DNA of 64,000 nucleotides from Hydrogenophaga sp. IBVHS1 (GTDB lineage: Bacteria > Pseudomonadota > Gammaproteobacteria > Burkholderiales > Burkholderiaceae_C), in the NCBI RefSeq assembly GCF_002127265.1, contig NZ_NFUU01000001.1, positions 1,930,040 through 1,994,039 of the forward strand, read 5' to 3'. Below, one piece after another: positions 1 to 64,000 of this stretch. The translations under genes were made by a program, and so were the position numbers. Under the pieces are notes generated by a model. That model was not told where the DNA came from, made no database searches, and was given only the letters and a program-made list of their open reading frames with translations. How positions within the stretch are numbered: the first letter of the stretch is position 1; the number at the start of each line of letters is the position of its first letter.

Positions 1-28
1 CATTCAAGCGGTAGGCGGCGGCTTTCAT
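1..28 (-). CDS. 5' end of a UvrD/RecB-type helicase gene (partial)
   Basis: An ATG on the minus strand (28-26) overlaps the stop codon of the nuclease gene at 25-27 in an ATGA arrangement, and the frame runs off the left edge reading MKAAAYRLN. AddB-type nucleases are normally followed by a UvrD/RecB-family helicase-nuclease, and the four-base overlap implies translational coupling, so this is inferred to be the helicase partner. Only nine residues are visible and no motif can be checked. Confidence 0.5.
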
Positions 29-2661
29 GCGGCCTCCCAGAAGTCCTTGCGGCAAAGACCGCGCGCCGCACAGTGCTCGCAGACATTTCCTTCACCCAGT
101 GCCGGCATCGGCGATCCTGCGGCCACGCGCGCCAGGTCGCGCACCAGACCTTCGCGCAGGCGTTCACGGGCCATCAGCACCTCGGGCTGTTCGATCAGCC
201 GCGTGGGCGCATCCCTGGCGCTGTCGCCACGCTTGTCGGAAATGCTGAGGTAAGCGGCGCGCAGGTTTTCGTCGGGCAGCAGCGCAGCGTAGAACGCCAG
301 TTGCGTGTCTTCCAGCGGCTGCTTGACGCGGCCCAGGGTCTTGTCGCGGGCTTCGGTCTTGTAGTCGATCACAAAGGGAATCGGGCCTTCGGGGCTGTCC
401 TGGTGATCCACACGATCGAGCTTGCCGAACAAGGCCCACGGCCCGGCGCTGGCCCGAAGCTCGGCCTCTGCCTCAATGAATCGTGGTCCTGGCTGGCCGT
501 CGCTGGCCTCGAAGCCTGCGAGCCACTCCAGATAACCATCGCGCAGGGCCGGCCATACCGCCTGGTAGGGCAGGAAGCCGGCACCCCCCTCGCCCGCGTT
601 CAGGCCCATGGCCGCAGCCGTTTCATCTGCCAGACGGTTCAGCGCGGCGCGGTCCGCATCTCGCCCGGGGCGGGCGTCGCCGCGCTGTTCATGGAAGGCT
701 CGCAGAACGGCGTGCAACCAGTTGCCCATGTCGCGCTGGTCGGGTTCGGCTTCGAGTTCGGCGGCCTCCACCAGTCGCAGCTGGCGCAACGCGAAGAAGC
801 GGTAGGGGCAGTCGCGCAAATCCTGGTAGGCGCTGGCCGAGAGCGATTCTGGCAATACGTCGCGCGCGGAAGGACTTGGGCGGGCCGGCACTTGTGTTTG
901 CAATGCCCGCTGCTCGCGAGGATCGGCCGCCGCCGACCCATCCAGTGCCTGCACCCAGGCGCTGGGCAGCACCGACTCGCCCCGCTCCTGCGTGCGCCAC
1001 AGCAGGTCGAGCTCAGGCATTGCCAGCGTGGACTGCCAGGAGCTGAGGGCCGCCAGCGCGATGGCCTCGCGCGAGGGCAGGCCCAGCAACGCTCGCTGTG
1101 CGGTGGTCCAGTCTCCAGGCGGCTCTGGGCTCGGACTCAGGTGCAGTTCGTCACAGCCCGGCACCACAGTGGCCGCGAATTCCCGGCCGAGCAACTGCGC
1201 CATCGGCAGCACGACCACGGCAGAAGCACCCTCGCTGGAGGGCGTGAAGCTCGCGCCTTCCAGCACCTCGCGCACCCAGCTCGTGAATGCCGCCAGCGAC
1301 AACCGCGCGCCGCTACGCGTTCGTGTGCCAGGCGCTTCAAAGGCCTCGGACAAACCGGCAAGCTCGTTCGCCGCGCCATCGCCCAGGCGCAACACCCGGA
1401 GCATCTGCTGACCCGCCGGGTCGGCCATCAACACATCCCATTGGCCCACCGCACGCAGCGCAGCCGCCACATCGGCCAGCCAGGTGGTCAACGGCCGCCC
1501 CGCCTGCAAGCTTTCCAGCAAAGGCGCCAGGCCCTCGGGCAAAGCGGCGGCCAATCGTCGGCTGCCGAGCGCCTCCTTCCAGCGCGAGACGCCCAGCTCT
1601 CGTGCGAGTTGTTCCAGCGACTGCACCGCGATATCTGGCCAGTGCCTGACCTGCTTGAGCACATCCAGCACGTCGTCCATGGAAGCCCGGGCATCTGCCG
1701 CCCGCAACAGGCTCATGAGGACAGCCGCAGCGTGTGTGGTTGAAAGCTTCCAGCCGGTTTCGTCGCGCACCGAGAGACCGGCGCCATTCAACATGGCACT
1801 GACGCGGCGCGTGAGCAGGCGATCGTTGGCCACCAGGGCCACCGGCGCCAGACCCGCGTTGACTCGCGCGATCACACAGGCGGCGGCGCGCTGGGCTTCG
1901 TCCTCGGCGTCGCCGCAGGCATGCATGCGCGGCGCCGTCGTCCTATTTGAGGACTCATAGAACTCAAGAAAGGGCAGCACCAGAGCCCGCGTTTCCCAAT
2001 GCGCCACCAGGGCATCGGCCAGGGGGTCGTGATGGAAACCTCGCAGCACCACGAGCAGATCCGAATTGGCGCCCGGGATGGCGGACTCGCCCCACAAGGT
2101 GTCTGACTGGTAAGCCGAGGTGCTGGCCCAGGTGAGGGCAAGGGAAGCCAGCAGGCCTTCCCACTGCAGCGCTTGCAGGTCCGGAGCAAGGGCCTGGCGA
2201 AGAGGTGCGGCCCAGGCAAGGCGGGCGGCTGGGGGCACAGCGGCTGCCAGCGGGGCAAGTTGCCGCGCGGACTCGACGAGGCGAGAGACCATGGCCGCGC
2301 GCAGGTCGGCATCGCCCCTGGCAGGCGCCACTCGATCGATGAGGGCCGAGGCCACCAGGCTGTCTCGCGCCATGTCCACGCCAAGCTCCCGGGGGCCCGG
2401 AGAGAATGGTTGAAGGGTTGAGGCCCAGTTTCGGCTCGATTCGAACCGTGGGGCAAACCCGCTGGGGTGGGCCGTGGCCCAGGCGCGCCGACCGGCATCC
2501 ATGAGTTGCGCGTAGGGCACCATGACGACCGTGCGACCTGCCGCTACACCGCGTTCTTCCATTGCCGAGGCGATGCACTGCACAAGCCTCGACCAAGCCC
2601 TCGCAGCCGGATGTTCCCCCACTGCCGGCGGGGCATCGCGGGATGGGCTTGCTGGCGTCAT
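25..2661 (-). CDS. AddB/RecB-like PD-(D/E)XK exonuclease
   Basis: Large (878 aa) cytoplasmic protein, probably the second subunit of an AddAB-type double-strand-break resection complex. The N-terminal two thirds looks like an inactivated helicase fold. The C-terminal part has the nuclease core: FGKLDRVD, then VIDYKTE, then a downstream Q-x3-Y-like QLAFYAALL segment. A cysteine in DCPYRFF together with C861, C864 and C870 (CEHCAARGLC) matches the four-Cys iron-sulfur staple of AddB nucleases. Its stop overlaps the start of the next, truncated gene. Family assignment is by motif; whether recombination-hotspot recognition occurs cannot be seen. Confidence 0.75.
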   Translation of the reverse strand: MTPASPSRDAPPAVGEHPAARAWSRLVQCIASAMEERGVAAGRTVVMVPYAQLMDAGRRAWATAHPSGFAPRFESSRNWASTLQPFSPGPRELGVDMARDSLVASALIDRVAPARGDADLRAAMVSRLVESARQLAPLAAAVPPAARLAWAAPLRQALAPDLQALQWEGLLASLALTWASTSAYQSDTLWGESAIPGANSDLLVVLRGFHHDPLADALVAHWETRALVLPFLEFYESSNRTTAPRMHACGDAEDEAQRAAACVIARVNAGLAPVALVANDRLLTRRVSAMLNGAGLSVRDETGWKLSTTHAAAVLMSLLRAADARASMDDVLDVLKQVRHWPDIAVQSLEQLARELGVSRWKEALGSRRLAAALPEGLAPLLESLQAGRPLTTWLADVAAALRAVGQWDVLMADPAGQQMLRVLRLGDGAANELAGLSEAFEAPGTRTRSGARLSLAAFTSWVREVLEGASFTPSSEGASAVVVLPMAQLLGREFAATVVPGCDELHLSPSPEPPGDWTTAQRALLGLPSREAIALAALSSWQSTLAMPELDLLWRTQERGESVLPSAWVQALDGSAAADPREQRALQTQVPARPSPSARDVLPESLSASAYQDLRDCPYRFFALRQLRLVEAAELEAEPDQRDMGNWLHAVLRAFHEQRGDARPGRDADRAALNRLADETAAAMGLNAGEGGAGFLPYQAVWPALRDGYLEWLAGFEASDGQPGPRFIEAEAELRASAGPWALFGKLDRVDHQDSPEGPIPFVIDYKTEARDKTLGRVKQPLEDTQLAFYAALLPDENLRAAYLSISDKRGDSARDAPTRLIEQPEVLMARERLREGLVRDLARVAAGSPMPALGEGNVCEHCAARGLCRKDFWEAA

Positions 2662-2784
2662 GAAATGGGGGTTTCTGTCACAATGGTGCGGATCGTGCGC
2701 GCAGGGGGTGTTCCGTCTCCGTTTCCCCTCTCTGGCATGTGCTCAAACTGTAACCTCCCCGTTCAACGCTTTTTAGGATGAATC

Positions 2785-3117
2785 ATGGCCAGCGACCTGA
2801 TCAAACACGTTTCCGATGCGAGCTTCCAGGCCGATGTTCTGGAAGCCAAGGCGCCGGTGCTGGTGGACTTCTGGGCCGAGTGGTGCGGTCCTTGCAAGAT
2901 GATTGCGCCCATCCTCGATGAAGTGGCGGGCTCCTACGACGGCAAGCTCAAGATCGCCAAGCTCAACGTGGACGACAACCGCGATGTTCCCGCCAAGTTT
3001 GGCATCCGGGGTATCCCCACGCTCATGCTCTTCAAGGATGGCCAGCTGGCCGCCACCAAGGTGGGCGCGCTGAGCAAGGCTCAGCTCACCGCCTTCCTCG
3101 ACCAGCAACTGGCCTGA
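2785..3117 (+). CDS. trxA: thioredoxin 1
   Basis: Thioredoxin of 110 aa, the usual length, with the active site WCGPC at residues 33-37 (C34, C37), the buried Asp in VLVDFWAEW and the cis-proline segment GIPTL. It is a cytoplasmic general disulfide reductase, electron donor to ribonucleotide reductase, methionine sulfoxide reductase and others. The ATG is preceded by AGGATGA. It stands alone, followed by a GC-rich hairpin and then rho; trxA-rho adjacency is also found in enterobacteria. Confidence 0.97.
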
Positions 3118-3132
3118 AGGCTGCCGCTGTGC

Positions 3133-3163
3133 GGCCCGGGTGCAACGCCCGGGCCTCGTTTCA
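3133..3163 (+). terminator. hairpin terminator after trxA
   Basis: An 8-bp perfect stem, GGCCCGGG (3133-3140) with CCCGGGCC (3148-3155), 7-nt loop, is followed by TCGTTTC. The U-tract is short, so this may be only partly effective. A possible -10 (CATAAT, 3187-3192) for rho lies beyond it, without a convincing -35. Confidence 0.55.
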
Positions 3164-3306
3164 CTTCCTCCCCCCGCTTTTCCTGTCATAATTTGCGCCA
3201 GCGGGCCTGACAGACGCCTGCTCACCATCTCGCGCACCGTCCGCCACCCGGACGCCAGCGCCCCCTCCCCCGGTTACTGACTCAACTCCCTCCCGGAGTG
3301 AATTCC

Positions 3307-4569
3307 ATGCACCTCAACGAACTCAAGGCACTGCACGTGTCTGAAGTCCTCAAGCAGGCCGAAGCGCTCGAAATCGAGAACACCGGCCGCATGCGCAAAC
3401 AGGAACTGATGTTTGCGATCATCAAGAAGCGCGCCAAAGGCGGCGAACTGGTGTACGCAGACGGTGTCCTCGAAGTGCTGCCCGACGGCTTCGGTTTCCT
3501 GCGTGCACCGGACACCAGCTACACCGCCAGCACCGACGACATCTACATCTCGCCCAGTCAGATCCGCCGCTTCAATCTGCACACCGGCGACATGATCGAA
3601 GGCGAGGTCCGGATTCCGAAGGATGGGGAGCGCTACTTCGCACTCAACAAACTCGACAAGATCAACGGCTTGCCCCCCGAGGACAACAAGCACAAGATCA
3701 TGTTCGAGAACCTGACGCCCCTGTTCCCCAAGGAACAGATGCGGCTGGAGCGCGACATCAAGAGTGAAGAGAACATCACCGGGCGCGTGATTGACATCAT
3801 TGCGCCCATCGGCCGCGGCCAGCGCGCGCTGATCGTGGCGCCGCCCAAGAGCGGCAAGACGGTCATGATGCAGCACATCTGCCATGCCATCTCCGCCAAC
3901 CACCCCGAAGTGGAGTTGATGGTGCTGCTGGTGGATGAGCGTCCGGAAGAAGTGACGGAAATGCAGCGCACCGTGCGCGGAGAAGTCATCGCCTCCACCT
4001 TCGACGAACCTGCCGCGCGGCACGTGCATGTGGCCGAAATGGTCATTGAGCGTGCCAAGCGCCTGGTGGAGCTCAAGAAGGACGTGGTGATCATGCTCGA
4101 CTCGATCACCCGCCTGGCCCGGGCCTACAACAACGTGCTGCCCTCCAGCGGCAAGGTGCTGACCGGCGGTGTCGATGCCAACGCCCTGCAACGCCCGAAA
4201 CGCTTCTTTGGCGCAGCGCGAAAGATCGAGGAAGGCGGCTCGCTCACCATCATCGCCACCGCGCTGGTCGACACCGGAAGCCGCATGGATGAAGTGATCT
4301 TCGAAGAGTTCAAGGGCACCGGCAACTGCGAAATCCATCTGGATCGCCGCCTGTACGAAAAACGTGTGTTCCCGTCCATTCAGCTCAACCGCAGCGGAAC
4401 CCGCCGCGAAGAATTGCTGCTGCAGCCCGAGATCCTGCAGAAGACCCGCATCCTGCGGCAGTTCATGTACAACATGGACGAAATCGAGGCCATGGAAATG
4501 GTTCTCAAGAGCATGAAGTCGACCAAGAACAACTCCGAGTTCTTCGACATGATGCGGCGTGGCGGCTGA
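3307..4569 (+). CDS. rho: transcription termination factor Rho
   Basis: Hexameric RNA-dependent ATPase/translocase that ends transcription. The N-terminal RNA-binding half ([15 protein letters not shown], later [12 protein letters not shown]) is followed by the RecA-like ATPase domain with Walker A PPKSGKT, Walker [11 protein letters not shown] and the Q/R-loop region around [13 protein letters not shown]. The start is taken as ATG 3307 (420 aa), eight bases after GGAG at 3295-3298; an in-frame GTG at 3298 overlaps that ribosome-binding site and adds three residues not seen in relatives. Confidence 0.97.
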
Positions 4570-4582
4570 CAGCCTGTTTGCT

Positions 4583-4632
4583 GCTAGAATCGAAGGCTTT
4601 GCACATTGCGAGAAGTACGGGGAAATGGTTTC
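4583..4632 (+). promoter_or_regulatory. possible rpmE2 promoter and leader hairpin
   Basis: TGCTAGAAT at 4582-4590 resembles an extended -10. Just downstream is a small hairpin, GGGAAA-TGG-TTTCCC (about 4619-4635), in the presumptive leader before the L31 gene. There is no good -35 at 17 bp, so the promoter is tentative. Confidence 0.3.
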
Positions 4633-4667
4633 CCTGCGGCTGCCGCACCTGAACTGAAGGAACCGCC

Positions 4668-4928
4668 ATGAAAGAAGGCATTCACCCCAACTACCGGGAA
4701 GTCTGCTTCCAGGACCTCTCCAATGGCTTCAAATTCGTGACCCGCTCCTGCGCGAACACGAAAGAGATGATCAAGATGGAAGACGGCCGCGAGCTGCCGC
4801 TGTACAAGCTGGACACCTCCAGCGAGTCGCACCCCTTCTACACCGGCACGCAAAAAAGCGTGGACAACATGGGTGGCCGCGTGGAGCGCTTCCGCAACCG
4901 CTACGGCAAGGGCACGCCCGCCAAGTAA
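4668..4928 (+). CDS. rpmE2: 50S ribosomal protein L31 type B
   Basis: 86-residue protein starting [16 protein letters not shown] and ending in the basic [11 protein letters not shown] segment. The length and the absence of the CxxC zinc cysteines of type A L31 identify the zinc-independent paralogue (type B, YkgM-like), which in other bacteria replaces L31A when zinc is scarce. The RBS is GAAGGAACC before the ATG. It is followed by a strong intrinsic terminator. Confidence 0.95.
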
Positions 4929-4979
4929 TCGGCGGTGTGCATGGACACTGCCAGCCCGCTGGGGGTGTCTCATATAGAA

Positions 4980-5004
4980 AGCAGCCTGCCGGCTGCTTTT
5001 TTTT
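4980..5004 (+). terminator. intrinsic terminator of rpmE2
   Basis: Perfect 7-bp stem AGCAGCC / GGCTGCT with a TGCC loop followed by eight consecutive T. It lies between rpmE2 and the membrane glycosyltransferase gene and shows that the latter cannot start upstream of about 5005. Confidence 0.9.
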
Positions 5005-5023
5005 GCCTTGTATATTCCCAGAA

Positions 5024-6757
5024 GTGAACCAACCCACCCCCGCCATCGTCAGCCAAGCGGCCGTGCGGCGCCTGCCCCGGCTGGCGCTGTTCCTTTTTTG
5101 TGCGGCCTATGTTCTACCCGGCTTCCTGGGGCGTGAACCGTGGAAGAACCACGATGTCTCGGCGTTTGGCGTCATGCTGGAAATGGCGGCTGGGCACAGC
5201 GGATGGTGGTCGCCCCAGGTTCTGGGTCTCGCGGTCGAAGACGCGGGCCCGCTGCCCTACTGGCTGGGAGCGGCCTTCATCCGCCTGCTCCCTTTCTTCT
5301 CTCCCGAATTCGCCGTACGGATACCGTTTGCCCTGCTTCTGGCACTGACCCTCACGTGCACCTGGTACACGGTCTACCACCTCGCCCGTCAACCCGCCGC
5401 TCAGCCAGTGGCCTTCGCCTTCGGGGGTGAGGCCAACCCCACCGACTACGCCCGGGCGCTGGCCGATGCCGGGCTGCTTGCACTGGTGGCGTGCCTGGGT
5501 CTCGCCCAGCTGTCCCACGAGACCACGCCCGACCTCACCCGCCTGGCAATGGTGTCCCTGCTGCTGTTCTCAGCCGCCCGTCTCGCCCATGCGGGGAGCC
5601 GTCAACCTTGGCGAACGGTAGGCATCTGGAGTCTTGCGACCCTTTCGCTGGTGTTCAGTGGCGCACCCTGGATCGCTGCCCTGCTGGGTGCCGGGCTTTT
5701 GCTGGTGTTGTGGGTGGCACGCCGCGGCAGTTCATTGCTCGCACCAGAAACCGACTGGCTGCTGGAAGCGCCCAAGAGCGTTCGCAACCCGCTCCTGTGG
5801 TGCACTGTGGCGCTGGTGCTGGTGCTGGGCACCGCCTTCCTGACCGGCCAGCTGCCGGCTCCGACGTTGCTGGTGCCACTGGACCAGGTGCAGTGGCGCA
5901 ACTGGGGCAAGCTGCTGATCTGGTTCACCTGGCCTGCATGGCCGCTCGCACTTTGGACCTTATGGCGATGGCGCCATCAGTTGCTCCGTCCTCACGTCGC
6001 CCTGCCCCTTTGGGCGGTCCTGGTGAACGCGAGCCACAGCGCACTGTCCGACGAGCGCGACCGCGCCCTGCTGCTGGCACTGCCGGCGCTGGCGGCGCTG
6101 GCAGCCTTTGCGCTCCCCACCTTGAGGCGCAGCGTTTCAGCGCTGGTGGACTGGTTCACCCTGCTTTTCTTTTCAGGCTGCGCATTGGTGATCTGGGTGA
6201 TCTGGTTTGCCATGCAGACCGGCGTACCGGCCAAGCCGGCCGCCAACGTGGCCAAGCTGGCGCCCGGCTTTGTGCCGGAGTTTTCGCTTTTGCTCTTTGT
6301 GCTGGGTGCAGTAGCCACCGGGGCGTGGATATGGCTGGTCGCCTGGCGAGTGGGAAAGCACCGGCAGGCCCTCTGGAAGAGTCTGATCCTTCCAGCAGCT
6401 GGCAGCACGCTGTGCTGGCTGTTGCTCATGACACTGTGGCTTCCTCTGCTCGACTTCGGGCGCAGCTACGGCCCCATTTCTCGTGGCGTCGCAGGGCTCG
6501 TGGACCGCCAGCAATGCGTGCTGGCCGACGGGCTTACCCAGGCGCAGATCGCAGCACTGCAGTACCACGGCGAACTCCAGCTCGTGCTCACGGGATCGGG
6601 CTCGGGCGACGTCTGCCGCAGCCTGGTCGTCTCACCAGACACCCAGTCCACCCTGGACCTCCGCGTGGATCTCACGCAATGGGCGTTCAAGGCAACGGTG
6701 CGGCGCCTGACGGACAGCAAGGAAAGCCTTCTGGTCTACCAGCGGGTCAGCCGGTAG
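5024..6757 (+). CDS. PMT/ArnT-like integral membrane glycosyltransferase
   Basis: About 577 aa with roughly ten or more hydrophobic segments and little soluble sequence. An early luminal-type loop contains REPWKNHD, an acidic/aromatic site like the first loop of GT-C (PMT, ArnT) lipid-linked sugar transferases. GT-C enzymes move a sugar from a polyprenyl carrier to protein or lipid at the periplasmic face; donor and acceptor here are unknown. The start is taken as GTG 5024 because longer readings of the frame would begin inside the rpmE2 terminator; the ribosome-binding site is weak. It is convergent with phoR. Confidence 0.6.
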   Translation: MNQPTPAIVSQAAVRRLPRLALFLFCAAYVLPGFLGREPWKNHDVSAFGVMLEMAAGHSGWWSPQVLGLAVEDAGPLPYWLGAAFIRLLPFFSPEFAVRIPFALLLALTLTCTWYTVYHLARQPAAQPVAFAFGGEANPTDYARALADAGLLALVACLGLAQLSHETTPDLTRLAMVSLLLFSAARLAHAGSRQPWRTVGIWSLATLSLVFSGAPWIAALLGAGLLLVLWVARRGSSLLAPETDWLLEAPKSVRNPLLWCTVALVLVLGTAFLTGQLPAPTLLVPLDQVQWRNWGKLLIWFTWPAWPLALWTLWRWRHQLLRPHVALPLWAVLVNASHSALSDERDRALLLALPALAALAAFALPTLRRSVSALVDWFTLLFFSGCALVIWVIWFAMQTGVPAKPAANVAKLAPGFVPEFSLLLFVLGAVATGAWIWLVAWRVGKHRQALWKSLILPAAGSTLCWLLLMTLWLPLLDFGRSYGPISRGVAGLVDRQQCVLADGLTQAQIAALQYHGELQLVLTGSGSGDVCRSLVVSPDTQSTLDLRVDLTQWAFKATVRRLTDSKESLLVYQRVSR

Positions 6758-6759
6758 CA

Positions 6760-8079
6760 CTAGCCAGTGACGCGCTCCCGCACTCTGGAGGGAGGCAGCG
6801 CGATCACAAATGTGGAGCCTTCACCCAGCGCGCTGTGCACCTCGATGCGTCCGCCGTGCCGCTGGGCCACGTGTTTGACGATGGCCAGTCCGAGGCCCGT
6901 GCCACCTGTTTCGCGCGAGCGGCTGCGGTCGACCCGATAAAAGCGCTCGGTCAGTCGCGGCAGGTGCTCGGCCGCAATGCCGGGACCCGTATCGGTCACG
7001 TAAAACTCCACCCAGCCATCTTCGCGCATGCGCCAGCCAGCGCGGATCTGACCGCCTCCGGGCGTGTAGCGCACCGCGTTGCTCAAGAGATTGGACATGG
7101 CGCTGAGCAGCTCGGTTTTCGCTCCCGAAATCCAGAGGTCGGGGCCAGGCATCCCCTGCACATCGTGCGGCGTCGGCGCAATGGCCTGTGTGAGTCCACG
7201 CGCCTCCTGCACCGCATGCGTCAGCAGTTCTTCGCTGTCGATCCACTCGCCAGGTCCAGGCGCTGGGCTGCCTTCGAGGCGAGAAAGGGTGAGCAGATCA
7301 CTCACCAGCGTCTGCATGCGCTGGGCCTGCTGGCTCATGAGGTCGAGGTAGCGCGAGCGGTCGGCCTCTTCAAGCGGAATGTTCTGCATGGTTTCCACGA
7401 ACCCGCTGAGCACCGTGAGCGGCGTGCGTATCTCGTGCGAAACGTTGGCCACGAAATCGCGCCGCATGGTCTCGGCCAGCTGCACGGCGGTGACATCGCG
7501 TGTGATCATGAGCTTGCGCTTCTTGCCGTAAGGGTGAACCTGCAGAGAAATCTTGGTCGGCTGCGACGGCCTGGGCCCAGGACCGTCGATCTGAATTTCA
7601 TGACCGAAATCGCCCCCACCCAGGTAAGCCGTGAACGCCGGATTTCGCACCAGATTGCGCACGTACTGGCCGAGGTCGCGTTGTGGGTCGAATCCCAGGT
7701 GGTTGGCTGCGGTGAGGTTGGACCACTCGATGCGCCCGGATGAATCCAGCAGCACCACGCCATTCGGCGAAGCCTGGATGGCGGCCAGAAAATCCTCCAG
7801 CCGGGCGTCGCTGCTTTGTGCCTTCTTCTCCAGCTTCTTGATGAGCTTGCGGCAGCGGTCGACCATTTCGCCCCAGGTACCGCCGATGCGAGGTGCGCGT
7901 GCGCCATCCGCCTTGGTGAGCCAGCGCAGCACGCGACGTGCACGCAGACCGTCCAGAAACGACCAGGCCAAAGCGCCACAAAGCGCACCGCCAAACGTCC
8001 AGCCGGCGGAATCCTGCATCCAGCCAAGAACCGCTCCCAGCGCCACCAGGAGCAGCAGTTCAATCGCCCGACGGGTCAT
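6760..8079 (-). CDS. phoR: phosphate regulon sensor histidine kinase PhoR
   Basis: 439 aa. Two N-terminal membrane segments (about residues 5-20 and 27-43) without a large periplasmic domain are followed by a basic stretch, a PAS domain (about 95-195), HisKA with the phospho-acceptor H215 (VSHEIRTPLT), and a HATPase domain with N box (LLSNAVRYTPGG), G1 (DTGPGIAAEHL) and G2 (GTGLGLAIVKHV). This is the classic PhoR layout, in which phosphate is sensed through Pst and PhoU rather than by an external domain. Its ATG overlaps the phoB stop by four bases (8076-8079). Confidence 0.95.
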   Translation of the reverse strand: MTRRAIELLLLVALGAVLGWMQDSAGWTFGGALCGALAWSFLDGLRARRVLRWLTKADGARAPRIGGTWGEMVDRCRKLIKKLEKKAQSSDARLEDFLAAIQASPNGVVLLDSSGRIEWSNLTAANHLGFDPQRDLGQYVRNLVRNPAFTAYLGGGDFGHEIQIDGPGPRPSQPTKISLQVHPYGKKRKLMITRDVTAVQLAETMRRDFVANVSHEIRTPLTVLSGFVETMQNIPLEEADRSRYLDLMSQQAQRMQTLVSDLLTLSRLEGSPAPGPGEWIDSEELLTHAVQEARGLTQAIAPTPHDVQGMPGPDLWISGAKTELLSAMSNLLSNAVRYTPGGGQIRAGWRMREDGWVEFYVTDTGPGIAAEHLPRLTERFYRVDRSRSRETGGTGLGLAIVKHVAQRHGGRIEVHSALGEGSTFVIALPPSRVRERVTG

Positions 8080-8807
8080 GCCGTGGGGATGCTGGCGCCC
8101 TGAGCCGGTTTCCCGGTGTTGTTCATCGCCGTGAGGCGATAGCCAGCGCCGCGCACCGTCTCAACCATGCCGGACGCTTCACCCAGAGATTCTCTCAATC
8201 GTTTGACATGCACGTCCACGGTACGCTCCTCGATGAAAACATGGTCTCCCCAGACCTTGTCGAGCAGCGTACCACGGGTGTGTACCCGCTCAGCATGCTT
8301 CATGAGGTAGTGCAACAGCTTGAATTCGGTAGGCCCCACCTTGAGTTCGGAGCCCCGGAATGTGACCCGGTAGGTGGCTGCGTCGAGCGAGAGTTCGCTC
8401 ACCTGCACGGAGTCGTTCACCACCTCGGGCGCTCTGCGGCGCAGCACCGCCCGAATGCGAGCGAGCAGCTCCTGCGTGGAAAACGGCTTGGTGATGTAGT
8501 CGTCCGCACCGGCGTCCAGCCCCTGTACCTTGTCGGACTCGTCGCTTCGCGCAGTCAGCATCAGGATGGGAATGGTCTTGGTGCGCTCGTTCTTGCGCCA
8601 CTGGCGAGCCAGAGAGGCACCGCTCTCACCGGGGAGCATCCAGTCCAGCAGGATCACATCGGGCAGCACAGCATCGACTTCGCGCTGCGCAGCGATTCCG
8701 TCGAACACGACCGTCGGCGCAAAGCCGTTGTGCCGAAGGTTGACGGCGATCAGTTCGGCAATGGACGGCTCGTCCTCAACGACAAGAACGCGAGGCAGTT
8801 TTCTCAC
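8076..8807 (-). CDS. phoB: phosphate regulon response regulator PhoB
   Basis: OmpR/PhoB-class regulator, 243 aa. The receiver domain has the acidic pair E11-D12, the phospho-acceptor D55 (LLDWMLPG) and the K of ITKPF. The C-terminal winged helix has VGPTEFKLLHYLMKH and the recognition-helix region ERTVDVHVKRLRESL. The start is GTG 8807, in frame with the conserved RKLPRVLVVEDEP and preceded by GGGGGC; extending the frame upstream would translate a dispersed intergenic repeat. It is the predicted binder of the PHO boxes noted below. Confidence 0.95.
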   Translation of the reverse strand: MRKLPRVLVVEDEPSIAELIAVNLRHNGFAPTVVFDGIAAQREVDAVLPDVILLDWMLPGESGASLARQWRKNERTKTIPILMLTARSDESDKVQGLDAGADDYITKPFSTQELLARIRAVLRRRAPEVVNDSVQVSELSLDAATYRVTFRGSELKVGPTEFKLLHYLMKHAERVHTRGTLLDKVWGDHVFIEERTVDVHVKRLRESLGEASGMVETVRGAGYRLTAMNNTGKPAQGASIPTA

Positions 8808-8838
8808 GCCAATGCCCCCATAGATGGCAGCGCAGAAC

Positions 8839-8906
8839 CGGCTTTGCCGGGCTGCAGCTGGCGCCCCCCTCCCAGGGGGGTGACGCGAAGCGGCGCGGGG
8901 GGGAGC
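8839..8906 (+). repeat. dispersed GC-rich repeat, copy A (phoU-phoB gap)
   Basis: Begins CGGCTTTGCCGGGC, contains the inverted run CCCCCCTCCCAGGGGGG and ends GCGCGGGGGGGAGC. Related copies lie at 20231-20293 and 57980-58050. This copy fills most of the spacer between phoU and phoB; its G/C hairpin could lower phoBR transcription relative to pst-phoU. Confidence 0.7.
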
Positions 8907-8913
8907 ATATTTC

Positions 8914-9615
8914 TCATCCGACGACCGACTCCACTTTCTCCATGGAGGTGTGGCGAACGTCCTCACCCTTCACGATGAAGATGATCTGTTCGGCAATGTT
9001 CTTGGCATGGTCGCCCACGCGCTCGATGGACTTGGCCAGGAACAGCAGGTCCAGGCTGGGCGAGATGGTGCGGGGATCTTCCATCATGTAGGTGATGAGC
9101 TTGCGCAGAAAGCCGTTGTATTCGTCGTCGATCGCATTGTCGCCCTTGATGATGGCCACCGCCATCGTGGTGTCCAGACGGGCGAACGAGTCGAGCGTCT
9201 TGCGCAGGAGCGCAGCGGCCAGGTCGGCGGCCACGCGCAACTCCGAGCTGGGCAGATTGCGGGGCGAACCGTTTTCGATGATGGATTTGACCATGCGGGC
9301 AATGCGCGCCACTTCGTCGCCAGCGCGCTCGAGGTTCTGCGTGGTGCGCGAAATCGCCATGAGGAAACGCAGGTCGCGCGCGGTGGGTTGACGGCGGCCG
9401 ATGGTGGAAATGATCTCGTGATCAATCTGCAGTTCCATCTGGTTGATGCGGTTTTCATTCTCGATCACCTGCTCTGCCGATTCCATGCTCATGTGCACCA
9501 GGGCGTAAACGGCCTGATGAAGCTGCGATTCGACCAGGCCGCCCATCTCGAGCACCTGCGTGGAGATGGAGTTGAGTTCGGCGTCGAACTGGCTGGAGAT
9601 GTGTTTGTCGCTCAT
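8914..9615 (-). CDS. phoU: phosphate transport system regulator PhoU
   Basis: 233 aa, all-alpha, made of two PhoU three-helix repeats. The recognisable metal-binding signatures are E-R-A-G-D-E-V in LERAGDEVARIARM and IERVGDHAKNIAEQ. PhoU links Pst activity to PhoR and keeps the Pho regulon off when phosphate is plentiful. It lies directly downstream of pstB and upstream of phoB. The gene starts MSDKHISSQFDAEL after an AGGAG-like sequence. Confidence 0.95.
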   Translation of the reverse strand: MSDKHISSQFDAELNSISTQVLEMGGLVESQLHQAVYALVHMSMESAEQVIENENRINQMELQIDHEIISTIGRRQPTARDLRFLMAISRTTQNLERAGDEVARIARMVKSIIENGSPRNLPSSELRVAADLAAALLRKTLDSFARLDTTMAVAIIKGDNAIDDEYNGFLRKLITYMMEDPRTISPSLDLLFLAKSIERVGDHAKNIAEQIIFIVKGEDVRHTSMEKVESVVG

Positions 9616-9641
9616 GGAGGTGTCTCTCGTTGGGGCCTGGA

Positions 9642-10448
9642 TCAGCCGAAGCGTCCGGTGATGTAGTCTTCCGTCTCGGTCTTGGCGGGCTTGAAGAAGA
9701 TCTGTTCGGTGGTGCCGAACTCGATCAGCTCACCCAGGTACATGTAGGCGGTGTAGTCGCTGCAGCGCGCGGCCTGCTGCATGTTGTGCGTGACGATGGC
9801 GATGGTGTAGTCCTGCTTGAGTTCGTGCACCAGTTCTTCGACCTTGCCTGTGGAAATGGGATCGAGCGCGGAGGTGGGTTCGTCGAGCAACAACACCGAG
9901 GGCTTCACGGCCACACTCCGTGCAATACACAAGCGCTGCTGCTGTCCGCCCGAGAGCGACAGACCACTCTGGTGCAGTTTGTCTTTCACCTCTTTCCACA
10001 GCGCCGCCTTCGACAGCGCCCATTCCACGCGCTCTTCCATGTCGTTCTTGTCCAGATTTTCGTAGAGCTTCACGCCGAAGGCGATGTTGTCGTAGATCGA
10101 CATGGGAAACGGCGTGGGCTTCTGGAACACCATGCCGATGCGCGCGCGCAGCAGGTTGATGTCCTGCTTCGCGTCCAGGATGTCCTGACCGTAAAACAGG
10201 ATCTGCCCCTCGGCACGCTGGCCAGGGTAAAGGCTGTACATGCGGTTGAGCGTGCGCAGCAGCGTGGATTTGCCACAACCCGAGGGCCCGATGAACGCGG
10301 TCACCTTGCGTTCCTCGACGTTCATGTTGACGTTCTTCAGGCCTTGAAACTTGCCATAGAAGAAGCTCAGGTTGCGAAGTTCGAGCGCGTTTCGCGTGGC
10401 GGGCTTCTCGGCGGGCTGGGTGGCGAGTGCGGGCATGGTCATGTCCAT
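9642..10448 (-). CDS. pstB: phosphate ABC transporter ATPase PstB
   Basis: 268 aa ABC ATPase with Walker [10 protein letters not shown] (residues 54-62), signature [14 protein letters not shown], Walker [13 protein letters not shown] and the switch His in IVTHNMQQA. It ends with the PstB-typical YITGRFG. Together with PstA and PstC it energises phosphate import. The order is pstS-pstC-pstA-pstB-phoU on the minus strand. Confidence 0.97.
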
Positions 10449-10485
10449 GAGAATGGTGTTTCCGGGTTTGTTGGTGTTGGTTTGA

Positions 10486-11355
10486 TCAGTTCGCCGATTT
10501 TTCCCGGAGGAACACGCGCGCCACGATGTTGAGCACCAGCACTGAGAGGGTAATGAGCAATGCGCCGCCCCAGGCCAGCCGGATCCAGTTGTCGTAGGGG
10601 CTGAGCGCGAACTGGAAAATTACCACCGGCAAATTGGCCATGGGCGCGCCCATGTCGGTGCTGAAAAACTGGTTGTTGAGCGCCGTGAACAACAGCGGTG
10701 CGGTTTCTCCACTGATGCGGGCCACTGCCAGCAGCAGACCGGTCATCACGCCACTGCGGGCCGCGCGCAGCGTCACCATGGTGGCCACTTTCCAGCGCGG
10801 AGCACCCAGGGCGAAGGCCGCTTCCCGCAGGCTGCCGGGCACCAGGCGCAGCATGTTCTCGGTGGTGCGCACCACCACAGGCACGGCAATCAGCGAAAGC
10901 GCAAGGCTCCCAGCCCACCCTGAGAAATTGCCCACTGTGGCCACCGCGATGGCGTAGACAAACAAGCCCAGCACGATGGAAGGCGCCGACAGCATGATGT
11001 CGGTCACGAAACGCGTGAGTTCGGCCGTCTTGCTTTGATCGCCGTACTCGGCGAGGTAGACCCCGGCCAATATGCCAATGGGCGTGGAGACCAGAACCGA
11101 AAAGCCCACCATCATCAGGCTGCCCACGATGGCGTTGGCGAGGCCACCGCCTTCGCTGCCGGGCGCGGGCGTGGACTGCGTGAACATGTTCCAATCCAGC
11201 GCCTTGAAGCCGTTGGTGAACAGCACGCTCAAAATCCAGAGCAGCACCACCAGGCCGAGCACCATGGCCCCCATGGACAGCGTGAGGCCGATGGCGTTGG
11301 AGCGCTGGCGCTTCTTGTAAAGGGATTGATTGAATTCCATCGAATGTGACCTCAC
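10486..11355 (-). CDS. pstA: phosphate ABC transporter permease PstA
   Basis: 289 aa inner-membrane permease with about six transmembrane helices and a conserved ABC permease EAA-type loop ([21 protein letters not shown]). It partners PstC and takes its energy from PstB. Its start overlaps the pstC stop by four bases (11352-11355), so the two are translationally coupled. [15 protein letters not shown] is the usual PstA periplasmic segment. Confidence 0.95.
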
Positions 11356-12350
11356 AGGCCCTTGGCCTTCTCGGCCCGCATCAACATGATCTTGGCCGCC
11401 GACAGCACCAGGAAGGTGATGACGAACAGCAGGAAGCCCAGCGCAAAGAGCGTTGAGAGGTGGAAGTCGGCAGCCTCACCGAATTCGTTGGCCAGCGTAG
11501 ACGCAATGGAGGTGCCTGGCGAGAACAGCGAGGTGGGCATGCGGTTGGCGTTGCCGATCACAAAGGTCACGGCCATCGTTTCGCCCAGCGCTCGACCCAG
11601 CCCCAGCATGATCCCGCCAATCACGCCCTTTTGCGTGTAGGGCAACACCACGCGCCGCACCACTTCCCAAGTGGTGCAACCCAGGCCGTAGGCCGACTCG
11701 CGCAGGATCGGTGGAACGATCTCGAACACATCGCGCATCACCGCCGCCACAAAGGGCAGCACCATGAAAGCCAGCACGATGCCAGCGGCCAGAATGCCAA
11801 AGCCGTTGGTGCTGCCACCAAACAAGAAACCCACCAGCGGCATGCCGCCGAGCATCTGCTGCACCGGCACCTGGAAGTAATCTGCGAACAGCGGCGCAAA
11901 CACGAACAGGCCGAACATGCCGTAGATGATGGACGGTACCGCCGCCAGCAGTTCAACCGCCGTACCCAGAGGGCGGCGCAGCCAGACCGGGCAGGTTTCG
12001 GTAAGGAACAGCGCAATGCCGAAGGCAAGCGGCACGGCGATCAGCAGCGCGATGCCAGCACTGGCCAGCGTGCCGACGATGGCAATGGCCGCGCCAAATT
12101 CTTCGTTGATGATGTCCCACTCAACGCGCCAGACGAATTCGATACCGAATTTCTGGAAGGTGGGCCAGGCATTGATGAACAGCGAAACTATGATGCCGAG
12201 CAATGCAACCAGCACCAGCAGCGAAAAAGCCTGCGTGAGGCGGTGAAACACAACGTCCTCGAACCGCTGGCGTCTGGCGATCGACGCCATGTTCGGGTTG
12301 TCCAGTTCCATGGACACGGGCTGCTGGCTCATGGTGGTTCCCACGTTCAT
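11352..12350 (-). CDS. pstC: phosphate ABC transporter permease PstC
   Basis: 332 aa permease with about six membrane helices and the EAA-type loop [19 protein letters not shown]. The start is taken as ATG 12350, preceded by GGGAG five bases upstream; the open frame extends 13 codons further without a ribosome-binding site, and another ATG lies six codons inside. It is downstream of pstS with a spacer of about 80 bp that shows a short palindromic stretch (CGCATCCGC..GCGGATGCG) able to trim or partly terminate the abundant pstS message. Confidence 0.93.
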
Positions 12351-12428
12351 ATTGACTCCCAAGTCGGTTCTCCCCGACCCCGAACGCACATCCGCTCGAG
12401 GCGGATGCGTGTTTCGGGGTAGCCTGCC

Positions 12429-13460
12429 TTACTTGGCGATCTGCGTCCAGACCTTCGAACGGATTTGAGCCGTCAGGGCGTCAGGCAGGGGCACGTAGTC
12501 CAGCTCAGCAGCCAGTCCCTTGCCGTTCTTGAACGCCCAGTCAAAAAACTTCAGCACTTCGGCGGATTGCGCCTTGTCGGCCGGATCCTTGTACATCAGG
12601 ATGAACGAAGCGGTGCTCACGGGCCAGCTCTCGGCGCCCTTGGCATTGACCATCGAAATACCCATGCCGGGTGCGCTGAACCAGTCGGCACCCGCCGCGG
12701 CGGCAGCAAACGCCTTGTCGTCAGGGCTGACGTACTTGCCGTCGGCGTTCTGCAGCTGCAGGAAGTTCATGTTGTTCTTCTTCACGTAGGCGTACTCCAC
12801 GTAGCCCAGCGCGCCCTTGACACGGTTGACGTTGGCGGCCACGCCTTCGTTGCCCTTGCCACCCACGGAAGAAGCTGCAGGCCACTTCACGGCGGCGCCC
12901 TTGCCAACGGTGTCGGCCCAATCCTTGCTCACGGCGGTGAGGTAGTCGGTCCAGTTGAAGGTCGTGCCCGAACCGTCGGCGCGGTGCACCACGGTGATGT
13001 TGGCGTCTGGCAGGGTCTTGCCCGGGTTCAGGGCGACCAGCTTGGGATCGTTCCACTTGGCGATCTTGCCGAGGAACATTTCGGCCAGCACGGGGCCGGT
13101 CACGCGCAGCTCGCCGGGCTTGAAGCCTTCGAGGTTGATCACGGGCACGGTGCCACCGATGATGGCGGGAAACTGAACCATGCCGTCTTTGTCCAGGTCG
13201 GCGCCGGCCACCGGCGCGTCGGTAGCACCAAAGGCCACGGTTTTGGCGCGGATCTGGCGAATGCCACCCGAAGAACCGATCGACTGGTAGTTCAGGCCGG
13301 TGCCGGTTTCCTTCTTGTAGGCTTCAGCCCACTTGGCGTAAATGGGGAACGGGAAGGTAGCGCCTGCGCCGGTGATGTCGGCGGCCAGGGCGGAACCCAT
13401 GCCTGCGGTGGCCATCGCGGCGGCTGCCACGGTCTTGAGGAAAGTGCGTTTGGTGAACAT
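12429..13460 (-). CDS. pstS: periplasmic phosphate-binding protein PstS
   Basis: 343 aa. The Sec signal peptide (basic MFTKRTFLK, hydrophobic core, cleavage near GSALA-ADI) is followed by the mature PstS start ITGAGATFPFPIYAKW, with later phosphate-contact motifs SIGSSGGIRQI, FGATDAPV and HRADGSGTTFNW. It captures orthophosphate for PstCAB. It is first gene of the pst-pho operon, with AAGGAG before the ATG and a PHO box in its promoter. Confidence 0.97.
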   Translation of the reverse strand: MFTKRTFLKTVAAAAMATAGMGSALAADITGAGATFPFPIYAKWAEAYKKETGTGLNYQSIGSSGGIRQIRAKTVAFGATDAPVAGADLDKDGMVQFPAIIGGTVPVINLEGFKPGELRVTGPVLAEMFLGKIAKWNDPKLVALNPGKTLPDANITVVHRADGSGTTFNWTDYLTAVSKDWADTVGKGAAVKWPAASSVGGKGNEGVAANVNRVKGALGYVEYAYVKKNNMNFLQLQNADGKYVSPDDKAFAAAAAGADWFSAPGMGISMVNAKGAESWPVSTASFILMYKDPADKAQSAEVLKFFDWAFKNGKGLAAELDYVPLPDALTAQIRSKVWTQIAK

Positions 13461-13496
13461 TCGAGACTCCTTGCGGTTGGAAAGGGAACAAGGACG

Positions 13497-13530
13497 ACTC
13501 TAGGCAGGCTATGTGACAACACCGTGACAA
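13497..13530 (-). promoter_or_regulatory. PHO box and -10 of the pst operon
   Basis: On the minus strand two TTGTCAC units (13530-13524 and 13519-13513) are spaced exactly 11 bp apart, matching the tandem PhoB consensus CTGTCAT-N4-CTGTCAT. Ten bases further lies TAGAGT (13502-13497), a fair -10 in the position PhoB-dependent promoters require. The pstS ATG is 37 bases beyond the -10. The divergent ppx gene begins 130 bp to the right. Confidence 0.85.
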
Positions 13531-13659
13531 CTGCGCTCTGTCACAACCCACGGCTTGCGGCCCCGACTGAACCCTGGCAGCCATGCGTCACAATTCGGCC
13601 CTGACTCTGCTTCACCCTGCCGCCCCATCGGCCCTGTTCGGCCCGCCACCCCGCCACGC

Positions 13660-15144
13660 ATGCAAAACGGAACCCTTCTAGCCGCCATTGACCTTGGCTC
13701 CAACAGTTTCCGTCTGGAGATCGGTCGCTACCATTCGGGGCACATCGAGCGCATCGAATACCTCAAGGAAACCGTGCGCCAGGGCAACGGGCTGGACGAG
13801 GACAAATTGCTCAGCCAGGCCGCCATGGAGCGCGGCTGGGAGTGTCTGGCACGGTTTGCCGAGCGATTGCACGGCTTCAAGAAGCAGCAGGTGCGAGCTG
13901 TGGCCACGCAGACCCTGCGCGAAGCAAAAAACCGGGAGGAATTCCTGCGCAACGCCCAGGCCATCCTGGGTTTTTCGATTGATGTGGTGTCTGGTTACGA
14001 GGAAGCCCGGCTGATTTACCAGGGCGTATCGCGCCTGCTGCCCCATTCGGACGAAAAACGCCTGGTGGTCGACATCGGCGGCCGCTCCACCGAGATGATT
14101 CTGGGCGAAGGCTACCGGGCACGCACCATGGAGTCCTACCGGCTGGGGAGCGTGGCTTGGTCAAACCGGTATTTCCCACGCGGCCAGTTCAACGCCGCCG
14201 CCTTCAAGACCGCCGAGGTCGCCGCCAAGGCGGTGATCGACGACGCGCTGGACAAATTTGCGCCCTCCGAATGGAACGTGGCCTACGGCTCCTCTGGAAC
14301 GGTGGGCGCGGTCGCCGATATGCTGGGAGCCAATGGCTGGGCCACGGGATTGATCACGCGATCGGGGTTGGACTGGCTCGTGGACCGGATGATCAAGTCC
14401 GGCAGTTCGGACCAGATGCGACTGGAAGGCCTCAAGGACGACCGCCGACCGGTGATTGGCGGCGGCGTGAGCGTGTTGCGCGCTATTTTCGACCTGTTCG
14501 ACATCCAGCAAATGGTGCCGGCCCAGGGCGCGCTGCGCCACGGTGCTCTGTACGACCTGATCGACCGCGACACCGATGGCGGCGACGTGCGCGAGCGCAC
14601 CGTGCTCTGGCTGGCCAACCGTTTCTCGGCCGATGAGGCGCAGGGCAAGCGCGTGAGCGACGTGAGCACCGCCCTGTTCTCGCAGATTGCGGCACTGGAC
14701 GCGCAGAACGAGCGTTATTCGCAGAAGCTGGCATGGGCTGCACGCCTACACGAAATCGGCACGCACATTTCTCACGAACGCTCGCATCACCATGGTGCCT
14801 ACATCCTGGACAACGTCGACGCGCGCGGCTTCTCTCTGCCAGAACTCCACCGAATGAGCCAGCTGGTGCTGGGCCAGCGCGGCAAGCTGCGCAAGCTGGA
14901 GGAATCGCTGCATGACGAGCTGTTCGCGAAGCAGCTCATGGCGTTGCGTCTGGCCGTGCTCCTGTGCCATGCGCGCCAGAAGCCTGAGTACGAATCCGTC
15001 AAGCTCAGCTACAAGTCGCGCGCATTCAAACTCGCCACCAACCCTGGCTGGGCACGGCGCTATCCGCAATCGGCCTGGCTGCTGGGTGAAGAAGTGCTGG
15101 CCTGGCAAAAGACCGCCTGGAAGTTCACCGCCGACATCCGGTGA
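13660..15144 (+). CDS. ppx: exopolyphosphatase (Ppx/GppA family)
   Basis: 494 aa. The actin-fold N-terminus has the phosphate-1 motif AAIDLGSNSFRLEIGR and the phosphate-2 motif VVDIGGRSTEMILG, plus the catalytic Glu region in GYEEARLIYQG. The C-terminal part is an HD-like helical domain (LHEIGTHISHERSHHHGAYIL). It hydrolyses terminal phosphate from polyphosphate, or pppGpp in GppA members. ATG 13660 fits the conserved start; the frame is open for 35 more codons without homologous sequence. It is divergent from pstS and opposed in function to ppk nearby. Confidence 0.92.
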   Translation: MQNGTLLAAIDLGSNSFRLEIGRYHSGHIERIEYLKETVRQGNGLDEDKLLSQAAMERGWECLARFAERLHGFKKQQVRAVATQTLREAKNREEFLRNAQAILGFSIDVVSGYEEARLIYQGVSRLLPHSDEKRLVVDIGGRSTEMILGEGYRARTMESYRLGSVAWSNRYFPRGQFNAAAFKTAEVAAKAVIDDALDKFAPSEWNVAYGSSGTVGAVADMLGANGWATGLITRSGLDWLVDRMIKSGSSDQMRLEGLKDDRRPVIGGGVSVLRAIFDLFDIQQMVPAQGALRHGALYDLIDRDTDGGDVRERTVLWLANRFSADEAQGKRVSDVSTALFSQIAALDAQNERYSQKLAWAARLHEIGTHISHERSHHHGAYILDNVDARGFSLPELHRMSQLVLGQRGKLRKLEESLHDELFAKQLMALRLAVLLCHARQKPEYESVKLSYKSRAFKLATNPGWARRYPQSAWLLGEEVLAWQKTAWKFTADIR

Positions 15145-15180
15145 CACCGTTGCGTCATGCCTCTGACACACCGTTGTCAT
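15141..15180 (+). promoter_or_regulatory. array of four 11-bp-phased PHO-like units
   Basis: Seven-base units GTGACAC (15141), GCGTCAT (15152), CTGACAC (15163) and TTGTCAT (15174) are phased at exactly 11 bp, and all keep G3, C5 and A6 of CTGTCAT. The first covers the ppx stop codon. The array ends 64 bp before the histone-like gene. No -10 stands at the canonical 10-bp distance; TATAAA (15186) and TATATA (15195) are the nearest, so PhoB control is a hypothesis. Confidence 0.4.
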
Positions 15181-15188
15181 AAAGATAT

Positions 15189-15206
15189 AAACCGTATATA
15201 CGGTTT
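15189..15206. promoter_or_regulatory. 18-bp perfect palindrome (operator)
   Basis: AAACCGTATATACGGTTT is a perfect 18-bp inverted repeat overlapping the likely -10 region of the histone-like gene (TTGTCA at 15174 as -35, TATATA at 15195 as -10, 15-bp spacer). It lies 38 bp before the ATG. A dimeric DNA-binding protein is implied; the product of the gene itself, with a predicted ribbon-helix-helix head, is an obvious candidate. Confidence 0.6.
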
Positions 15207-15244
15207 AGAATTCCCGGCTTCACAACCAACGCCGGAGTTCATTC

Positions 15245-15703
15245 ATGGCCAGTCAGAGCAGCAAGAGCAGCCCCAAGAAACCCAAGCTGGTGCGCGACAG
15301 CTTCACCATACCGAAGACTGAATTCATCGCCATCGACGCGCTCAAGACACGCGCCATTGCGCTGGGCACCAGCGTGAAGAAGAGCGAGCTGCTGCGCGCT
15401 GGTCTGATGGTCTTACAAGGACTGAGCGACGCCGCTTACAAGGCAGCGCTGATCGCAGTCCCCACGCTCAAGACGGGGCGCCCCACCGGAGCCGACAAGC
15501 CCAAGGCGGCGGCCCCAACGAAAGCGGCTGTCAAGTCACCTGCCAAAGCCGCTCCCAAACCCGCCGTGAAGGTCGCGAGCAAGAAGGCAACGGCACCCAG
15601 GCCGGCCGCGAAAGCGCCAGCCAAAAAAGTGGTGGCCAGCAAAGCTGTGGCCAAGAAGCGCGTCGCCCGGAAGGTCGCAACGCCTGCCGTCAAATCTGCC
15701 TGA
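15245..15703 (+). CDS. histone H1-like protein with ribbon-helix-helix-like head
   Basis: 152 aa. Residues 1-70 read as strand-helix-helix (LVRDSFTIPKTEF, then DALKTRAIALGT, then KKSELLRAGLMVLQGLS), a pattern like ribbon-helix-helix DNA-binding domains. Residues about 80-152 are a low-complexity Lys/Ala/Pro tail with KAAAP, KSPAK and PAKK repeats, like eukaryotic H1 and bacterial AlgP/HctA-type proteins. It is probably a nucleoid protein; the tail would bind DNA, or possibly polyphosphate, by charge. It sits between ppx and the ppk-sixA operon with an 18-bp palindrome in its promoter. The function is inferred only. Confidence 0.6.
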   Translation: MASQSSKSSPKKPKLVRDSFTIPKTEFIAIDALKTRAIALGTSVKKSELLRAGLMVLQGLSDAAYKAALIAVPTLKTGRPTGADKPKAAAPTKAAVKSPAKAAPKPAVKVASKKATAPRPAAKAPAKKVVASKAVAKKRVARKVATPAVKSA

Positions 15704-15709
15704 ATCGGC

Positions 15710-16192
15710 TCAGATCATTTCAGGCGTCTGAACGGTCACCAGGACCGTCTGCCCCAGGGTGCCGCGTTCGCGGTGGCGCAGCCACCACACGGCGCCTTTC
15801 TTCACGGAGCAGTCGTCTTCCTGAAGGCCCAGCAACCGGGCCACCACGCGGCCCAGCGTGGGCTGGTGGCCAACCACCACCACCGGAGACTTTCCGTGGG
15901 GCCATTGCACCAGTTCAAGCAAGGCTTGCGGTGGGGCATCGGGGACCAGGGCCTCACTCAGTTTGAATTTGCGCCCCAGCGCCATGGCGGTCTGCTCGCA
16001 GCGCTGGGCCGGGCTGGTCCAGATGCGTGCGCCATCCGGCAACTGCCGATCCAGCCAGGCGGCCATGCGGGTTGCCTGTTTTTCGCCTCTGGACGTCAGC
16101 CGGCGCGCCAGGTCGGCGGCGTCTCCCGGCCGACCGAGAATGAGGTCGGGGTGATCCTGGGCCTCGGCATGCCGCCACAGAATCATGTCCAT
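15710..16192 (-). CDS. sixA: phosphohistidine phosphatase SixA
   Basis: 160 aa histidine-phosphatase-superfamily protein. It has the catalytic LWRHAEA (H8), the conserved SPAQRCEQTA arginine motif and the second His in VVVGHQPTLGRV. SixA enzymes remove phosphate from phosphohistidine on HPt domains or PTS proteins. ATG 16192 lies four bases after the ppk stop, so it is the last gene of the olsB-plcP-agt-ppk operon. sixA-ppk adjacency suggests a role in phosphate physiology. Confidence 0.88.
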   Translation of the reverse strand: MDMILWRHAEAQDHPDLILGRPGDAADLARRLTSRGEKQATRMAAWLDRQLPDGARIWTSPAQRCEQTAMALGRKFKLSEALVPDAPPQALLELVQWPHGKSPVVVVGHQPTLGRVVARLLGLQEDDCSVKKGAVWWLRHRERGTLGQTVLVTVQTPEMI

Positions 16193-16196
16193 TTCG

Positions 16197-18278
16197 TCAG
16201 CCCTTGCTGCCGTAGCGCGCCATGAGGCTGGCCTGCGCCGAATGCAGGGTGGCTGCGCGCTGGCGCCCACCGCCCTGCTGGCCTGCCGGCACGTAGCGAC
16301 CATCCGCCTGCAGAAGCCAGGCGTCTTTGGTGTCGTGCAGGTAGGCCGAGAGGCATTCGTCCATGATGCGGTGGCGCAGCGATGCATCGGTCACCGGCCA
16401 TGCGAGTTCGATGCGTCGCAGCATGTTGCGGTTCATCCAGTCGGCGCTGGAAAGCCACAGTTCCTCGTCATCACCGGTGCGGAAGTAGAACACGCGCGAA
16501 TGCTCAAGCAAGCGCCCGATCACCGACCGGATGCGCACGTTGTCGGTAACGCCAGGCACCTGTGCGGGCAGGATGCAGGCACCCCGCACGATCAGGTCGA
16601 TCTTCACGCCCTGTTGAGACGCGAGGGCAAGCGCACGTGCCATGGGCTCGTCGGTCAGCGCGTTCATCTTCAGGATGATGCGGGCGTCCTTGCCCGCCTT
16701 GGCCGCGACGCCAGCGGCCTCCACCTTGTCCAGCATGGCCTTGTGCAGGTGAAACGGCGCGATCAGGGCCTTGTTGAGCTTGGGCAGGCGGTTCTGGCTT
16801 GCCAGGTGCAGGAAGATCTGTTCGAGGTCGGCGGTAAGTGCGTCATCGGCTGTGAGGTAGCTGAGGTCGGTGTAGAGGCGCGCGGTACCGGGGTTGTAAT
16901 TGCCGGTGGAAAGGTGCGCATAGCGGCGAAGGCCACCCGCCTCACGCCGCGTGATGAGCAGCATCTTGGCGTGTGTCTTGAGCCCAACCACGCCATACAC
17001 CACCTGCGCGCCCACCGACTCAAGGCGTTCTGCGTAGTTGATGTTGGCCTCCTCGTCAAAGCGCGCCTTGAGCTCCACCACCGCCGTCACTTCCTTGCCT
17101 CGGCGAACCGCCTCGCGGAGCAGGTTCATGAGCTCGGATTTCGCGCCGGTGCGGTAGATCGTCTGCTTGATGGCCAGCACGTCCGGATCTTCCACCGCTT
17201 CGCGCAGGAAGCCCAGCACCGCGTCAAAGCTCTCGTAGGGCTGGTGGATCAGCACGTCGCCGTGCCGCAGCCGCTCGAAGTACGACTGCCCCGGCGTGAG
17301 CTGCAGCGGCCATCCGGCGTTGTAAGTTTCAAACCGCAGCGAGGGCGCGTCCACGTTGTCGATAAGCTGGTTCAAACGCACCAGATTCACCGGCCCCGGC
17401 ACGCGGTACAGCGCCATTTCGGGGAGCGCAAATTGCTCGAGCAGAAAGCTGGAGAGATACGGCGAACAGCCTGCCGACACTTCCAGACGAAGCGCCTGAC
17501 CGTAGTGGCGCTGTTGCAGCCCCTTGCGCAACGCGGTGCGCAGGTTTTTCACTTCTTCCTCGTCCACCGCCAGATCGGAATGCCGCGTGACGCGGAACTG
17601 GGAGAACTCGGTGACCTGCCGCCCAGGAAAGAGATCGCCCAGGTGCGAGCGAATGAGGCTGGAGATGGAGACGAAATGCGTCTGCTTCGACCCCTTGACC
17701 GGCGGCATGCGAAAGAAACGCGGCAGGATGCGGGGCACCTTGACGATGGCGATTTCGTTCTCGCGGCCAAAAGCGTCCTTGCCGGTCAGGCGCACGATGA
17801 AGTTGAGCGACTTGTTGGCCACCTGAGGGAACGGATGCGCCGGGTCCAGCCCCACCGGCATCAGCAAGGGCTGCACCTCCTTGATGAAGAACTCCTTCAC
17901 CCAGCGGCGCTGGCGCGCATTGCGTTCGCCGTGCGAGATCAGCTTGATGCCCTTCTTTTCCAGCAACGGGAGCAGTTCGTCGTTGTAGATGGCGTACTGC
18001 TGCGCCACCAGCGCGTGCACTTCGGTGGAAAGTTGCTCGAAAGTCTGGGTGGTGTAGAGGCCGCGCTGTTCGTTGGCCTTGGCCGCCGTGAGGTGGGGCG
18101 CCACGCGCACCTCGAAGAACTCGTCAAGGTTGCTGGAGACGATGCTGAGGTAGCGCAGCCGTTCGAGCAAGGGCACGTCCGGCCGCCGCGCCCAATCCAT
18201 GACACGCTCGTTGAAAGCCAGGATGCTGTGGTCGCGGTCGAGAAGGGGGAGCTTCTGGTTGGGGGTGGAGCCGCTCAT
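16197..18278 (-). CDS. ppk1: polyphosphate kinase 1
   Basis: 693 aa, the usual length. It has the N-terminal PPK1 domain (DRDHSILAFNERVMDWA), middle domain and two PLD-like catalytic domains. The autophosphorylated His is in KTHAKMLLI, followed by YAHLSTGNYN; the second-site region is around LEHSRVFYF. It makes polyphosphate reversibly from ATP. The ATG overlaps the preceding glycosyltransferase stop by four bases. A PHO box and -10 lie just upstream and predict a second, nearly leaderless transcript. Confidence 0.96.
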   Translation of the reverse strand: MSGSTPNQKLPLLDRDHSILAFNERVMDWARRPDVPLLERLRYLSIVSSNLDEFFEVRVAPHLTAAKANEQRGLYTTQTFEQLSTEVHALVAQQYAIYNDELLPLLEKKGIKLISHGERNARQRRWVKEFFIKEVQPLLMPVGLDPAHPFPQVANKSLNFIVRLTGKDAFGRENEIAIVKVPRILPRFFRMPPVKGSKQTHFVSISSLIRSHLGDLFPGRQVTEFSQFRVTRHSDLAVDEEEVKNLRTALRKGLQQRHYGQALRLEVSAGCSPYLSSFLLEQFALPEMALYRVPGPVNLVRLNQLIDNVDAPSLRFETYNAGWPLQLTPGQSYFERLRHGDVLIHQPYESFDAVLGFLREAVEDPDVLAIKQTIYRTGAKSELMNLLREAVRRGKEVTAVVELKARFDEEANINYAERLESVGAQVVYGVVGLKTHAKMLLITRREAGGLRRYAHLSTGNYNPGTARLYTDLSYLTADDALTADLEQIFLHLASQNRLPKLNKALIAPFHLHKAMLDKVEAAGVAAKAGKDARIILKMNALTDEPMARALALASQQGVKIDLIVRGACILPAQVPGVTDNVRIRSVIGRLLEHSRVFYFRTGDDEELWLSSADWMNRNMLRRIELAWPVTDASLRHRIMDECLSAYLHDTKDAWLLQADGRYVPAGQQGGGRQRAATLHSAQASLMARYGSKG

Positions 18279-19354
18279 ATATGACGATTATTGAACGATC
18301 CCATGACATTTGCATGACAAGCGGGTCGGGCGCTCTTCGGCCTGGGCAGCACACTGAGATGGGCCACGAACAACTCGGCGGCCCTGCCCCAGCCAAACTG
18401 CAGCGCACGTTCCCGGGCTTCGAAGCGTTTGACCTTGAGCGCTGAACGCCAGGCCTCGCGCAGGTCCTCGTGCATCGCGCCTGCGCTGCTGTCACCCAGA
18501 ACCTGCAACGGCCCGTCCACCGGGTAGGCGGCCACCGGCACGCCGCAGGCCATGGCTTCGAGCATGACGAGGCCAAAGGTTTCGTTGCGGCTGGGGAAAA
18601 CGAAAACGTCCGCCGCTGCGTACACCTGCGCCAATTCGTGGCGCGGCAGCACACCCAGCCAGTGCACGTTGGGATACCGATGGCGCAATGCCGATTCGAG
18701 CGGGCCGACACCGCAAACCACTTTGCTGCCCGGCACGTCGAGCTGCAGAAATGCCTCGATGTTCTTCTCAAAGGAAATTCGACCCACGAAGAGACTCACG
18801 GGATGGGCGAGCGGCCCCAGCGCATGACAGGCGATCGCCGGGTCAGCCACGGCGAACAGCCTCGTGTCCACGCCATGGGTCCAGGCTTTCAGGCGCTGGA
18901 AGCCCCTGGCCTGCAGCATTTCAAGCACGCCCTGCGTGGGCACCATCACGCCCCTGCTGGGCCGGTGAAAGCGGCGGAACAGCGCGTACCCCCACGACAG
19001 CGGAATGCCCAGCGCGGCATGCAGGATTTCTGGAAACTTGGTGTGAAAGGCGGTAGTGAAAGGGAGTTGGCGGCGCATACAGTGGCGCCGCGCCGCCCAG
19101 CCCAGCGGGCCTTCCGTGGCAATGTGAATGGCATCTGGCGCGGCCGCATCAATAAGCGTGCGCAGGCGACGACCCGGAAACACGGCGATGTCGATGCCCG
19201 CATAGCCCGGGCAAGGGCGGGTGCGGAACTGCCCCGGTTGAATCACCACCACCTCGTGGCCCATCGCCTGCAACTGCCGCGCCAGCTCGACCAGCGTGGT
19301 CACCACCCCATTGACCTGTGGCTGCCAGGCATCGGTCACGATCAGTATCTTCAT
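18275..19354 (-). CDS. GT4 glycosyltransferase, Agt-like (candidate glycolipid synthase)
   Basis: 359 aa GT-B fold. The N-terminal glycine loop is in MKILIVTDAWQPQVNGVV with the usual TAFHTKFPE segment. The C-terminal nucleotide-sugar domain has FVGRISFEKN and the EX7E motif in NETFGLVMLEAMACG. Start ATG 19354 has AGGAG upstream; an in-frame ATG at 19369 is less well placed. Its position next to a PlcP-like phosphoesterase matches alpha-proteobacterial and marine plcP-agt pairs, where Agt glycosylates diacylglycerol under phosphate starvation. Mannosyltransferases of the same family are an alternative. Confidence 0.65.
   Translation of the reverse strand: MKILIVTDAWQPQVNGVVTTLVELARQLQAMGHEVVVIQPGQFRTRPCPGYAGIDIAVFPGRRLRTLIDAAAPDAIHIATEGPLGWAARRHCMRRQLPFTTAFHTKFPEILHAALGIPLSWGYALFRRFHRPSRGVMVPTQGVLEMLQARGFQRLKAWTHGVDTRLFAVADPAIACHALGPLAHPVSLFVGRISFEKNIEAFLQLDVPGSKVVCGVGPLESALRHRYPNVHWLGVLPRHELAQVYAAADVFVFPSRNETFGLVMLEAMACGVPVAAYPVDGPLQVLGDSSAGAMHEDLREAWRSALKVKRFEARERALQFGWGRAAELFVAHLSVLPRPKSARPACHANVMGSFNNRHI
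18287..18320 (-). promoter_or_regulatory. PHO box and -10 of ppk, inside the upstream gene
   Basis: On the minus strand TTGTCAT (18320-18314), four bases, ATGTCAT (18309-18303) form a PHO box of correct 11-bp period. Exactly ten bases later AATAAT (18292-18287) matches five of six -10 positions. The box lies within the last codons of the glycosyltransferase gene. Transcription would begin about 18280-18278, at the ppk ATG (18278). Confidence 0.8.
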
Positions 19355-19378
19355 GCGCGTCTCCTGCAAGGTGCCAGT

Positions 19379-20296
19379 TCAGGAACTTTGACTTTCCTGC
19401 TCTGCCGCCAGCGACGCGGGCTCGGTCGAGGGACGCCAGTGAACGAGCTCGAGCCGTCCATCGAAATGCTCGACCAGGGCGGAAAGGCTCTCCACCCAGT
19501 CGCCATCGTTGCAGTACAGCGTGCCATCGATGACGCGCATCTCGGGCCGGTGAATGTGCCCGCAGACCACACCCTGGTAGCCGCGTTGCCGCGCTTCTGC
19601 CGCCACGGCGCGTTCAAAATCGGTCACGTAATTCAACGCGCTCTTGACCTTGTGCTTGAGGTATTGCGACAGGGACCAATAGGGCAGCCCCATGCGGGCG
19701 CGCAGTGAATTGAGATGGCGGTTGAGCCGCAGAGTGAATTCATAGGCGTTGTCGCCCAGATAGGCCAGCCACTTGGCGCACTGGATCACGCCATCGAAAT
19801 GATCGCCGTGAACCACCCAGAGCCGGCGACCGTCTGCCGTGGTGTGCACCGCTTCCTCGGCCACCTCGATGCCGCCGAACCGGTGACCACAGAACTGGCG
19901 CGCGAACTCATCGTGGTTGCCGGGCACGAACACCACCCGGCACCCCTTCCGGGAGCGGCGCAACAGCTTCTGCACCACGTCGTTGTGCGCCTGCGGCCAG
20001 AACCAGCGCCGGCGCAGTTGCCAGCCGTCGATGATGTCCCCCACCAGGTACAGCGTCTGGCTCGGGTGGTGCTTGAGGAAGTCCAGCAGCGGCCTGGCCT
20101 GGCAGCCGGCGGTGCCCAGATGCAGGTCGGAGATGAAGACCGCACGGTAGCGGGCTCGTTCGCCGCCATCGCCGTGGGGCTCGTCATCGCGCAGCGGGGC
20201 GGCGCCCACATCTGCGAGGGCACCGCGGAACTGGCTTTGCCAGGCCGCCAGTGCCGCCCCCTGGGGGGTCGTGCGAAGCGCGGCGGGTGGTGCCAT
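19379..20296 (-). CDS. calcineurin-like phosphoesterase, PlcP-like (COG2908)
   Basis: 305 aa metallophosphoesterase with all metal motifs: SDLHLG (D57, H59), GDIIDGW (D87), PGNHDE (N127, H128), HGDHFD (H163) and GHIHRPE (H247, H249). The segments GTAGCQA, RRWFWPQAHNDVVQKLLR and GLPYWSLSQYLK resemble PlcP, the phospholipase C of Sinorhizobium lipid remodelling, more than LpxH, although annotation pipelines often call it UDP-2,3-diacylglucosamine hydrolase. ATG 20296 follows the previous stop by one base with GGGAG upstream. Residues 2 to about 23 are encoded by a dispersed repeat, so the N-terminus is probably dispensable. Confidence 0.7.
   Translation of the reverse strand: MAPPAALRTTPQGAALAAWQSQFRGALADVGAAPLRDDEPHGDGGERARYRAVFISDLHLGTAGCQARPLLDFLKHHPSQTLYLVGDIIDGWQLRRRWFWPQAHNDVVQKLLRRSRKGCRVVFVPGNHDEFARQFCGHRFGGIEVAEEAVHTTADGRRLWVVHGDHFDGVIQCAKWLAYLGDNAYEFTLRLNRHLNSLRARMGLPYWSLSQYLKHKVKSALNYVTDFERAVAAEARQRGYQGVVCGHIHRPEMRVIDGTLYCNDGDWVESLSALVEHFDGRLELVHWRPSTEPASLAAEQESQSS
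20231..20293 (+). repeat. dispersed GC-rich repeat, copy B (inside plcP-like CDS)
   Basis: CTGGCTTTGCCAGGCCGCC start, central CCCCCTGGGGGG and a GCGCGGCGGG end align with copies at 8839 and 57980. On the minus strand it is read as codons 2 to about 23 of the PlcP-like protein. In the other two places the element is non-coding. Confidence 0.65.
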
Positions 20297-20297
20297 G

Positions 20298-21158
20298 TCA
20301 GGCTCCCAGAAAGTGCTTGCGGTAACGGGCTGGCAAATCAGAAATCCGCATGAGCATGGGCAGGTCAGCGGCGTTGAAATCCGGGTCCCAGGCCGGTGGG
20401 CCCAACACCTTGGCGCCGAGCCTCAGGTAGCCCTTGATCAGTGCGGGCGGCTCGACGTCGAGCGTGTCGTCGAGCTGTTCGATCGGGAGCGGCAGGCGTG
20501 GCCGCACGTGGAAGTCGATCGGTGCCAGATGAGTCTGCTTGACCTGGCGCCAGATGCTGGCTGCAGCATGACCCCCACCCACCACACCGTGCGGGCCTTC
20601 GTGCTGCATGGGAATGCTGGCGCAGCCGATCATGGTGTCGAGCTGGTTGCGCACCATGAACTCGGCCAGAGCCCCCCACAGCGCCATGATGACGCCGCCG
20701 TGACGATGCTCACGGTGGACACAGCTGCGCCCCAGCTCCACCATGCGCTCGCGAACCGCACGCAGGCGGGTGAGATCGAACTCGGTATCGCTGTAGGTAC
20801 TGCCCACGCGGCGAGCCTGGGCGGGGGTGAGCACGCGGTAGGTGCCTATCACTTCCCGGCTGGTGGCATCGCGCACCAGCAGGTGTTCACAGAAGTCGTC
20901 GAACAGGTCCACATCGTGACCCGGCACTGCCTCGGAGAGAATGGCGCCCATCTCGCCAGCGAACACCGAGTGCCTCAAGCGCTGCGCTTCACGAACCTCG
21001 TCAAGATGCCGCGCCCAGGAAACCTCAATGCCGCCCGTGGCCGGCTGAGGGATGGGCGCCACCAGGGGTGAACCCGGGATGACAACGCGTGGATGAAGTG
21101 ACCCCCGTGGCAAGGAAACCAGGGAGAGATTCAGGGTCGGGATGGGAAGCTCTTTCAT
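20298..21158 (-). CDS. GNAT N-acyltransferase, OlsB-like
   Basis: 286 aa of the COG3176 putative-hemolysin/OlsB family. The acceptor-site core is EAQRLRHSVFAGEMG, followed by FCEHLLVRD, VIGTYRVL and the CoA-loop region ELGRSCVHREHRHGGVIM then TMIGCASIPMQ. OlsB N-acylates ornithine with a 3-hydroxyacyl-ACP as the first step of phosphorus-free ornithine lipids; the OlsA partner is not in this window. ATG 21158 has AGGAG six bases upstream; longer in-frame starts exist at 21218 and 21260. It is first gene of the five-gene operon. Confidence 0.65.
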   Translation of the reverse strand: MKELPIPTLNLSLVSLPRGSLHPRVVIPGSPLVAPIPQPATGGIEVSWARHLDEVREAQRLRHSVFAGEMGAILSEAVPGHDVDLFDDFCEHLLVRDATSREVIGTYRVLTPAQARRVGSTYSDTEFDLTRLRAVRERMVELGRSCVHREHRHGGVIMALWGALAEFMVRNQLDTMIGCASIPMQHEGPHGVVGGGHAAASIWRQVKQTHLAPIDFHVRPRLPLPIEQLDDTLDVEPPALIKGYLRLGAKVLGPPAWDPDFNAADLPMLMRISDLPARYRKHFLGA

Positions 21159-21264
21159 GCTGGGCTCCTGTTGCAGAACGCCCGTCTGAGGCGTGGAGTT
21201 GATTGAAGCTTTGGTCATGAAAAGGCAGTGTGCGAACCGCAGATGTCGAGCCGGTGGCAATCAC

Positions 21265-21282
21265 ATGAAGTTTTGATGACTT
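21265..21282 (-). promoter_or_regulatory. weak PHO-box-like site upstream of the olsB-like gene
   Basis: Reading the minus strand, AAGTCAT-CAAA-ACTTCAT matches 12 of 18 positions of the PHO consensus with correct period. No -10 lies ten bases downstream, and the segment is also an inverted repeat (GAAGT...ACTTC), so it could be a different operator. Confidence 0.25.
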
Positions 21283-21319
21283 CGGAACACCCTCGAGGTG
21301 CCTGCCAGAATACGCAGCT

Positions 21320-21892
21320 GTGACGCCCAGCCCCACCCTCCTTCGCGCCCAACTGCGCTGCCACCCCGCCATGCCGGCGAGCCTGCCCCTTTCACTTTCT
21401 GTGGAGGTGCGGACCCAATCCGACGGATTGCGGTTGCACTACAGCCTGGTGGGCGATATCGACTCCCTGCGTCTGCCGGCACCCGCCGCACCCGTGCCCA
21501 CCGATGGCCTGTGGCAACACACCTGTTTTGAAGCTTTCGTGGCCGCCGACGGTGCGGCCGCTTATCAGGAATTCAACTTCTCCCCGTCCACCGCCTGGGC
21601 GGCCTACCGCTTCAGCGGCGAGCGCGAGCGCGATACGACCGCCGAGGCGCTGCGTCGCGTGCTGCTGGTGCCACCACAGGTGCAAAATGCGCCCCGCCTG
21701 CTCACGCTCACCGCCCGCGTGCCGCTTGATGCCCTGCCCCGCAGCCCCGCGGTGCTCAGTCTGGGCCTTTCGGCGGTGATCGAAGAACGCAGTGGCCACC
21801 GGAGTTACTGGGCATTGCACCATCCCCTTCCGCAGCCCGATTTCCATCACCGCGACGGCCACACACTGCGCCTGGCCGCGCCTCTGCATTGA
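21320..21892 (+). CDS. DOMON-like domain protein
   Basis: 190 aa, beta-rich, starting at GTG with no signal peptide. The conserved blocks GLWQHTCFEAFV, YQEFNFSPSTAWAAYRF and SLGLSAVIEE are those of a short uncharacterised DOMON-like family common in Burkholderiales. DOMON folds bind haem or sugars, but no ligand residue can be assigned here. It is divergent from the olsB-like operon and 11 bp upstream of the NamZ-like gene, probably co-transcribed with it. Confidence 0.6.
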   Translation: MTPSPTLLRAQLRCHPAMPASLPLSLSVEVRTQSDGLRLHYSLVGDIDSLRLPAPAAPVPTDGLWQHTCFEAFVAADGAAAYQEFNFSPSTAWAAYRFSGERERDTTAEALRRVLLVPPQVQNAPRLLTLTARVPLDALPRSPAVLSLGLSAVIEERSGHRSYWALHHPLPQPDFHHRDGHTLRLAAPLH

Positions 21893-21903
21893 ATTGAAAC
21901 CTC

Positions 21904-23106
21904 ATGAAAATCGGCATCGAACGTTTTCTGGCAGACCCTGCCCTGCGCGCACCGCTTGCGGGGCGGCGCGTAGCCCTGCTGGCACACCCCGCCTCCGTCA
22001 CGCGCAACCTCACGCACACGCTTGACGCTCTTGCCGGATTGCCGGACGTGAGGCTCAGCGCCGCCTTCGGCCCGCAACACGGGCTGCGGGGTGACAAACA
22101 GGACAACATGGTCGAATCGCCCGATTTCAGCGACCCACGCCTCGGCATTCCGGTGTTCAGCCTCTACGGGCAAGTGCGCCGGCCCACCGAGTCGATGATG
22201 GACAGCTTCGACGTGTTGCTGGTCGACCTTCAGGATCTGGGTTGCCGCATTTACACCTTCATCACCACACTGCGCTACGTGCTGGAAGCCGCAGCAAAAC
22301 ACGGCAAAGCGGTGTGGGTGCTGGACCGCCCCAACCCGGCAGGTCGCCCGATCGAAGGGCTGAGCTTGCGCGAAGGCTGGGAAAGCTTTGTTGGCGCCGG
22401 TCCCATGCCCATGCGCCACGGCATGACCATGGGCGAATTGGGCCACTGGTTTGTCGACACGCTGGGCCTCACGCTGGAATACCGCGTCGTCGCCATGGAA
22501 GGCTGGCAGCCCGCGAAAGCACCGGGATACGGCTGGCCGACCGAGCGCACCTGGATCAACCCCAGCCCGAACGCAGCCAACCTGAGCATGGCGCGCGCAT
22601 ATGCCGGCACGGTGATGCTCGAAGGCACAACCCTCAGCGAAGGACGTGGCACCACGCGACCGCTGGAGCTGTTCGGCGCGCCCGACATCGACGCGCGCCA
22701 GCTCGTCTCGGACATGCGCCGGCTGGCCCCTGATTGGTTGCAAGGCTGCGTGTTGCGCGAATGTTTCTTCGAGCCCACCTTTCACAAGCACGTGGGCAAG
22801 CTGTGTCAAGGGGTGCAGATCCACGTGGAAGACCCGACGCACTACGACCACTCAGCGTTCCAACCCTGGCGGCTCCAGGCGCTGGCGTTTCGCGCACTGC
22901 GGCTGCAATCGCCAGACTACCCGCTGTGGCGCGATTTCCCCTATGAGTACGAACATGACCGACTGGCGATCGACCTCATCAACGGCGGGCCGCTGTTGCG
23001 GGAGTGGGTGGACGATGTGACGGCCGCGCCTGCGGTGCTGAACGAAGCCGCAGCGGCCGACGAAGCCGCCTGGGCCATCACCCGACAGCCCCATCTGCTT
23101 TACTGA
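21904..23106 (+). CDS. DUF1343 protein, NamZ-like exo-N-acetylmuramidase
   Basis: 400 aa with the DUF1343 blocks VALLAHPASV, AAFGPQHGLRG, VFSLYG, LLVDLQDLGCRIYTFITT and VLDRPNPAGR, and the C-terminal PYEYEHDRLAIDLI. Bacillus NamZ of this family releases terminal MurNAc from peptidoglycan fragments. The absence of a signal peptide suggests cytoplasmic muropeptide recycling here. A good ATG follows AAACCTC; the gene pairs with the DOMON-like gene upstream and converges on a GNAT gene. Confidence 0.75.
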   Translation: MKIGIERFLADPALRAPLAGRRVALLAHPASVTRNLTHTLDALAGLPDVRLSAAFGPQHGLRGDKQDNMVESPDFSDPRLGIPVFSLYGQVRRPTESMMDSFDVLLVDLQDLGCRIYTFITTLRYVLEAAAKHGKAVWVLDRPNPAGRPIEGLSLREGWESFVGAGPMPMRHGMTMGELGHWFVDTLGLTLEYRVVAMEGWQPAKAPGYGWPTERTWINPSPNAANLSMARAYAGTVMLEGTTLSEGRGTTRPLELFGAPDIDARQLVSDMRRLAPDWLQGCVLRECFFEPTFHKHVGKLCQGVQIHVEDPTHYDHSAFQPWRLQALAFRALRLQSPDYPLWRDFPYEYEHDRLAIDLINGGPLLREWVDDVTAAPAVLNEAAAADEAAWAITRQPHLLY

Positions 23107-23113
23107 CGAATCG

Positions 23114-23608
23114 TCAGGACAGCCACTTCTGCAGGAACATCGCCTTGCCCATGGTGGGATCCAGCTGGTAGCCGGCAAAGCCGATGCGCTCATACAGACG
23201 AACCGCGCCGTGGTTGCCCGAGAGCACTTCCAGTGTCAATTTCACCGCGCCCCGTTCGCGGGCTATGGCCTCGGCCTCCGCCAGCATGCGCTCGGCGATT
23301 CCGCGTCCGCGGTGGCTGGCCAGCACAGTCACATCGTGCACATTCACCAACGGCCTGCAGGCGAAGGTGGAGAAGCCTTCAATGCAGTTGACCAGCCCAA
23401 CCGGCTGCTCTCCGTCGAAAGCAAGAATGCTGTACATCTGGGGCCTGGCAGCCATCGCGGCAACGAGGTGGGCTTTGGCAAAATCCGACAGGCCCTCTCC
23501 GCCACCAGCGGGATCACGGGCGTAGGCGTCCAGCAACATCACCAATGCGGCCGCGTGCACCGGGTTGGCGCAGTCGACGCGAACGGTGTTGACGGTGTCG
23601 ATCGTCAC
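23114..23608 (-). CDS. GNAT family N-acetyltransferase
   Basis: 164 aa single-domain GNAT. The CoA-binding loop is in [15 protein letters not shown] (Q/RxxGxG/A), followed by [21 protein letters not shown], the typical beta6-alpha4 end. The substrate is unknown. GTG 23608 overlaps the glmM stop by four bases (GTGA), so it is translationally coupled to glmM; an in-frame start 15 codons earlier would lie inside glmM and adds no family sequence. Confidence 0.8.
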
Positions 23609-24948
23609 GCCGGTACCTGAGAGCGCACCGCAGCGACGAGCCGGTCGGCGCAAGCCTGGGCCTGCTTCGCATCACGCGCTTCCACCATCACCCGCAGGAG
23701 GGGTTCGGTGCCACTGGGCCGGATCAATACCCGCCCGGTGTCGCCCAGCTCCGCTTGCACCGCACGGGTTTCATCGCTCAGGAAGGTGTTGGATTTCCAG
23801 TCCTGTCCGGGCTGCAGGCGCACGTTGATCAGCGTCTGCGGGAACAGCGTGACGTCGGCAAGCAATTGCGACATGGTCTTGCCGCTGTCGACGCAGGCGC
23901 TCAGCACTTGCAGTGCCGAGACAAGGCCATCGCCCGTGGTGTGACGGTCGAGCACCAGCAGGTGCCCGGAGCCCTCGCCCCCCAGAATCCATCCGTGTTT
24001 TTCCAGCTCTTCAAGCACGTACCGATCACCCACCCTGGCACGCACGAACTTCACGCCACGCGACTTGAACGCCAACTCGACCGCCATGTTGGTCATGAGC
24101 GTGCCCACCACACCGGGCACGTCCTCGTCGCGGGCCATGCGGTCGGCTGCAATGAGGTAGAGCAATTCGTCGCCATTGAAGAGCCGGCCGTGTGCGTCCA
24201 CCATCTGGAGGCGATCGGCATCTCCGTCGAGGGCCACACCGTAGTCCGCGCCATGCGCTTTCACAGCAGCCAGCAAGGCCTGCGGGTGCGTGGCGCCCAC
24301 ATCCAGGTTGATGTTCAAACCATCGGGCGCGCAGCCAATGCGCACCACCTCTGCGCCGAGTTCGTGGAAGACCGCAGGCGCGATCTGGTAAGCCGCACCA
24401 TGCGCGCCATCCACCACGATCTTCATGCCCTTGAGGGTGAAGTTGTGCGCGCAGGTGCTCTTGCAGAATTCGATATAGCGCCCGGCGGCGTCGTCGAGCC
24501 GACGCGACTTGCCCAACTGGGCCGACTCCACCCACACCGGGGCTTCGTCCAGCGCTGCTTCCACCGCGTGTTCCCAGTCATCGGGCAGCTTGGCCCCTTG
24601 AGCGCTGAAGAATTTGATGCCGTTGTCGGCAAACGCGTTGTGGCTGGCCGAAATGACCACGCCCAGGCTGGCTCGCTGGGCTCGCGTGAGGTAGGCCACG
24701 GCGGGCGTGGGCACCGGCCCCAGCAGGACCACATCCACGCCAGCGGAGTTAAAGCCGGACTCAAGCGCGGACTCGAGCATGTAACCGGAAATGCGGGTGT
24801 CCTTGCCGATCAAAACCTTGGGATGCGCCTCGGTTCGGCGCAGCACGCGACCCACTGCATGCGCCAGTCGCAGCACGAAGTCGGGTGTGATGGGAGGTTG
24901 ACCCACGGTGCCTCGAATGCCATCGGTGCCAAAGTACTTGCGGGGCAT
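23605..24948 (-). CDS. glmM: phosphoglucosamine mutase
   Basis: 447 aa, typical. It has the N-terminal [11 protein letters not shown], the catalytic phosphoserine loop VISASHN, the metal loop DGDADR and the C-terminal phosphate-binding loop [14 protein letters not shown]. It interconverts GlcN-6-P and GlcN-1-P for UDP-GlcNAc, hence peptidoglycan and LPS. It follows folP with about 65 bp between; the order ftsH-folP-glmM is widely conserved in proteobacteria. Confidence 0.97.
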
Positions 24949-25014
24949 GTTGTCTCCTCTCTTGCTTGTTGTGGGGGTAGCCAGACGCGCATTATCGCGG
25001 GCCAGACCTTTGGC

Positions 25015-25845
25015 TCAGGCAGCGCGCATCGCCTGCCAGACGCGAAGGGCGTCCACCGTCTCACGCACGTCGTGCACCCGCACCACGCGCGCGCCCCTAT
25101 CCACCGCCAGCACGGCGGCTGCCACGCTGGCTGCGACCCGCTCGGCAGGCTTCTCGCGGCCGGTCACGTGTCCGAGGGAAGACTTTCGCGACCAGCCTGC
25201 AAGCCAGGCGAAGTCGTCCAGCACCAATTCATCTTGCCGCGCCAGCAAGCTGAAGTTCTGTGACACGGTCTTGCCAAAGCCAATGCCCGCATCGAGCACG
25301 ATGCGTTCACGGGCGACACCTTGCGCGAGCAGCGAATCTGCGCGCTCGCGAAGAAATGCGATGACCTGGGGCAGCACGTCGCCCTCCATGGGTGCCACTT
25401 GCATCGTCTGAGGGTCGCGGTGCATGTGCATCAGGCACACGCCGCAACGTGGATGCGTTGCCACCACCGCTTGCGCACCTTCGCGGCGCAGCGCCCAGAT
25501 GTCGTTGACGATGTCGGCTCCAGCGTCGAGCACAGCGCGCATCACCTCGGGCTTGTAGGTGTCCACGGACAAGGGAACCCCCAACCGTGCGGCCTCTCGA
25601 ACCACGGGCAGCACCCGTGCAAGCTCTTCTGCCAGCGGCACTGCCGGGCTGCCCGGACGGGTTGATTCACCGCCGATGTCCAGGATGTGTGCGCCCTCGC
25701 TCAGCATCCGCTCGCAATGGCGCAACGCGGCGGACGTGCTGGCGTGCTCCCCGCCGTCTGAAAACGAGTCCGGGGTCACGTTGACGATCCCCATGACCTG
25801 CGGAACAGAAAGGTCGATGTCGAAACGGGTGGTCTGCCAGTGCAT
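25015..25845 (-). CDS. folP: dihydropteroate synthase
   Basis: 276 aa TIM barrel. It has the pterin loop MGIVNVTPDSFSDGG, the second loop DIGGESTRPGS, a DAGIGFGKT motif and the C-terminal RVHDVRETVDALRV. It condenses 4-aminobenzoate with the pterin pyrophosphate in folate synthesis and is the sulfonamide target. ATG 25845 is used; an upstream in-frame TTG (25887) would begin inside a hairpin. The ribosome-binding site is weak. It sits between ftsH and glmM. Confidence 0.95.
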   Translation of the reverse strand: MHWQTTRFDIDLSVPQVMGIVNVTPDSFSDGGEHASTSAALRHCERMLSEGAHILDIGGESTRPGSPAVPLAEELARVLPVVREAARLGVPLSVDTYKPEVMRAVLDAGADIVNDIWALRREGAQAVVATHPRCGVCLMHMHRDPQTMQVAPMEGDVLPQVIAFLRERADSLLAQGVARERIVLDAGIGFGKTVSQNFSLLARQDELVLDDFAWLAGWSRKSSLGHVTGREKPAERVAASVAAAVLAVDRGARVVRVHDVRETVDALRVWQAMRAA

Positions 25846-25865
25846 GAGACTTGAAAAGGGTGACT

Positions 25866-25895
25866 TGAAAACAGGAACGGGGCCCAAGGCCCCGT
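25866..25895 (-). terminator. hairpin between ftsH and folP
   Basis: Minus-strand stem ACGGGGCC (25895-25888) / GGCCCCGT (25884-25877), 3-nt loop, is followed by TCCTGTTTTC. It is a moderate terminator that would reduce ftsH read-through into folP-glmM. Confidence 0.55.
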
Positions 25896-25917
25896 GTGTG
25901 TGTCTGCCCAGGCCCGA

Positions 25918-27834
25918 TCAGGCGGCCGAGGGTGTCGGATCGGTGGTCACTGCGGGCGTTCCGCCGCTGCCACCACCCCCCACCGATGGGTTGCGCGGCG
26001 TCCAGTCTTTCGGCGGACGCGGCGGCTTTCCAGCCATGATGTCGTCAATCTGGTCTGCATCGATGGTTTCCCATTCCAGCAGAGCCTTGGCCATGGCGTG
26101 CATCTTGTCGCTGTTCTGCTCGATCAGCTCCCGCGCCAGTTTGTACTGCGCATCGATGATGCGGCGCACCTCGGCGTCCACCTTCTGCATGGTGGATTCG
26201 CTCATGTTGGTGGTCTTGGTCACCGAACGGCCCAGGAACACTTCGCCCTCGTTCTCGGCATAGACCATGGGGCCCAGGGCATCGGTCATGCCGTAGCGCA
26301 TCACCATGTCGCGGGCAATGGTCGTTGCACGCTCGAAGTCGTTGCTGGCGCCGGTGGTCATCTGGTTCATGAACACCTCTTCTGCGATGCGTCCACCGAA
26401 CAACATGCTGATCTGGTTCAGCATGTAGTCCTTGTCGTAGCTGTAGCGATCCTGAGCCGGCAGGCTCATGGTGACGCCCAGTGCGCGGCCACGAGGAATG
26501 ATGGTGACCTTGTGCACCGGGTCGCACTTGGGCAGCAACTTGCCGATGAGAGCGTGGCCAGACTCGTGGTAGGCCGTGTTGCGGCGCTCTTCCTCGGGCA
26601 TCACCATGCTCTTGCGCTCGGGGCCCATGAAGATCTTGTCCTTGGCCTTCTCGAAGTCCTGCATCTCGACCACACGGGCATTGCGACGCGCGGCCATCAG
26701 CGCGGCTTCGTTGCACAGGTTGGCCAGATCGGCGCCACTCATGCCGGGCGTGCCACGGGCGATCACGCTCGGGTTCACGTCGGTTCCCAGCGGCACCTTG
26801 CGCATGTGGACATTGAGGATCTGTTCGCGACCACGAATATCGGGCAGCGTCACATAAACCTGGCGGTCGAAACGGCCCGGGCGCAGCAAGGCGGCATCGA
26901 GGATGTCGGGGCGGTTGGTGGCCGCGACCACGATCACCCCCAGGTTGGTCTCGAAGCCATCCATCTCCACCAGCATCTGGTTGAGGGTCTGCTCGCGCTC
27001 ATCGTTGCCACCACCAAGGCCGGCACCACGCTGGCGGCCCACCGCATCGATTTCGTCGATGAAGATGATGCAGGGCGCGTTTTTCTTGGCGTTCTCGAAC
27101 ATGTCGCGCACGCGGGCCGCGCCCACACCCACGAACATTTCCACGAAATCAGAACCCGAAATGCTGAAGAACGGCACCTTGGCCTCGCCAGCGATGCCTT
27201 TGGCAAGCAGGGTCTTGCCGGTGCCGGGAGGTCCGACCAGCAACAGACCACGCGGGATGCGTCCTCCAAGCTTCTGGAATTTGGCGGGGTCTTTCAGGAA
27301 GTCCACCACCTCCTTGACCTCTTCCTTGGCTTCATCACAGCCCGCCACATCGGCGAAGGTCACGGTGTTGTTGTTCTCGTCAAGCATGCGGGCCTTGCTC
27401 TTGCCGAAGCTGAACGCTCCGCCTTTACCGCCGCCCTGCATCTGTCGCATGAAGTAAATCCAGACGCCGATCAGCAGCAGCATCGGCCCCCAGCTCACCA
27501 GCAAAGTCATGAGCAGCGAGCCCTCTTCACGGGGACGCACGTCGAACTTCACGTTGTTGTTGATCAAGTCGCCCACCAAACCCCTGTCGAGGTAGGTCGC
27601 GGTGGTGCGAATGCGACGGTCGTCCTGGGTGACAGCGACGATTTCGGTACCACCCTGGCCCTCCTGGATGGTGGCGCTCTTGATACGCTGGGCCTTGACC
27701 TCGTCAAGGAACTCCGAATAGCCCATGTAGCCCGAGCCCGCAGCGGAACGGCTGTCGAACTGCTTGAATACGGTGAAAAGCACCATGGCGATAACCATCC
27801 ACACGGCGATTTTCGAGAACCACTGGTTGTTCAA
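25918..27834 (-). CDS. ftsH: ATP-dependent zinc metalloprotease FtsH
   Basis: 638 aa membrane-anchored AAA+ protease. It has two transmembrane segments (about residues 8-25 and 100-125), Walker A GPPGTGKT, Walker [12 protein letters not shown], the pore-loop FVEMFVG, an arginine-finger region LLRPGRFDR and the zinc site HESGHALIG with a downstream glutamate. It degrades misfolded membrane proteins and regulators such as LpxC. The Gly/Pro-rich tail after residue 600 is species-specific. It lies downstream of rlmE, the usual rlmE-ftsH arrangement. Confidence 0.97.
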
Positions 27835-27982
27835 GTGCAGCTCCTGGAGACAAAAGTGTCAGACATATCCATATACCTCTGATTCTAGGACTTTCAAGTA
27901 CCCCTGACGTCTTAAGGTGACGAGCCCGTGTCAAAGGGCACATTTGCGACGCCGAACGGCTTCGCAAGCAAAGACACCCGGT

Positions 27983-28660
27983 TCAGGCCGTCTTTTTCAG
28001 ACCCAGCCCAACCAGGAAGGTTTCCGAGGATTTGTCACGAGACGCTTTGGGCTTGATGGCCTTGACGGTGCGAAAGGTCTTGCGGAACAAGGCCACCATG
28101 GGATCGTAGGCACCACCATGAAAAAGCTTGACCACGAGCGCACCGTCTGGCTTGAGGTGACCCACGGAGAAGTCAACGGCCAGTTCCACCAGGTCTGAAA
28201 TGCGGGCGGCGTCGGTCATGCCGATGCCCGACAGGTTGGGCGCCATGTCGGACACCACCACGTCAACCTGCTGCACACCACGCTCCACCAGTGCCTGTTC
28301 CAGCTCCGTGAGCACCTCGGGCTCGCGAAAATCGCCCTGAATGAAGTGCACACCCTCCACCGCCTCCATGGGGAGAAGGTCCAATGCAATGATGGTGCCC
28401 TTGAGTTCGCCGACGGCGGCGCCCTGCGGGCTGAGGCGTCGCCGGAGGTACTGGCTCCACGCACCCGGAGTGGACCCGAGATCCACGACGCACTGCCCAG
28501 GCTGGATCAACCCGAGCGTCTCGTCGAGTTCTTTCAACTTGTAAGCGGCGCGCGCTCGGTAGCCGTCCTTGTGCGCCAGGCGCACGTAGGGGTCGTTGAC
28601 GTGCTGGTTGAGCCAGGCCTTGTTGACCTTTTTGCTCTGGGTCTTGACTTTCATGCCCAT
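27983..28660 (-). CDS. rlmE: 23S rRNA 2'-O-ribose U2552 methyltransferase
   Basis: 225 aa FtsJ/RrmJ family. It has K in RAAYKLKELDE, SAM motif I VVDLGSTPGAWSQYL, the catalytic Asp in VVSDMAPNLSG and Lys in LVVKLFHG. It methylates U2552 in the ribosomal A loop at a late assembly step. The basic N-terminus (MKVKTQSKKVNKAWL) is typical of beta-proteobacterial members. An ATG two codons inside is an equally possible start. It is divergent from yhbY with only 38 bp between. Confidence 0.95.
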   Translation of the reverse strand: MGMKVKTQSKKVNKAWLNQHVNDPYVRLAHKDGYRARAAYKLKELDETLGLIQPGQCVVDLGSTPGAWSQYLRRRLSPQGAAVGELKGTIIALDLLPMEAVEGVHFIQGDFREPEVLTELEQALVERGVQQVDVVVSDMAPNLSGIGMTDAARISDLVELAVDFSVGHLKPDGALVVKLFHGGAYDPMVALFRKTFRTVKAIKPKASRDKSSETFLVGLGLKKTA

Positions 28661-28698
28661 GAGGGTCGCCTGCGGTGCTTGTAAACGATAATTGTCCC

Positions 28699-29169
28699 AT
28701 GCCCCAGATCACACTTACTCCCGCCCAGCGCAAAGTTCATCGCGCCGAGGCCCACCACCTCGATCCCGTCGTGCACATCGGAGGCGATGGACTGAGCGCC
28801 GCCGTGAAGAAAGAGGCCGAAATGGCCCTGAAAGCTCACGGGCTCATCAAGATCCGCGTGTTCAGCGACGACCGCGCAGCGCGAGAAGCCATGATGCAGA
28901 CGCTGGCTGACGAACTTGGCGCGGCGCCGATTCAGCATATTGGCAAGCTCATCGTGCTGTGGCGGCCCATGCCCGTGAAGGAAAAGCCGGTCGACGAGGA
29001 GCGCATGCCAGGGCCACGCGATGTCAAGGTGCTCAAATTCAGCAAGCGCGGGGGCCAGCGTCCGGAAGTCAAGGTGGTGCGGGTGCTGGGCAACCAGCGC
29101 CTGACGCCTGGTGGCCAGGTCAAGCGCGCCAAAGTCATGAAGAAGAGCATCAAGAAAAGCGCGCAGTGA
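28699..29169 (+). CDS. yhbY: YhbY/CRS1-type RNA-binding protein
   Basis: 156 aa. Residues 1-95 form the CRM/YhbY fold with ITLTPAQRKVHRAEAH, PVVHIGGDGLS and the GxxG-like loop; E. coli YhbY is 97 aa. The extra 55-60 residues are a Lys/Arg-rich tail (KVLKFSKRGGQR, KRAKVMKKSIKK). It binds pre-50S particles during ribosome assembly. ATG 28699 starts the conserved sequence; the frame opens 8 codons earlier without relatives. It is divergent from rlmE, a conserved pairing. Confidence 0.88.
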   Translation: MPQITLTPAQRKVHRAEAHHLDPVVHIGGDGLSAAVKKEAEMALKAHGLIKIRVFSDDRAAREAMMQTLADELGAAPIQHIGKLIVLWRPMPVKEKPVDEERMPGPRDVKVLKFSKRGGQRPEVKVVRVLGNQRLTPGGQVKRAKVMKKSIKKSAQ

Positions 29170-29252
29170 GGGCGCCTGCGTTGTAGGCGCAGCTTCACTT
29201 CTCTCGCTGTAAATCGCTTGAATTCCATCCACAGCGCCACATCTGGGAACGC

Positions 29253-31334
29253 ATGAACGACCGCACCGCCCCCTTCGCGCAGAACCCTCTGCTGGATTTT
29301 TCGGACTTGCCGCTGTTCGACGCGATCGCGCCTCCTCAGGTGGCGCCGGCCATCGATGAACTGCTTCTGCAAGCGAACGCCGCACTGGAGAAAGTCACCG
29401 CACAGGATTTCCCGGCCGACTGGCGCAGCATTTCCCTGACGCTGGATGTTCCTGCAGAACGCCTCTCACGGGCATGGGGTGCAGTGAGCCACCTCAACAG
29501 CGTGGCCGACACGCCCGAGTTGCGCGCAGCCTACAACGAGGCCCTGCCCCGCGTGACCGAGTTCTGGACCCGCCTGGGCGCCGATGAGCGACTCTATGCG
29601 AAGTACAAAGCCATGGACCCGTCCCAGCTCACCAGGGAGCAGGCGCGTGCCCACCACAACGCCATGCTGGGCTTCAAGCTGGGCGGCGCAGATCTGCAGG
29701 GCGAGGCAAGAACCCGGTTTGCCTGGCTGCAGGAACGACAGGCCGAGCTGGCCCAGAAGTTCAGCGAGAACGCGCTCGATGCCACCGATGCCTTTGCGCT
29801 GTACGCCAGCACCGAGGAGCTGGATGGCGTGCCCGAGGATGTACTGCAAGCCACTGCCGCAGCGGCCCGCGCCGACGGCAAGGAAGGGCACAAGCTGACG
29901 CTGAAGATGCCTTGCTACCTGCCGGTGATGCAGTTTGCGCGCAGCACCGCGCTGCGCGAGAAGCTCTACCGGGCCTACGCCACCCGCGCCAGTGATCAGG
30001 CCGAGGGAGAGGCCGTGAAGTTCGACAACGCCGGGATCATGGGTGAGTTGCTGGCTCTGCGCCACGAAGAAGCCTTGCTGCTCGGGTACCGCCACTATGC
30101 CGACGTGTCACTCGTGCCCAAGATGGCCGAGTCGCCGGAGCAGGTGATTGCTTTCCTGCGCGACCTGGGTCACAAGGCCAGGCCACACGCCGAGAAAGAT
30201 CTGGCCGATCTGCGCGCTTTCGCGGCCAGCGAGCTGGCCATGCCAGACCCCCAGGCCTGGGACTGGCCCTATGTTGGCGAAAAGCTCAAGGAAGCGCGTT
30301 ACGCCTTCAGCGAACAGGAAGTCAAGCCCTACTTCACAGCGCCAAAGGTACTTGCTGGCTTGTTTCAGATTGTCGAAACGTTGTTTGAAGTGGCCATCCG
30401 TCGCGATCAAGCGCCGGTTTGGAACCCGGGCGTCAATTTCTACCGCATCGAGCGTCGGGGCGCTCAGGGCATAGAACTGGTGGGCCAGTTTTATCTGGAT
30501 CCTGCCGCGCGCACGGGCAAGCGCGGCGGCGCCTGGATGGACGACGTGCGCGCCCGCTGGCTGCGGCCGGACACTGGCGCATTGCAGACGCCAGTGGCGC
30601 ACCTTGTGTGCAATTTTGCAGAAGGTGTGAATGGCAAGCCTGCTTTGCTCACGCACGACGACGTCATCACCCTCTTCCATGAGTTCGGCCACGGGCTGCA
30701 CCACATGCTTACGCAGGTGAACGAGCGCGATGTGTCAGGTATCAGCGGTGTTGAGTGGGACGCGGTGGAACTTCCCAGCCAGTTCATGGAGAACTTTTGC
30801 TGGGAATGGGATGTGCTCAAGCACATGACGGCACATGTGGACACCGGTGAGCCGCTGCCCCGCGCACTGTTCGACAAAATGCTGGCCGCCAAGAACTACC
30901 AGAGTGGCCTGCAGACGCTGCGGCAGGTGGAGTTCTCGCTGTTCGACATGTTGCTGCACAGCGCGCCCAGGCCCCTTATCACGGGCTCGGACATTCTGGC
31001 GCTGCAACAACAGGTACGACAGGAAGTGGCGGTGTTGCAGCCACCCAGCTACAGCCGCACGCCGCACACGTTCAGTCACATCTTTGCCGGCGGCTATTCG
31101 GCGGGTTACTACAGTTACAAGTGGGCCGAAGTCCTTTCGGCCGATGCGTACGCCGCATTTGAAGAAGCCGCGCGGCAAAATGGCCACAGCACGCTGGACG
31201 TGGCCACCGGACGCCGCTACCGTGAAGCGATCCTGGAAGCGGGCGGCAGTCGACCTGCCATGGACTCGTTCAAGGCCTTTCGTGGTCGCGAGCCCAGCAT
31301 CGACGCTCTCCTGCGTCACCAGGGCATGGCTTGA
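29253..31334 (+). CDS. prlC: oligopeptidase A (M3 metallopeptidase)
   Basis: 693 aa M3A peptidase. It has the zinc motif HEFGHGLHH in ITLFHEFGHGLHHML, the third ligand Glu downstream in VELPSQFMENFCWEW, and the substrate-binding FAGGYSAGYYSYKWAEVL. It is a cytosolic peptidase that degrades short peptides, including cleaved signal peptides. The ATG follows TGGGAACGC. A 6-bp hairpin without a U-tract precedes it at about 29172-29190. The next gene starts 31 bp downstream. Confidence 0.95.
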   Translation: MNDRTAPFAQNPLLDFSDLPLFDAIAPPQVAPAIDELLLQANAALEKVTAQDFPADWRSISLTLDVPAERLSRAWGAVSHLNSVADTPELRAAYNEALPRVTEFWTRLGADERLYAKYKAMDPSQLTREQARAHHNAMLGFKLGGADLQGEARTRFAWLQERQAELAQKFSENALDATDAFALYASTEELDGVPEDVLQATAAAARADGKEGHKLTLKMPCYLPVMQFARSTALREKLYRAYATRASDQAEGEAVKFDNAGIMGELLALRHEEALLLGYRHYADVSLVPKMAESPEQVIAFLRDLGHKARPHAEKDLADLRAFAASELAMPDPQAWDWPYVGEKLKEARYAFSEQEVKPYFTAPKVLAGLFQIVETLFEVAIRRDQAPVWNPGVNFYRIERRGAQGIELVGQFYLDPAARTGKRGGAWMDDVRARWLRPDTGALQTPVAHLVCNFAEGVNGKPALLTHDDVITLFHEFGHGLHHMLTQVNERDVSGISGVEWDAVELPSQFMENFCWEWDVLKHMTAHVDTGEPLPRALFDKMLAAKNYQSGLQTLRQVEFSLFDMLLHSAPRPLITGSDILALQQQVRQEVAVLQPPSYSRTPHTFSHIFAGGYSAGYYSYKWAEVLSADAYAAFEEAARQNGHSTLDVATGRRYREAILEAGGSRPAMDSFKAFRGREPSIDALLRHQGMA

Positions 31335-31365
31335 TTTCCGCTGCAGTCTGTCGATAGGAGCCATC

Positions 31366-32049
31366 ATGAATGTGATCCGCACCGAATACTTCGAGAGGAA
31401 TTCTTCTCCCTGGCTGTTGGGCATGTGCCTGATGGCGGGCCTGCTCGCGGTTCCGGCCCACGCGCAGGGCGTCTACCGCATCATTGGCCCGGACGGCAAG
31501 GTCTCCTTCTCCGATCAGCCCGCGCCAGCGGCAAGCGCCAGCAGCCGCCCCGCCGGTGCGCCCGCAAGCTCCGGCAATGCCGCGGCCCAGTTGCCGTTTG
31601 AACTGCGGCAGATCAACAGCCGCTTTCCGGTCACCCTGTATTCCAGCCGCGACTGTGCGCCCTGCAACAGCGGGCGCAACCTGCTCAATGCGCGCGGGAT
31701 TCCTTACACCGAGAAGACCGTCGATACAGCGCAGGACAGCGACGCCCTGAAAAGGCTGAGCGGAGAAATGTCGCTGCCCTTCCTGACCATAGGCGGCCAG
31801 CAGATCAAAGGCTATTCGGACACCGAGTGGACCAAGTTCCTGGACGCGGCCGGCTACCCCAAGCAGTCTGCCCTGCCTTCCAGCTACCGCCGTCCGGCAC
31901 CCAGCCCCATGGTGGAAGTGACAAGCGAACAAGCCGGTGCAACGTCTGCCTCCCCGGCTCGCGCCACAGACCAGGGCCGCGCCGCGTCAGGTCCTGCAGA
32001 GGTGCCCGTGGCACCTCCTGCTCAAAACCCCGCCGGCATCCGCTTCTGA
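31366..32049 (+). CDS. secreted DUF4124-glutaredoxin fusion protein
   Basis: 227 aa. The signal peptide (about residues 14-34, cleavage near AHAQG) is followed by a DUF4124 motif (VYRIIGPDGKVSFSDQP), an Ala/Ser linker, then a glutaredoxin-like domain with the redox site CAPC (SSRDCAPCNSGRNLL) and the cis-Pro region SLPFLTIGGQQIKGYSDTEW. The tail is low-complexity Ala/Pro. Likely a periplasmic or envelope redox protein; the partner is unknown. ATG 31366 has AGGAG six bases upstream. Confidence 0.75.
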   Translation: MNVIRTEYFERNSSPWLLGMCLMAGLLAVPAHAQGVYRIIGPDGKVSFSDQPAPAASASSRPAGAPASSGNAAAQLPFELRQINSRFPVTLYSSRDCAPCNSGRNLLNARGIPYTEKTVDTAQDSDALKRLSGEMSLPFLTIGGQQIKGYSDTEWTKFLDAAGYPKQSALPSSYRRPAPSPMVEVTSEQAGATSASPARATDQGRAASGPAEVPVAPPAQNPAGIRF

Positions 32050-32087
32050 GCTGAGGCGAACCGGCAATCGGCAAGCGGGGCCGCGGA

Positions 32088-32759
32088 TCAGAACGTCAGC
32101 GTCTTGACGCCAGCGGCTGTGCCGAGCAGGCACACGCTGGCCTTCTGGTGGGCGAACACCCCGACCGTCACCACCCCGGCCCATTGATTCACCTCGCTCT
32201 CGAAAGCCAGTGGGTCGGCAATCTTCAAGCCAGTGACATCGAGGATGTGTTGCCCGTTGTCCGTCACCAACGGCGACCCCTCTTTCATGCGCACCTGCGC
32301 CAGGCCACCCATGGCGGCGAACTGGCGCACCAGGCGGGCAGTGGCCATGGGAATCACCTCCACAGGCACCGGGAAAGCGCCGAGCGCATCGACCAGTTTG
32401 GACTCGTCTGCGATGCAGACGAACTTGCGCGATTGCGCCGCCACGATCTTTTCCCGCGTGAGTGCTGCCCCACCGCCTTTGACCATATGACCGCGGGAAT
32501 CGATCTCGTCGGCGCCGTCGATGTACACCGAGAGTTCGCCCACCGCGTTCGCCTCGAACACCGCGATGCCCAACGCCTTCAGGCGCGCCGTGGAGGCCTC
32601 GGAGCTCGACACCGCACCCGGAATTTGCTCCTTGATGCTGGCCAGCGCCTCGATGAACTTGTTGACCGTGGAGCCGGTGCCCACGCCCACGATGTCGCCT
32701 GGCGTCACGTATTGAAGGGCCGCCTGGCCCACCAGGGCTTTGAGTTCGTCTTGGGTCAT
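32088..32759 (-). CDS. rpiA: ribose-5-phosphate isomerase A
   Basis: 223 aa. It begins [18 protein letters not shown] and is closely parallel to E. coli RpiA in sequence and length. It has [20 protein letters not shown], the active-site region YIDGADEID and [12 protein letters not shown]. It interconverts ribulose-5-P and ribose-5-P in the pentose phosphate pathway. A TTG eight codons upstream is rejected because the family starts at this ATG. It is divergent from pyrD, 37 bp away. Confidence 0.96.
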
Positions 32760-32796
32760 TTGAGACAATCGGTAAAACAACAAGTCGGATTATCCA

Positions 32797-33885
32797 ATGT
32801 CGCTCCTGCCGTACGCTGTCGCACGCCCCCTCCTTTTCAGTCTCGATCCCGAAGCAGCCCACGAACTCACCCTCCAAGCCATTGCGCGGCTCCAGCACTC
32901 GCCCCTCACCTGCATCTACAGCGAGCCGCGGGTGCAAGATCCCTGCAGCGTGGCCGGGCTGCAGTTTCCCAACCGGGTAGGTTTGGCGGCGGGTCTGGAC
33001 AAGAACGCCCGCTGCATCGACGGTCTGGCCGCCATGGGTTTCGGCTTTGTGGAAGTTGGCACCGTCACGCCAAAGGCCCAGAGCGGCAACCCCAAGCCGC
33101 GCATGTTCCGGCTGCCCAAGGCCAACGCGCTCATCAACCGCCTGGGCTTCAACAATGAAGGCCTCGATGCTTTCCTGGGCAATGTGCAGAAGGCGCGCTT
33201 TCGCCAGCAAGGCGGCATCAGCCCGATGCTGCTGGGCTTGAACATCGGCAAGAACGCGAGCACACCGATTGAACGGGCCACCGAGGACTACCTCACCTGC
33301 CTCGATGGCGTGTACCCGCACGCGGACTACGTCACGGTCAACATTTCGAGCCCGAACACACAGAACCTTCGCAGCCTTCAAAGCGATGAGGCGCTCGACG
33401 CCCTGCTGAGCGCCGTGTCCGAGCGCCGCGAGCTGCTGGCTCAAAGACACGGTCGTCGCATTCCGGTGTTCGTAAAAATCGCACCGGATCTGGACGACAC
33501 ACAGATCGAGGTCATTGCTGCCACCCTGATGCGCTACGGCGTGGACAGCACGGGCCAGGCCACCAACGCGCTGGGTGTGATTGCCACAAACACGACCCTG
33601 AGCCGCGAAGCCGTGGCAGGCTTGCCCCACGCGGAACAAGCGGGAGGGCTTTCGGGTTCTCCGGTGCTGCTCGCGAGCAACCGCGTCATCCGCCAGTTGC
33701 GCGCCTGCCTGGGAAAAGGCTTTCCCATCATTGGCGTGGGCGGGGTGCTTGATGCAAACGACGCTGTCAGCAAGATCGAGGCCGGCGCCCAGCTGGTTCA
33801 GATCTACACGGGCCTGATCTACAAGGGTCCTTCGCTGGTTTGGGAGGCCGCTCGCGCCATCCAGGCGCGCGCTGCAAAGGCCTGA
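32797..33885 (+). CDS. pyrD: dihydroorotate dehydrogenase (quinone), class 2
   Basis: 362 aa class-2 enzyme. The N-terminal amphipathic helix for membrane association ([20 protein letters not shown]) is followed by the FMN barrel with [20 protein letters not shown], the catalytic-Ser region [14 protein letters not shown] and the FMN-phosphate loop IGVGGV. It oxidises dihydroorotate to orotate with ubiquinone at the inner membrane. It converges directly on the oxidoreductase gene (stops adjacent at 33885/33886). Confidence 0.96.
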
Positions 33886-35001
33886 TCAGAGCAACGCCAC
33901 CACCCGATCGGCAATGGCCAGGCTGCTGGTGAGCCCGGGTGACTCGATGCCGAACAGATTCACCAGGCCGGGCACGCCGTGAACGGCTGGCCCCTGAATC
34001 AGGAAATCCGCTGCAGGATCGTCGGGACCGCTGATCTTGGGCCGTACACCGGCATAGCCAGGCTGCAAGGCATCTTCCGGCAGTCCAGGCCAATAGCGCC
34101 GCACCTCGGCCTGGAAACCGGCGGCACGCGAAACGTCCACCACCAGATCGTCGGGCGAATCGGTCCATTGCACATCAGGGCCGAACTTGGCCTGCCCGCC
34201 CAGATCGATCGTCAGGTGAACGCCCAGGCCTGCCAGGTGCCGATCCGGTTCAGGTGCGGGATAAATCAGGCGTGAGAAAGGCGCACGTCCGGAAAGGGTG
34301 AAGTAGTTGCCCTTGGCATACCAGGCGCGCGGCACGTGGAGCGGGTCGAGTCCCCGCACTCGCCGGGCCAGATCACAGGCCGAAAGACCGGCGGCATTGA
34401 CCACCGACCGGGCCACAAGGCGGGTGCCATCGAGGCAGCGCACCTCGATGCCGCGGGGCGACACCACCATGCTGTCCACGCCGCTGCGGCAGGCAACCAA
34501 GCCGCCAGCCTGCTCCAGATCACCCTGGTAGGCCAGCATGAGCGCGTGGCTGTCCACGATGCCGGTAGACGGCGAATGCACCGCACCCAGACATTCGAGC
34601 TCTGGTTCCAGACGCTTCGCCTCATCTCGGCTGAGCAACTGGAGATCGGTCACGCCGTTGTTTCGGGCTTTTTCAAGAATGGCTGGCAAGGCCTCCAACT
34701 GCGACGGCGTGGTGGCCACGATCAGTTTGCCGCAGCGACGGTGTGCCACACCGCGTTCGGCGCAATAGGCATACAGCGCAACGCGGCCCTGCACACAGAG
34801 GCTGGCCTTGAGGGAACCTGCAGGGTAGTAGATGCCGGCGTGAATCACCTCGCTGTTGCGCGAGCTGGTGCCGGTGCCGATTGCCGACTCGCGCTCGAGC
34901 ACCATCACTTCTCGACCGGCCAATGCCAGAGCGCGAGCCACCGCCAGGCCAACCACCCCAGCCCCGATCACCAGCGCATCAACCTGTTCGATGTCCTGCA
35001 T
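33886..35001 (-). CDS. FAD-dependent oxidoreductase, L-2-hydroxyglutarate oxidase-like
   Basis: 371 aa DAO-family flavoprotein. It has the Rossmann motif [32 protein letters not shown] and the C-terminal FAD contact [18 protein letters not shown]. The [14 protein letters not shown] signature is typical of the LhgO/YgaF group that oxidises L-2-hydroxyglutarate. ATG 35001 fits the conserved start. It lies downstream of tRNA-Pro but behind that gene's terminator. The substrate assignment is moderate. Confidence 0.75.
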
Positions 35002-35034
35002 CAGGGCCTTTCGAATTGAGGGCTGCCACCATGA

Positions 35035-35065
35035 GAAAAGCCCGGGACCTTGCGGCACCGGGCTT
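35035..35065 (-). terminator. intrinsic terminator after tRNA-Pro
   Basis: Minus-strand stem AAGCCCGG (35065-35058) / CCGGGCTT (35045-35038), 12-nt loop, followed by TTC. It begins 13 bases past the tRNA 3' end and insulates the FAD oxidoreductase gene, whose ATG is at 35001. Confidence 0.75.
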
Positions 35066-35077
35066 CTGCGAAAAAAA

Positions 35078-35154
35078 TGGTCGGCGTGGCGGGATTCGAA
35101 CTCGCGACCCCTTGCACCCCATGCAAGTGCGCTACCAGGCTGCGCTACACGCCG
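35078..35154 (-). tRNA. tRNA-Pro (anticodon GGG)
   Basis: 77 nt with encoded CCA. The acceptor stem CGGCGTG/CACGCCG pairs perfectly. The D arm is GCGC-AGCCTGGTA-GCGC. The anticodon stem CTTGC/GCAAG carries loop ATGGGGT, hence anticodon GGG, reading CCC/CCU. The T arm GCGAG-TTCGAAT-CCCGC has one A-C mismatch. It lies between the MerR-family gene and the oxidoreductase on the minus strand, downstream of pheST-ihfA. Confidence 0.95.
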
Positions 35155-35190
35155 ACAAGCCTTAAATTATAGCTGGCAAACAAGCCCCAT

Positions 35191-35646
35191 TCAGGCCGTG
35201 TGCCGCAGAAGCTCGCGGATTTCGAGCAACTCGCGCCGCACATCGTGAAGCAAGGAGCCCGATTCGCGAAACTCGGGGTCGTCCGCTTCAATAAATCGGG
35301 CCACTACACCGCCGCCTTGCAACATCTCGTCCAGCTCGATCACTTCAATCGCTTCACCATCTTCGCTGCGCCGCTTGTCTCGCTCGGCCTGCACGATTTC
35401 CTGCAGTTTGTTGCGTGCGCCACTGATGGTGAAACCCTGGTCGTAGAGCAACTCGCGGATGCGGCGGATCATCAACACTTCGTGATGCTGGTAATAGCGT
35501 CGGTTGCCGCGGCGCTTCATGGGCCTCAACTGCGTGAACTCTTGCTCCCAGTATCTAAGCACATGCGGCTTGACGCCACACAACTCGCCCACTTCACCAA
35601 TGGTGAAGTAGCGCTTTGCGGGGATGGGCGGAAGTGATTTTTCCAT
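35191..35646 (-). CDS. MerR-family transcriptional regulator
   Basis: 151 aa. The N-terminal MerR winged helix (KRYFTIGEVGELCGVKPHV, LRYWEQEF, RRYYQHHEVLMIRRI) is followed by a short coiled-coil dimerisation helix and an acidic C-terminus without the metal-binding cysteines of CueR/MerR types. It is the regulator conserved after ihfA in many Burkholderiales; target unknown. ATG 35646 is used; the frame begins three codons earlier at a TTG. Confidence 0.85.
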   Translation of the reverse strand: MEKSLPPIPAKRYFTIGEVGELCGVKPHVLRYWEQEFTQLRPMKRRGNRRYYQHHEVLMIRRIRELLYDQGFTISGARNKLQEIVQAERDKRRSEDGEAIEVIELDEMLQGGGVVARFIEADDPEFRESGSLLHDVRRELLEIRELLRHTA

Positions 35647-35838
35647 CAAAATCAAGGCAGTACAGACCGAACCTTGAAATCTACTCTAACTCGAGCAGCC
35701 GTGCGCGGAGGATTGACGAAATCCGTGTGAAATGTTGCAAACGACATTGCAAGCCGGTGCAGATGCGTCGGTCACGCCAACAGAATTCCAGTCGAACTGG
35801 AGGACTGCACCCGGAAAATCACCCCCGTTGGGGGCTGC

Positions 35839-36180
35839 TTAAGCGCCGATGACGGCGGTTTGCACCTGCTCTTTGAGCTTCGGGCTGGCGTGGAATGTGA
35901 CCACGCGGCGTGCCTGAATGGCCACAGGTTCACCCGTGCGCGGATTGCGCCCTGGACGGGGCGCCTTGGTGCGAATCTGGAAATTGCCAAAGCCCGAGAT
36001 CTTCACATCGCTGCCGTCGACAAGGCTGTCGGTGACGAGATCAAAGAAGGCGTCGATCATGTCCTTGGATTCGCGCTTGTTCAGGCCAATCTGGTCGAAC
36101 AGCAGCTCGGCGAGTTGCGCCTTGGTCAACGCCGGGGTCTCCAGACTTTCAACAGCGAGTTCCATGCGGGGTATCTCCAT
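35839..36180 (-). CDS. ihfA: integration host factor subunit alpha
   Basis: 113 aa. The HU/IHF fold begins at ALTKAQLAELLFDQIG, with the beta arm KAPRPGRNPRTGEPV carrying the DNA-intercalating Pro in RNPRTGEP, and SGFGNFQIR. With IhfB it bends DNA at specific sites. The usual place is directly after pheT, here 12 bp downstream. A second ATG at 36165 is also possible; the extra N-terminal residues are typical of Burkholderiales IhfA. Downstream lies a 192-bp spacer to merR with a short GC hairpin (CCCCCGTTGGGGG near 35822). Confidence 0.95.
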   Translation of the reverse strand: MEIPRMELAVESLETPALTKAQLAELLFDQIGLNKRESKDMIDAFFDLVTDSLVDGSDVKISGFGNFQIRTKAPRPGRNPRTGEPVAIQARRVVTFHASPKLKEQVQTAVIGA

Positions 36181-36192
36181 CCTCGATTTTGA

Positions 36193-38625
36193 TCAGGTGC
36201 GCAGCCGGCCGGCCAGGCGCTGCTCCACGGACGCCAACGCGCCCTTGACGGTCGCTTCGATGTCTTCTTCGGTCAGTGTAGCGTCGTCACGATTGAGCAC
36301 CAGCCGCAGCGCCAGGCTTTTTTCGTCTTCAGCCAGTGTCCCTGCGCCGCCCTGGCCACCCGCCTGCTTCTTGGGTCGGTAGACATCGAACAGCAAGACA
36401 TCGCGCAGCCAGGGGTTGCCCGACGCTCGAATCGCGTCGACCACGGCGGCGTGGGTGACCGCCTCCTTGACAACGATGGCCAGATCGCGCTCGACCGCCT
36501 GGTGACGACCGACAGGCTGGTAGGCTGGTACTGGACGGACCAGCACGGCATCGAGATCCAGTTCGAACATGACCGGCGCGTGCGGCAGCTCATAGGCCTG
36601 GCGCCAGCGCGGGTGCAATTCACCCACATACCCCACACATTGACCCTCCAGCCAGACACTGGCACAACGGCCCGGGTGCATGGCGGGATGCTCGGCAACC
36701 CGGAACTCCGGTTCTCGAGGCGAGAGAAGGGCCAGGACGTCACCCTTCGCGTCGAAGAAGTCGACCGCGCGCTCTGGCGCGCCCCATTGCAGCGCGTCCA
36801 CCGGACCGTGGCACAAACCTGCCACGCGCATGGGTTGCGCAAAGCCCGCCACGGTGGTGTCGCTGTCCGGCACAGCAGCGTCCTTCAGAAACACCCGGCC
36901 CACCTCGAACAGCCGCACCCGGTCGGCGCGACGGTCCAGGTTGAACTTCAGCACCGCGATCAAGCTGCCGAGCAGCGACGAACGCATCACGCTCATCTGG
37001 CTGGCGATCGGGTTGAGAAGGCGGATCGGCGCAGGATTGCCGGCCAGCTCGTGCTCCCACCGCTCCTCGACAAAGCTGAAGTTGATGGTTTCCTGATAGC
37101 CCAACTGAGCCAGTTGCCGTCGCACGGCGAACGGGCCACGGCGTGCTTCGGTACGGATTCGGGCGGTGATCGGTGCCAGCGGCGGGGTGTCCGGAAGGTT
37201 TTCGTAACCCACGACGCGGGTCACTTCTTCGATCAGATCTTCTTCGATCATGAGATCGAAGCGGTAGGCAGGCGGCGTGACGGTGACCAGCCCATCGCCC
37301 TCCTCCACAGACAGACCCAGGCGGCGCAGCGCTCCGGCGCACTGCGCCTGCGTGAGCGGCATGCCGGTGACTTTGGCCGCACGCGCCACTCGCAGGGTTA
37401 CGCTTTTCGCTGCAGGAACGTTGACCACCTGGTCGTCCATGATGGCGGCCTGACCGCCACAAATTTCGAGCACCAGTTGCGTGATCCGTTCCACGTGCTC
37501 CACGGTGGTGGAAGGGTCCACCCCGCGTTCGAACCGATGACCCGCATCGGTGGAAAAGTTGTACCGGCGTGAACGGCCGGCGATCGCCTTGGGCCACCAG
37601 AACGCAGCTTCAATGTAGATGTTGTGGGTGTTGTCAGAAACGGCGGTGGCATCGCCGCCCATGATGCCGGCGAGTGACTCGACATTGTGGTCGTCGGCAA
37701 TCACGCCCACCGCAGCATCCACCGAGACGGTGCTGCCATTCAACAGCTTCAGAGCTTCGCCCGCCTGACCCCAGCGCACGGTGAGGCCGCCATGAATCTT
37801 GTCGAGGTCGAAGATGTGGGAAGGGCGTCCCAGTTCGAACATCACGTAGTTGGAAATATCCACCAGCGCGGTCACACTGCGCTGTCCACAGCGGGCCAGC
37901 CGCTCGACCATCCAGGCGGGTGTGATTGCCTGGGTGTTGACGCCGCGCACCACACGGCCCGAGAAACGACCGCACAGATCGGGCGCCTGAACTTTCACTG
38001 GCAAGCGGTCTTGAAGACTCACGGGCACCGGCGTGAACACAGGCTCGACCAAAGGCGCGCCTGTCAACGCAGCCACTTCGCGTGCAACGCCATAAACGCT
38101 CAGGCAGTGCGCCAGATTGGGCGTGAGCTTGAGCGTGAACAGCATGTCGTCCAGGGAGAGCTGCTCGCGAATGTTGCGGCCCACAGGTGCGTCGGCAGGC
38201 AGCTCCAGCAGACCGCCATGGTCCTCGGACAACTTCAGTTCCCGCGCCGAGCACAGCATGCCCTGGCTTTCCACACCTCGCAGCTTGCCCAGCTTGATCT
38301 GAAAAGGCTTGCCATCTTCACCGGGCGGCAGTTCAGCGCCAACCAATGCACAAGGCACCTTGATGCCCACCCGAGCATTGGGGGCGCCACAGACAATATT
38401 GAGCAGATCGCCCTGCCCCACGTCCACCTGGCACACACGAAGGCGATCGGCATTGGGATGTTGCTCTGCCGCTTTGATTTCGCCCACCACCACCTGCGAA
38501 AAGGGAGGGGCCACCGGATTCAACTCTTCGACTTCCAGACCAGCCATGGTCAGGGTGTCGGCGAGTTGCTGGCTCGTCAAAGGGGGGTTGCAGAAGGCTC
38601 GCAGCCAGGATTCGGGAAATTGCAT
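36193..38625 (-). CDS. pheT: phenylalanyl-tRNA synthetase beta subunit
   Basis: 810 aa, standard. It has the N-terminal MQFPESWLRAFCNPPLT, the tRNA-binding EMAP-like domain (VVVGEIKAAEQHPNADRLRVC), the B3/4 editing domain, B5 and a C-terminal anticodon-binding FDX domain (RHQAVERDLAIVVKEAVTHA). It forms the alpha2-beta2 enzyme with PheS. It starts 9 bp after pheS, in the operon rplT-pheS-pheT-ihfA. Confidence 0.97.
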   Translation of the reverse strand: MQFPESWLRAFCNPPLTSQQLADTLTMAGLEVEELNPVAPPFSQVVVGEIKAAEQHPNADRLRVCQVDVGQGDLLNIVCGAPNARVGIKVPCALVGAELPPGEDGKPFQIKLGKLRGVESQGMLCSARELKLSEDHGGLLELPADAPVGRNIREQLSLDDMLFTLKLTPNLAHCLSVYGVAREVAALTGAPLVEPVFTPVPVSLQDRLPVKVQAPDLCGRFSGRVVRGVNTQAITPAWMVERLARCGQRSVTALVDISNYVMFELGRPSHIFDLDKIHGGLTVRWGQAGEALKLLNGSTVSVDAAVGVIADDHNVESLAGIMGGDATAVSDNTHNIYIEAAFWWPKAIAGRSRRYNFSTDAGHRFERGVDPSTTVEHVERITQLVLEICGGQAAIMDDQVVNVPAAKSVTLRVARAAKVTGMPLTQAQCAGALRRLGLSVEEGDGLVTVTPPAYRFDLMIEEDLIEEVTRVVGYENLPDTPPLAPITARIRTEARRGPFAVRRQLAQLGYQETINFSFVEERWEHELAGNPAPIRLLNPIASQMSVMRSSLLGSLIAVLKFNLDRRADRVRLFEVGRVFLKDAAVPDSDTTVAGFAQPMRVAGLCHGPVDALQWGAPERAVDFFDAKGDVLALLSPREPEFRVAEHPAMHPGRCASVWLEGQCVGYVGELHPRWRQAYELPHAPVMFELDLDAVLVRPVPAYQPVGRHQAVERDLAIVVKEAVTHAAVVDAIRASGNPWLRDVLLFDVYRPKKQAGGQGGAGTLAEDEKSLALRLVLNRDDATLTEEDIEATVKGALASVEQRLAGRLRT

Positions 38626-38634
38626 GTCGGGATC

Positions 38635-39687
38635 TCAGCGGAATTGCGAGAGAAAGCGGACGTCGCCGTCGAAGAACAGGCGAAGGTCGTTGACGCCATA
38701 GCGCAGCATGGTCAGCCGATCCGGGCCCATGCCAAAAGCGAAGCCGATGTAGCGTTCGGGATCGAGGCCCATGTTGCGCACCACGTTCGGGTGCACCTGC
38801 CCAGAGCCCGCCACCTCCAGCCAGCGGCCTGCCAGCGGGCCGTGCTGAAACTGGATGTCGATTTCCGCGCTCGGCTCAGTGAACGGGAAGAAGCTCGGGC
38901 GGAACCGAAGCACAAGGTCGTCGGACTCAAAGAAAGTGCGGCAGAAATCGGTGAAAACGAACTTCAGGTCTTTGAAACTCACGTTCTCACCGATCCACAG
39001 GCCTTCGCACTGGTGGAACATCGGCGAATGGGTGGCGTCGCTGTCCACCCTGTAAGTCCGGCCCGGTGCAATCACGCGGATCTCCGGCATGCCAAGACCT
39101 GCATCAAGCGCGGCGCGGTGTCGCTTGACATGCTGCACGGCGTGGCGGATCTGCATGGGGCTCGTGTGCGTGCGCAGAAGATTGGGGGCTTTTTCGCTGC
39201 CACCTTCTACGTAAAAGGTGTCGTGCATCGAGCGCGCCGGGTGATCCTCTGGCGTGTTGAGCGCGGTGAAGTTGAACCAGTCGGATTCAATCTCGGGTCC
39301 CTCGGCCACCTCGAAACCCATGGACCCGAAGATAGCCTCGATGCGTTCAAGCGTGAGGCTCACGGGATGAAGGCCGCCCTGACCCCGATGTCGCCCAGGA
39401 AGCGTTACGTCCAGTGCCTCGGCCCGCAGCTGCGTCTCCAGCTCTGCATCGGCCAGCGCCTGACGGCGTTCGGTGAGTGCAACCTCGATGGCCTGCTTGG
39501 CCAGGTTGATGGCGGCGCCACGCGTCTTCTTTTGATCCACCGAGAGTGCGGCCATGCCCTTCATCAACTCGGTGATGCGGCCGGACTTGCCCAGAAACAG
39601 CGCCTTGGCGTTTTCCAGGTCGGAAGGGGCTGCGGCGTTTGAAAACGCGGCTCGTGCGCCTTCGACCAGTTCGTCCAACTCGTTCAT
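38635..39687 (-). CDS. pheS: phenylalanyl-tRNA synthetase alpha subunit
   Basis: 350 aa class II synthetase. The N-terminal coiled coil ([18 protein letters not shown]) is followed by motif 1 ([20 protein letters not shown]), motif 2 (THTSPMQIR) and motif 3 ([17 protein letters not shown]). It attaches Phe to tRNA-Phe with PheT. ATG 39687 is used; a TTG nine codons upstream lies just after the terminator-like U-tract and is rejected. Confidence 0.96.
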
Positions 39688-39712
39688 GTGTGTGATGGAA
39701 TCGTTGGGAAAC

Positions 39713-39758
39713 AAAAAAAGGGTTGAAGCCAGCGAGGGAACCCCTCAAGCCTCAACCC
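39713..39758 (-). terminator. terminator/attenuator before pheS
   Basis: Minus-strand stem GGGTTGA (39758-39752) / TCAACCC (39726-39720) with a long loop, followed by seven T (39719-39713). It lies 25 bases before the pheS ATG and after rplT, so it either ends the infC-rpmI-rplT message or attenuates pheST. Confidence 0.6.
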
Positions 39759-39773
39759 CTTTGAGCGACTGGC

Positions 39774-39797
39774 GAGCACCGCGGCAACGCGGTACTC
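39774..39797 (-). ncRNA. 10-bp hairpin after rplT
   Basis: GAGTACCGCG (39797-39788) pairs with CGCGGTGCTC (39783-39774) around a 4-nt loop on the minus strand, with one G-U pair. It sits 11 bases after the rplT stop and just upstream of the terminator-like structure. It may protect the 3' end or form part of a regulatory leader. Confidence 0.4.
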
Positions 39798-39808
39798 CCT
39801 GCCGTGAA

Positions 39809-40168
39809 TCAAGCGGCCAGCTTGGCTTTGACTTGCTCCACGATGCTGCCAAAGGCAGCCGGGTCGTTCACCGCCAGATCGGCCAGGACCTTGCGGTCGA
39901 TTTCGATCTGAGCCTTCTTCAGGCCATTGGCGAACTGGCTGTACGTCAGGCCGCATGCGCGGGCACCAGCGTTGATACGGGCAATCCACAACTGCCGGAA
40001 CACGCGCTTTTTGGTGCGGCGATCACGGTAGGCGTATTGCCCTGCCTTCATCACCGCCTGCTTGGCGATGCGGAAGACGTTACCGCGGCGGCCGCGGAAA
40101 CCTTTGGCCAGAGCCAGTACTTTTTTGTGTCGGGCGCGAGCCGTGACACCACGTTTGACGCGAGGCAT
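39809..40168 (-). CDS. rplT: 50S ribosomal protein L20
   Basis: 119 aa, very basic. It begins [18 protein letters not shown] and has [18 protein letters not shown] and [18 protein letters not shown]. It is an early 23S rRNA assembly protein and, in E. coli, translational repressor of rpmI-rplT. It follows rpmI by 24 bp with AAGGAG before the ATG. Confidence 0.98.
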
Positions 40169-40192
40169 GTGTTACTCCTTGTTCGTCGTTGA

Positions 40193-40396
40193 TCAAATGC
40201 CCTGGCCGGGCAGCATCTGTGCCATGTGACCCATATTGGTCTCATGCACGGTCACCGCACCCCGCAGGTGGCGCTTGTTCTTGGTGGTCTTCTTGGTCAG
40301 GATGTGACGTTTGAAGGCTTGACCGCGCTTGACGGTGCCACCGGGACGAACGCGAAAACGCTTCTTCGCGCTGCTCTTGGTCTTCATTTTGGGCAT
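40193..40396 (-). CDS. rpmI: 50S ribosomal protein L35
   Basis: 67 aa. It begins [20 protein letters not shown] and continues with the basic [20 protein letters not shown]; length and pattern are those of L35. It follows infC by a 182-bp structured spacer and precedes rplT. The RBS is AAAAGGAGC. Confidence 0.97.
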
Positions 40397-40578
40397 TTAC
40401 ATGCTCCTTTTCATTTGTGCTCGTGAGGCGCCGCGAACCTTCCGCGGACTTGTTGGCCCCGAGCCACTTTTATGGGCAACCTTTCGGTCACCCGTTCGGT
40501 GTCAGTCCTCTCGGACTGCACCTCGAACCGCCAGGAGACTACTCTGGCGATCCAATCCTTTGTCTTTCACCTGCAGCT
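40397..40578 (-). promoter_or_regulatory. structured infC-rpmI spacer, candidate L20 operator
   Basis: 182 bp without an ORF on the minus strand. At least three stem-loops are visible: CGCCAG/CTGGCG (40549-40529), CAGTCC-GAGA-GGACTG (40518-40503, GNRA-type loop) and CCGCG/CGCGG just before rpmI. In E. coli, L20 represses rpmI through a structured region at this same place, so an equivalent autoregulatory RNA is likely; base pairing with distant infC sequence was not tested. Confidence 0.45.
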
Positions 40579-41193
40579 TCAGGCCGCTGGCTGTCCTTCT
40601 GCCGGTGCTGCCACCACCTCTGCCGGCTTGGACGCTCCGCCGCCGGTTTTCTTGCGCCCCGGCGCGATCATCATGATCATCTGCCGACCCTCAAGCTTGG
40701 GAAACTGCTCCACCACGATGGAATCAGCCAGCTCATCCCGAATGCGGTTCAAAAGCGCCAACCCCAGATCCTGGTGGGTAATTTCCCGGCCGCGAAAGCG
40801 CAAGGTGATCTTGCACTTGTCGCCATCGTCCAGGAACCGGCGGATGTTCCGCATCTTGATGTTGTAGTCGCCGTCGTCCGTGCCCGGGCGAAACTTGATT
40901 TCCTTGATCTCGATGACGGTCTGCTTGGCTTTCGCCTCTGCGGCCTTCTTCTGCTCCTGGTACTTGAACTTGCCATAGTCCATCAGGCGACACACGGGAG
41001 GGACGGCAGTGGCCGCAATTTCGACCAGATCCACATCCAGCTCACCGGCCATGCGCAACGCTTCTTGCAGACTGACGATACCCAGTGGCTCGTTCTCTGG
41101 CCCGTTGAGGCGGACCTCGGGTGCCATGATCTCCCGGTTCAGTCGGTGTGCGCGCTCTTCACGCTGGCGGCGGTCGCGAAAGTTGGTAGCTAT
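40579..41193 (-). CDS. infC: translation initiation factor IF-3 (ATA start)
   Basis: 204 aa. The frame's first conventional ATG (41127) omits the conserved N-terminal residues. Reading upstream gives [19 protein letters not shown], typical of beta-proteobacterial IF-3, and reaches ATA at 41193, preceded by AAAGGAAC at good spacing. IF-3 discriminates against non-canonical starts, and atypical AUU/AUA starts underlie its autoregulation. The N domain ([20 protein letters not shown]) and C domain ([16 protein letters not shown]) are intact. It follows thrS by 108 bp. Confidence 0.92.
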
Positions 41194-41301
41194 GGTGAGT
41201 TCCTTTACGTGGGCTGATCAAACACAACGGCGACTCTCACAGCCGCCCTCTCGCAAGCATGGGGCGCCATGGCTACAAGGGCCTCGATCCTGTGTTTGAT
41301 G

Positions 41302-43209
41302 TCAAACCTTGGATGAAACGTCTGCCGCAATGAGTTTGGAAAAGGCTTCCAGCGGCATGACACCGAGGTCTTTGTTACCTCGAGCCCGCACAGCCACGGC
41401 ACCAGCCGCCTTCTCTTTGTCGCCCACGACGAGGATGAAAGGCAGCTTTTGCAACGCGTGCTCTCGTATTTTATACGTTATTTTCTCGTTGCGCAGGTCG
41501 GTCACGACCCTAAGCCCTTGATTCTGCAACGTTTTCGCGATTTCACGACAGTAATCGGCCTGACCATCGGTGATGTTGAGCACCGCCACCTGCTCCGGCG
41601 CGAGCCAGGCGGGCAGAGCGCCAGCGTGCTGCTCGATGAGAATGCCGATGAAACGCTCCAGGCTGCCGACGATGGCACGGTGCAACATGACGGGGTGTGC
41701 CCTTCCACTGGTCTCGGTCACGTATTCACCACCCAGGCGTTCGGCGGTGTTGAAATCCACCTGCATGGTTCCGCATTGCCACTGCCGACCGATCGCATCC
41801 TTCAGCGTGTATTCGATCTTGGGCCCGTAGAAGGCGCCATCGCCGGGCGAAACGATGAATTCGCAGCCTGAACGCCGCAAGGACTCCATAACCGCGAACT
41901 CGGCCTTGTCCCACAGCTCGTCGGAACCCACGCGCTTCTCCGGCCGTGTCGCCACTTTGTAGATGATGTCCTTGAAACCGAAGTCTGCATACACCCTCTG
42001 CAGCAGCGCGGTGTAGGCAATGCATTCGTCGAGGATCTGGTCTTCGGTGCAGAAAATGTGCCCATCGTCCTGCGTGAAGCCACGCACCCGCATGATCCCG
42101 TGCAGCGCGCCGCTCGGCTCGTTGCGATGGCACTGGCCAAACTCGCCATAACGCAACGGCAGATCGCGATAGCTCTTGATGCCCTGCTTGAAAATCAGCA
42201 CGTGCCCAGGGCAGTTCATCGGCTTGAGCGCGTATTCGCGCTTTTCCGATTCTGTGGTGAACATGTTGTCGCGGTAGTTGTCCCAGTGGCCCGTCTTCTC
42301 CCAGAGGCTCTTGTCCAGAATCTGCGGGCCCTTCACTTCCCGGTACCCGTTGTCGAGGTAGACCGCCCGCATGTATTGCTCTACCGCCTGCCAGACGGTC
42401 CAACCCTTGGGGTGCCAGAACACGAGCCCAGGCGCCGCTTCTTCCATGTGGAACAGATCCAGTTCACGCCCAAGCTTTCGGTGATCGCGCTTCTCTGCCT
42501 CCTCCAGCATCGTGAGGTAGCCCTGAAGCTCTTCCTTGGTGGCCCATGCCGTGCCATAGATGCGTTGCAGCATTTCGTTGCGGTGGTCACCACGCCAATA
42601 GGCGCCCGCCACCTTCATCAGTTTGAAGTGCTTGAGCTTGCCAGTGCTGGGCACGTGGGGACCTCGGCACAGGTCTTCAAAGGCGCCTTCTCGGTAGAGC
42701 GACACATCCTCGTTGCTCGGAATGCTGGCGATGATCTCGGCCTTGTAGTGCTCGCCCATGCCCTTGAAATAGGCCACGGCTTCGTCGCGCGGAAGCACGC
42801 GCCGAACCACGGGCTCATCCTTGGCCGCCAGCTCGGCCATGCGCTTCTCGATGGCGGCCAGATCGTCGGGCGTGAAGGGCCGCTTGTAGGAAAAGTCGTA
42901 GAAGAATCCGTTCTCGATCACTGGGCCGATGGTCACCTGGGCATCGGGGAAGAGCTCCTTGACCGCGTAGGCCAGCAAGTGAGCTGTCGAGTGGCGGATC
43001 ACCTCCAGGCCATCGACATCCTTGGCCGTGACGATGGCGAGCGGGCTGTCCTGCGTGATGAGAAAACTGGTGTCGACCACTTTGTCGCCGATCTTGCCAG
43101 CCAGAGCCGCCTTGGCCAGGCCGGCACCAATGGTGGATGCGACTTCGGCAACCGTAACCGGGCCGGGAAACTCGCGTTGGGAACCGTCGGGAAGCGTGAT
43201 GTGCAGCAT
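41302..43209 (-). CDS. thrS: threonyl-tRNA synthetase
   Basis: 635 aa class II synthetase. It has the N-terminal TGS domain ([14 protein letters not shown]), the editing domain with [15 protein letters not shown], the zinc Cys in [10 protein letters not shown], motif 2 ([14 protein letters not shown]) and motif 3 ([17 protein letters not shown]). It charges tRNA-Thr and clears Ser-tRNA-Thr. The ATG lies 15 bases after the U-run of an intrinsic terminator, itself preceded by a Thr-rich mini-ORF, indicating attenuation control. Confidence 0.97.
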
Positions 43210-43224
43210 GGTCGTCCAGAAAAC

Positions 43225-43249
43225 AAAAAAGCGCGGCAGGGGCCGCGCT
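43225..43249 (-). terminator. thrS attenuator terminator
   Basis: Minus-strand perfect 8-bp stem AGCGCGGC (43249-43242) / GCCGCGCT (43237-43230) with a 4-nt loop and six T (43230-43225). Standing 15 bases before the thrS ATG, it would abolish thrS expression unless antiterminated. Confidence 0.85.
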
Positions 43250-43292
43250 GGTGTGGGAGAAAACGAAATCGGGCAGGCGCGAACTGCGGGCC

Positions 43293-43334
43293 TCAGAGGG
43301 CCGTGGGTGTCAACTCCATAGTTCGCGGTGTCAT
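43293..43334 (-). CDS. candidate thr leader peptide (13 aa)
   Basis: Short ORF reading [13 protein letters not shown] then TGA, with four threonines in thirteen residues (ACA, ACT, ACA, ACG). AAAGG stands about ten bases before its ATG. The RNA segment CGCGAACT inside codons 3-5 (43327-43320) is perfectly complementary to AGTTCGCG (43285-43278) downstream of the stop, and CGCGC within that second segment can pair with GCGCG of the terminator's left arm. This is the arrangement of ribosome-mediated attenuation: stalling at Thr codons would free segment 2 to prevent termination before thrS. The peptide is not matched to any known leader. Confidence 0.6.
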
Positions 43335-43388
43335 AACCAGATTGCCTTTCTCGCTCTTGCTGAGTCAGAAGAGATCGAATTTTCCCAC

Positions 43389-43416
43389 AAAAAAGCCCGG
43401 GGCATGCCCCGGGCTT
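43389..43416 (-). terminator. intrinsic terminator of aceA
   Basis: Perfect palindrome AAGCCCGGGGCA/TGCCCCGGGCTT (43416-43393) followed on the minus strand by six T (43394-43389). It begins 26 bases after the aceA stop and separates it from the thrS leader. Confidence 0.92.
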
Positions 43417-43441
43417 CGTCTCCTCTACTCTTACGGCCGAT

Positions 43442-44773
43442 TCAGTGGAACTGCTCTTCTTCGGTCGAGCCGGTCAGCGCCTTCACGCTGGACGAGCCAC
43501 CCTGGATCACGGTGGTCACGTCGTCGAAGTAACCCGCGCCCACTTCCTGTTGATGCGACACGAAGGTGTAGCCCTTGTCGCGCGCCTTGAACTCGGGCTC
43601 CTGCACCATCTCGGTGTAGTGCTTCATGCCTTCGCCGCGTGCATAGGCGTGCGCGAACTGGAAGGTGTTGAACCAGTTGATGTGGATGCCGGCCAGCGTA
43701 ATGAACTGGTACTTGTAGCCCAGCGCGGCCAGGTCTTCCTGGAACGAGGCAATCTGCTTGTCGTTGAGGTTCTTCTTCCAGTTGAACGACGGCGAGCAGT
43801 TGTACGACAGCAGCTTTCCCGGGCAAGCGGCCTGCACAGCCTGGGCGAACTCGCGGGCGAAGCCGATGTCGGGCACGCCGGTTTCGCACCACACCAGGTC
43901 GGCGTAGGGCGCGTAGGCAATGCCGCGGCTGATGGCCTGCTCCAGGCCGTTCTTGACGCGGTAGAAGCCTTCCTGCGTGCGCTCGCCAGTCAGGAAGGGC
44001 TTGTCGTTGGCGTCGTGGTCGCTGGTGATCAGGTTGGCGGCTTCAGCATCGGTGCGTGCCAGCACGATGGTGGAGACACCCATCACGTCGGCAGCGAAAC
44101 GCGCGGCAATCAGTTTCTCGCAGGCTTCCTGGGTGGGCACGAGCACCTTGCCACCCATGTGGCCACACTTCTTCACGGCGGCCAGCTGGTCTTCGAAGTG
44201 CACGCCAGCAGCGCCGGCGGCAATCATGTTCTTCATCAGTTCGAAGGCGTTGAGCACACCACCGAAACCAGCTTCAGCATCGGCCACGATGGGCAGAAAG
44301 TAGTCGATGAACTCCGGGCTGCCCGGCTCGATGCCACGACCCCACTGGATTTCATCTGCGCGCTTGAAGGTGTTGTTGATGCGGCGAACCATGGTGGGGA
44401 CCGAATCGTAGGCGTAGAGCGACTGGTCGGGGTACATGGTTTCGGAGGTGTTGCCATCGGCCGCCACCTGCCAGCCAGAGAGGTACACGGCTTCGAGGCC
44501 GGCCTTGGCTTGCTGCATGGCCTGGCCAGCACTGATGGCGCCGAAGGCGTTCACGTAGCCTTTCTTGGCACCGCCGTTGACCTTGTCCCACAGCTTTTCA
44601 GCACCGCGCTTGGCCAGCGTGTGCTCGATCTGCATGCTGCCACGCAGGCGCACCACGTCAGCGGCGGAATAGCCACGCTTGACGCCTTTCCAGCGCGGGT
44701 TGGTGGCCCAGTCTTTTTCGAGGGCTTCGATCTGTTGCGCGCGGCTGAGTTGCTCGGTGAGGGATTGGGGCAT
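43442..44773 (-). CDS. aceA: isocitrate lyase
   Basis: 443 aa. It has the catalytic loop [14 protein letters not shown] with the active-site Cys, the substrate-contacting [11 protein letters not shown], and the metal-binding Asp/Glu in [10 protein letters not shown] and FEDQLAA. It splits isocitrate to succinate and glyoxylate in the glyoxylate shunt, used on acetate and fatty acids. It is a single-gene transcript bounded by its own terminator, with a long AT-rich regulatory region upstream; malate synthase is not in the window. Confidence 0.96.
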
Positions 44774-45101
44774 GACGGACTCCGTGAGGTTGAAGAGAAT
44801 TGGCTGGTTTCAGGGCTGCATCGGGTGGGCTGCAAACCGGAAACCGATGGAGTGACTTTAAGTCTTATAGAAGAGTTTTGAAAGCTCTTATGTCTTATAT
44901 AAGAGAAGAATTTTCTTGAGGTTTTTCAATGATGTATTTGACAAATTTCTCAATGCGGGAAGCGCTCTCTCGCATTGAGAAAAATTCATGCGGCGCAGCA
45001 TTTTATTATTTCATAATGCGGCATTTGCATTTCTCATGCAGGAATGACAAGCAGCTCATCGGGCATGATGCAGCCCACTTTCGTGCCGACGCCCTCCCCC
45101 T
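44774..45101. promoter_or_regulatory. aceA upstream region with paired palindromes
   Basis: 328 bp without a gene and much richer in AT than its surroundings. TCTTATATAAGA (44893-44904, perfect) and TCTTATAGAAGA (44863-44874, one mismatch) have starts exactly 30 bp apart, on the same helical face. Further up, TTTCTCAATGCG (44946-44957) and CGCATTGAGAAA (44971-44982) are perfect 12-bp inverted arms 13 bp apart, and AATGCGGC recurs at 45015. At least two different regulators are implied, one close to the aceA start. The divergent EamA gene shares the right end. Confidence 0.6.
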
Positions 45102-46046
45102 GTGAATCCCAACCTTCCCCTGAACCGCTGGTGGGCATACGCCTGCCTCGCATTGAGCATGTCCCTGGTGGGCAGCTATGTCGCTCTTTCCAAACCACTG
45201 GTGCTCGTGTTTCCCGTGTTCCTGCTGGCGTGGCTGCGCTTTGGGATCGGCGGCCTGGCCATGTGGTCGTGGCTGCGCAAACCGGCCAGCGAGCCACCCA
45301 TCACACCGCGCATGCGCGGGTTGCTGTTCCTCGAATCGTTCCTGGGCAATTTCCTGTTCTCCATTTGCATGCTGTTTGGCGTGAGCATGACGACGGCGGT
45401 GGCCGCCGGGGTCGTCATGTCTTCGATTCCTGCTGTGGTGGCCGTGCTGAGCTGGATGTTTCTGCGCGAGCGCATCGGCTGGCGCAGCGCGGCAGGCATC
45501 GCCTGCGCAGCCCTCGGCATTGGGCTTTTTTCCTTGCAGAAGGTCGATGCGGGAGTGGGCGCCTTGGTGGACAACAGCGGCCCGTTCGGCGTCAGCAAGG
45601 CCTTGCTGGGCAATCTGCTGGTCTTCGCGGCCGTGGTCTGCGAGGCGTCTTACGTGGTCATCGGCAAGCGCCTGACCGAGGGAATGAGCCCGAAACGCAT
45701 CTCTGCGGTCATCAATCTGTGGGGCTTCGCCCTGGTCACGCCATTCGGCATCTGGGCGGCGTGGCAATTCGACTTCGGCGCCGTGGCTGCGCCGATCTGG
45801 ATGCTGCTGGTGTTCTATGCGCTGGCCGCCAGCATGTGGACGGTGTGGTTGTGGATGACCGGCCTGAAGGTGGTACCGGCTTCTCAGGCGGGTGTGTTCA
45901 CCGTGATGCTGCCCATCAGCGCGGCCGCCATCGGCGTGCTGTTCATGGGCGAGCGACTCACCCTCCTGCAAGGTGTGGCGTTCGGTATCGCGCTGCTTGG
46001 GCTGGTGCTGGCGACGCTGCCGGGGCGGGCTGACGCGACCCGCTGA
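45102..46046 (+). CDS. EamA/DMT-family transporter
   Basis: 314 aa with ten hydrophobic helices arranged as two EamA repeats; SIPAVVAVLSWMFLRERIGW and the second-half MLPISAAAIGVLFMGERLT are the usual end-of-repeat segments. It is an inner-membrane drug/metabolite exporter of unknown substrate. It starts at GTG 45102, just after the aceA control region, and is divergently oriented to aceA. Confidence 0.85.
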   Translation: MNPNLPLNRWWAYACLALSMSLVGSYVALSKPLVLVFPVFLLAWLRFGIGGLAMWSWLRKPASEPPITPRMRGLLFLESFLGNFLFSICMLFGVSMTTAVAAGVVMSSIPAVVAVLSWMFLRERIGWRSAAGIACAALGIGLFSLQKVDAGVGALVDNSGPFGVSKALLGNLLVFAAVVCEASYVVIGKRLTEGMSPKRISAVINLWGFALVTPFGIWAAWQFDFGAVAAPIWMLLVFYALAASMWTVWLWMTGLKVVPASQAGVFTVMLPISAAAIGVLFMGERLTLLQGVAFGIALLGLVLATLPGRADATR

Positions 46047-46051
46047 TCGCT

Positions 46052-46666
46052 TCACCAGCCGCCAGTGGCAAGCCAGTCGTCCAGTTGTTCCAGGCGGTCC
46101 GATCCCCAGAAGGGTTCGCGGTCGACGATGAAGAATGGGGATCCGAAGACGCCGCGTTCGAGCGACACAGCCACCGCGTTGCGAAGTTCGTCGCGGGCGA
46201 TGTCGCTTTCCATCCCCTCCCGCAAAGCTGCCACCTCCAGCCCGAGCAGCGGCGCGATCTCGGCTACGCGTTCGGGTTTGCCGAGATCCTGCGCCAGGCG
46301 CCAATAACGATCCAGCGCCTCTTTGGCGAAGGAGGTTTCGGTGCCAGGGTGGTTGTGGCGCAACCAGTAAAACGCACGCGCTACAGGGCGCGGATCCATC
46401 ATCGGATCGGCCGGCTGGCGAGCCAGCTGCAGGCCATGTTTGCGCACGTAGCGCAGGCTGTCGCGCACCACGTAGTCGCCTTTGAGCGGTGTCTCCAGCA
46501 GGGGCTTGAGCCCCATGGTCTTCATGACCGAAACCCCCAGCAACATGCTGTGCCAGCGGACACTGCGCCCATGGCGCGCTGCAATGGCCTCGATGCGCAG
46601 GCTCGCAAAGTAGCCATACATCGACAGGAAATCAAAGTAGAAATCGATCGGTTCTTCGTGCTTCAT
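46052..46666 (-). CDS. 2-hydroxychromene-2-carboxylate isomerase/DsbA-family protein
   Basis: 204 aa thioredoxin-fold protein with an inserted helical domain. It begins IDFYFDFLSMYGYFASLRI; a Ser stands where DsbA has its active cysteine, as in kappa-class GST/HCCA isomerases, and the C-terminal GVFGSPFFIVDREPFWGSDRL is characteristic. These isomerases act with glutathione in aromatic degradation, but no aromatic pathway is nearby, so the substrate is unknown. It is convergent with the EamA gene. Confidence 0.8.
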   Translation of the reverse strand: MKHEEPIDFYFDFLSMYGYFASLRIEAIAARHGRSVRWHSMLLGVSVMKTMGLKPLLETPLKGDYVVRDSLRYVRKHGLQLARQPADPMMDPRPVARAFYWLRHNHPGTETSFAKEALDRYWRLAQDLGKPERVAEIAPLLGLEVAALREGMESDIARDELRNAVAVSLERGVFGSPFFIVDREPFWGSDRLEQLDDWLATGGW

Positions 46667-46702
46667 GGGACATGAGTATCCCCAATCGCAGTATCTACAG
46701 GT

Positions 46703-47374
46703 TCAAGCGCACCAAAGCCCGGTTGGCTGCGTGATGCCCATCCAGATCGCCCAGCCCGATGTGAGCGCCAGGGCCAGCCCTGCCAGGCGAATGGCCAAGG
46801 CACCGGAGCGTGCGCCACGCAGGCGCAGCATCAGCCAAGGCGCCGCCGTGAGCGAGACCGAGGTGCCCAGCGCAAACAGCGCCATGATGACTGCGCCCTC
46901 CATCGCGTTCGCCGACAGCGAAGCCACCAGCAAAGCCGAGTACAACAGGCCACACGGCATGAGCGCCCAGCCCGCACCCAGCACCAGAGGCGCACGCGGC
47001 CCCAGCCTGCCCAGCACGGGCCGCGCCCTGCGCCAAACGTTCTGTCCCAGTGTTTCAATCCACGCGGGCTGCCGAGCCTGCCAGAGCAACACGACGCCCA
47101 GCAGCAACGCCGCCACATGGAACATGGTCCACACAGGCCGCAGCACAGCCGTGTTGGTGCCCAGCCAGGCCAGCCCCTGCACGGATCCCGCTGCCAGCGC
47201 TCCGAACAAGGCGTAGCCCAGCATGCGGCTGAACTGAAAGGTCATCAACGCAGATGTGCTGCGCTCGCCAGCCGCCCGGCCAATGCCGGCGCAGGCCGCT
47301 CCGCACATGGCAACGCAGTGGGGACCGCCCACCAGACCCATGAACAGGGCCGTGATCGCCATCGAGGTCTGCAT
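46703..47374 (-). CDS. SafE/DsbD-like membrane protein of the cbb3 cluster
   Basis: 223 aa with six predicted helices. It begins GLVGGPHCVAMCGAACAGIG, whose HCxxMCG motif typifies the TauE/SafE-DsbD_2 group, and has GAGWALMPCGLLYSALL in the second half with a conserved Cys-Pro. Proteins of this group often accompany cytochrome oxidase or metal-handling genes and probably move electrons or copper across the membrane. It lies 14 bp downstream of hemN, likely co-transcribed. Confidence 0.7.
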   Translation of the reverse strand: MQTSMAITALFMGLVGGPHCVAMCGAACAGIGRAAGERSTSALMTFQFSRMLGYALFGALAAGSVQGLAWLGTNTAVLRPVWTMFHVAALLLGVVLLWQARQPAWIETLGQNVWRRARPVLGRLGPRAPLVLGAGWALMPCGLLYSALLVASLSANAMEGAVIMALFALGTSVSLTAAPWLMLRLRGARSGALAIRLAGLALALTSGWAIWMGITQPTGLWCA

Positions 47375-47388
47375 GGCCGTGCGCCTGC

Positions 47389-48768
47389 TCAGATGATCCT
47401 GGAGAACTTGGCGCGGTCCTGGTCGACCTGCAGGTGCTTGTCGAAAACCATGGCGATCGCGCGCACGAGAAACCAGCCAGCCTCGGTCACCTCTATGCCG
47501 GTGCTGTTGATCGTCACCAGTCCCTGCTCGGCCATCGCCTGAAGCATCGCAAGCTCGCGTTCGAAGTACCGCCTGAAATCGATCAGATGTCCCAGCTCGA
47601 TCGATTCGAACTGCACCTCACCCTGGCACATGAGCGACATGATGACCGCGCGGCGCAACAGGTCGTCGCGCGTGAGCGCCAGGCCGCGCACGATGGGCAG
47701 GCGGCCCTGGTCGAGCAGGTCTCCGTACTCGGCCAGCGTCTTGGCATTCTGGCTGTAGGTGGCGCCGATGCGGCCGATAGCCGATACGCCCAGGCCAATC
47801 AGGTCGCAATCGGGCTGGGTGCTATAGCCCTGAAAGTTTCGATGCAGACGGCCCTGGCGCTTGGCCACAGCCAGTGCGTCATTGGGCAACGCGAAATGGT
47901 CCATGCCCACGTACACATAACCCTCGCCAAGGAGTGCATCCAGGGATGCCGACAACATGGAAAGCTTGTCACCCGGGCTGGGCAGTTCTGCAGCCACAAT
48001 GCGCCGCTGCGGCTTGAAGCGAGATGGCAGATGCGCATACGCATAGAGCGCAATGCGATCAGGCCGCAACGCATTCACCTGCGCCAGCGTGCGCGCGAAG
48101 GATTCCGGCGTCTGCAGCGGCAAACCGTAAATGAGATCCACGTTGATGGATTCAAACCCGATGCGGCGCGCGGCCTCCACCAGCGCGAACACCTGCTCGG
48201 CCGGCTGCACGCGGTGCACCGCCTTCTGCACCGCGGGGTCGAAGTCCTGCACCCCGAAGCTCAGGCGGTTGAACCCGAGTCGGGCCAGCGTGCGCAGACG
48301 CTCTTCGGTAACCGTTCGCGGGTCCACTTCGATCGAGTACTCACCGCCGGGTGCCAGGGTGAAATGGCGCCGTAGCATGGACATCAAGTCTTCGAGTTCG
48401 GCGTCTGAAAGAAAGGTGGGCGTGCCACCACCCAGATGAAGTTGCGAGACGCCCTGGCCGGCGCCGAAGTGCGCCACCTGCAGCTCCACTTCGCGCGTCA
48501 GGTACCGCAGGTACTGCGCGGCGCGATCGTGGTGGCGGGTAATCACCTTGTTGCAGGCGCAGTAGTAGCAGACCGATTCGCAGAAAGGGATGTGCACGTA
48601 GAGCGAGAGCGGCAGTGCCATGGAGCCGGCACGGCGCTGACCCAGCGCCTGGGTGTAGTCGTGCTCGGTGAAGGCCTCGACGAATCGATCGGCAGTGGGG
48701 TATGAGGTGTAGCGGGGCCCTGGCACGTCAAAGCACCTCAGCAGTTCGTCCGAAATAACGTGGCTCAC
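47389..48768 (-). CDS. hemN: oxygen-independent coproporphyrinogen III oxidase
   Basis: 459 aa radical-SAM enzyme. The cluster motif is CESVCYYCACNK (CxxxCxxC), the SAM-binding GGGTPTFLS is present, and the start PGPRYTSYPTA is typical of HemN. It decarboxylates coproporphyrinogen anaerobically for haem. GTG 48768 is chosen over GTG 48795 because GGAG lies nine bases upstream and the FNR-dependent start site predicted from the box is near 48787, inside the longer reading. Confidence 0.93.
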   Translation of the reverse strand: MSHVISDELLRCFDVPGPRYTSYPTADRFVEAFTEHDYTQALGQRRAGSMALPLSLYVHIPFCESVCYYCACNKVITRHHDRAAQYLRYLTREVELQVAHFGAGQGVSQLHLGGGTPTFLSDAELEDLMSMLRRHFTLAPGGEYSIEVDPRTVTEERLRTLARLGFNRLSFGVQDFDPAVQKAVHRVQPAEQVFALVEAARRIGFESINVDLIYGLPLQTPESFARTLAQVNALRPDRIALYAYAHLPSRFKPQRRIVAAELPSPGDKLSMLSASLDALLGEGYVYVGMDHFALPNDALAVAKRQGRLHRNFQGYSTQPDCDLIGLGVSAIGRIGATYSQNAKTLAEYGDLLDQGRLPIVRGLALTRDDLLRRAVIMSLMCQGEVQFESIELGHLIDFRRYFERELAMLQAMAEQGLVTINSTGIEVTEAGWFLVRAIAMVFDKHLQVDQDRAKFSRII

Positions 48769-48821
48769 GGGAATGGTCTCCAATCTGGGTCCCACTGTGC
48801 AACGCTGCGCCCGGTTTGCCC

Positions 48822-48835
48822 TTGATCCTGGTCAA
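48822..48835. promoter_or_regulatory. FNR box between hemN and fnr
   Basis: TTGATCCTGGTCAA matches nine of ten specified bases of TTGAT-N4-ATCAA. Toward hemN, CACAGT (48799-48794) starts exactly 29.5 bp from the box centre, the class II -10 position. No comparable -10 lies at that distance toward fnr. Confidence 0.8.
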
Positions 48836-48915
48836 AGTCTCTCCAGTGCAGTCAAAGTGCGGGTGAATTACGGGTAGGCGTATGCTTGCGCCTTTAGAGA
48901 ACGGAGGGACTCAAC

Positions 48916-49641
48916 ATGGACGCACAAACCATCAAAGTGGCCTGCTCAAGCTGTAACCTGCGCGAGCTGTGCCTGCCCATGGGACTCAATGCCGGCGAAA
49001 TGGTGAAGCTCGATCACATCATCTCGACCCGCAAGCGGATCAAACGCGGCGGCACCCTTTTCAACGTGGGAGACAAGTTCACCTCTCTCTATGCGGTGCG
49101 CTCGGGTTTCTTCAAGACCTGCGTGACCACCGCCGATGGGCGGGACCAGGTCACTGGTTTTCAGATGACGGGCGAGATCCTCGGCCTCGATGGCATCGTC
49201 AGCGACCACCACTCCTGTGATGCGATCGCCCTTGAGGATGCCGAGGTCTGCATCATGCCGTTTGACCAGGTGGAGGAACTCTCTCGCGAGTTCACCACGC
49301 TGCAGCACCATGTGCACAAGATCATGAGCCGCGAAATTGTGCGAGACCATGGCGTGATGTTGCTGCTGGGCAGCATGCGGGCCGACGAGCGCCTGGCCGC
49401 GTTTCTTTTGAACCTGGTGCAGCGCCTGCACGCGCGCGGTTTTTCGCAGTCGGAGTTTGTGCTGCGCATGACACGCGAGGAGATTGGCAGCTACCTGGGC
49501 ATGAAGCTGGAAACGGTGAGCCGCACGTTCTCGAAATTTGTTGAAGACGGCATTATTGAAGTCAAGCAGCGCTACGTGCACATCAAGGACACGGAAGCAC
49601 TCAAGCAGATCGTCAATCCGCAGAACTGTCGGCCGTCCTGA
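48916..49641 (+). CDS. fnr: FNR-family oxygen-responsive regulator
   Basis: 241 aa. Cysteines C10, C13, C19 and C101 have the spacing of the E. coli FNR [4Fe-4S] ligands (20, 23, 29 and a distal one). A cyclic-nucleotide-like barrel, long dimer helix and HTH follow, with recognition helix EEIGSYLGMKLETVSRTFSKF containing the E-x2-S-R contact of FNR/ANR. It would activate hemN, ccoNOQP and ccoI/uspA through the TTGAT-type boxes found here. An AACGGAGGGAC ribosome-binding site precedes the ATG. Confidence 0.95.
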   Translation: MDAQTIKVACSSCNLRELCLPMGLNAGEMVKLDHIISTRKRIKRGGTLFNVGDKFTSLYAVRSGFFKTCVTTADGRDQVTGFQMTGEILGLDGIVSDHHSCDAIALEDAEVCIMPFDQVEELSREFTTLQHHVHKIMSREIVRDHGVMLLLGSMRADERLAAFLLNLVQRLHARGFSQSEFVLRMTREEIGSYLGMKLETVSRTFSKFVEDGIIEVKQRYVHIKDTEALKQIVNPQNCRPS

Positions 49642-49650
49642 TCAGACCGG

Positions 49651-49887
49651 CTATCGATTGAGGTCCGCGCCCGACCGCGCCAGCAGCAGGGTGAGCCCAC
49701 TAGACACCATGGCCACCGCCCAGAACACGAAGAACGCCACGGTGTAGACGGCCTGACGAGACCATTCCAGCGACTGACCGAACCAGTGCAGGCCGCTTGG
49801 GTCGACCAGCGCAAACACCACCATCTCCAGCACAGCCGCCACCAGGAAGGCTGGCCAGGCAATGACCATCCAGGCCCGCGCGCTCAT
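49651..49887 (-). CDS. small two-helix membrane protein in the cco cluster
   Basis: 78 aa: MSARAWMVIAWPAFLVAAVLE and a second hydrophobic stretch AVYTVAFFVFWAVAMVSSGLT, joined by an aromatic loop (GLHWFGQSLEWSRQ). I do not recognise the family. It starts one base after the fixH-like stop, so it is the last gene of the cco accessory operon, and converges on fnr nine bases away. A role in oxidase assembly is suggested only by position. Confidence 0.6.
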   Translation of the reverse strand: MSARAWMVIAWPAFLVAAVLEMVVFALVDPSGLHWFGQSLEWSRQAVYTVAFFVFWAVAMVSSGLTLLLARSGADLNR

Positions 49888-49888
49888 C

Positions 49889-50182
49889 TCAGCGTTCCTG
49901 CGGCACCACCGGCGAGGCCGCGTGGTTTCGGGCCTGGTGGGCGGGCTGCAGTTTGATCAACGCATCCTCCCGGGCCTGACCCTGCAAGGCCATGGCCGCC
50001 TGGCGGCTGCGCGCGAACTCTGTCTTGTCGAGCACGGGGTCGGCGTAATTGACGGCAATCCAGGCGGTGATGAGACTGGCCACCACCACGGTCAGTGGGC
50101 CCCCCACCACAAGCCACATGTGTGGCACGCGCCACCACGCGGTGGACGGATTCTTGAGGACTGCGGATGCGGAAGCGCTCAT
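49889..50182 (-). CDS. fixH: FixH-like protein
   Basis: 97 aa with one N-terminal transmembrane helix (MWLVVGGPLTVVVASLITAW) and the conserved IAVNYADPVLD segment, then a charged periplasmic tail. Short FixH/CcoH-like proteins follow ccoG and help assemble cbb3 oxidase. AGGAGATTTCC precedes ATG 50182. It lies 26 bp after ccoG; the family's usual periplasmic domain is much reduced. Confidence 0.7.
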   Translation of the reverse strand: MSASASAVLKNPSTAWWRVPHMWLVVGGPLTVVVASLITAWIAVNYADPVLDKTEFARSRQAAMALQGQAREDALIKLQPAHQARNHAASPVVPQER

Positions 50183-50208
50183 GGAAATCTCCTGGATGGT
50201 TGTCCGCC

Positions 50209-51672
50209 TCATCGTGGCACGACGAACGCGGCCTTTTCGGTCACGCGCGATACCTCTTCGCCACTGGAACGGATCTCGAACTGAATGGAGTGTGACCCGG
50301 GCTTTGCGGCGTCGGGCGGAATCTGCACCCTCACCGCTGCCGAGCGCACCTCGGTGGGCAGCACATCGACTTCGGCCTGCGAAGCCAGGGTGATCCCCGG
50401 CAACCCGGAGACGCTGATGACGTAGCGCTGCGAGGACTCGGTGGCGTTCATGATCTGCAGGCGGAACACGTTTTCGATGCGGCCCTGCTCCACCATGCGA
50501 GCCAGTGCGCCGCGATCGCGGATCACATCGACCTTGAGCGGTGTGCGCAGGAACAGACTGACGCCCACGGCGAGGGTGATCGCCAGCAGGATGAAGCTGT
50601 ACACCAGGACACGCGGGCGCATGGCGCGCTGGAGCATCTGGCGCGTGTTCCAACCCTGGGCGATGCCGTTCTGGGTGGAGAACCTGATGAGGCCACGAGG
50701 ATAGCCGACCTTGTCCATCACGTCATCGCACACGTCCACACAGGCGGCGCAGCCGATGCACTCGTACTGAAGGCCTTTGCGGATGTCGATGCCGGTGGGG
50801 CAGACCTGCACGCACAGCGTGCAATCGACACAGGCGCCGAGACCGAGCGCTTGGGGATCGGCCTTCTTCGAGCGCGCGCCACGCGGCTCGCCGCGCTGGG
50901 TGTCGTAGGTCACGATCATGGTGTCCTTGTCGAACATCGCACTCTGGAAGCGCGCGTACGGACACATGTACTTGCAAACCTGCTCGCGCAGGAAACCGGC
51001 GTTGCCGTAAGTGGCAAATCCGTAGAAGAACACCCAGAACGTTTGCCACGGACCGAGCGATGCGGCGAGTGCGAGCGCGCCCAGATCGCGGATAGGCGTG
51101 AAGTAGCCAACGAAGGTGAAACCGGTCCATAGCGCGAAAGCGATCCACAGGGCATGCTTGAGCGATTTCTTGCCGAGTTTCGCGCGCGTGAGTTTCATGC
51201 CGTCCAGACGCAAGCGCGCGGAACGATCGCCCTCCACCTTCTTCTCGATCCACAGAAAAATTTCGGTGTAGACCGTTTGCGGGCAGGCAAAACCACACCA
51301 CAGCCGCCCCGCCACGGCAGTGAACAGGAACAGCGAGAGCGCCGAGATGACCAGCAGACCGGTGAGGTAGATGAAGTCCTGCGGATACAGGACCAGCCCG
51401 AAGATGTAGAAGCGACGGACTTCCAGATCGAACAGCACCGCTTGGCGCGCATTCCATTCCAGCCACGGCAGACCATAAAAAACGATCTGTGTGATCCAGA
51501 CGGTCAGCCAGCGCCAGCGCGAGAAGATGCCCGAAACCGAGCGCGGGTGAATCTTCTGGCGCGACGCGTACAGGGAGACCATCTCCTCGTCGGGCGGCTC
51601 ACCGTTGGACGGCTGAGCGACGATGGGGATGACGGTTTTGGGCGAGCTGGCGCTGGAACTGGCGGTGGTCAC
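50209..51672 (-). CDS. ccoG: cytochrome c oxidase accessory protein CcoG (RdxA/FixG)
   Basis: 487 aa with about five membrane helices. Two ferredoxin-type cluster motifs are present, CVDCTLCVQVCPTGIDIR and CIGCAACVDVCDDVMDK, as well as the membrane CGFACPQTVYTEIF. The C-terminal Ig-like periplasmic domain is present. CcoG reduces copper(II) for the cbb3 copper centre. GTG 51672 is five bases after the ccoP stop with no ribosome-binding site, suggesting coupling; the longer frame overlaps ccoP. Confidence 0.92.
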   Translation of the reverse strand: MTTASSSASSPKTVIPIVAQPSNGEPPDEEMVSLYASRQKIHPRSVSGIFSRWRWLTVWITQIVFYGLPWLEWNARQAVLFDLEVRRFYIFGLVLYPQDFIYLTGLLVISALSLFLFTAVAGRLWCGFACPQTVYTEIFLWIEKKVEGDRSARLRLDGMKLTRAKLGKKSLKHALWIAFALWTGFTFVGYFTPIRDLGALALAASLGPWQTFWVFFYGFATYGNAGFLREQVCKYMCPYARFQSAMFDKDTMIVTYDTQRGEPRGARSKKADPQALGLGACVDCTLCVQVCPTGIDIRKGLQYECIGCAACVDVCDDVMDKVGYPRGLIRFSTQNGIAQGWNTRQMLQRAMRPRVLVYSFILLAITLAVGVSLFLRTPLKVDVIRDRGALARMVEQGRIENVFRLQIMNATESSQRYVISVSGLPGITLASQAEVDVLPTEVRSAAVRVQIPPDAAKPGSHSIQFEIRSSGEEVSRVTEKAAFVVPR

Positions 51673-51677
51673 GGGAA

Positions 51678-52592
51678 TCAGTTGGCGGTGGCGGACTTGC
51701 GGGAAAGGCCCCACACGTAAGCAGTCAACACATGAATCTGGTCGGCGTTGAGCTTGCCGGCCTGCGCTGGCATCTGGTTGTTGAAGCCGTTGTTGACGGC
51801 CTTCACGATCGCTTCTTCACCCCACCCGTGCAGCCAGGTGCCATCGGTGAGATTGGGAGCACCCATGGCCGGGTTGCCTTTGCCGTCCATGCCGTGGCAG
51901 GCAGCGCAAGCCGCGAATTTGGCCCGGCCCTGCACCGCGCGCACCGGATCGTGCGGGGTAGATGAAAGGCTGAGCACGTAATGCGCGACGTTGCGCACAT
52001 CTTCGGGGCTGCCCACAGCGGCAGCCATGGGCGGCATCACGCCATTGCGGCCTGCGGTCAGCGTGGTCTTGATGGTGGCCGGATCACCACCATAGAGCCA
52101 GTCGCCATCGGCCAGGTTGGGGAAGCCGCGGGAGCCTCGCGCGTCCGAACCATGGCACTGGGCGCAGTTGTTCATGAACAGGCGCTCACCAATGGCCATG
52201 GCGCTGGCATCACCCGCGAGCTTGTCGGGTTCGATGGCTTGAAACCTGGCGTAGATGGGCGCGATGTTCTTCTCGACCTTCTCGACCTCTGCCTTGTGCT
52301 GGCCAAGTGAGGACCAGCCGAGCATGCCCTGGTAGGAGCCGAACGTGGGATAGAGCACGCCATAGATCAGCGAGAAAACCACGGTGATGATAAAGAGGTA
52401 CACCCACCATTTCGGCAGCGGATTGTTCATTTCCCGCAGGTCACCGTCCCACACGTGGCCGGTGGTGTTGTCGGTTGAGGCTGCCACCTTGGTGGTGCCG
52501 CTCACCCACAGCAGGACCACGCAGGCCACGATGCTGGCCAGCGTGATGCCAGCCACGTAGATTGCCCAGAAGTTGCTTGTGAAATCGCTCAT
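51678..52592 (-). CDS. ccoP: cbb3 oxidase dihaem cytochrome c subunit III
   Basis: 304 aa. N-terminal membrane helices (FWAIYVAGITLASIVACVV; WWVYLFIITVVFSLIYGVLY) are followed by two cytochrome c domains with CAQCH and CAACH haem sites and distal methionines. It receives electrons for the cbb3 oxidase. ATG 52592 begins MSDFTSNFW, the family start; the open frame extends upstream across ccoQ without relatives. Confidence 0.95.
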   Translation of the reverse strand: MSDFTSNFWAIYVAGITLASIVACVVLLWVSGTTKVAASTDNTTGHVWDGDLREMNNPLPKWWVYLFIITVVFSLIYGVLYPTFGSYQGMLGWSSLGQHKAEVEKVEKNIAPIYARFQAIEPDKLAGDASAMAIGERLFMNNCAQCHGSDARGSRGFPNLADGDWLYGGDPATIKTTLTAGRNGVMPPMAAAVGSPEDVRNVAHYVLSLSSTPHDPVRAVQGRAKFAACAACHGMDGKGNPAMGAPNLTDGTWLHGWGEEAIVKAVNNGFNNQMPAQAGKLNADQIHVLTAYVWGLSRKSATAN

Positions 52593-52617
52593 GATGTTTC
52601 TCTTGTTCGGGCCGCTT

Positions 52618-52758
52618 TCACGCCTCGTCTTCGAAAGGCAGCCGGGCCGCTTCGTCGAAACGATCCCGGTTGCTCCTGGACCAGGCCCAGGCAACGATGC
52701 CCAGGAATGTCAGGAGGCTGACGACGGTGACGATGCTGCGCAGGTCGTTGATGTCCAT
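52618..52758 (-). CDS. ccoQ: cbb3 oxidase small subunit CcoQ
   Basis: 46 aa: MDINDLRSIVTVVSLLTFLG, a single helix, then WAWSRSNRDRFDEAARLPFE, the standard CcoQ/FixQ pattern. GGAGAGAACACC precedes the ATG. It stabilises the CcoNOP complex. It lies between ccoO (19 bp upstream) and ccoP (25 bp downstream). Confidence 0.93.
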   Translation of the reverse strand: MDINDLRSIVTVVSLLTFLGIVAWAWSRSNRDRFDEAARLPFEDEA

Positions 52759-52777
52759 GGTGTTCTCTCCGCAAGAC

Positions 52778-53401
52778 TTACTTGATGGCGGTGCCGAGCA
52801 CCTGGAGGTAGGCGATCAGCGCGTCGAGCTCGGTCTTGCCCTTCACATCCGTGCTCGATGCAGCGACTTCCTCGTCGGTATAGGGCGCTCCCAGCGTGCG
52901 CAGCACTTCCATGCGCCGTGGAATGCCGGCTTCGTTCACCGTCTTTTTCTCCAGCCATGGGTACGCCGGCATGTTGGACTCCGGCACCAGATCGCGCGGG
53001 TTGGTCAGGTGCAAACGGTGCCACTCGTCGCTGTATCGCCCGCCCACGCGCGCCAGGTCGGGCCCGGTGCGCTTGCTGCCCCACTGGAACGGCCGGTCGT
53101 AAACGAATTCACCCGCCACCGAGTAGTGGCCGTAGCGCAGTGTCTCGGCCTGAAACGGCCGGATCATCTGCGAGTGGCAGTTGTAGCAACCCTCGCGCAC
53201 ATACACATCACGCCCGGCAATCTGCAATGCGGTGTAAGGCTTCAGGCCTTCCACGGGCTGCGTGGTGGATTTCTGGAAGAACAGCGGGACGATTTCCACC
53301 AGTCCGCCGACCGCAATCACCAGCACGATGAGAACGATCATCAGGAAGTTGTTGGTTTCGATCCGCTCGTGGGTGAAACCCTGGGGCTTGTTGTTGGCCA
53401 T
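52778..53401 (-). CDS. ccoO: cbb3 oxidase monohaem cytochrome c subunit II
   Basis: 207 aa. It has one N-terminal membrane helix ([20 protein letters not shown]), the haem site CYNCH in [17 protein letters not shown] and the axial methionine in [10 protein letters not shown]. It passes electrons from CcoP to CcoN. It follows ccoN by 10 bp. Confidence 0.96.
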
Positions 53402-53411
53402 GGTGAATTCC

Positions 53412-54857
53412 TCAGGCGTGAGCAGGGTTGATGGCGGGAATGCGAACGTCCTGCGCCTGGCCGCCGCGCGCGGTCATCACCGTGTTCCACAGCATCACGA
53501 GCATGCCGCCGAGGTAAAGCAGCCCCCCGAGCAAACGGATCACATAGAACGGAAAGGTGGCCTTGACCGATTCGACAAACGTGTAGGTGAGGCTGCCATC
53601 GGGATTGACGGCGCGCCACATCAGGCCCTGCATGACCCCGGCAATCCACATTGCGGCGATGTAGAGAACGATGCCGATGGTGGCGACCCAGAAGTGCAGT
53701 TCAATGGCGGGCACCGAGTACATCTTCTTCTGCCCGTAAAGGCGCGGGATCAGGTAGTACATGGAACCCATGGTCACCAGGCCGACCCAGCCGAGCGCGC
53801 CGGAGTGCACGTGGCCCACGGTCCAGTCGGTGTAGTGGCTCAAGGCGTTGACCGTCTTGATCGACATCATCGGACCTTCGAAGGTCGACATGCCGTAGAA
53901 CGAGAGCGAGACGATCAGGAAGCGCAGGATCGGGTCATCGCGCAGTTTGTGCCACGCACCTGAGAGCGTCATGATGCCGTTGATCATGCCGCCCCAGCTG
54001 GGTGCGAGCAGGATGAGCGAGAACACCATGCCGACCGATTGGGTCCAGTCGGGCAACGCGGTGTAGTGCAGGTGGTGCGGACCAGCCCACATGTAGGTGA
54101 AGATCAGCGCCCAGAAGTGCACGATCGACAGCCGATACGAATACACCGGCCGCTCGGCCTGCTTGGGGATGAAGTAATACATCATCCCGAGGAAACCGGC
54201 GGTCAGGAAGAAGCCCACCGCGTTGTGACCGTACCACCACTGCACCATGGCGTCCTGCACACCGGCGTAAGCCGAATAGGACTTGAACATATCGACCGGC
54301 AGCGCCGCACTGTTGACGATGTGCAGCATGGCCACGGCCAGAATGAAGGCGCCGAAGAACCAGTTGGCCACGTAGATGTGGCGTACCTTGCGCATGCCGA
54401 TGGTGCCGAAGAAGACCACTGCGTACGCGACCCACACCACCGCAATCAGCAGATCGATCGGCCATTCGAGCTCGGCGTATTCCTTGCCCTGCGTCAGCCC
54501 CAGCGGCAGCGTGATCGCCGCGAGCACGATGACCGCTTGCCAGCCCCAGAAGGTGAAGGCGGCCAGACCGTCGGAGAAGATGCGCGTCTGACAGGTGCGC
54601 TGCACCACGTAGTAGCTGGCTGCGAACAGACCACAGCCACCAAACGCGAAGATCACTGCATTGGTGTGCAGCGGACGCAGGCGCCCGTAAGAGAGCCACT
54701 CGATACCCAGGTTGAGCGCGGGCCAGGTGAGCTGGGCCGCAATGATCACGCCCACCAGCATCCCCACCACACCCCATACCACCGTCATGATGGCGAACTG
54801 CCGAACCACCTTGTCGTTGTAGACCGCCGCCTGGCCGGTCTTGCTTGTCATAGACAT
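53412..54857 (-). CDS. ccoN: cbb3 oxidase catalytic subunit I
   Basis: 481 aa, about twelve helices. Haem-copper ligands are recognisable in [24 protein letters not shown] and [19 protein letters not shown], with low-spin and high-spin haem histidines in [20 protein letters not shown]. It is the terminal oxidase with high O2 affinity, used in microaerobic growth. AGGAG lies before ATG 54857; the start repeats as MSM. An FNR box lies 59-72 bp upstream. Confidence 0.97.
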
Positions 54858-54915
54858 ACAGAACTCCTCGCAAATGTCACTGGGGTCAGTGTGCGCAAGG
54901 CGCTCTGTATTTGCC

Positions 54916-54929
54916 TTGACCTAGGTCAA
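54916..54929. promoter_or_regulatory. FNR box of ccoNOQP, overlapping the ccoS stop
   Basis: TTGACCTAGGTCAA is a perfect palindrome of the FNR/ANR type. CACACT (54893-54888) starts exactly 29.5 bp from its centre on the minus strand, the class II -10 position, like CACAGT at hemN. The box contains the ccoS TGA (54928-54926). Confidence 0.82.
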
Positions 54930-55063
54930 TCGCTCTTCAGGATGCGCTCGCCTTCGCGTTCGATGTTGTCGAACTGCCCCGATTGCAGCGCCCACCAGAA
55001 GATGCCGATGATCCCGAAGACGAGCAACACGGAGAGCGGGATGAGGAGATACAGGATGTCCAT
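54926..55063 (-). CDS. ccoS: cbb3 oxidase assembly protein CcoS
   Basis: 45 aa: MDILYLLIPLSVLLVFGIIG, one helix, then FWWALQSGQFDNIEREGERI, the conserved CcoS tail. It is needed for haem and copper cofactor insertion into cbb3. It starts nine bases after the ccoI stop. Its last codons form the FNR box of the ccoN promoter, so coding and control sequence are shared. Confidence 0.92.
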   Translation of the reverse strand: MDILYLLIPLSVLLVFGIIGIFWWALQSGQFDNIEREGERILKSD

Positions 55064-55072
55064 GGCGTGCTT

Positions 55073-57424
55073 TCAATCGGTGTGGCGCGCCAGGCGCAGG
55101 GCATTGCCGATCACCAGCAGCGAACTCAGGGCCATGCCCAGTCCCGCCAGGGCTGGCGGCATGTAGCCGGCCAGTGCCAAAGGAATGCTGATCACGTTGT
55201 AAGCCGCCGCCCAAACCAGGTTCTGCCGAACGATGCGCAGGGTCGAACGTGCCTGCCGCATCGTGCGCACCACATCCATCACTTGCCCGCCCTGGATGAT
55301 GTAGTCCGACTGCGCTTGCGCCAGCGGGGCAGCGTGGCCCAGCGCGAAAGAAGTGTCTGCGCGCGCGAGCACCGGGCCGTCGTTCAGGCCATCACCCACC
55401 ATGGCGACCTTCAGGCCCTCGGCCTGCAGCGCTGCCACTTCTTCAAGCTTGTGTTCCGGCGTGGCGCCCGAGATGACGTGGTCTACCCCCACCGCCTCAC
55501 CCACGCGCGCCGCCGATTCGGCGCGATCGCCCGAGAGCAGCCAGGTGCGCACGCCCAGCGCTCGCAACGCCGAAATAGCTTCGCGGGCATCCGAGCGCAC
55601 CGACTCCTGCAACACGAAGCTGGCCAGCCAACCCTGTGCGTCGCTCAGGTGCACCACCGGCGCATCGCCTTTCAGCACGGGCGCATTGCAGAATCCGGCC
55701 GATCCCAGGCGCACCGCCGAACCTTCGGCCGCCAGAGCCTGCATGCCCTGCCCGGCCACCTCGCCTCGTTCGAACAACAGCGGCAGAACCAGCGAGCACG
55801 TGCGCGCCTCGGCCAGAATGGCCCGCGAAACGGGGTGCAACGAGCCCTCGGCCAAAGCACCGGCCAAGGCCAGCGCGTCGTCGCGCGCCACGCCAGGCCG
55901 TGTGACCACCTCTTGCAATGCGAGCCCTTCATGGGTCAGCGTGCCGGTCTTGTCGAACACCACAGCGTTCACGCTCGCCAGTGTCTCGAAAGCCTGCAGC
56001 CGGCGAACGAGCACGCCACGCCGCGCCAATTCGCCAGCGGATGCGAGCATGGCCGCCGGCGTGGCCAGCGACAACGCACAGGGACAGGTGACGATGAGCA
56101 CCGCCACGGCCACGGCAAGCGCTCGCGTGTGGTCGATCTGCCACCAGTACCCCCCTGCCAGAGCAGCCGCCAGCAGCACGAACACCAGGAAAGGCGCGGC
56201 CACGCGATCGGCGAGCACAGCCAGGCGCGGCTTTTCCGTGGAGGCCTGCTCCATCAGCCGCACGATCTGCGCAAAGCGGGTGTCTGCGCCCACGCGGTTC
56301 AGACGCACCAGCACGGGCCCACCCAAATTGAAGCTGCCGGCCACCACGGCCTGCCCGCGCTCACGCGCCACGGGGTGCGATTCTCCAGTGAGCAAGGCTT
56401 CGTCCACCGTGGCGCACTCGCTCAGCAGCTCACCATCCGCAGGGAATGCCTGGCCCGCCGAGACACGCACCACATCGCCCGCCAACAGCCGGCGGATCGA
56501 CACGTTTTCGAATTGGCCGCCCTGTCCCTGGCGCTCGCAAGTCGGTGGAAGTCGTGTCATCAAACTGTCCAGAGCACCAGCGGTTCGGTCGCGCGCCTTG
56601 TGCTCCAGGTAACGACCACCGAGCAGAAAGAAGACGAACATGCTGAGCGAGTCGAACCAGACTTCGGAACCCCAGGGACCAGTGGGGTCGAAGGTGGCCG
56701 CCGAGCTGACGAGGAAGGTGATCAGAATGCCGATGGAAACCGGTGTGTCCATGCCGATGCGGCCACGCCGCAGGTCGGTCCACGCAGTCCGAAAGAAAGG
56801 GCCGCTGGCGAAAAACACCACAGGCAGACAGATCACCCAGCTGGCCCAGCGCAGCAGTTGTTCGATGTCCGCCGGGATCTCACCCGGCTCGGTCACATAC
56901 GCGGGCCACGCGTACATCATCACCTGCATCATGCAAAAGCCCGCCACGAAGAGGCGCCAGAGCGCCTGGCGCGTCTCCAGCAGGCGCTGGCTGATGGACA
57001 GGGCCTGTTGCATCGGCAGCAAGCGGTAGCCGGCAGCGCCCACCGCGCGCGCCAGGGTCGACATCTGAGTGGAAGCCGGGTCCCAGCGCACACGCAGGCG
57101 TCTCGTGGCGGCATGCACCCGAGCGTGCCGCACCCCGGGCAGATCCTGCAACGCCGACTCCACGGTGTCGGCGCAGGCGGCGCAATACATGCCCTGCACC
57201 ATCAACACGGATTCCGCGACCGTTTCGCCCGCTTCCTCGCGGACTTCTGTGAATGTGGGTTGTTCGACCGGATCGTCGAGCACACAGAAGTCGTCGTCCA
57301 CAGTGAGCGGCCCGCGATGCACACCCAGCCATGCCCCGGCCGAGGAAGCTTCGACAGGTGAAGGAGTGGGCGGCGCGTCGGCGAGCAAAGGCCCCACCGG
57401 CAGCGTGGCGACGGCCTGGTTCAT
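55073..57424 (-). CDS. ccoI: copper-exporting P1B-type ATPase CcoI
   Basis: 783 aa. After a low-complexity N-terminus come an HMA domain with GMYCAACADTVES, membrane helices including the CPC metal site VTCPCALSLATP, the actuator LLTGESHPV, the phosphorylation loop VVFDKTGTLTHEG and the hinge MVGDGLNDGPVLA. It supplies periplasmic copper to cbb3 oxidase (FixI/CtpA type). ATG 57424 is used; the frame opens to 57478 but that would translate through the FNR box and lie upstream of the predicted transcript start at 57424, making the message leaderless. Confidence 0.92.
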   Translation of the reverse strand: MNQAVATLPVGPLLADAPPTPSPVEASSAGAWLGVHRGPLTVDDDFCVLDDPVEQPTFTEVREEAGETVAESVLMVQGMYCAACADTVESALQDLPGVRHARVHAATRRLRVRWDPASTQMSTLARAVGAAGYRLLPMQQALSISQRLLETRQALWRLFVAGFCMMQVMMYAWPAYVTEPGEIPADIEQLLRWASWVICLPVVFFASGPFFRTAWTDLRRGRIGMDTPVSIGILITFLVSSAATFDPTGPWGSEVWFDSLSMFVFFLLGGRYLEHKARDRTAGALDSLMTRLPPTCERQGQGGQFENVSIRRLLAGDVVRVSAGQAFPADGELLSECATVDEALLTGESHPVARERGQAVVAGSFNLGGPVLVRLNRVGADTRFAQIVRLMEQASTEKPRLAVLADRVAAPFLVFVLLAAALAGGYWWQIDHTRALAVAVAVLIVTCPCALSLATPAAMLASAGELARRGVLVRRLQAFETLASVNAVVFDKTGTLTHEGLALQEVVTRPGVARDDALALAGALAEGSLHPVSRAILAEARTCSLVLPLLFERGEVAGQGMQALAAEGSAVRLGSAGFCNAPVLKGDAPVVHLSDAQGWLASFVLQESVRSDAREAISALRALGVRTWLLSGDRAESAARVGEAVGVDHVISGATPEHKLEEVAALQAEGLKVAMVGDGLNDGPVLARADTSFALGHAAPLAQAQSDYIIQGGQVMDVVRTMRQARSTLRIVRQNLVWAAAYNVISIPLALAGYMPPALAGLGMALSSLLVIGNALRLARHTD

Positions 57425-57430
57425 GGCTGT

Positions 57431-57500
57431 AGCGTATGGTGAGACTTGCCGCGCGCCATTGACATAGGTCAACCGCATGCGGGCTCGGTCTGGGTACGCT
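57431..57500. promoter_or_regulatory. bidirectional FNR-dependent promoter ccoI/uspA
   Basis: The FNR box TTGACATAGGTCAA (57459-57472, centre 57465.5) lies between two copies of the hexamer TACGCT: 57436-57431 on the minus strand and 57495-57500 on the plus strand. Each begins exactly 29.5 bp from the centre, the class II -10 position. Predicted starts are 57424 (the ccoI ATG) and about 57507 (uspA, 28-base leader). Confidence 0.75.
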
Positions 57501-57534
57501 AGCTTTTCCAGCCAACTAATTCGAGGAGCACTCC

Positions 57535-57978
57535 ATGTACAAACGCATTCTGGTGGCCACCGACGGTTCCAAACTTTCCCAACAGGCCGTGGAGCACGCC
57601 ATCAATCTGGCCGACCTGACCGGCGCCGAAGTGGTGGCGCTGAAGGTGATTCCACGCTATCCGCAGACGTACTTTGAAGGTGGTGTGGCGCTGGCGGCGG
57701 CAGAGGTGGCACGCATCGAGAAACAATGGCAGGAAGAAGGCATGGCTGCGGTCAACGCGGTGAAGTCTGCGGGTCAGTTGCAGGAGGTGAAGGTCAAGCC
57801 GCTGACCGTGAAGTCCGATCTGATCTCCGAGGCCATCATTGCCACGGCCAAGCGCAACAAGTGCGACTTGATCGTGATGGCTTCGCACGGTCGCAAGGGC
57901 ATCAAGCGACTTTTGCTCGGGAGTGAAACGCAGCAGGTGTTGACGCATTCGCACATTCCTGTGCTCGTGCTGCGATAG
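57535..57978 (+). CDS. universal stress protein UspA family
   Basis: 147 aa single Usp domain. It begins MYKRILVATDGSKLSQQAV and ends with the ATP-loop pattern ASHGRKGIKRLLLGSETQQVL, so it is of the nucleotide-binding type. CGAGGAGCACTCC precedes the ATG. It is divergent from ccoI and apparently controlled by the same FNR box, consistent with Usp induction under low oxygen in other proteobacteria. Confidence 0.9.
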   Translation: MYKRILVATDGSKLSQQAVEHAINLADLTGAEVVALKVIPRYPQTYFEGGVALAAAEVARIEKQWQEEGMAAVNAVKSAGQLQEVKVKPLTVKSDLISEAIIATAKRNKCDLIVMASHGRKGIKRLLLGSETQQVLTHSHIPVLVLR

Positions 57979-57979
57979 C

Positions 57980-58050
57980 GGGCTCCCCCCGCGCCGGCCC
58001 TGTGAGCCGTCACCCCCCAAGGGACGATGCCTGAGGCCTGGCAAAGCCAG
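57980..58050 (-). repeat. dispersed GC-rich repeat, copy C (uspA-matB gap)
   Basis: Read on the minus strand it starts CTGGCTTTGCCAGGCC, has CCCTTGGGGGGTGACGG in the centre and ends GGCGCGGGGGGAGCC, matching copies A and B. It occupies most of the 118-bp gap between the convergent uspA and matB genes, where its G/C-rich inverted run may serve as a terminator for both. Confidence 0.7.
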
Positions 58051-58096
58051 TTCCTCGGCATCCACGACTTGTTTCCCTTCGCTCCGGAGAAAGAAC

Positions 58097-59650
58097 TCAG
58101 GAGAACAGCGCCTTGTGCTGGTCCCGCAGCAAGTTCTTCTGCACCTTCCCCATCGTGTTGCGCGGCAACTCGTCCACCACAAAACACCGCTTGGGAATCT
58201 TGAAGTTGGCGAGGCGGGCCTTGAGCGCCGACACCACCGCATCGGGATCCACTGCCGCTCCGGGCTTGGTTGTCACCACTGCCACACCCACCTCGCCGAA
58301 GTCCGGGTGCGGCACACCCACCACCGCACTCTCGGCCACACCCGCCATTTCGTTGATGCAGCTTTCAATCTCCGCCGGGTAAACGTTGTAGCCACCGGAG
58401 ATGATCAGGTCCTTGCTGCGCCCGACGATGCTCACATAGCCCCGGTCGTCCACGCGGCCCACGTCGCCGGTCTTGAAGAAGCCTTCTGCGGTGAACTCCT
58501 CGGCGGTCTTCTCCGGCATGCGCCAGTAGCCCTTGAACACATTGGGCCCACGCACCTGGATGCCGCCAATCTCGCCCGCAGACACCGGCTGGTTGGCCTC
58601 ATCCACCACGCGCAGCTCAATGCCCGGCAGCACGAAGCCCACCGTGCCACCGCGCCGTTCGGACTGTCCGCCGTGGCGGTTGTCCGGTGCGTAGGGGTTG
58701 GACGTGATCATCACGGTCTCGCTCATGCCATAGCGCTCCAGAATCGTGTGGCCTGTGCGGGCCTTCCATTCATCGAAAGTCTCGATCAACAGCGGCGCCG
58801 AGCCAGATACAAACAGGCGCATGCGCGCCACCTGCTGCTTCGTGAGGCCGGGCTCCGCCAGCATGCGCACGTACAGCGTGGGCACGCCCATGAACACCGT
58901 GGCGCGCGGGAACAGCTCCACCACCGCGCGAGGATCGAACCGGTTGAGCCAGAGCATGGTGCTGCCGTTGATCAGCGCGCCATGAATGGCCACGAACAGG
59001 CCGTGCACGTGGAAGATCGGCAGCGCATGAATGAGAACATCGTCCGGCTGCCAGCCCCAATATTTGCGCAGCACCTGCGCGTTGCTCAGCATGTTGCCGT
59101 GCGAGAGCATGGCGCCCTTGCTGCGTCCTGTGGTGCCGCTGGTGTAGATGATCACGGCGAGATCGTCGGCTCGCCGAACCGCTGGCGTGTGTACATCGCT
59201 GTGGTGGGCGGCGCGATCCAGCAGCGTGCCGCTGCGGTCCTCGTCCAGCGTGTAAACGTGCCGCGTGCCGGCCTTGAAAGCGATCTTGGACACCCAGCCG
59301 AAGTTGCCTTTGCTGCACACCACCACGGCTGGCTCGGCGTTGCCAATGAAGTACTCGATCTCGCCGGCCTGGTAGGCGGTGTTGAGCGGAAGAAACACGT
59401 GCCCGGCGCGCAGCGTGGCCAGGTAGAGCACCAGCGCCTCCACCGATTTTTCCACCTGCACCGCAATGCGCGAACCGGCGGGCAGATTCAGCGAATCAAG
59501 CAGGTTGGCCATCATGGCGCTGGCGCGATCGAGGTCGCGCCACGAATAGCGCAGGCCGGCGTGGACGCCGCCCACGGTTTCGACCGCCGTGGCGTCCAGG
59601 TCTGCGGGGAAGGCCGATCGCAGCGCGGCAAAGAGGTTGTGGTTGTCCAT
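58097..59650 (-). CDS. matB: malonyl-CoA synthetase (acyl-CoA synthetase family)
   Basis: 517 aa ANL enzyme. It has the P-loop IYTSGTTGRSKGAML, A5 region ILERYGMSET, A7 FFKTGDVGRVDDRGY, A8 GRSKDLIISGGYNVYPAE and the catalytic Lys in PRNTMGKVQKNLL. The sequence and its position beside malonyl-CoA decarboxylase indicate MatB, which forms malonyl-CoA from malonate, ATP and CoA. It is last gene of the malonate operon, 18 bp after the enoyl-CoA hydratase. Confidence 0.88.
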   Translation of the reverse strand: MDNHNLFAALRSAFPADLDATAVETVGGVHAGLRYSWRDLDRASAMMANLLDSLNLPAGSRIAVQVEKSVEALVLYLATLRAGHVFLPLNTAYQAGEIEYFIGNAEPAVVVCSKGNFGWVSKIAFKAGTRHVYTLDEDRSGTLLDRAAHHSDVHTPAVRRADDLAVIIYTSGTTGRSKGAMLSHGNMLSNAQVLRKYWGWQPDDVLIHALPIFHVHGLFVAIHGALINGSTMLWLNRFDPRAVVELFPRATVFMGVPTLYVRMLAEPGLTKQQVARMRLFVSGSAPLLIETFDEWKARTGHTILERYGMSETVMITSNPYAPDNRHGGQSERRGGTVGFVLPGIELRVVDEANQPVSAGEIGGIQVRGPNVFKGYWRMPEKTAEEFTAEGFFKTGDVGRVDDRGYVSIVGRSKDLIISGGYNVYPAEIESCINEMAGVAESAVVGVPHPDFGEVGVAVVTTKPGAAVDPDAVVSALKARLANFKIPKRCFVVDELPRNTMGKVQKNLLRDQHKALFS

Positions 59651-59668
59651 GAAAATGTCTCGTTAACG

Positions 59669-60436
59669 TCAGAACACCGCCCGGCGCTTGGCCAGAAAAG
59701 CCGCAATGCCTTCCCGATGCTCCGCGCCGTTGGCATAGTGGTAGGCCTGCTCCAGCAAGGCGGCGGGAGGCTCTGTAGACCCGAGCGAGCGCAGCGCCTG
59801 CTTGTTCAGCCTGGCCGCATCGGGCGCCAGCTGGGCCACGCGTTGCGCGCGTTCCTGCGCCTGCACAGCCACTTCATTTGCCGGCAGCACTGCGTTCAGA
59901 AAGCCCCGCGCCTTCATCTCGGCGGCATCGAGCACGGCCGCTTCCAGCAACATCTCGCGCGCCGTGGCTGCGCCGGCCTCGCGCAGCACCAGTTGCACTT
60001 CTCGCGGCGCCATGGGGAACCCCAACCGCGCGATCGGCGCACCAAACCGCGCGGTGTCGGCTGACAGCCGGATGTCGCAGCAGCAAGCGATCTCTACGCC
60101 CGCGCCCATGCAGTTGCCCTCGATCTGCGCAACGATAGGCAGATCGCACGCCAGCATGGCGCCGAGCCCGCCCCACACATCGGTCTCGTGAAACTCGCGA
60201 AGGCTGGCTTCTCCAAAGCGAAAGTCCGGGTACTCGGCGATATCGCCACCGGCGCAAAAATGCCCACCCTCCCCCGCCACGATCACGCAGCGCAGGTCGG
60301 TGCGGTGCTGCAGAGTGTCGAACACCGAACGCAGTTCTCGCCACATAGCGCGTGACATGGCGTTGAACTTGCCGGGATGACTCAGCGAGACCCGTGCCAG
60401 CAGGCCGTCTACATCGACGCGAACCCGGCCACTCAT
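59669..60436 (-). CDS. enoyl-CoA hydratase/isomerase family protein
   Basis: 255 aa crotonase fold. It has the first oxyanion loop GGHFCAGGDIAEYPDF and the second IEGNCMGAGVEIACCCDIRLS, with catalytic Glu-type residues near the first helix. ATG 60436 overlaps the stop of the Bug receptor gene by four bases. Its reaction within malonate use is not evident; crotonases can also decarboxylate or hydrolyse acyl-CoA, so a role on malonyl- or methylmalonyl-CoA is possible. Confidence 0.85.
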   Translation of the reverse strand: MSGRVRVDVDGLLARVSLSHPGKFNAMSRAMWRELRSVFDTLQHRTDLRCVIVAGEGGHFCAGGDIAEYPDFRFGEASLREFHETDVWGGLGAMLACDLPIVAQIEGNCMGAGVEIACCCDIRLSADTARFGAPIARLGFPMAPREVQLVLREAGAATAREMLLEAAVLDAAEMKARGFLNAVLPANEVAVQAQERAQRVAQLAPDAARLNKQALRSLGSTEPPAALLEQAYHYANGAEHREGIAAFLAKRRAVF

Positions 60437-61422
60437 TCCAGTTTGGCGCCCGAAGCCTTGACCACCTGCGCCCACTTCTGGATTTCGCTCTTCACAAATG
60501 CGTCGAACTGCGGGCCACTCACGTTGGCAAACTCAGCACCCTGGTTGGCCCAGACCGCCTTGGCCTCGTCGGTGCTCACGGCCTTGCGAATCTCGTCGAT
60601 GGCACGCGCCTGGGCATCCGCCGGTGTTCCCTTGGGCGCCCACACCCCGTACCAGGTGGTCACGTTGTAGTCGGGCAATCCCATTTCTGCGGCGCACGGC
60701 ACGTCGGGCAGAGCGGCGCTGCGCTGCTTGCCCGAAACCATCAGCGCCTTGATGCGCCCACCCTTGATGTGGCCGGCCGAGGACCCGAGACCATCGAACA
60801 TCACGTCCACCTGTCCTGCAATCAGGTCGTTGAGCGCGGGGCCTGCACCACGATAAGGTATGTGCGTGATGAAGGTGTTGGTCTGCTGCTTGAACAGCTC
60901 GCCCGCGAGGTGGTGCGACGTGCCGCCGCCAGCCGATGCGTAGTTGAGCTTGCCCGGGTTGGCCTTGGCGTACGCCAGAAACTCCTTGAAGTTGGCGGCA
61001 GTCACGCGCTTGGGATTCACCACCACCACCTGCGGCACGCTGGCCACCAGGATCAGCGGCACCAGATCGGTCTCGATGTTGTAGTCCAGCTTGGGGTACA
61101 TGCTGGGCGCGATGGCGTGGTGCACCGCGCCCATGAACAGGGTGTAGCCATCGGGCGCAGCCTTGGCCGCAATGCCCGCGCCCAGCGTGCCACCGGCACC
61201 GCCCCGGTTGTCGATCACCAGCGATTTGCCCGTAAGGCGTGTGAACTGCGCGCCCATGGGGCGGGCAAACGCGTCGGTACCGCCACCGGCCGGGAACGGC
61301 ACGATCATCGTCACTGGCTTGCTCGGCCAGGTGGACTGGGCATGCCCCACCGTGGTGTAGAGGGCGGCGCCCGCAGCGGCCGCTCGCAAGATGTCTCGTC
61401 GGTTCAGGTATTGATGATCCAT
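60433..61422 (-). CDS. Bug-family (TctC) periplasmic solute-binding protein
   Basis: 329 aa. The N-terminus RRDILRAAAAGAALYTTVGHAQ is a Tat-like or Sec signal, followed by WPSKPVTMIVPFPAGGGTDAF, the Bug ligand loop, and NRGGAGGTLGAGIAAKAAPDGYT. Bug receptors deliver carboxylates to tripartite tricarboxylate transporters; the membrane parts TctA/TctB are not in the window. Its place in the operon suggests malonate or a related dicarboxylate as ligand. Confidence 0.9.
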   Translation of the reverse strand: MDHQYLNRRDILRAAAAGAALYTTVGHAQSTWPSKPVTMIVPFPAGGGTDAFARPMGAQFTRLTGKSLVIDNRGGAGGTLGAGIAAKAAPDGYTLFMGAVHHAIAPSMYPKLDYNIETDLVPLILVASVPQVVVVNPKRVTAANFKEFLAYAKANPGKLNYASAGGGTSHHLAGELFKQQTNTFITHIPYRGAGPALNDLIAGQVDVMFDGLGSSAGHIKGGRIKALMVSGKQRSAALPDVPCAAEMGLPDYNVTTWYGVWAPKGTPADAQARAIDEIRKAVSTDEAKAVWANQGAEFANVSGPQFDAFVKSEIQKWAQVVKASGAKLE

Positions 61423-61452
61423 GCTGTTGTCTCCTTGGGTTGAATTGGCGGC

Positions 61453-62784
61453 TTAAAGGTAATGGTCTTTGATGGCCGCGGCTATCGGGATTTTTCCCTG
61501 CGCCAGCGCGGCGCGGTGCTTGTCCAGGCGCTTGAGATCGTAGAGGTAGTTCACCATCAGCCCATAGGACTGCTTCAAGCCTTTGGGAGAAGGGTCGGCC
61601 GCCCAATTCAGGCGTTCCACGCGGGCGCCGTTGCCCAGGTGGAAACGGGCCACCGCGTCCAGCGGCTTGCCGTCGTGCACCTCCTGGCCGAGGTAGCGCG
61701 CAGCCCAGCCGAGCAGGTTGCGCCGGGCTTCAGAGCCTTCGGGCAATTCCTCGGCCCGCTCCCAGGCCTTGATGAGTTCGGGTGGTGCCGTCTTGTTCAA
61801 CCAGGCGCGCAGGCCGGGAATCGGCGACAGGGTGGCAAATTGCTTGAGACGGGGAAACTCCTGGTGCAGGGTTTCGACCACCCGCTTGATCAGCGAGTCG
61901 CCAAAGCTCACCCCGCGCAAGCCGGTCTGTGTGTTGCTGATCGAATAGAAAATGGCGGTGGTGGCGCGATCGAGATCGGCCGGCGCAGCGGTCTCGTCCA
62001 GCAGCGGCGTGATGCTGTCTGCGATCTCGTTCGTCAACGCCACCTCCACAAAGATCAGCGGCTCTTCGGGCAGGCGCGGGTGAAAGAACCCATAGCAGCG
62101 CCGATCGCTGTCGAGCCGGTTCTTCACATCGGTCCAGCTGCGGATGTCGTGCACCGCTTCGTAACGAATGAGTTTTTCCACCAGAGAAGCGGGTGAATCC
62201 CAGGTGATGCGGCGCAGCTCCAGAAAGCCCACATCAAACCAGGTGGAGAACATGTATTCCATCTCCACGTCCAGCGCGAGCAGACGCTTGTCGGCCTTCA
62301 GGTGCGACTGCATCTCGGCGCGCAGATCGACCAGGAAACGCACGCCATCGGGGTTGGCGCTGAAGCGCTGGAGCAAACGCCTGCGCGGCGACACCGTGGC
62401 ACGGCGGTAGAGCACTTCGGCCGCGGCTTCATCGGGCGTGCCCACGGCCGCTGCGTATTGCGCCTGGGCCTCTTTCACCTGCTGCGGATCGGCCACGAAG
62501 CGCTCGCTCATGAGCAACCACAGATCGCGCCGATGTGGCGGCGTGGCGCTGGCGTACCAATCCATCATGGCCTGCGCGCGGCGCCCGCCTTCCACCTCGC
62601 TCACCAGAGGATCGACGATGGCCTTGAGGTCTTTCAACGACTGGCGCAAGGCGCGCGGCGACATCGCCTCGTCCTCCTGCCGCAGCGTGGCTTTGAGTCG
62701 ATCCCCGGTCGAGCGTGGCGGAGCGGGTTTTTTGGGCGCTCGCAGGCGAGACACGCTCTGGCTGAGCCATTCGCTGGTGTTCAT
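61453..62784 (-). CDS. malonyl-CoA decarboxylase
   Basis: 443 aa. It has an N-terminal helical domain and a C-terminal GNAT-like catalytic domain. The catalytic Ser region SISNTQTGLRGVSFGDSLIK and catalytic His region VARFHLGNGARVERLNW align with the Ser/His pair of human MLYCD. It converts malonyl-CoA to acetyl-CoA and CO2 (MatA role). ATG 62784 overlaps the GntR-gene stop by four bases; the frame is open far upstream in the regulator gene but not homologous there. Confidence 0.93.
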   Translation of the reverse strand: MNTSEWLSQSVSRLRAPKKPAPPRSTGDRLKATLRQEDEAMSPRALRQSLKDLKAIVDPLVSEVEGGRRAQAMMDWYASATPPHRRDLWLLMSERFVADPQQVKEAQAQYAAAVGTPDEAAAEVLYRRATVSPRRRLLQRFSANPDGVRFLVDLRAEMQSHLKADKRLLALDVEMEYMFSTWFDVGFLELRRITWDSPASLVEKLIRYEAVHDIRSWTDVKNRLDSDRRCYGFFHPRLPEEPLIFVEVALTNEIADSITPLLDETAAPADLDRATTAIFYSISNTQTGLRGVSFGDSLIKRVVETLHQEFPRLKQFATLSPIPGLRAWLNKTAPPELIKAWERAEELPEGSEARRNLLGWAARYLGQEVHDGKPLDAVARFHLGNGARVERLNWAADPSPKGLKQSYGLMVNYLYDLKRLDKHRAALAQGKIPIAAAIKDHYL

Positions 62785-63449
62785 GCGGTGAGCCTCGATG
62801 TCTGGCTTCGCGCGAGTTCGCGCAGGGCCACGCGCTGACGCGTGAGGTGGGTGCGCATGGCGGCTTCGGCGCCTTCGGCGTCGCGCGCCTTGAGCGCGGC
62901 AAACACCGCCATGTGTTCGGAGAGGCTTTGCTCCAGCCGGCCCGGCGCATGCAACTGCTGGAGCCGCGCCAACTTGACCAGCTTGCGCAGGTCGCCGATC
63001 ACCTGCGCCAGCCAGCGGTTGTTGGCGAGCGTGATGATGGCTTCGTGAATGGCGAAATTCGCCTCGTAGTAGTCGGTGATGCGACGGGCTTTGGCGCTCC
63101 GGTTCAGCCGGTCGTGCAGTTGCTCCAGCGCAATCAGTTCGGCGTCGCTCGCATTGTTTGCGGCCTCGAAGGCGCAACGCCCTTCCAGCAGCGCCAGCAC
63201 GGGAAAGATCTCGTCCAGATCGCGCTCGGTGATCTGGCTCACGAAGCATCCCCGCCGAGGTTCGTGGCGCAGCAGCCCTTCGGCGGTGAGCACCTTGAGC
63301 GCCTCGCGCAGTGGCGTGCGCGAGATCGACAGCGAGGCGCACAGCGCCGGCTCATCGATGAAGCTGCCCGGGGGCAGTTCGCCCGCGAAGATGCGTTCTC
63401 GCAGCTTCGCAGCGACTTCGTCGTGGAGGGAGTTGAGCACCAGTCGCAT
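62781..63449 (-). CDS. GntR-family (FadR/FCD) regulator of the malonate operon
   Basis: 222 aa. The winged helix (VAAKLRERIFAGELPPGSFI, ALCASLSISRTPLREALKVL, AEGLLRHEPRRGCFV) is followed by an all-helical FCD ligand domain with metal-type His residues (EANFAIHEAII, SEHMAVF). This is the MatR/MdcY class, which senses malonate or malonyl-CoA. ATG 63449 lies three bases from the operator-like palindrome. It is first gene of the operon, coupled to the decarboxylase. Confidence 0.85.
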   Translation of the reverse strand: MRLVLNSLHDEVAAKLRERIFAGELPPGSFIDEPALCASLSISRTPLREALKVLTAEGLLRHEPRRGCFVSQITERDLDEIFPVLALLEGRCAFEAANNASDAELIALEQLHDRLNRSAKARRITDYYEANFAIHEAIITLANNRWLAQVIGDLRKLVKLARLQQLHAPGRLEQSLSEHMAVFAALKARDAEGAEAAMRTHLTRQRVALRELARSQTSRLTA

Positions 63450-63480
63450 CCGTAATGATCGGTAATTACGGATAATTTTA
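63450..63480 (-). promoter_or_regulatory. operator and -10 of the malonate operon
   Basis: CCGTAAT (63450-63456) and ATTACGG (63465-63471) are perfect inverted arms around 8 bp, directly before the GntR-gene ATG; TAAAAT (63480-63475 on the minus strand) is a good -10. The palindrome would cover the transcript start, consistent with autorepression. The leader is about 20 bases or less with no clear ribosome-binding site. Confidence 0.6.
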
Positions 63481-63521
63481 GGAATCTCGGGGCGCTGTGC
63501 CACCCGGGATTTACCCTGCCT

Positions 63522-64000
63522 TCAGACGGCCGGTGCGCGGCGCCCGAGCCACCACCAGAGGAAAGCACCCCCGGCGATCATGGGCACGCAGAGCCACTGG
63601 CCCATGCTCATGCCCAGCGCGAGCAAGCCCAGATGGGCGTCGGGCTCACGGAAATACTCGGCGATGAAGCGGAGCACCCCGTAGCCGAACAGGAACGCTG
63701 CCGACACCTGCCCGCGCGCGCGGGGCTTGCGCGCGTAGAGCCACAGCAGCACGAAGAGCAGAAGCCCTTCCAGCAGGAACTGATAGACCTGCGAGGGGTG
63801 GCGCGGCAGATCGCCTGCCCCGCGGAACACCATGCCCCATGGCAGCGAAGGATCGGCCACACGACCCCAGAGCTCACCGTTGATGAAGTTGCCTACCCGC
63901 CCGGCAGCCAGTCCCGTGGGCACGCAGGGTGCCACAAAGTCCATCACCTGGAGAAAGGGTCGCTGGCGGCTGTGCGCGTACCACACCATGGCCACCATCA
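63522..64000 (-). CDS. lgt: prolipoprotein diacylglyceryl transferase, 3' part
   Basis: The C-terminal part of Lgt (about 159 residues visible) with the signature [14 protein letters not shown], the [12 protein letters not shown] segment with its conserved His/Arg environment, and the last membrane helices. Lgt transfers diacylglycerol from phosphatidylglycerol to lipobox cysteines at the inner membrane. The gene runs off the right edge; the visible first Met is internal. Confidence 0.95.

Follow-up and report, generated by a model that had tools for sequence, protein, structure and literature searches.

A gene row joining predicted membrane-lipid replacement to polyphosphate synthesis, with Pho-box-like sites, in Hydrogenophaga sp. 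IBVHS1

Lipid remodelling and polyphosphate formation are usually viewed as separate responses to phosphate shortage. Three papers place agt directly after plcP in Pelagibacter, Pseudomonas aeruginosa and Methylosinus trichosporium and put a Pho box before the P. aeruginosa pair (PMC8528852, PMC4796936, PMC9239053). The words "polyphosphate" and "ppk" are absent from the main text of PMC4796936, as is "polyphosphate" from that of PMC9239053. Two further reports describe a Pho box before olsB in Burkholderia sensu lato and Acinetobacter baumannii, with olsA lying apart or outside Pho control (PMC7814305, PMC11828411). In A. baumannii a Pho box stands before olsB and none before olsA (PMC11828411). 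PMC7814305 gives the conserved olsB context only as data not shown.

The row of genes described here shares with the plcP-agt pairs the position of plcP directly 5' of agt, but differs in having olsB before and ppk-sixA after them. Like the Pho-controlled olsB systems it has a Pho-box-like array at olsB and an olsA candidate lying apart, whereas its olsB stands in a row with plcP, agt and ppk. Known ppk-ppx loci have ppk1, a nearby ppx and an adjoining sixA-like gene in common with it; the lipid-replacement genes in front and the Pho-box-like site at ppk are what differ here. The enzymes and the Pho control are of known kinds, and it is their repeated pairing that appears to be undescribed. 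This agrees with what had been claimed from the sequence alone: a search of titles and the first lines of abstracts among the matches listed, with most subscription journals and supplements outside its reach, gave no paper on plcP or olsB linked to ppk.

The gene row and its surroundings

The window analysed is a stretch of 64,000 nucleotides. The tightly spaced row of five minus-strand genes, first noticed in the sequence-only reading, was confirmed by coordinates and by its intergenic gaps of 1, 24, -4 and 4 bp from olsB to sixA. The features are as follows.

20298..21158, minus strand: OlsB-like N-acyltransferase, 286 aa (PF13444, 4e-33)
19379..20296, minus strand: PlcP-like metallophosphoesterase, 305 aa (domain and family matches, metal-site residues, tree)
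18275..19354, minus strand: Agt-like GT4 glycosyltransferase, 359 aa (PF13439, PF00534)
16197..18278, minus strand: ppk1, polyphosphate kinase 1, 693 aa (TIGR03705, 861.9 bits, cut-off 465.85)
15710..16192, minus strand: SixA-like histidine phosphatase (TIGR00249, 58.8 bits, cut-off 74.5)
13555..15144, plus strand: ppx, Ppx/GppA exopolyphosphatase (PF02541, 1.3e-70; TIGR03706, 311.3 bits, cut-off 307)
6760..13460, minus strand: pstSCAB-phoU-phoB-phoR (Pfam matches for all seven proteins; individual pst names assigned from gene order)

The true start of ppx is probably a codon later than 13555. The row had also been placed beside the pst-pho genes and ppx. It does lie near them, but it is not continuous with the pst operon, since ppx and another plus-strand frame, a small lysine-rich ORF, intervene between sixA and pstS.

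Identity of the encoded proteins

In both NCBIfam and the PDB the family nearest to the phosphoesterase is LpxH, and the label UDP-2,3-diacylglucosamine diphosphatase stands at the match in 24 of the 32 plasmid records that have one. Misannotation of this kind had been anticipated, and the case illustrates how frequently PlcP-type proteins bear the LpxH name. Were the name correct, the row might be an operon for lipid A and the envelope in general. We regard this as extremely improbable, for the protein scores below both curated LpxH cut-offs (53.1 vs 134 and 42.8 vs 190.35 bits), whereas a separate LpxH elsewhere in the same genome passes both. Placement against PlcP and LpxH sets, proposed earlier as a check, puts it with PlcP: in a tree of 45 rows the PlcP-type proteins (22 rows) and LpxH (23 rows) split at 100/100, with the window protein on the PlcP side. 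Two rows of this tree (L240 and L241) we take to be the characterised plcP genes, going by gene order and the neighbouring sinR/sinI of Sinorhizobium meliloti; the Fuscovulum row, of PlcP type, has a very long branch. LpxH identity is rejected on the scores, the genome's own LpxH and the tree split, and the preference for PlcP over LpxH voiced earlier holds. Residues D57, H59, D87, N127, H128, H163, H247 and H249 are invariant across 17 sequences of the phosphoesterase; residues of this type bind metal in metallophosphoesterases. The protein is PlcP-like, with a predicted phospholipase C role.

The GT4 protein was likewise correctly read as Agt-like, being 51% identical over 339 aa to the Agt1-like glycosyltransferase adjoining plcP on its 3' side in a P. 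aeruginosa record, and is a predicted diacylglycerol glycosyltransferase. It has a long C-terminal end, which reads over the Pho-box-like site of ppk.

For the other three proteins the identities proposed from the sequence stand in part. PPK1 is clear, its score being above the cut-off given in the list. SixA, as listed, and OlsB (147.7 vs 350 and 135.3 vs 320 bits) lie under the NCBIfam cut-offs and are therefore called "SixA-like" and "OlsB-like". Judging by their short names, the OlsB models are of Rhodobacter and Brucella type, and a beta-proteobacterial OlsB may fail them. Three Burkholderia genomes have one match each, at 52-53% identity, which we took as the Bcal1281-type OlsB; identity to an S. 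meliloti protein taken as OlsB is 30%. The OlsB-like protein is the sole PF13444 protein detected in the genome, and a sequence search matched it to no PDB chain. An OlsA-like candidate of 245 aa (142 bits to the OlsA model, cut-off 300) is encoded elsewhere in the genome, which matches the arrangement in A. baumannii, with its Pho box at olsB but not at olsA.

Pho-box-like sites and transcription units

The phosphate control suggested earlier is supported in the form of predicted Pho-box-like sites before olsB, found by matrix, and before ppk and pstS.

21243..21282, minus strand: Pho-box-like array of four units spaced 11 bp apart, before olsB (32.6 bits, relatives-trained matrix)
18303..18320, minus strand: Pho-box-like site before ppk, within the 3' end of agt (12/14, best two-unit match of the window)
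13513..13530, minus strand: Pho-box-like site before pstS (11/14)

By the strict two-unit consensus the olsB site reaches only 9/14, and before olsB just 9 of 32 loci score at least 10.5 and 7 of 32 at least 11. This consensus detects the array poorly, and a four-unit matrix was therefore used. On both strands of the whole window the array is its top position, a result that is independent because the matrix was trained on relatives without the window; the fit to the relatives themselves, 5 of 31 of which lack the array, is circular. The array fits the four-unit pattern with zero mismatch, and with up to two mismatches allowed the window holds 3 matches against a shuffle mean of 1.06.

Two-unit sites of at least 10.5 number 8 in the window, as many as in shuffled windows (6-12). 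The site before ppk recurs: it scores at least 11/14 in 16 of 25 loci of a first set (9 fall short) against 1.6% of random stretches, and in 17 of 30 loci of a second, same-genus set (13 fall short) against 2.0%, the loci being kin and their counts not independent. No site of at least 11/14 was found before agt (0/23 loci) or before sixA (0/24). The 30 same-genus ppk loci have the top scores among 38 genomes with a match; agt lies directly upstream of ppk in 24 of them, and the two genes overlap (by 4 bp in the window) in 2 of these 24, the window and one other (G332). Such tight overlap is rare even in the genus.

The best account of these data is probably that two PhoB-controlled units, olsB-plcP-agt and ppk-sixA, lie in tandem as one phosphate-starvation cluster, with read-through between them and with predicted lipid roles for PlcP, Agt and OlsB. 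Its sequence basis is formed by the family-level identities, the Pho-box-like sites with their conservation and the recurrent linkage; from it we infer PhoB binding and transcription, as well as the lipid products and any flow of lipid phosphate into polyphosphate. All five genes had earlier been assigned to one transcript, and the short same-strand gaps agree with this, as does the minus strand from the olsB start to the ppk start, where no terminator-like site was found. However, ppk-sixA has a conserved Pho-box-like site of its own inside the end of agt, so that a single simple five-gene transcript is unsupported as stated. An operon read from the olsB promoter alone, the ppk site being inactive in this strain, would suit the gaps and the lack of a terminator-like site. 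It would also suit the 24 bp between the end of the ppk site and the ppk start codon, which leave almost no leader, and two loci (L059 and L314) that have overlapping agt and ppk genes but no good site. We nevertheless consider it unlikely, as the ppk site is the top two-unit match of the window and is kept in many relatives in which agt and ppk are spaced 38-147 bp apart. A sigma-70 promoter scan of 15100-21400 gave none, a result weakly informative for PhoB promoters.

In the two-unit arrangement, the first unit would start at the array before olsB. PlcP would remove the phosphate head group of phospholipids, Agt would glycosylate the remaining diacylglycerol, and OlsB would begin an ornithine-type lipid to be finished by the unlinked OlsA-like enzyme. 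The second unit would start from its own Pho box in the agt end, and read-through probably reaches it too, in keeping with the lack of a terminator-like site upstream. Starved cells would then need less membrane phosphorus and have PPK present to bank phosphate once freed or returned.

In Pseudomonas putida BIRD-1, Ppk is described as unresponsive to phosphate (PMC5082522), an observation which counts against the two-unit explanation. So do the short leader at ppk, the loci that fall short of 11 there, the relatives lacking the olsB array, the 9/14 of the olsB site by the strict consensus and the equal number of sites in shuffled windows. A shared Pho box before the lysine-rich ORF was considered and rejected; a score of at least 10.5/14 occurs there in the window alone of 19 loci, and with the four-unit matrix 2 of the 19 (the window and L066) reach 10.

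Recurrence of the linkage among Burkholderiales

The physical linkage of lipid remodelling to polyphosphate genes proved wider than first claimed. Among 120 sampled loci of Burkholderiales, 19 have a ppk no more than 9.5 kb from plcP, and none is seen in the other 101; in 17 of 97 genomes olsB and ppk lie at most 15 kb apart. Each of 28 control genes is found near plcP in 0-2 of the 120 loci; these were drawn from the 28-64 kb part of the window, and their conservation may be lower than that of ppk. The linkage exceeds chance. The plcP-ppk pairings span four geometries and 8 families. The 120 neighbourhoods, each from a different genome, are those that score highest below the window's own among 149 genomes with a match; the sample leans to closer homologues, and linkage across contig ends is missed in the counts. 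From the neighbourhood tree 18 without ppk and with less than 5 kb on one side were left out, and 80 named loci, the best of at least 589, were excluded from the frequencies.

The pairing might also arise with no functional tie between lipids and polyphosphate, if many genes of the Pho regulon, plcP and olsB among them, simply gather round pst-pho-ppx-ppk. The 101 plcP neighbourhoods with no ppk seen fit such gathering, and pstS is near plcP about as frequently as ppk is (14 of 120 loci). A ppk site of at least 11 is present in 11 of 17 ppk loci with no adjoining plcP (280-bp stretch, no matched control), and its frequent presence where plcP is unlinked favours plain co-regulation. Gathering alone does not, however, predict the tight one-direction adjacency of olsB or plcP to ppk in Comamonadaceae, and as the whole explanation we think it quite improbable. 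The regulatory half of the two-unit explanation could hold alongside it.

The repeated pairing and the Pho-box-like sites on both parts predict that polyphosphate synthesis belongs to the starvation response of Comamonadaceae and related Burkholderiales. Real phosphorus traffic is a more tentative idea, and we hold it doubtful: the co-induced PPK would store lipid phosphate released in starvation as polyphosphate for later use, membranes and polyphosphate would form one exchangeable store, and selection for this exchange would repeatedly have brought olsB and plcP to ppk. The pairing also lends itself to a compact genetic test of a supply of lipid phosphorus to polyphosphate. In Variovorax, olsB abuts ppk-sixA and plcP is absent; plcP and agt therefore seem to be modules of an olsB/ppk locus.

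Gene row and identity of the lipid enzymes

The row reads olsB-like, plcP-like, agt-like GT4, ppk1 and sixA-like on the minus strand, from 21158 down to 15710. Its intergenic gaps are 1, 24, -4 and 4 bp, as tight as the sequence-only reading had described. Past sixA lie a lysine-rich ORF and ppx (plus strand), then pstSCAB-phoU-phoB-phoR (minus strand). The host genome consists of three contigs, 4,434,775 bases in all.

On sequence comparison the phosphoesterase is PlcP-like and not LpxH. It scored 42.8 and 53.1 bits against two LpxH models (cut-offs 190.35 and 134), while a separate protein encoded by the host clears both cut-offs, at 200.7 and 240.2 bits; identity to this LpxH is 25% over 122 residues. 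In a 45-row tree 22 PlcP-type rows part from 23 LpxH rows at 100/100. The closest neighbours of the window PlcP in it are the Acidovorax and Polaromonas proteins, which makes the host a probable member of the Comamonadaceae. The sub-cut-off scores, the host's own LpxH elsewhere and the tree split led us to reject an LpxH identity, in agreement with the earlier assignment. A plasmid record of P. aeruginosa encodes, ahead of a glycosyltransferase (GT), a PlcP-type protein to which the window protein is 56% identical; its identity to one S. meliloti PlcP-type protein is 51%. PA3219 is reported as a P. aeruginosa phospholipase and PA3218 as the MGDG-making glycosyltransferase (PMC8528852); equating the plasmid pair with these rests on gene order. 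Misannotation as LpxH had been suspected, rightly, since 24 of the 32 plasmid-collection records with a match bear an LpxH-type name there.

Three P. aeruginosa plasmid records hold a plcP-type gene, followed by a GT in the one fetched (L241). A second, remoter PlcP-type group (loci L218–L230, about 41–55% identity to the window protein) occurs in several Burkholderiales families. The S. meliloti record labelled plasmid pSymB (L240, L271) measures 3.7 Mb and carries mutS and sinI/sinR-type genes; the label is probably wrong and the record chromosomal. The Klebsiella pneumoniae title of a metagenome genome (L078) with a Burkholderiales-like plcP-agt pair is probably wrong too.

The window GT4 shows 51% identity to the P. 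aeruginosa GT across 339 residues. The acyltransferase is the sole PF13444 match in the host genome; OlsB models are its best matches, yet it falls under their cut-offs. Three Burkholderia genomes have one match apiece, at 52–53% identity; identity to an S. meliloti protein presumed to be OlsB is 30%. B. cenocepacia OlsB is given as Bcal1281 (PMC7814305). The host's OlsA candidate lies elsewhere in the genome, apart from the olsB row, as in Acinetobacter baumannii, for which PMC11828411 reports a Pho box at olsB and none at olsA.

Linkage of lipid and polyphosphate genes among relatives

A PlcP match was present in 149 of 300 genomes of the order Burkholderiales. Around the 120 best-scoring PlcP places (9.5 kb either side where the contig allowed) ppk was found in 19 (8 of 30 families), pstS in 14 and ppx in 13, against 0–2 of 120 for any one of 28 control genes taken from the 28–64 kb part of the window. 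Linkage of plcP to ppk is thus more than chance, and the proposed association of lipid-remodelling genes with polyP synthesis is a recurring one. Downstream of plcP, ppk was on the same strand in three places (plus the window) and on the opposite strand in five; upstream, the figures were seven and four. Mapped on a PlcP tree of 103 rows, linkage takes nine changes, of which well-supported branches force at least five; with shuffled labels the mean is 18.6. The linkage therefore clusters by descent, yet arose or was lost several times. A draw of 150 genomes placed olsB within 15 kb of ppk in 17 of the 97 with both, representing 10 families. Pairs of plcP with agt, olsB under Pho control and loci joining ppk with ppx are each already known separately; a description of the linkage of these three was not found among the matches listed in the open full-text literature.

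The row is modular. Both plcP and ppk were above thresholds in 34 of 40 same-genus genomes, together in 26 (the window's included) and apart in eight. Among the 30 best-scoring same-genus ppk loci, seven are olsB-agt-ppk with plcP elsewhere, Agt being kept without its usual neighbour (L288, L290, L295, L300, L303, L304, L315), and four are olsB-plcP-ppk without agt. The five Variovorax loci examined all have the order olsB-ppk-sixA, opposite a facing ppx and with plcP elsewhere; two Cupriavidus genomes and one Paraburkholderia have sixA-olsB-ppx (opposite)-ppk. Where plcP does not adjoin ppk, olsB lay within 12.5 kb of ppk in nine of the 10 genomes searched for both, the exception being Aquitalea, with the two on separate contigs. 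The olsB-ppk pairing therefore looks older, with plcP and agt gained or lost, a direction of change which we infer.

Predicted phosphate control

The olsB upstreams of 24 of 31 relatives, without the window, served to train a 40-bp matrix. Its best site on both strands of the 64 kb is at 21282–21243, ahead of olsB (32.6 bits), followed by two at 23.0, one before ppk and one before the lysine-rich ORF; the four-unit olsB array was absent in five of the 31 relatives. With the two-unit Pho-box consensus CTGTCATNNNNCTGTCAT, as given in PMC8528852, the window's top site is at 18320–18303, ahead of ppk (12 of 14), the pstS site scoring 11 and the olsB site merely 9. Sites of at least 10.5 number eight in the window and 6–12 in ten shuffles, so that the argument rests on place and conservation. 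Within 200 bp before ppk a site of at least 11 occurs in 16 of 25 loci, window counted (random stretches, 1.6%); upstream of the other genes the counts, again including the window, are agt 0/23, sixA 0/24, plcP 3/44 and olsB 7/32. Of the 30 same-genus ppk loci, window included, 17 reach 11 (random stretches, 2.0%). Since the loci are kin, these counts are not independent events. On its sequence side the suggestion of phosphate control stands, as predicted Pho-box-like sites before olsB, ppk and pstS.

The five genes had been read as sharing one transcript, which is not supported in that simple form: the predicted ppk Pho box falls within the end of agt. It lies inside the agt frame in nine of 12 comparable loci of the first set, window counted (exceptions L051, L053 and L081), and in 15/15 same-genus loci that combine an upstream agt with a site scoring at least 11. 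Same-genus loci having agt upstream number 24. The agt stop lies 55–99 bp ahead of ppk in 21 of them and 8 bp before it in one, and the window and one relative (G332) show the 4-bp overlap. The overlap is thus, judging from this comparison, the agt end running across the putative ppk promoter region, and no proof of one transcript. No terminator-like site was found on the minus strand between the olsB and ppk starts, so read-through from agt into ppk is likely as well. The predicted ppk site ends 24 bp ahead of the start codon, which would give a near-leaderless mRNA and counts against its use in the window strain.

Linkage and control can be told apart in ppk loci without plcP adjoining. A predicted site of at least 11 is present in 11 of 17 such loci (stretch -250 to +30, with no matched control), five of the 17 being Variovorax loci with olsB in front. 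The putative Pho box at ppk therefore needs no plcP neighbour, and this speaks for co-regulation as the theme that these loci share. Most likely PhoB would turn on lipid replacement and PPK jointly; lipid phosphate would thereby be spared, with PPK in place for storing phosphate. Against its generality, P. putida BIRD-1 Ppk is reported as unresponsive to phosphate (PMC5082522). A closer coupling, in which lipid phosphate flows into polyP, seems to us rather unlikely, because co-regulation alone explains everything seen.

Lysine-rich ORF and SixA

The ORF between sixA and ppx is as follows.

15141–15703, plus strand: ORF of 152 aa

By eye its N-terminus looks like a ribbon-helix-helix, followed by a lysine-, alanine- and proline-rich tail; there was no match in Pfam. 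It is retained beside ppx in 18 relatives. The four-unit Pho-like array at 15141–15180 belongs to this ORF and is not common to relatives. P. aeruginosa AlgP, with a tail of like kind, is described as sitting on polyP granules (PMC9239181), and this likeness makes the ORF product a candidate for a protein of polyP granules. At 15188–15207, ahead of the ORF, stands the perfect 20-base palindrome TAAACCGTATATACGGTTTA, the sole copy in the window at up to three mismatches; sequences resembling it precede the ORF in several relatives, and it could be the operator of the ORF itself.

PPK1 operates via a phosphohistidine. The SixA-like phosphohistidine phosphatase gene (15710–16192) adjoins that for PPK1, and action on PPK itself may be raised as an idea.
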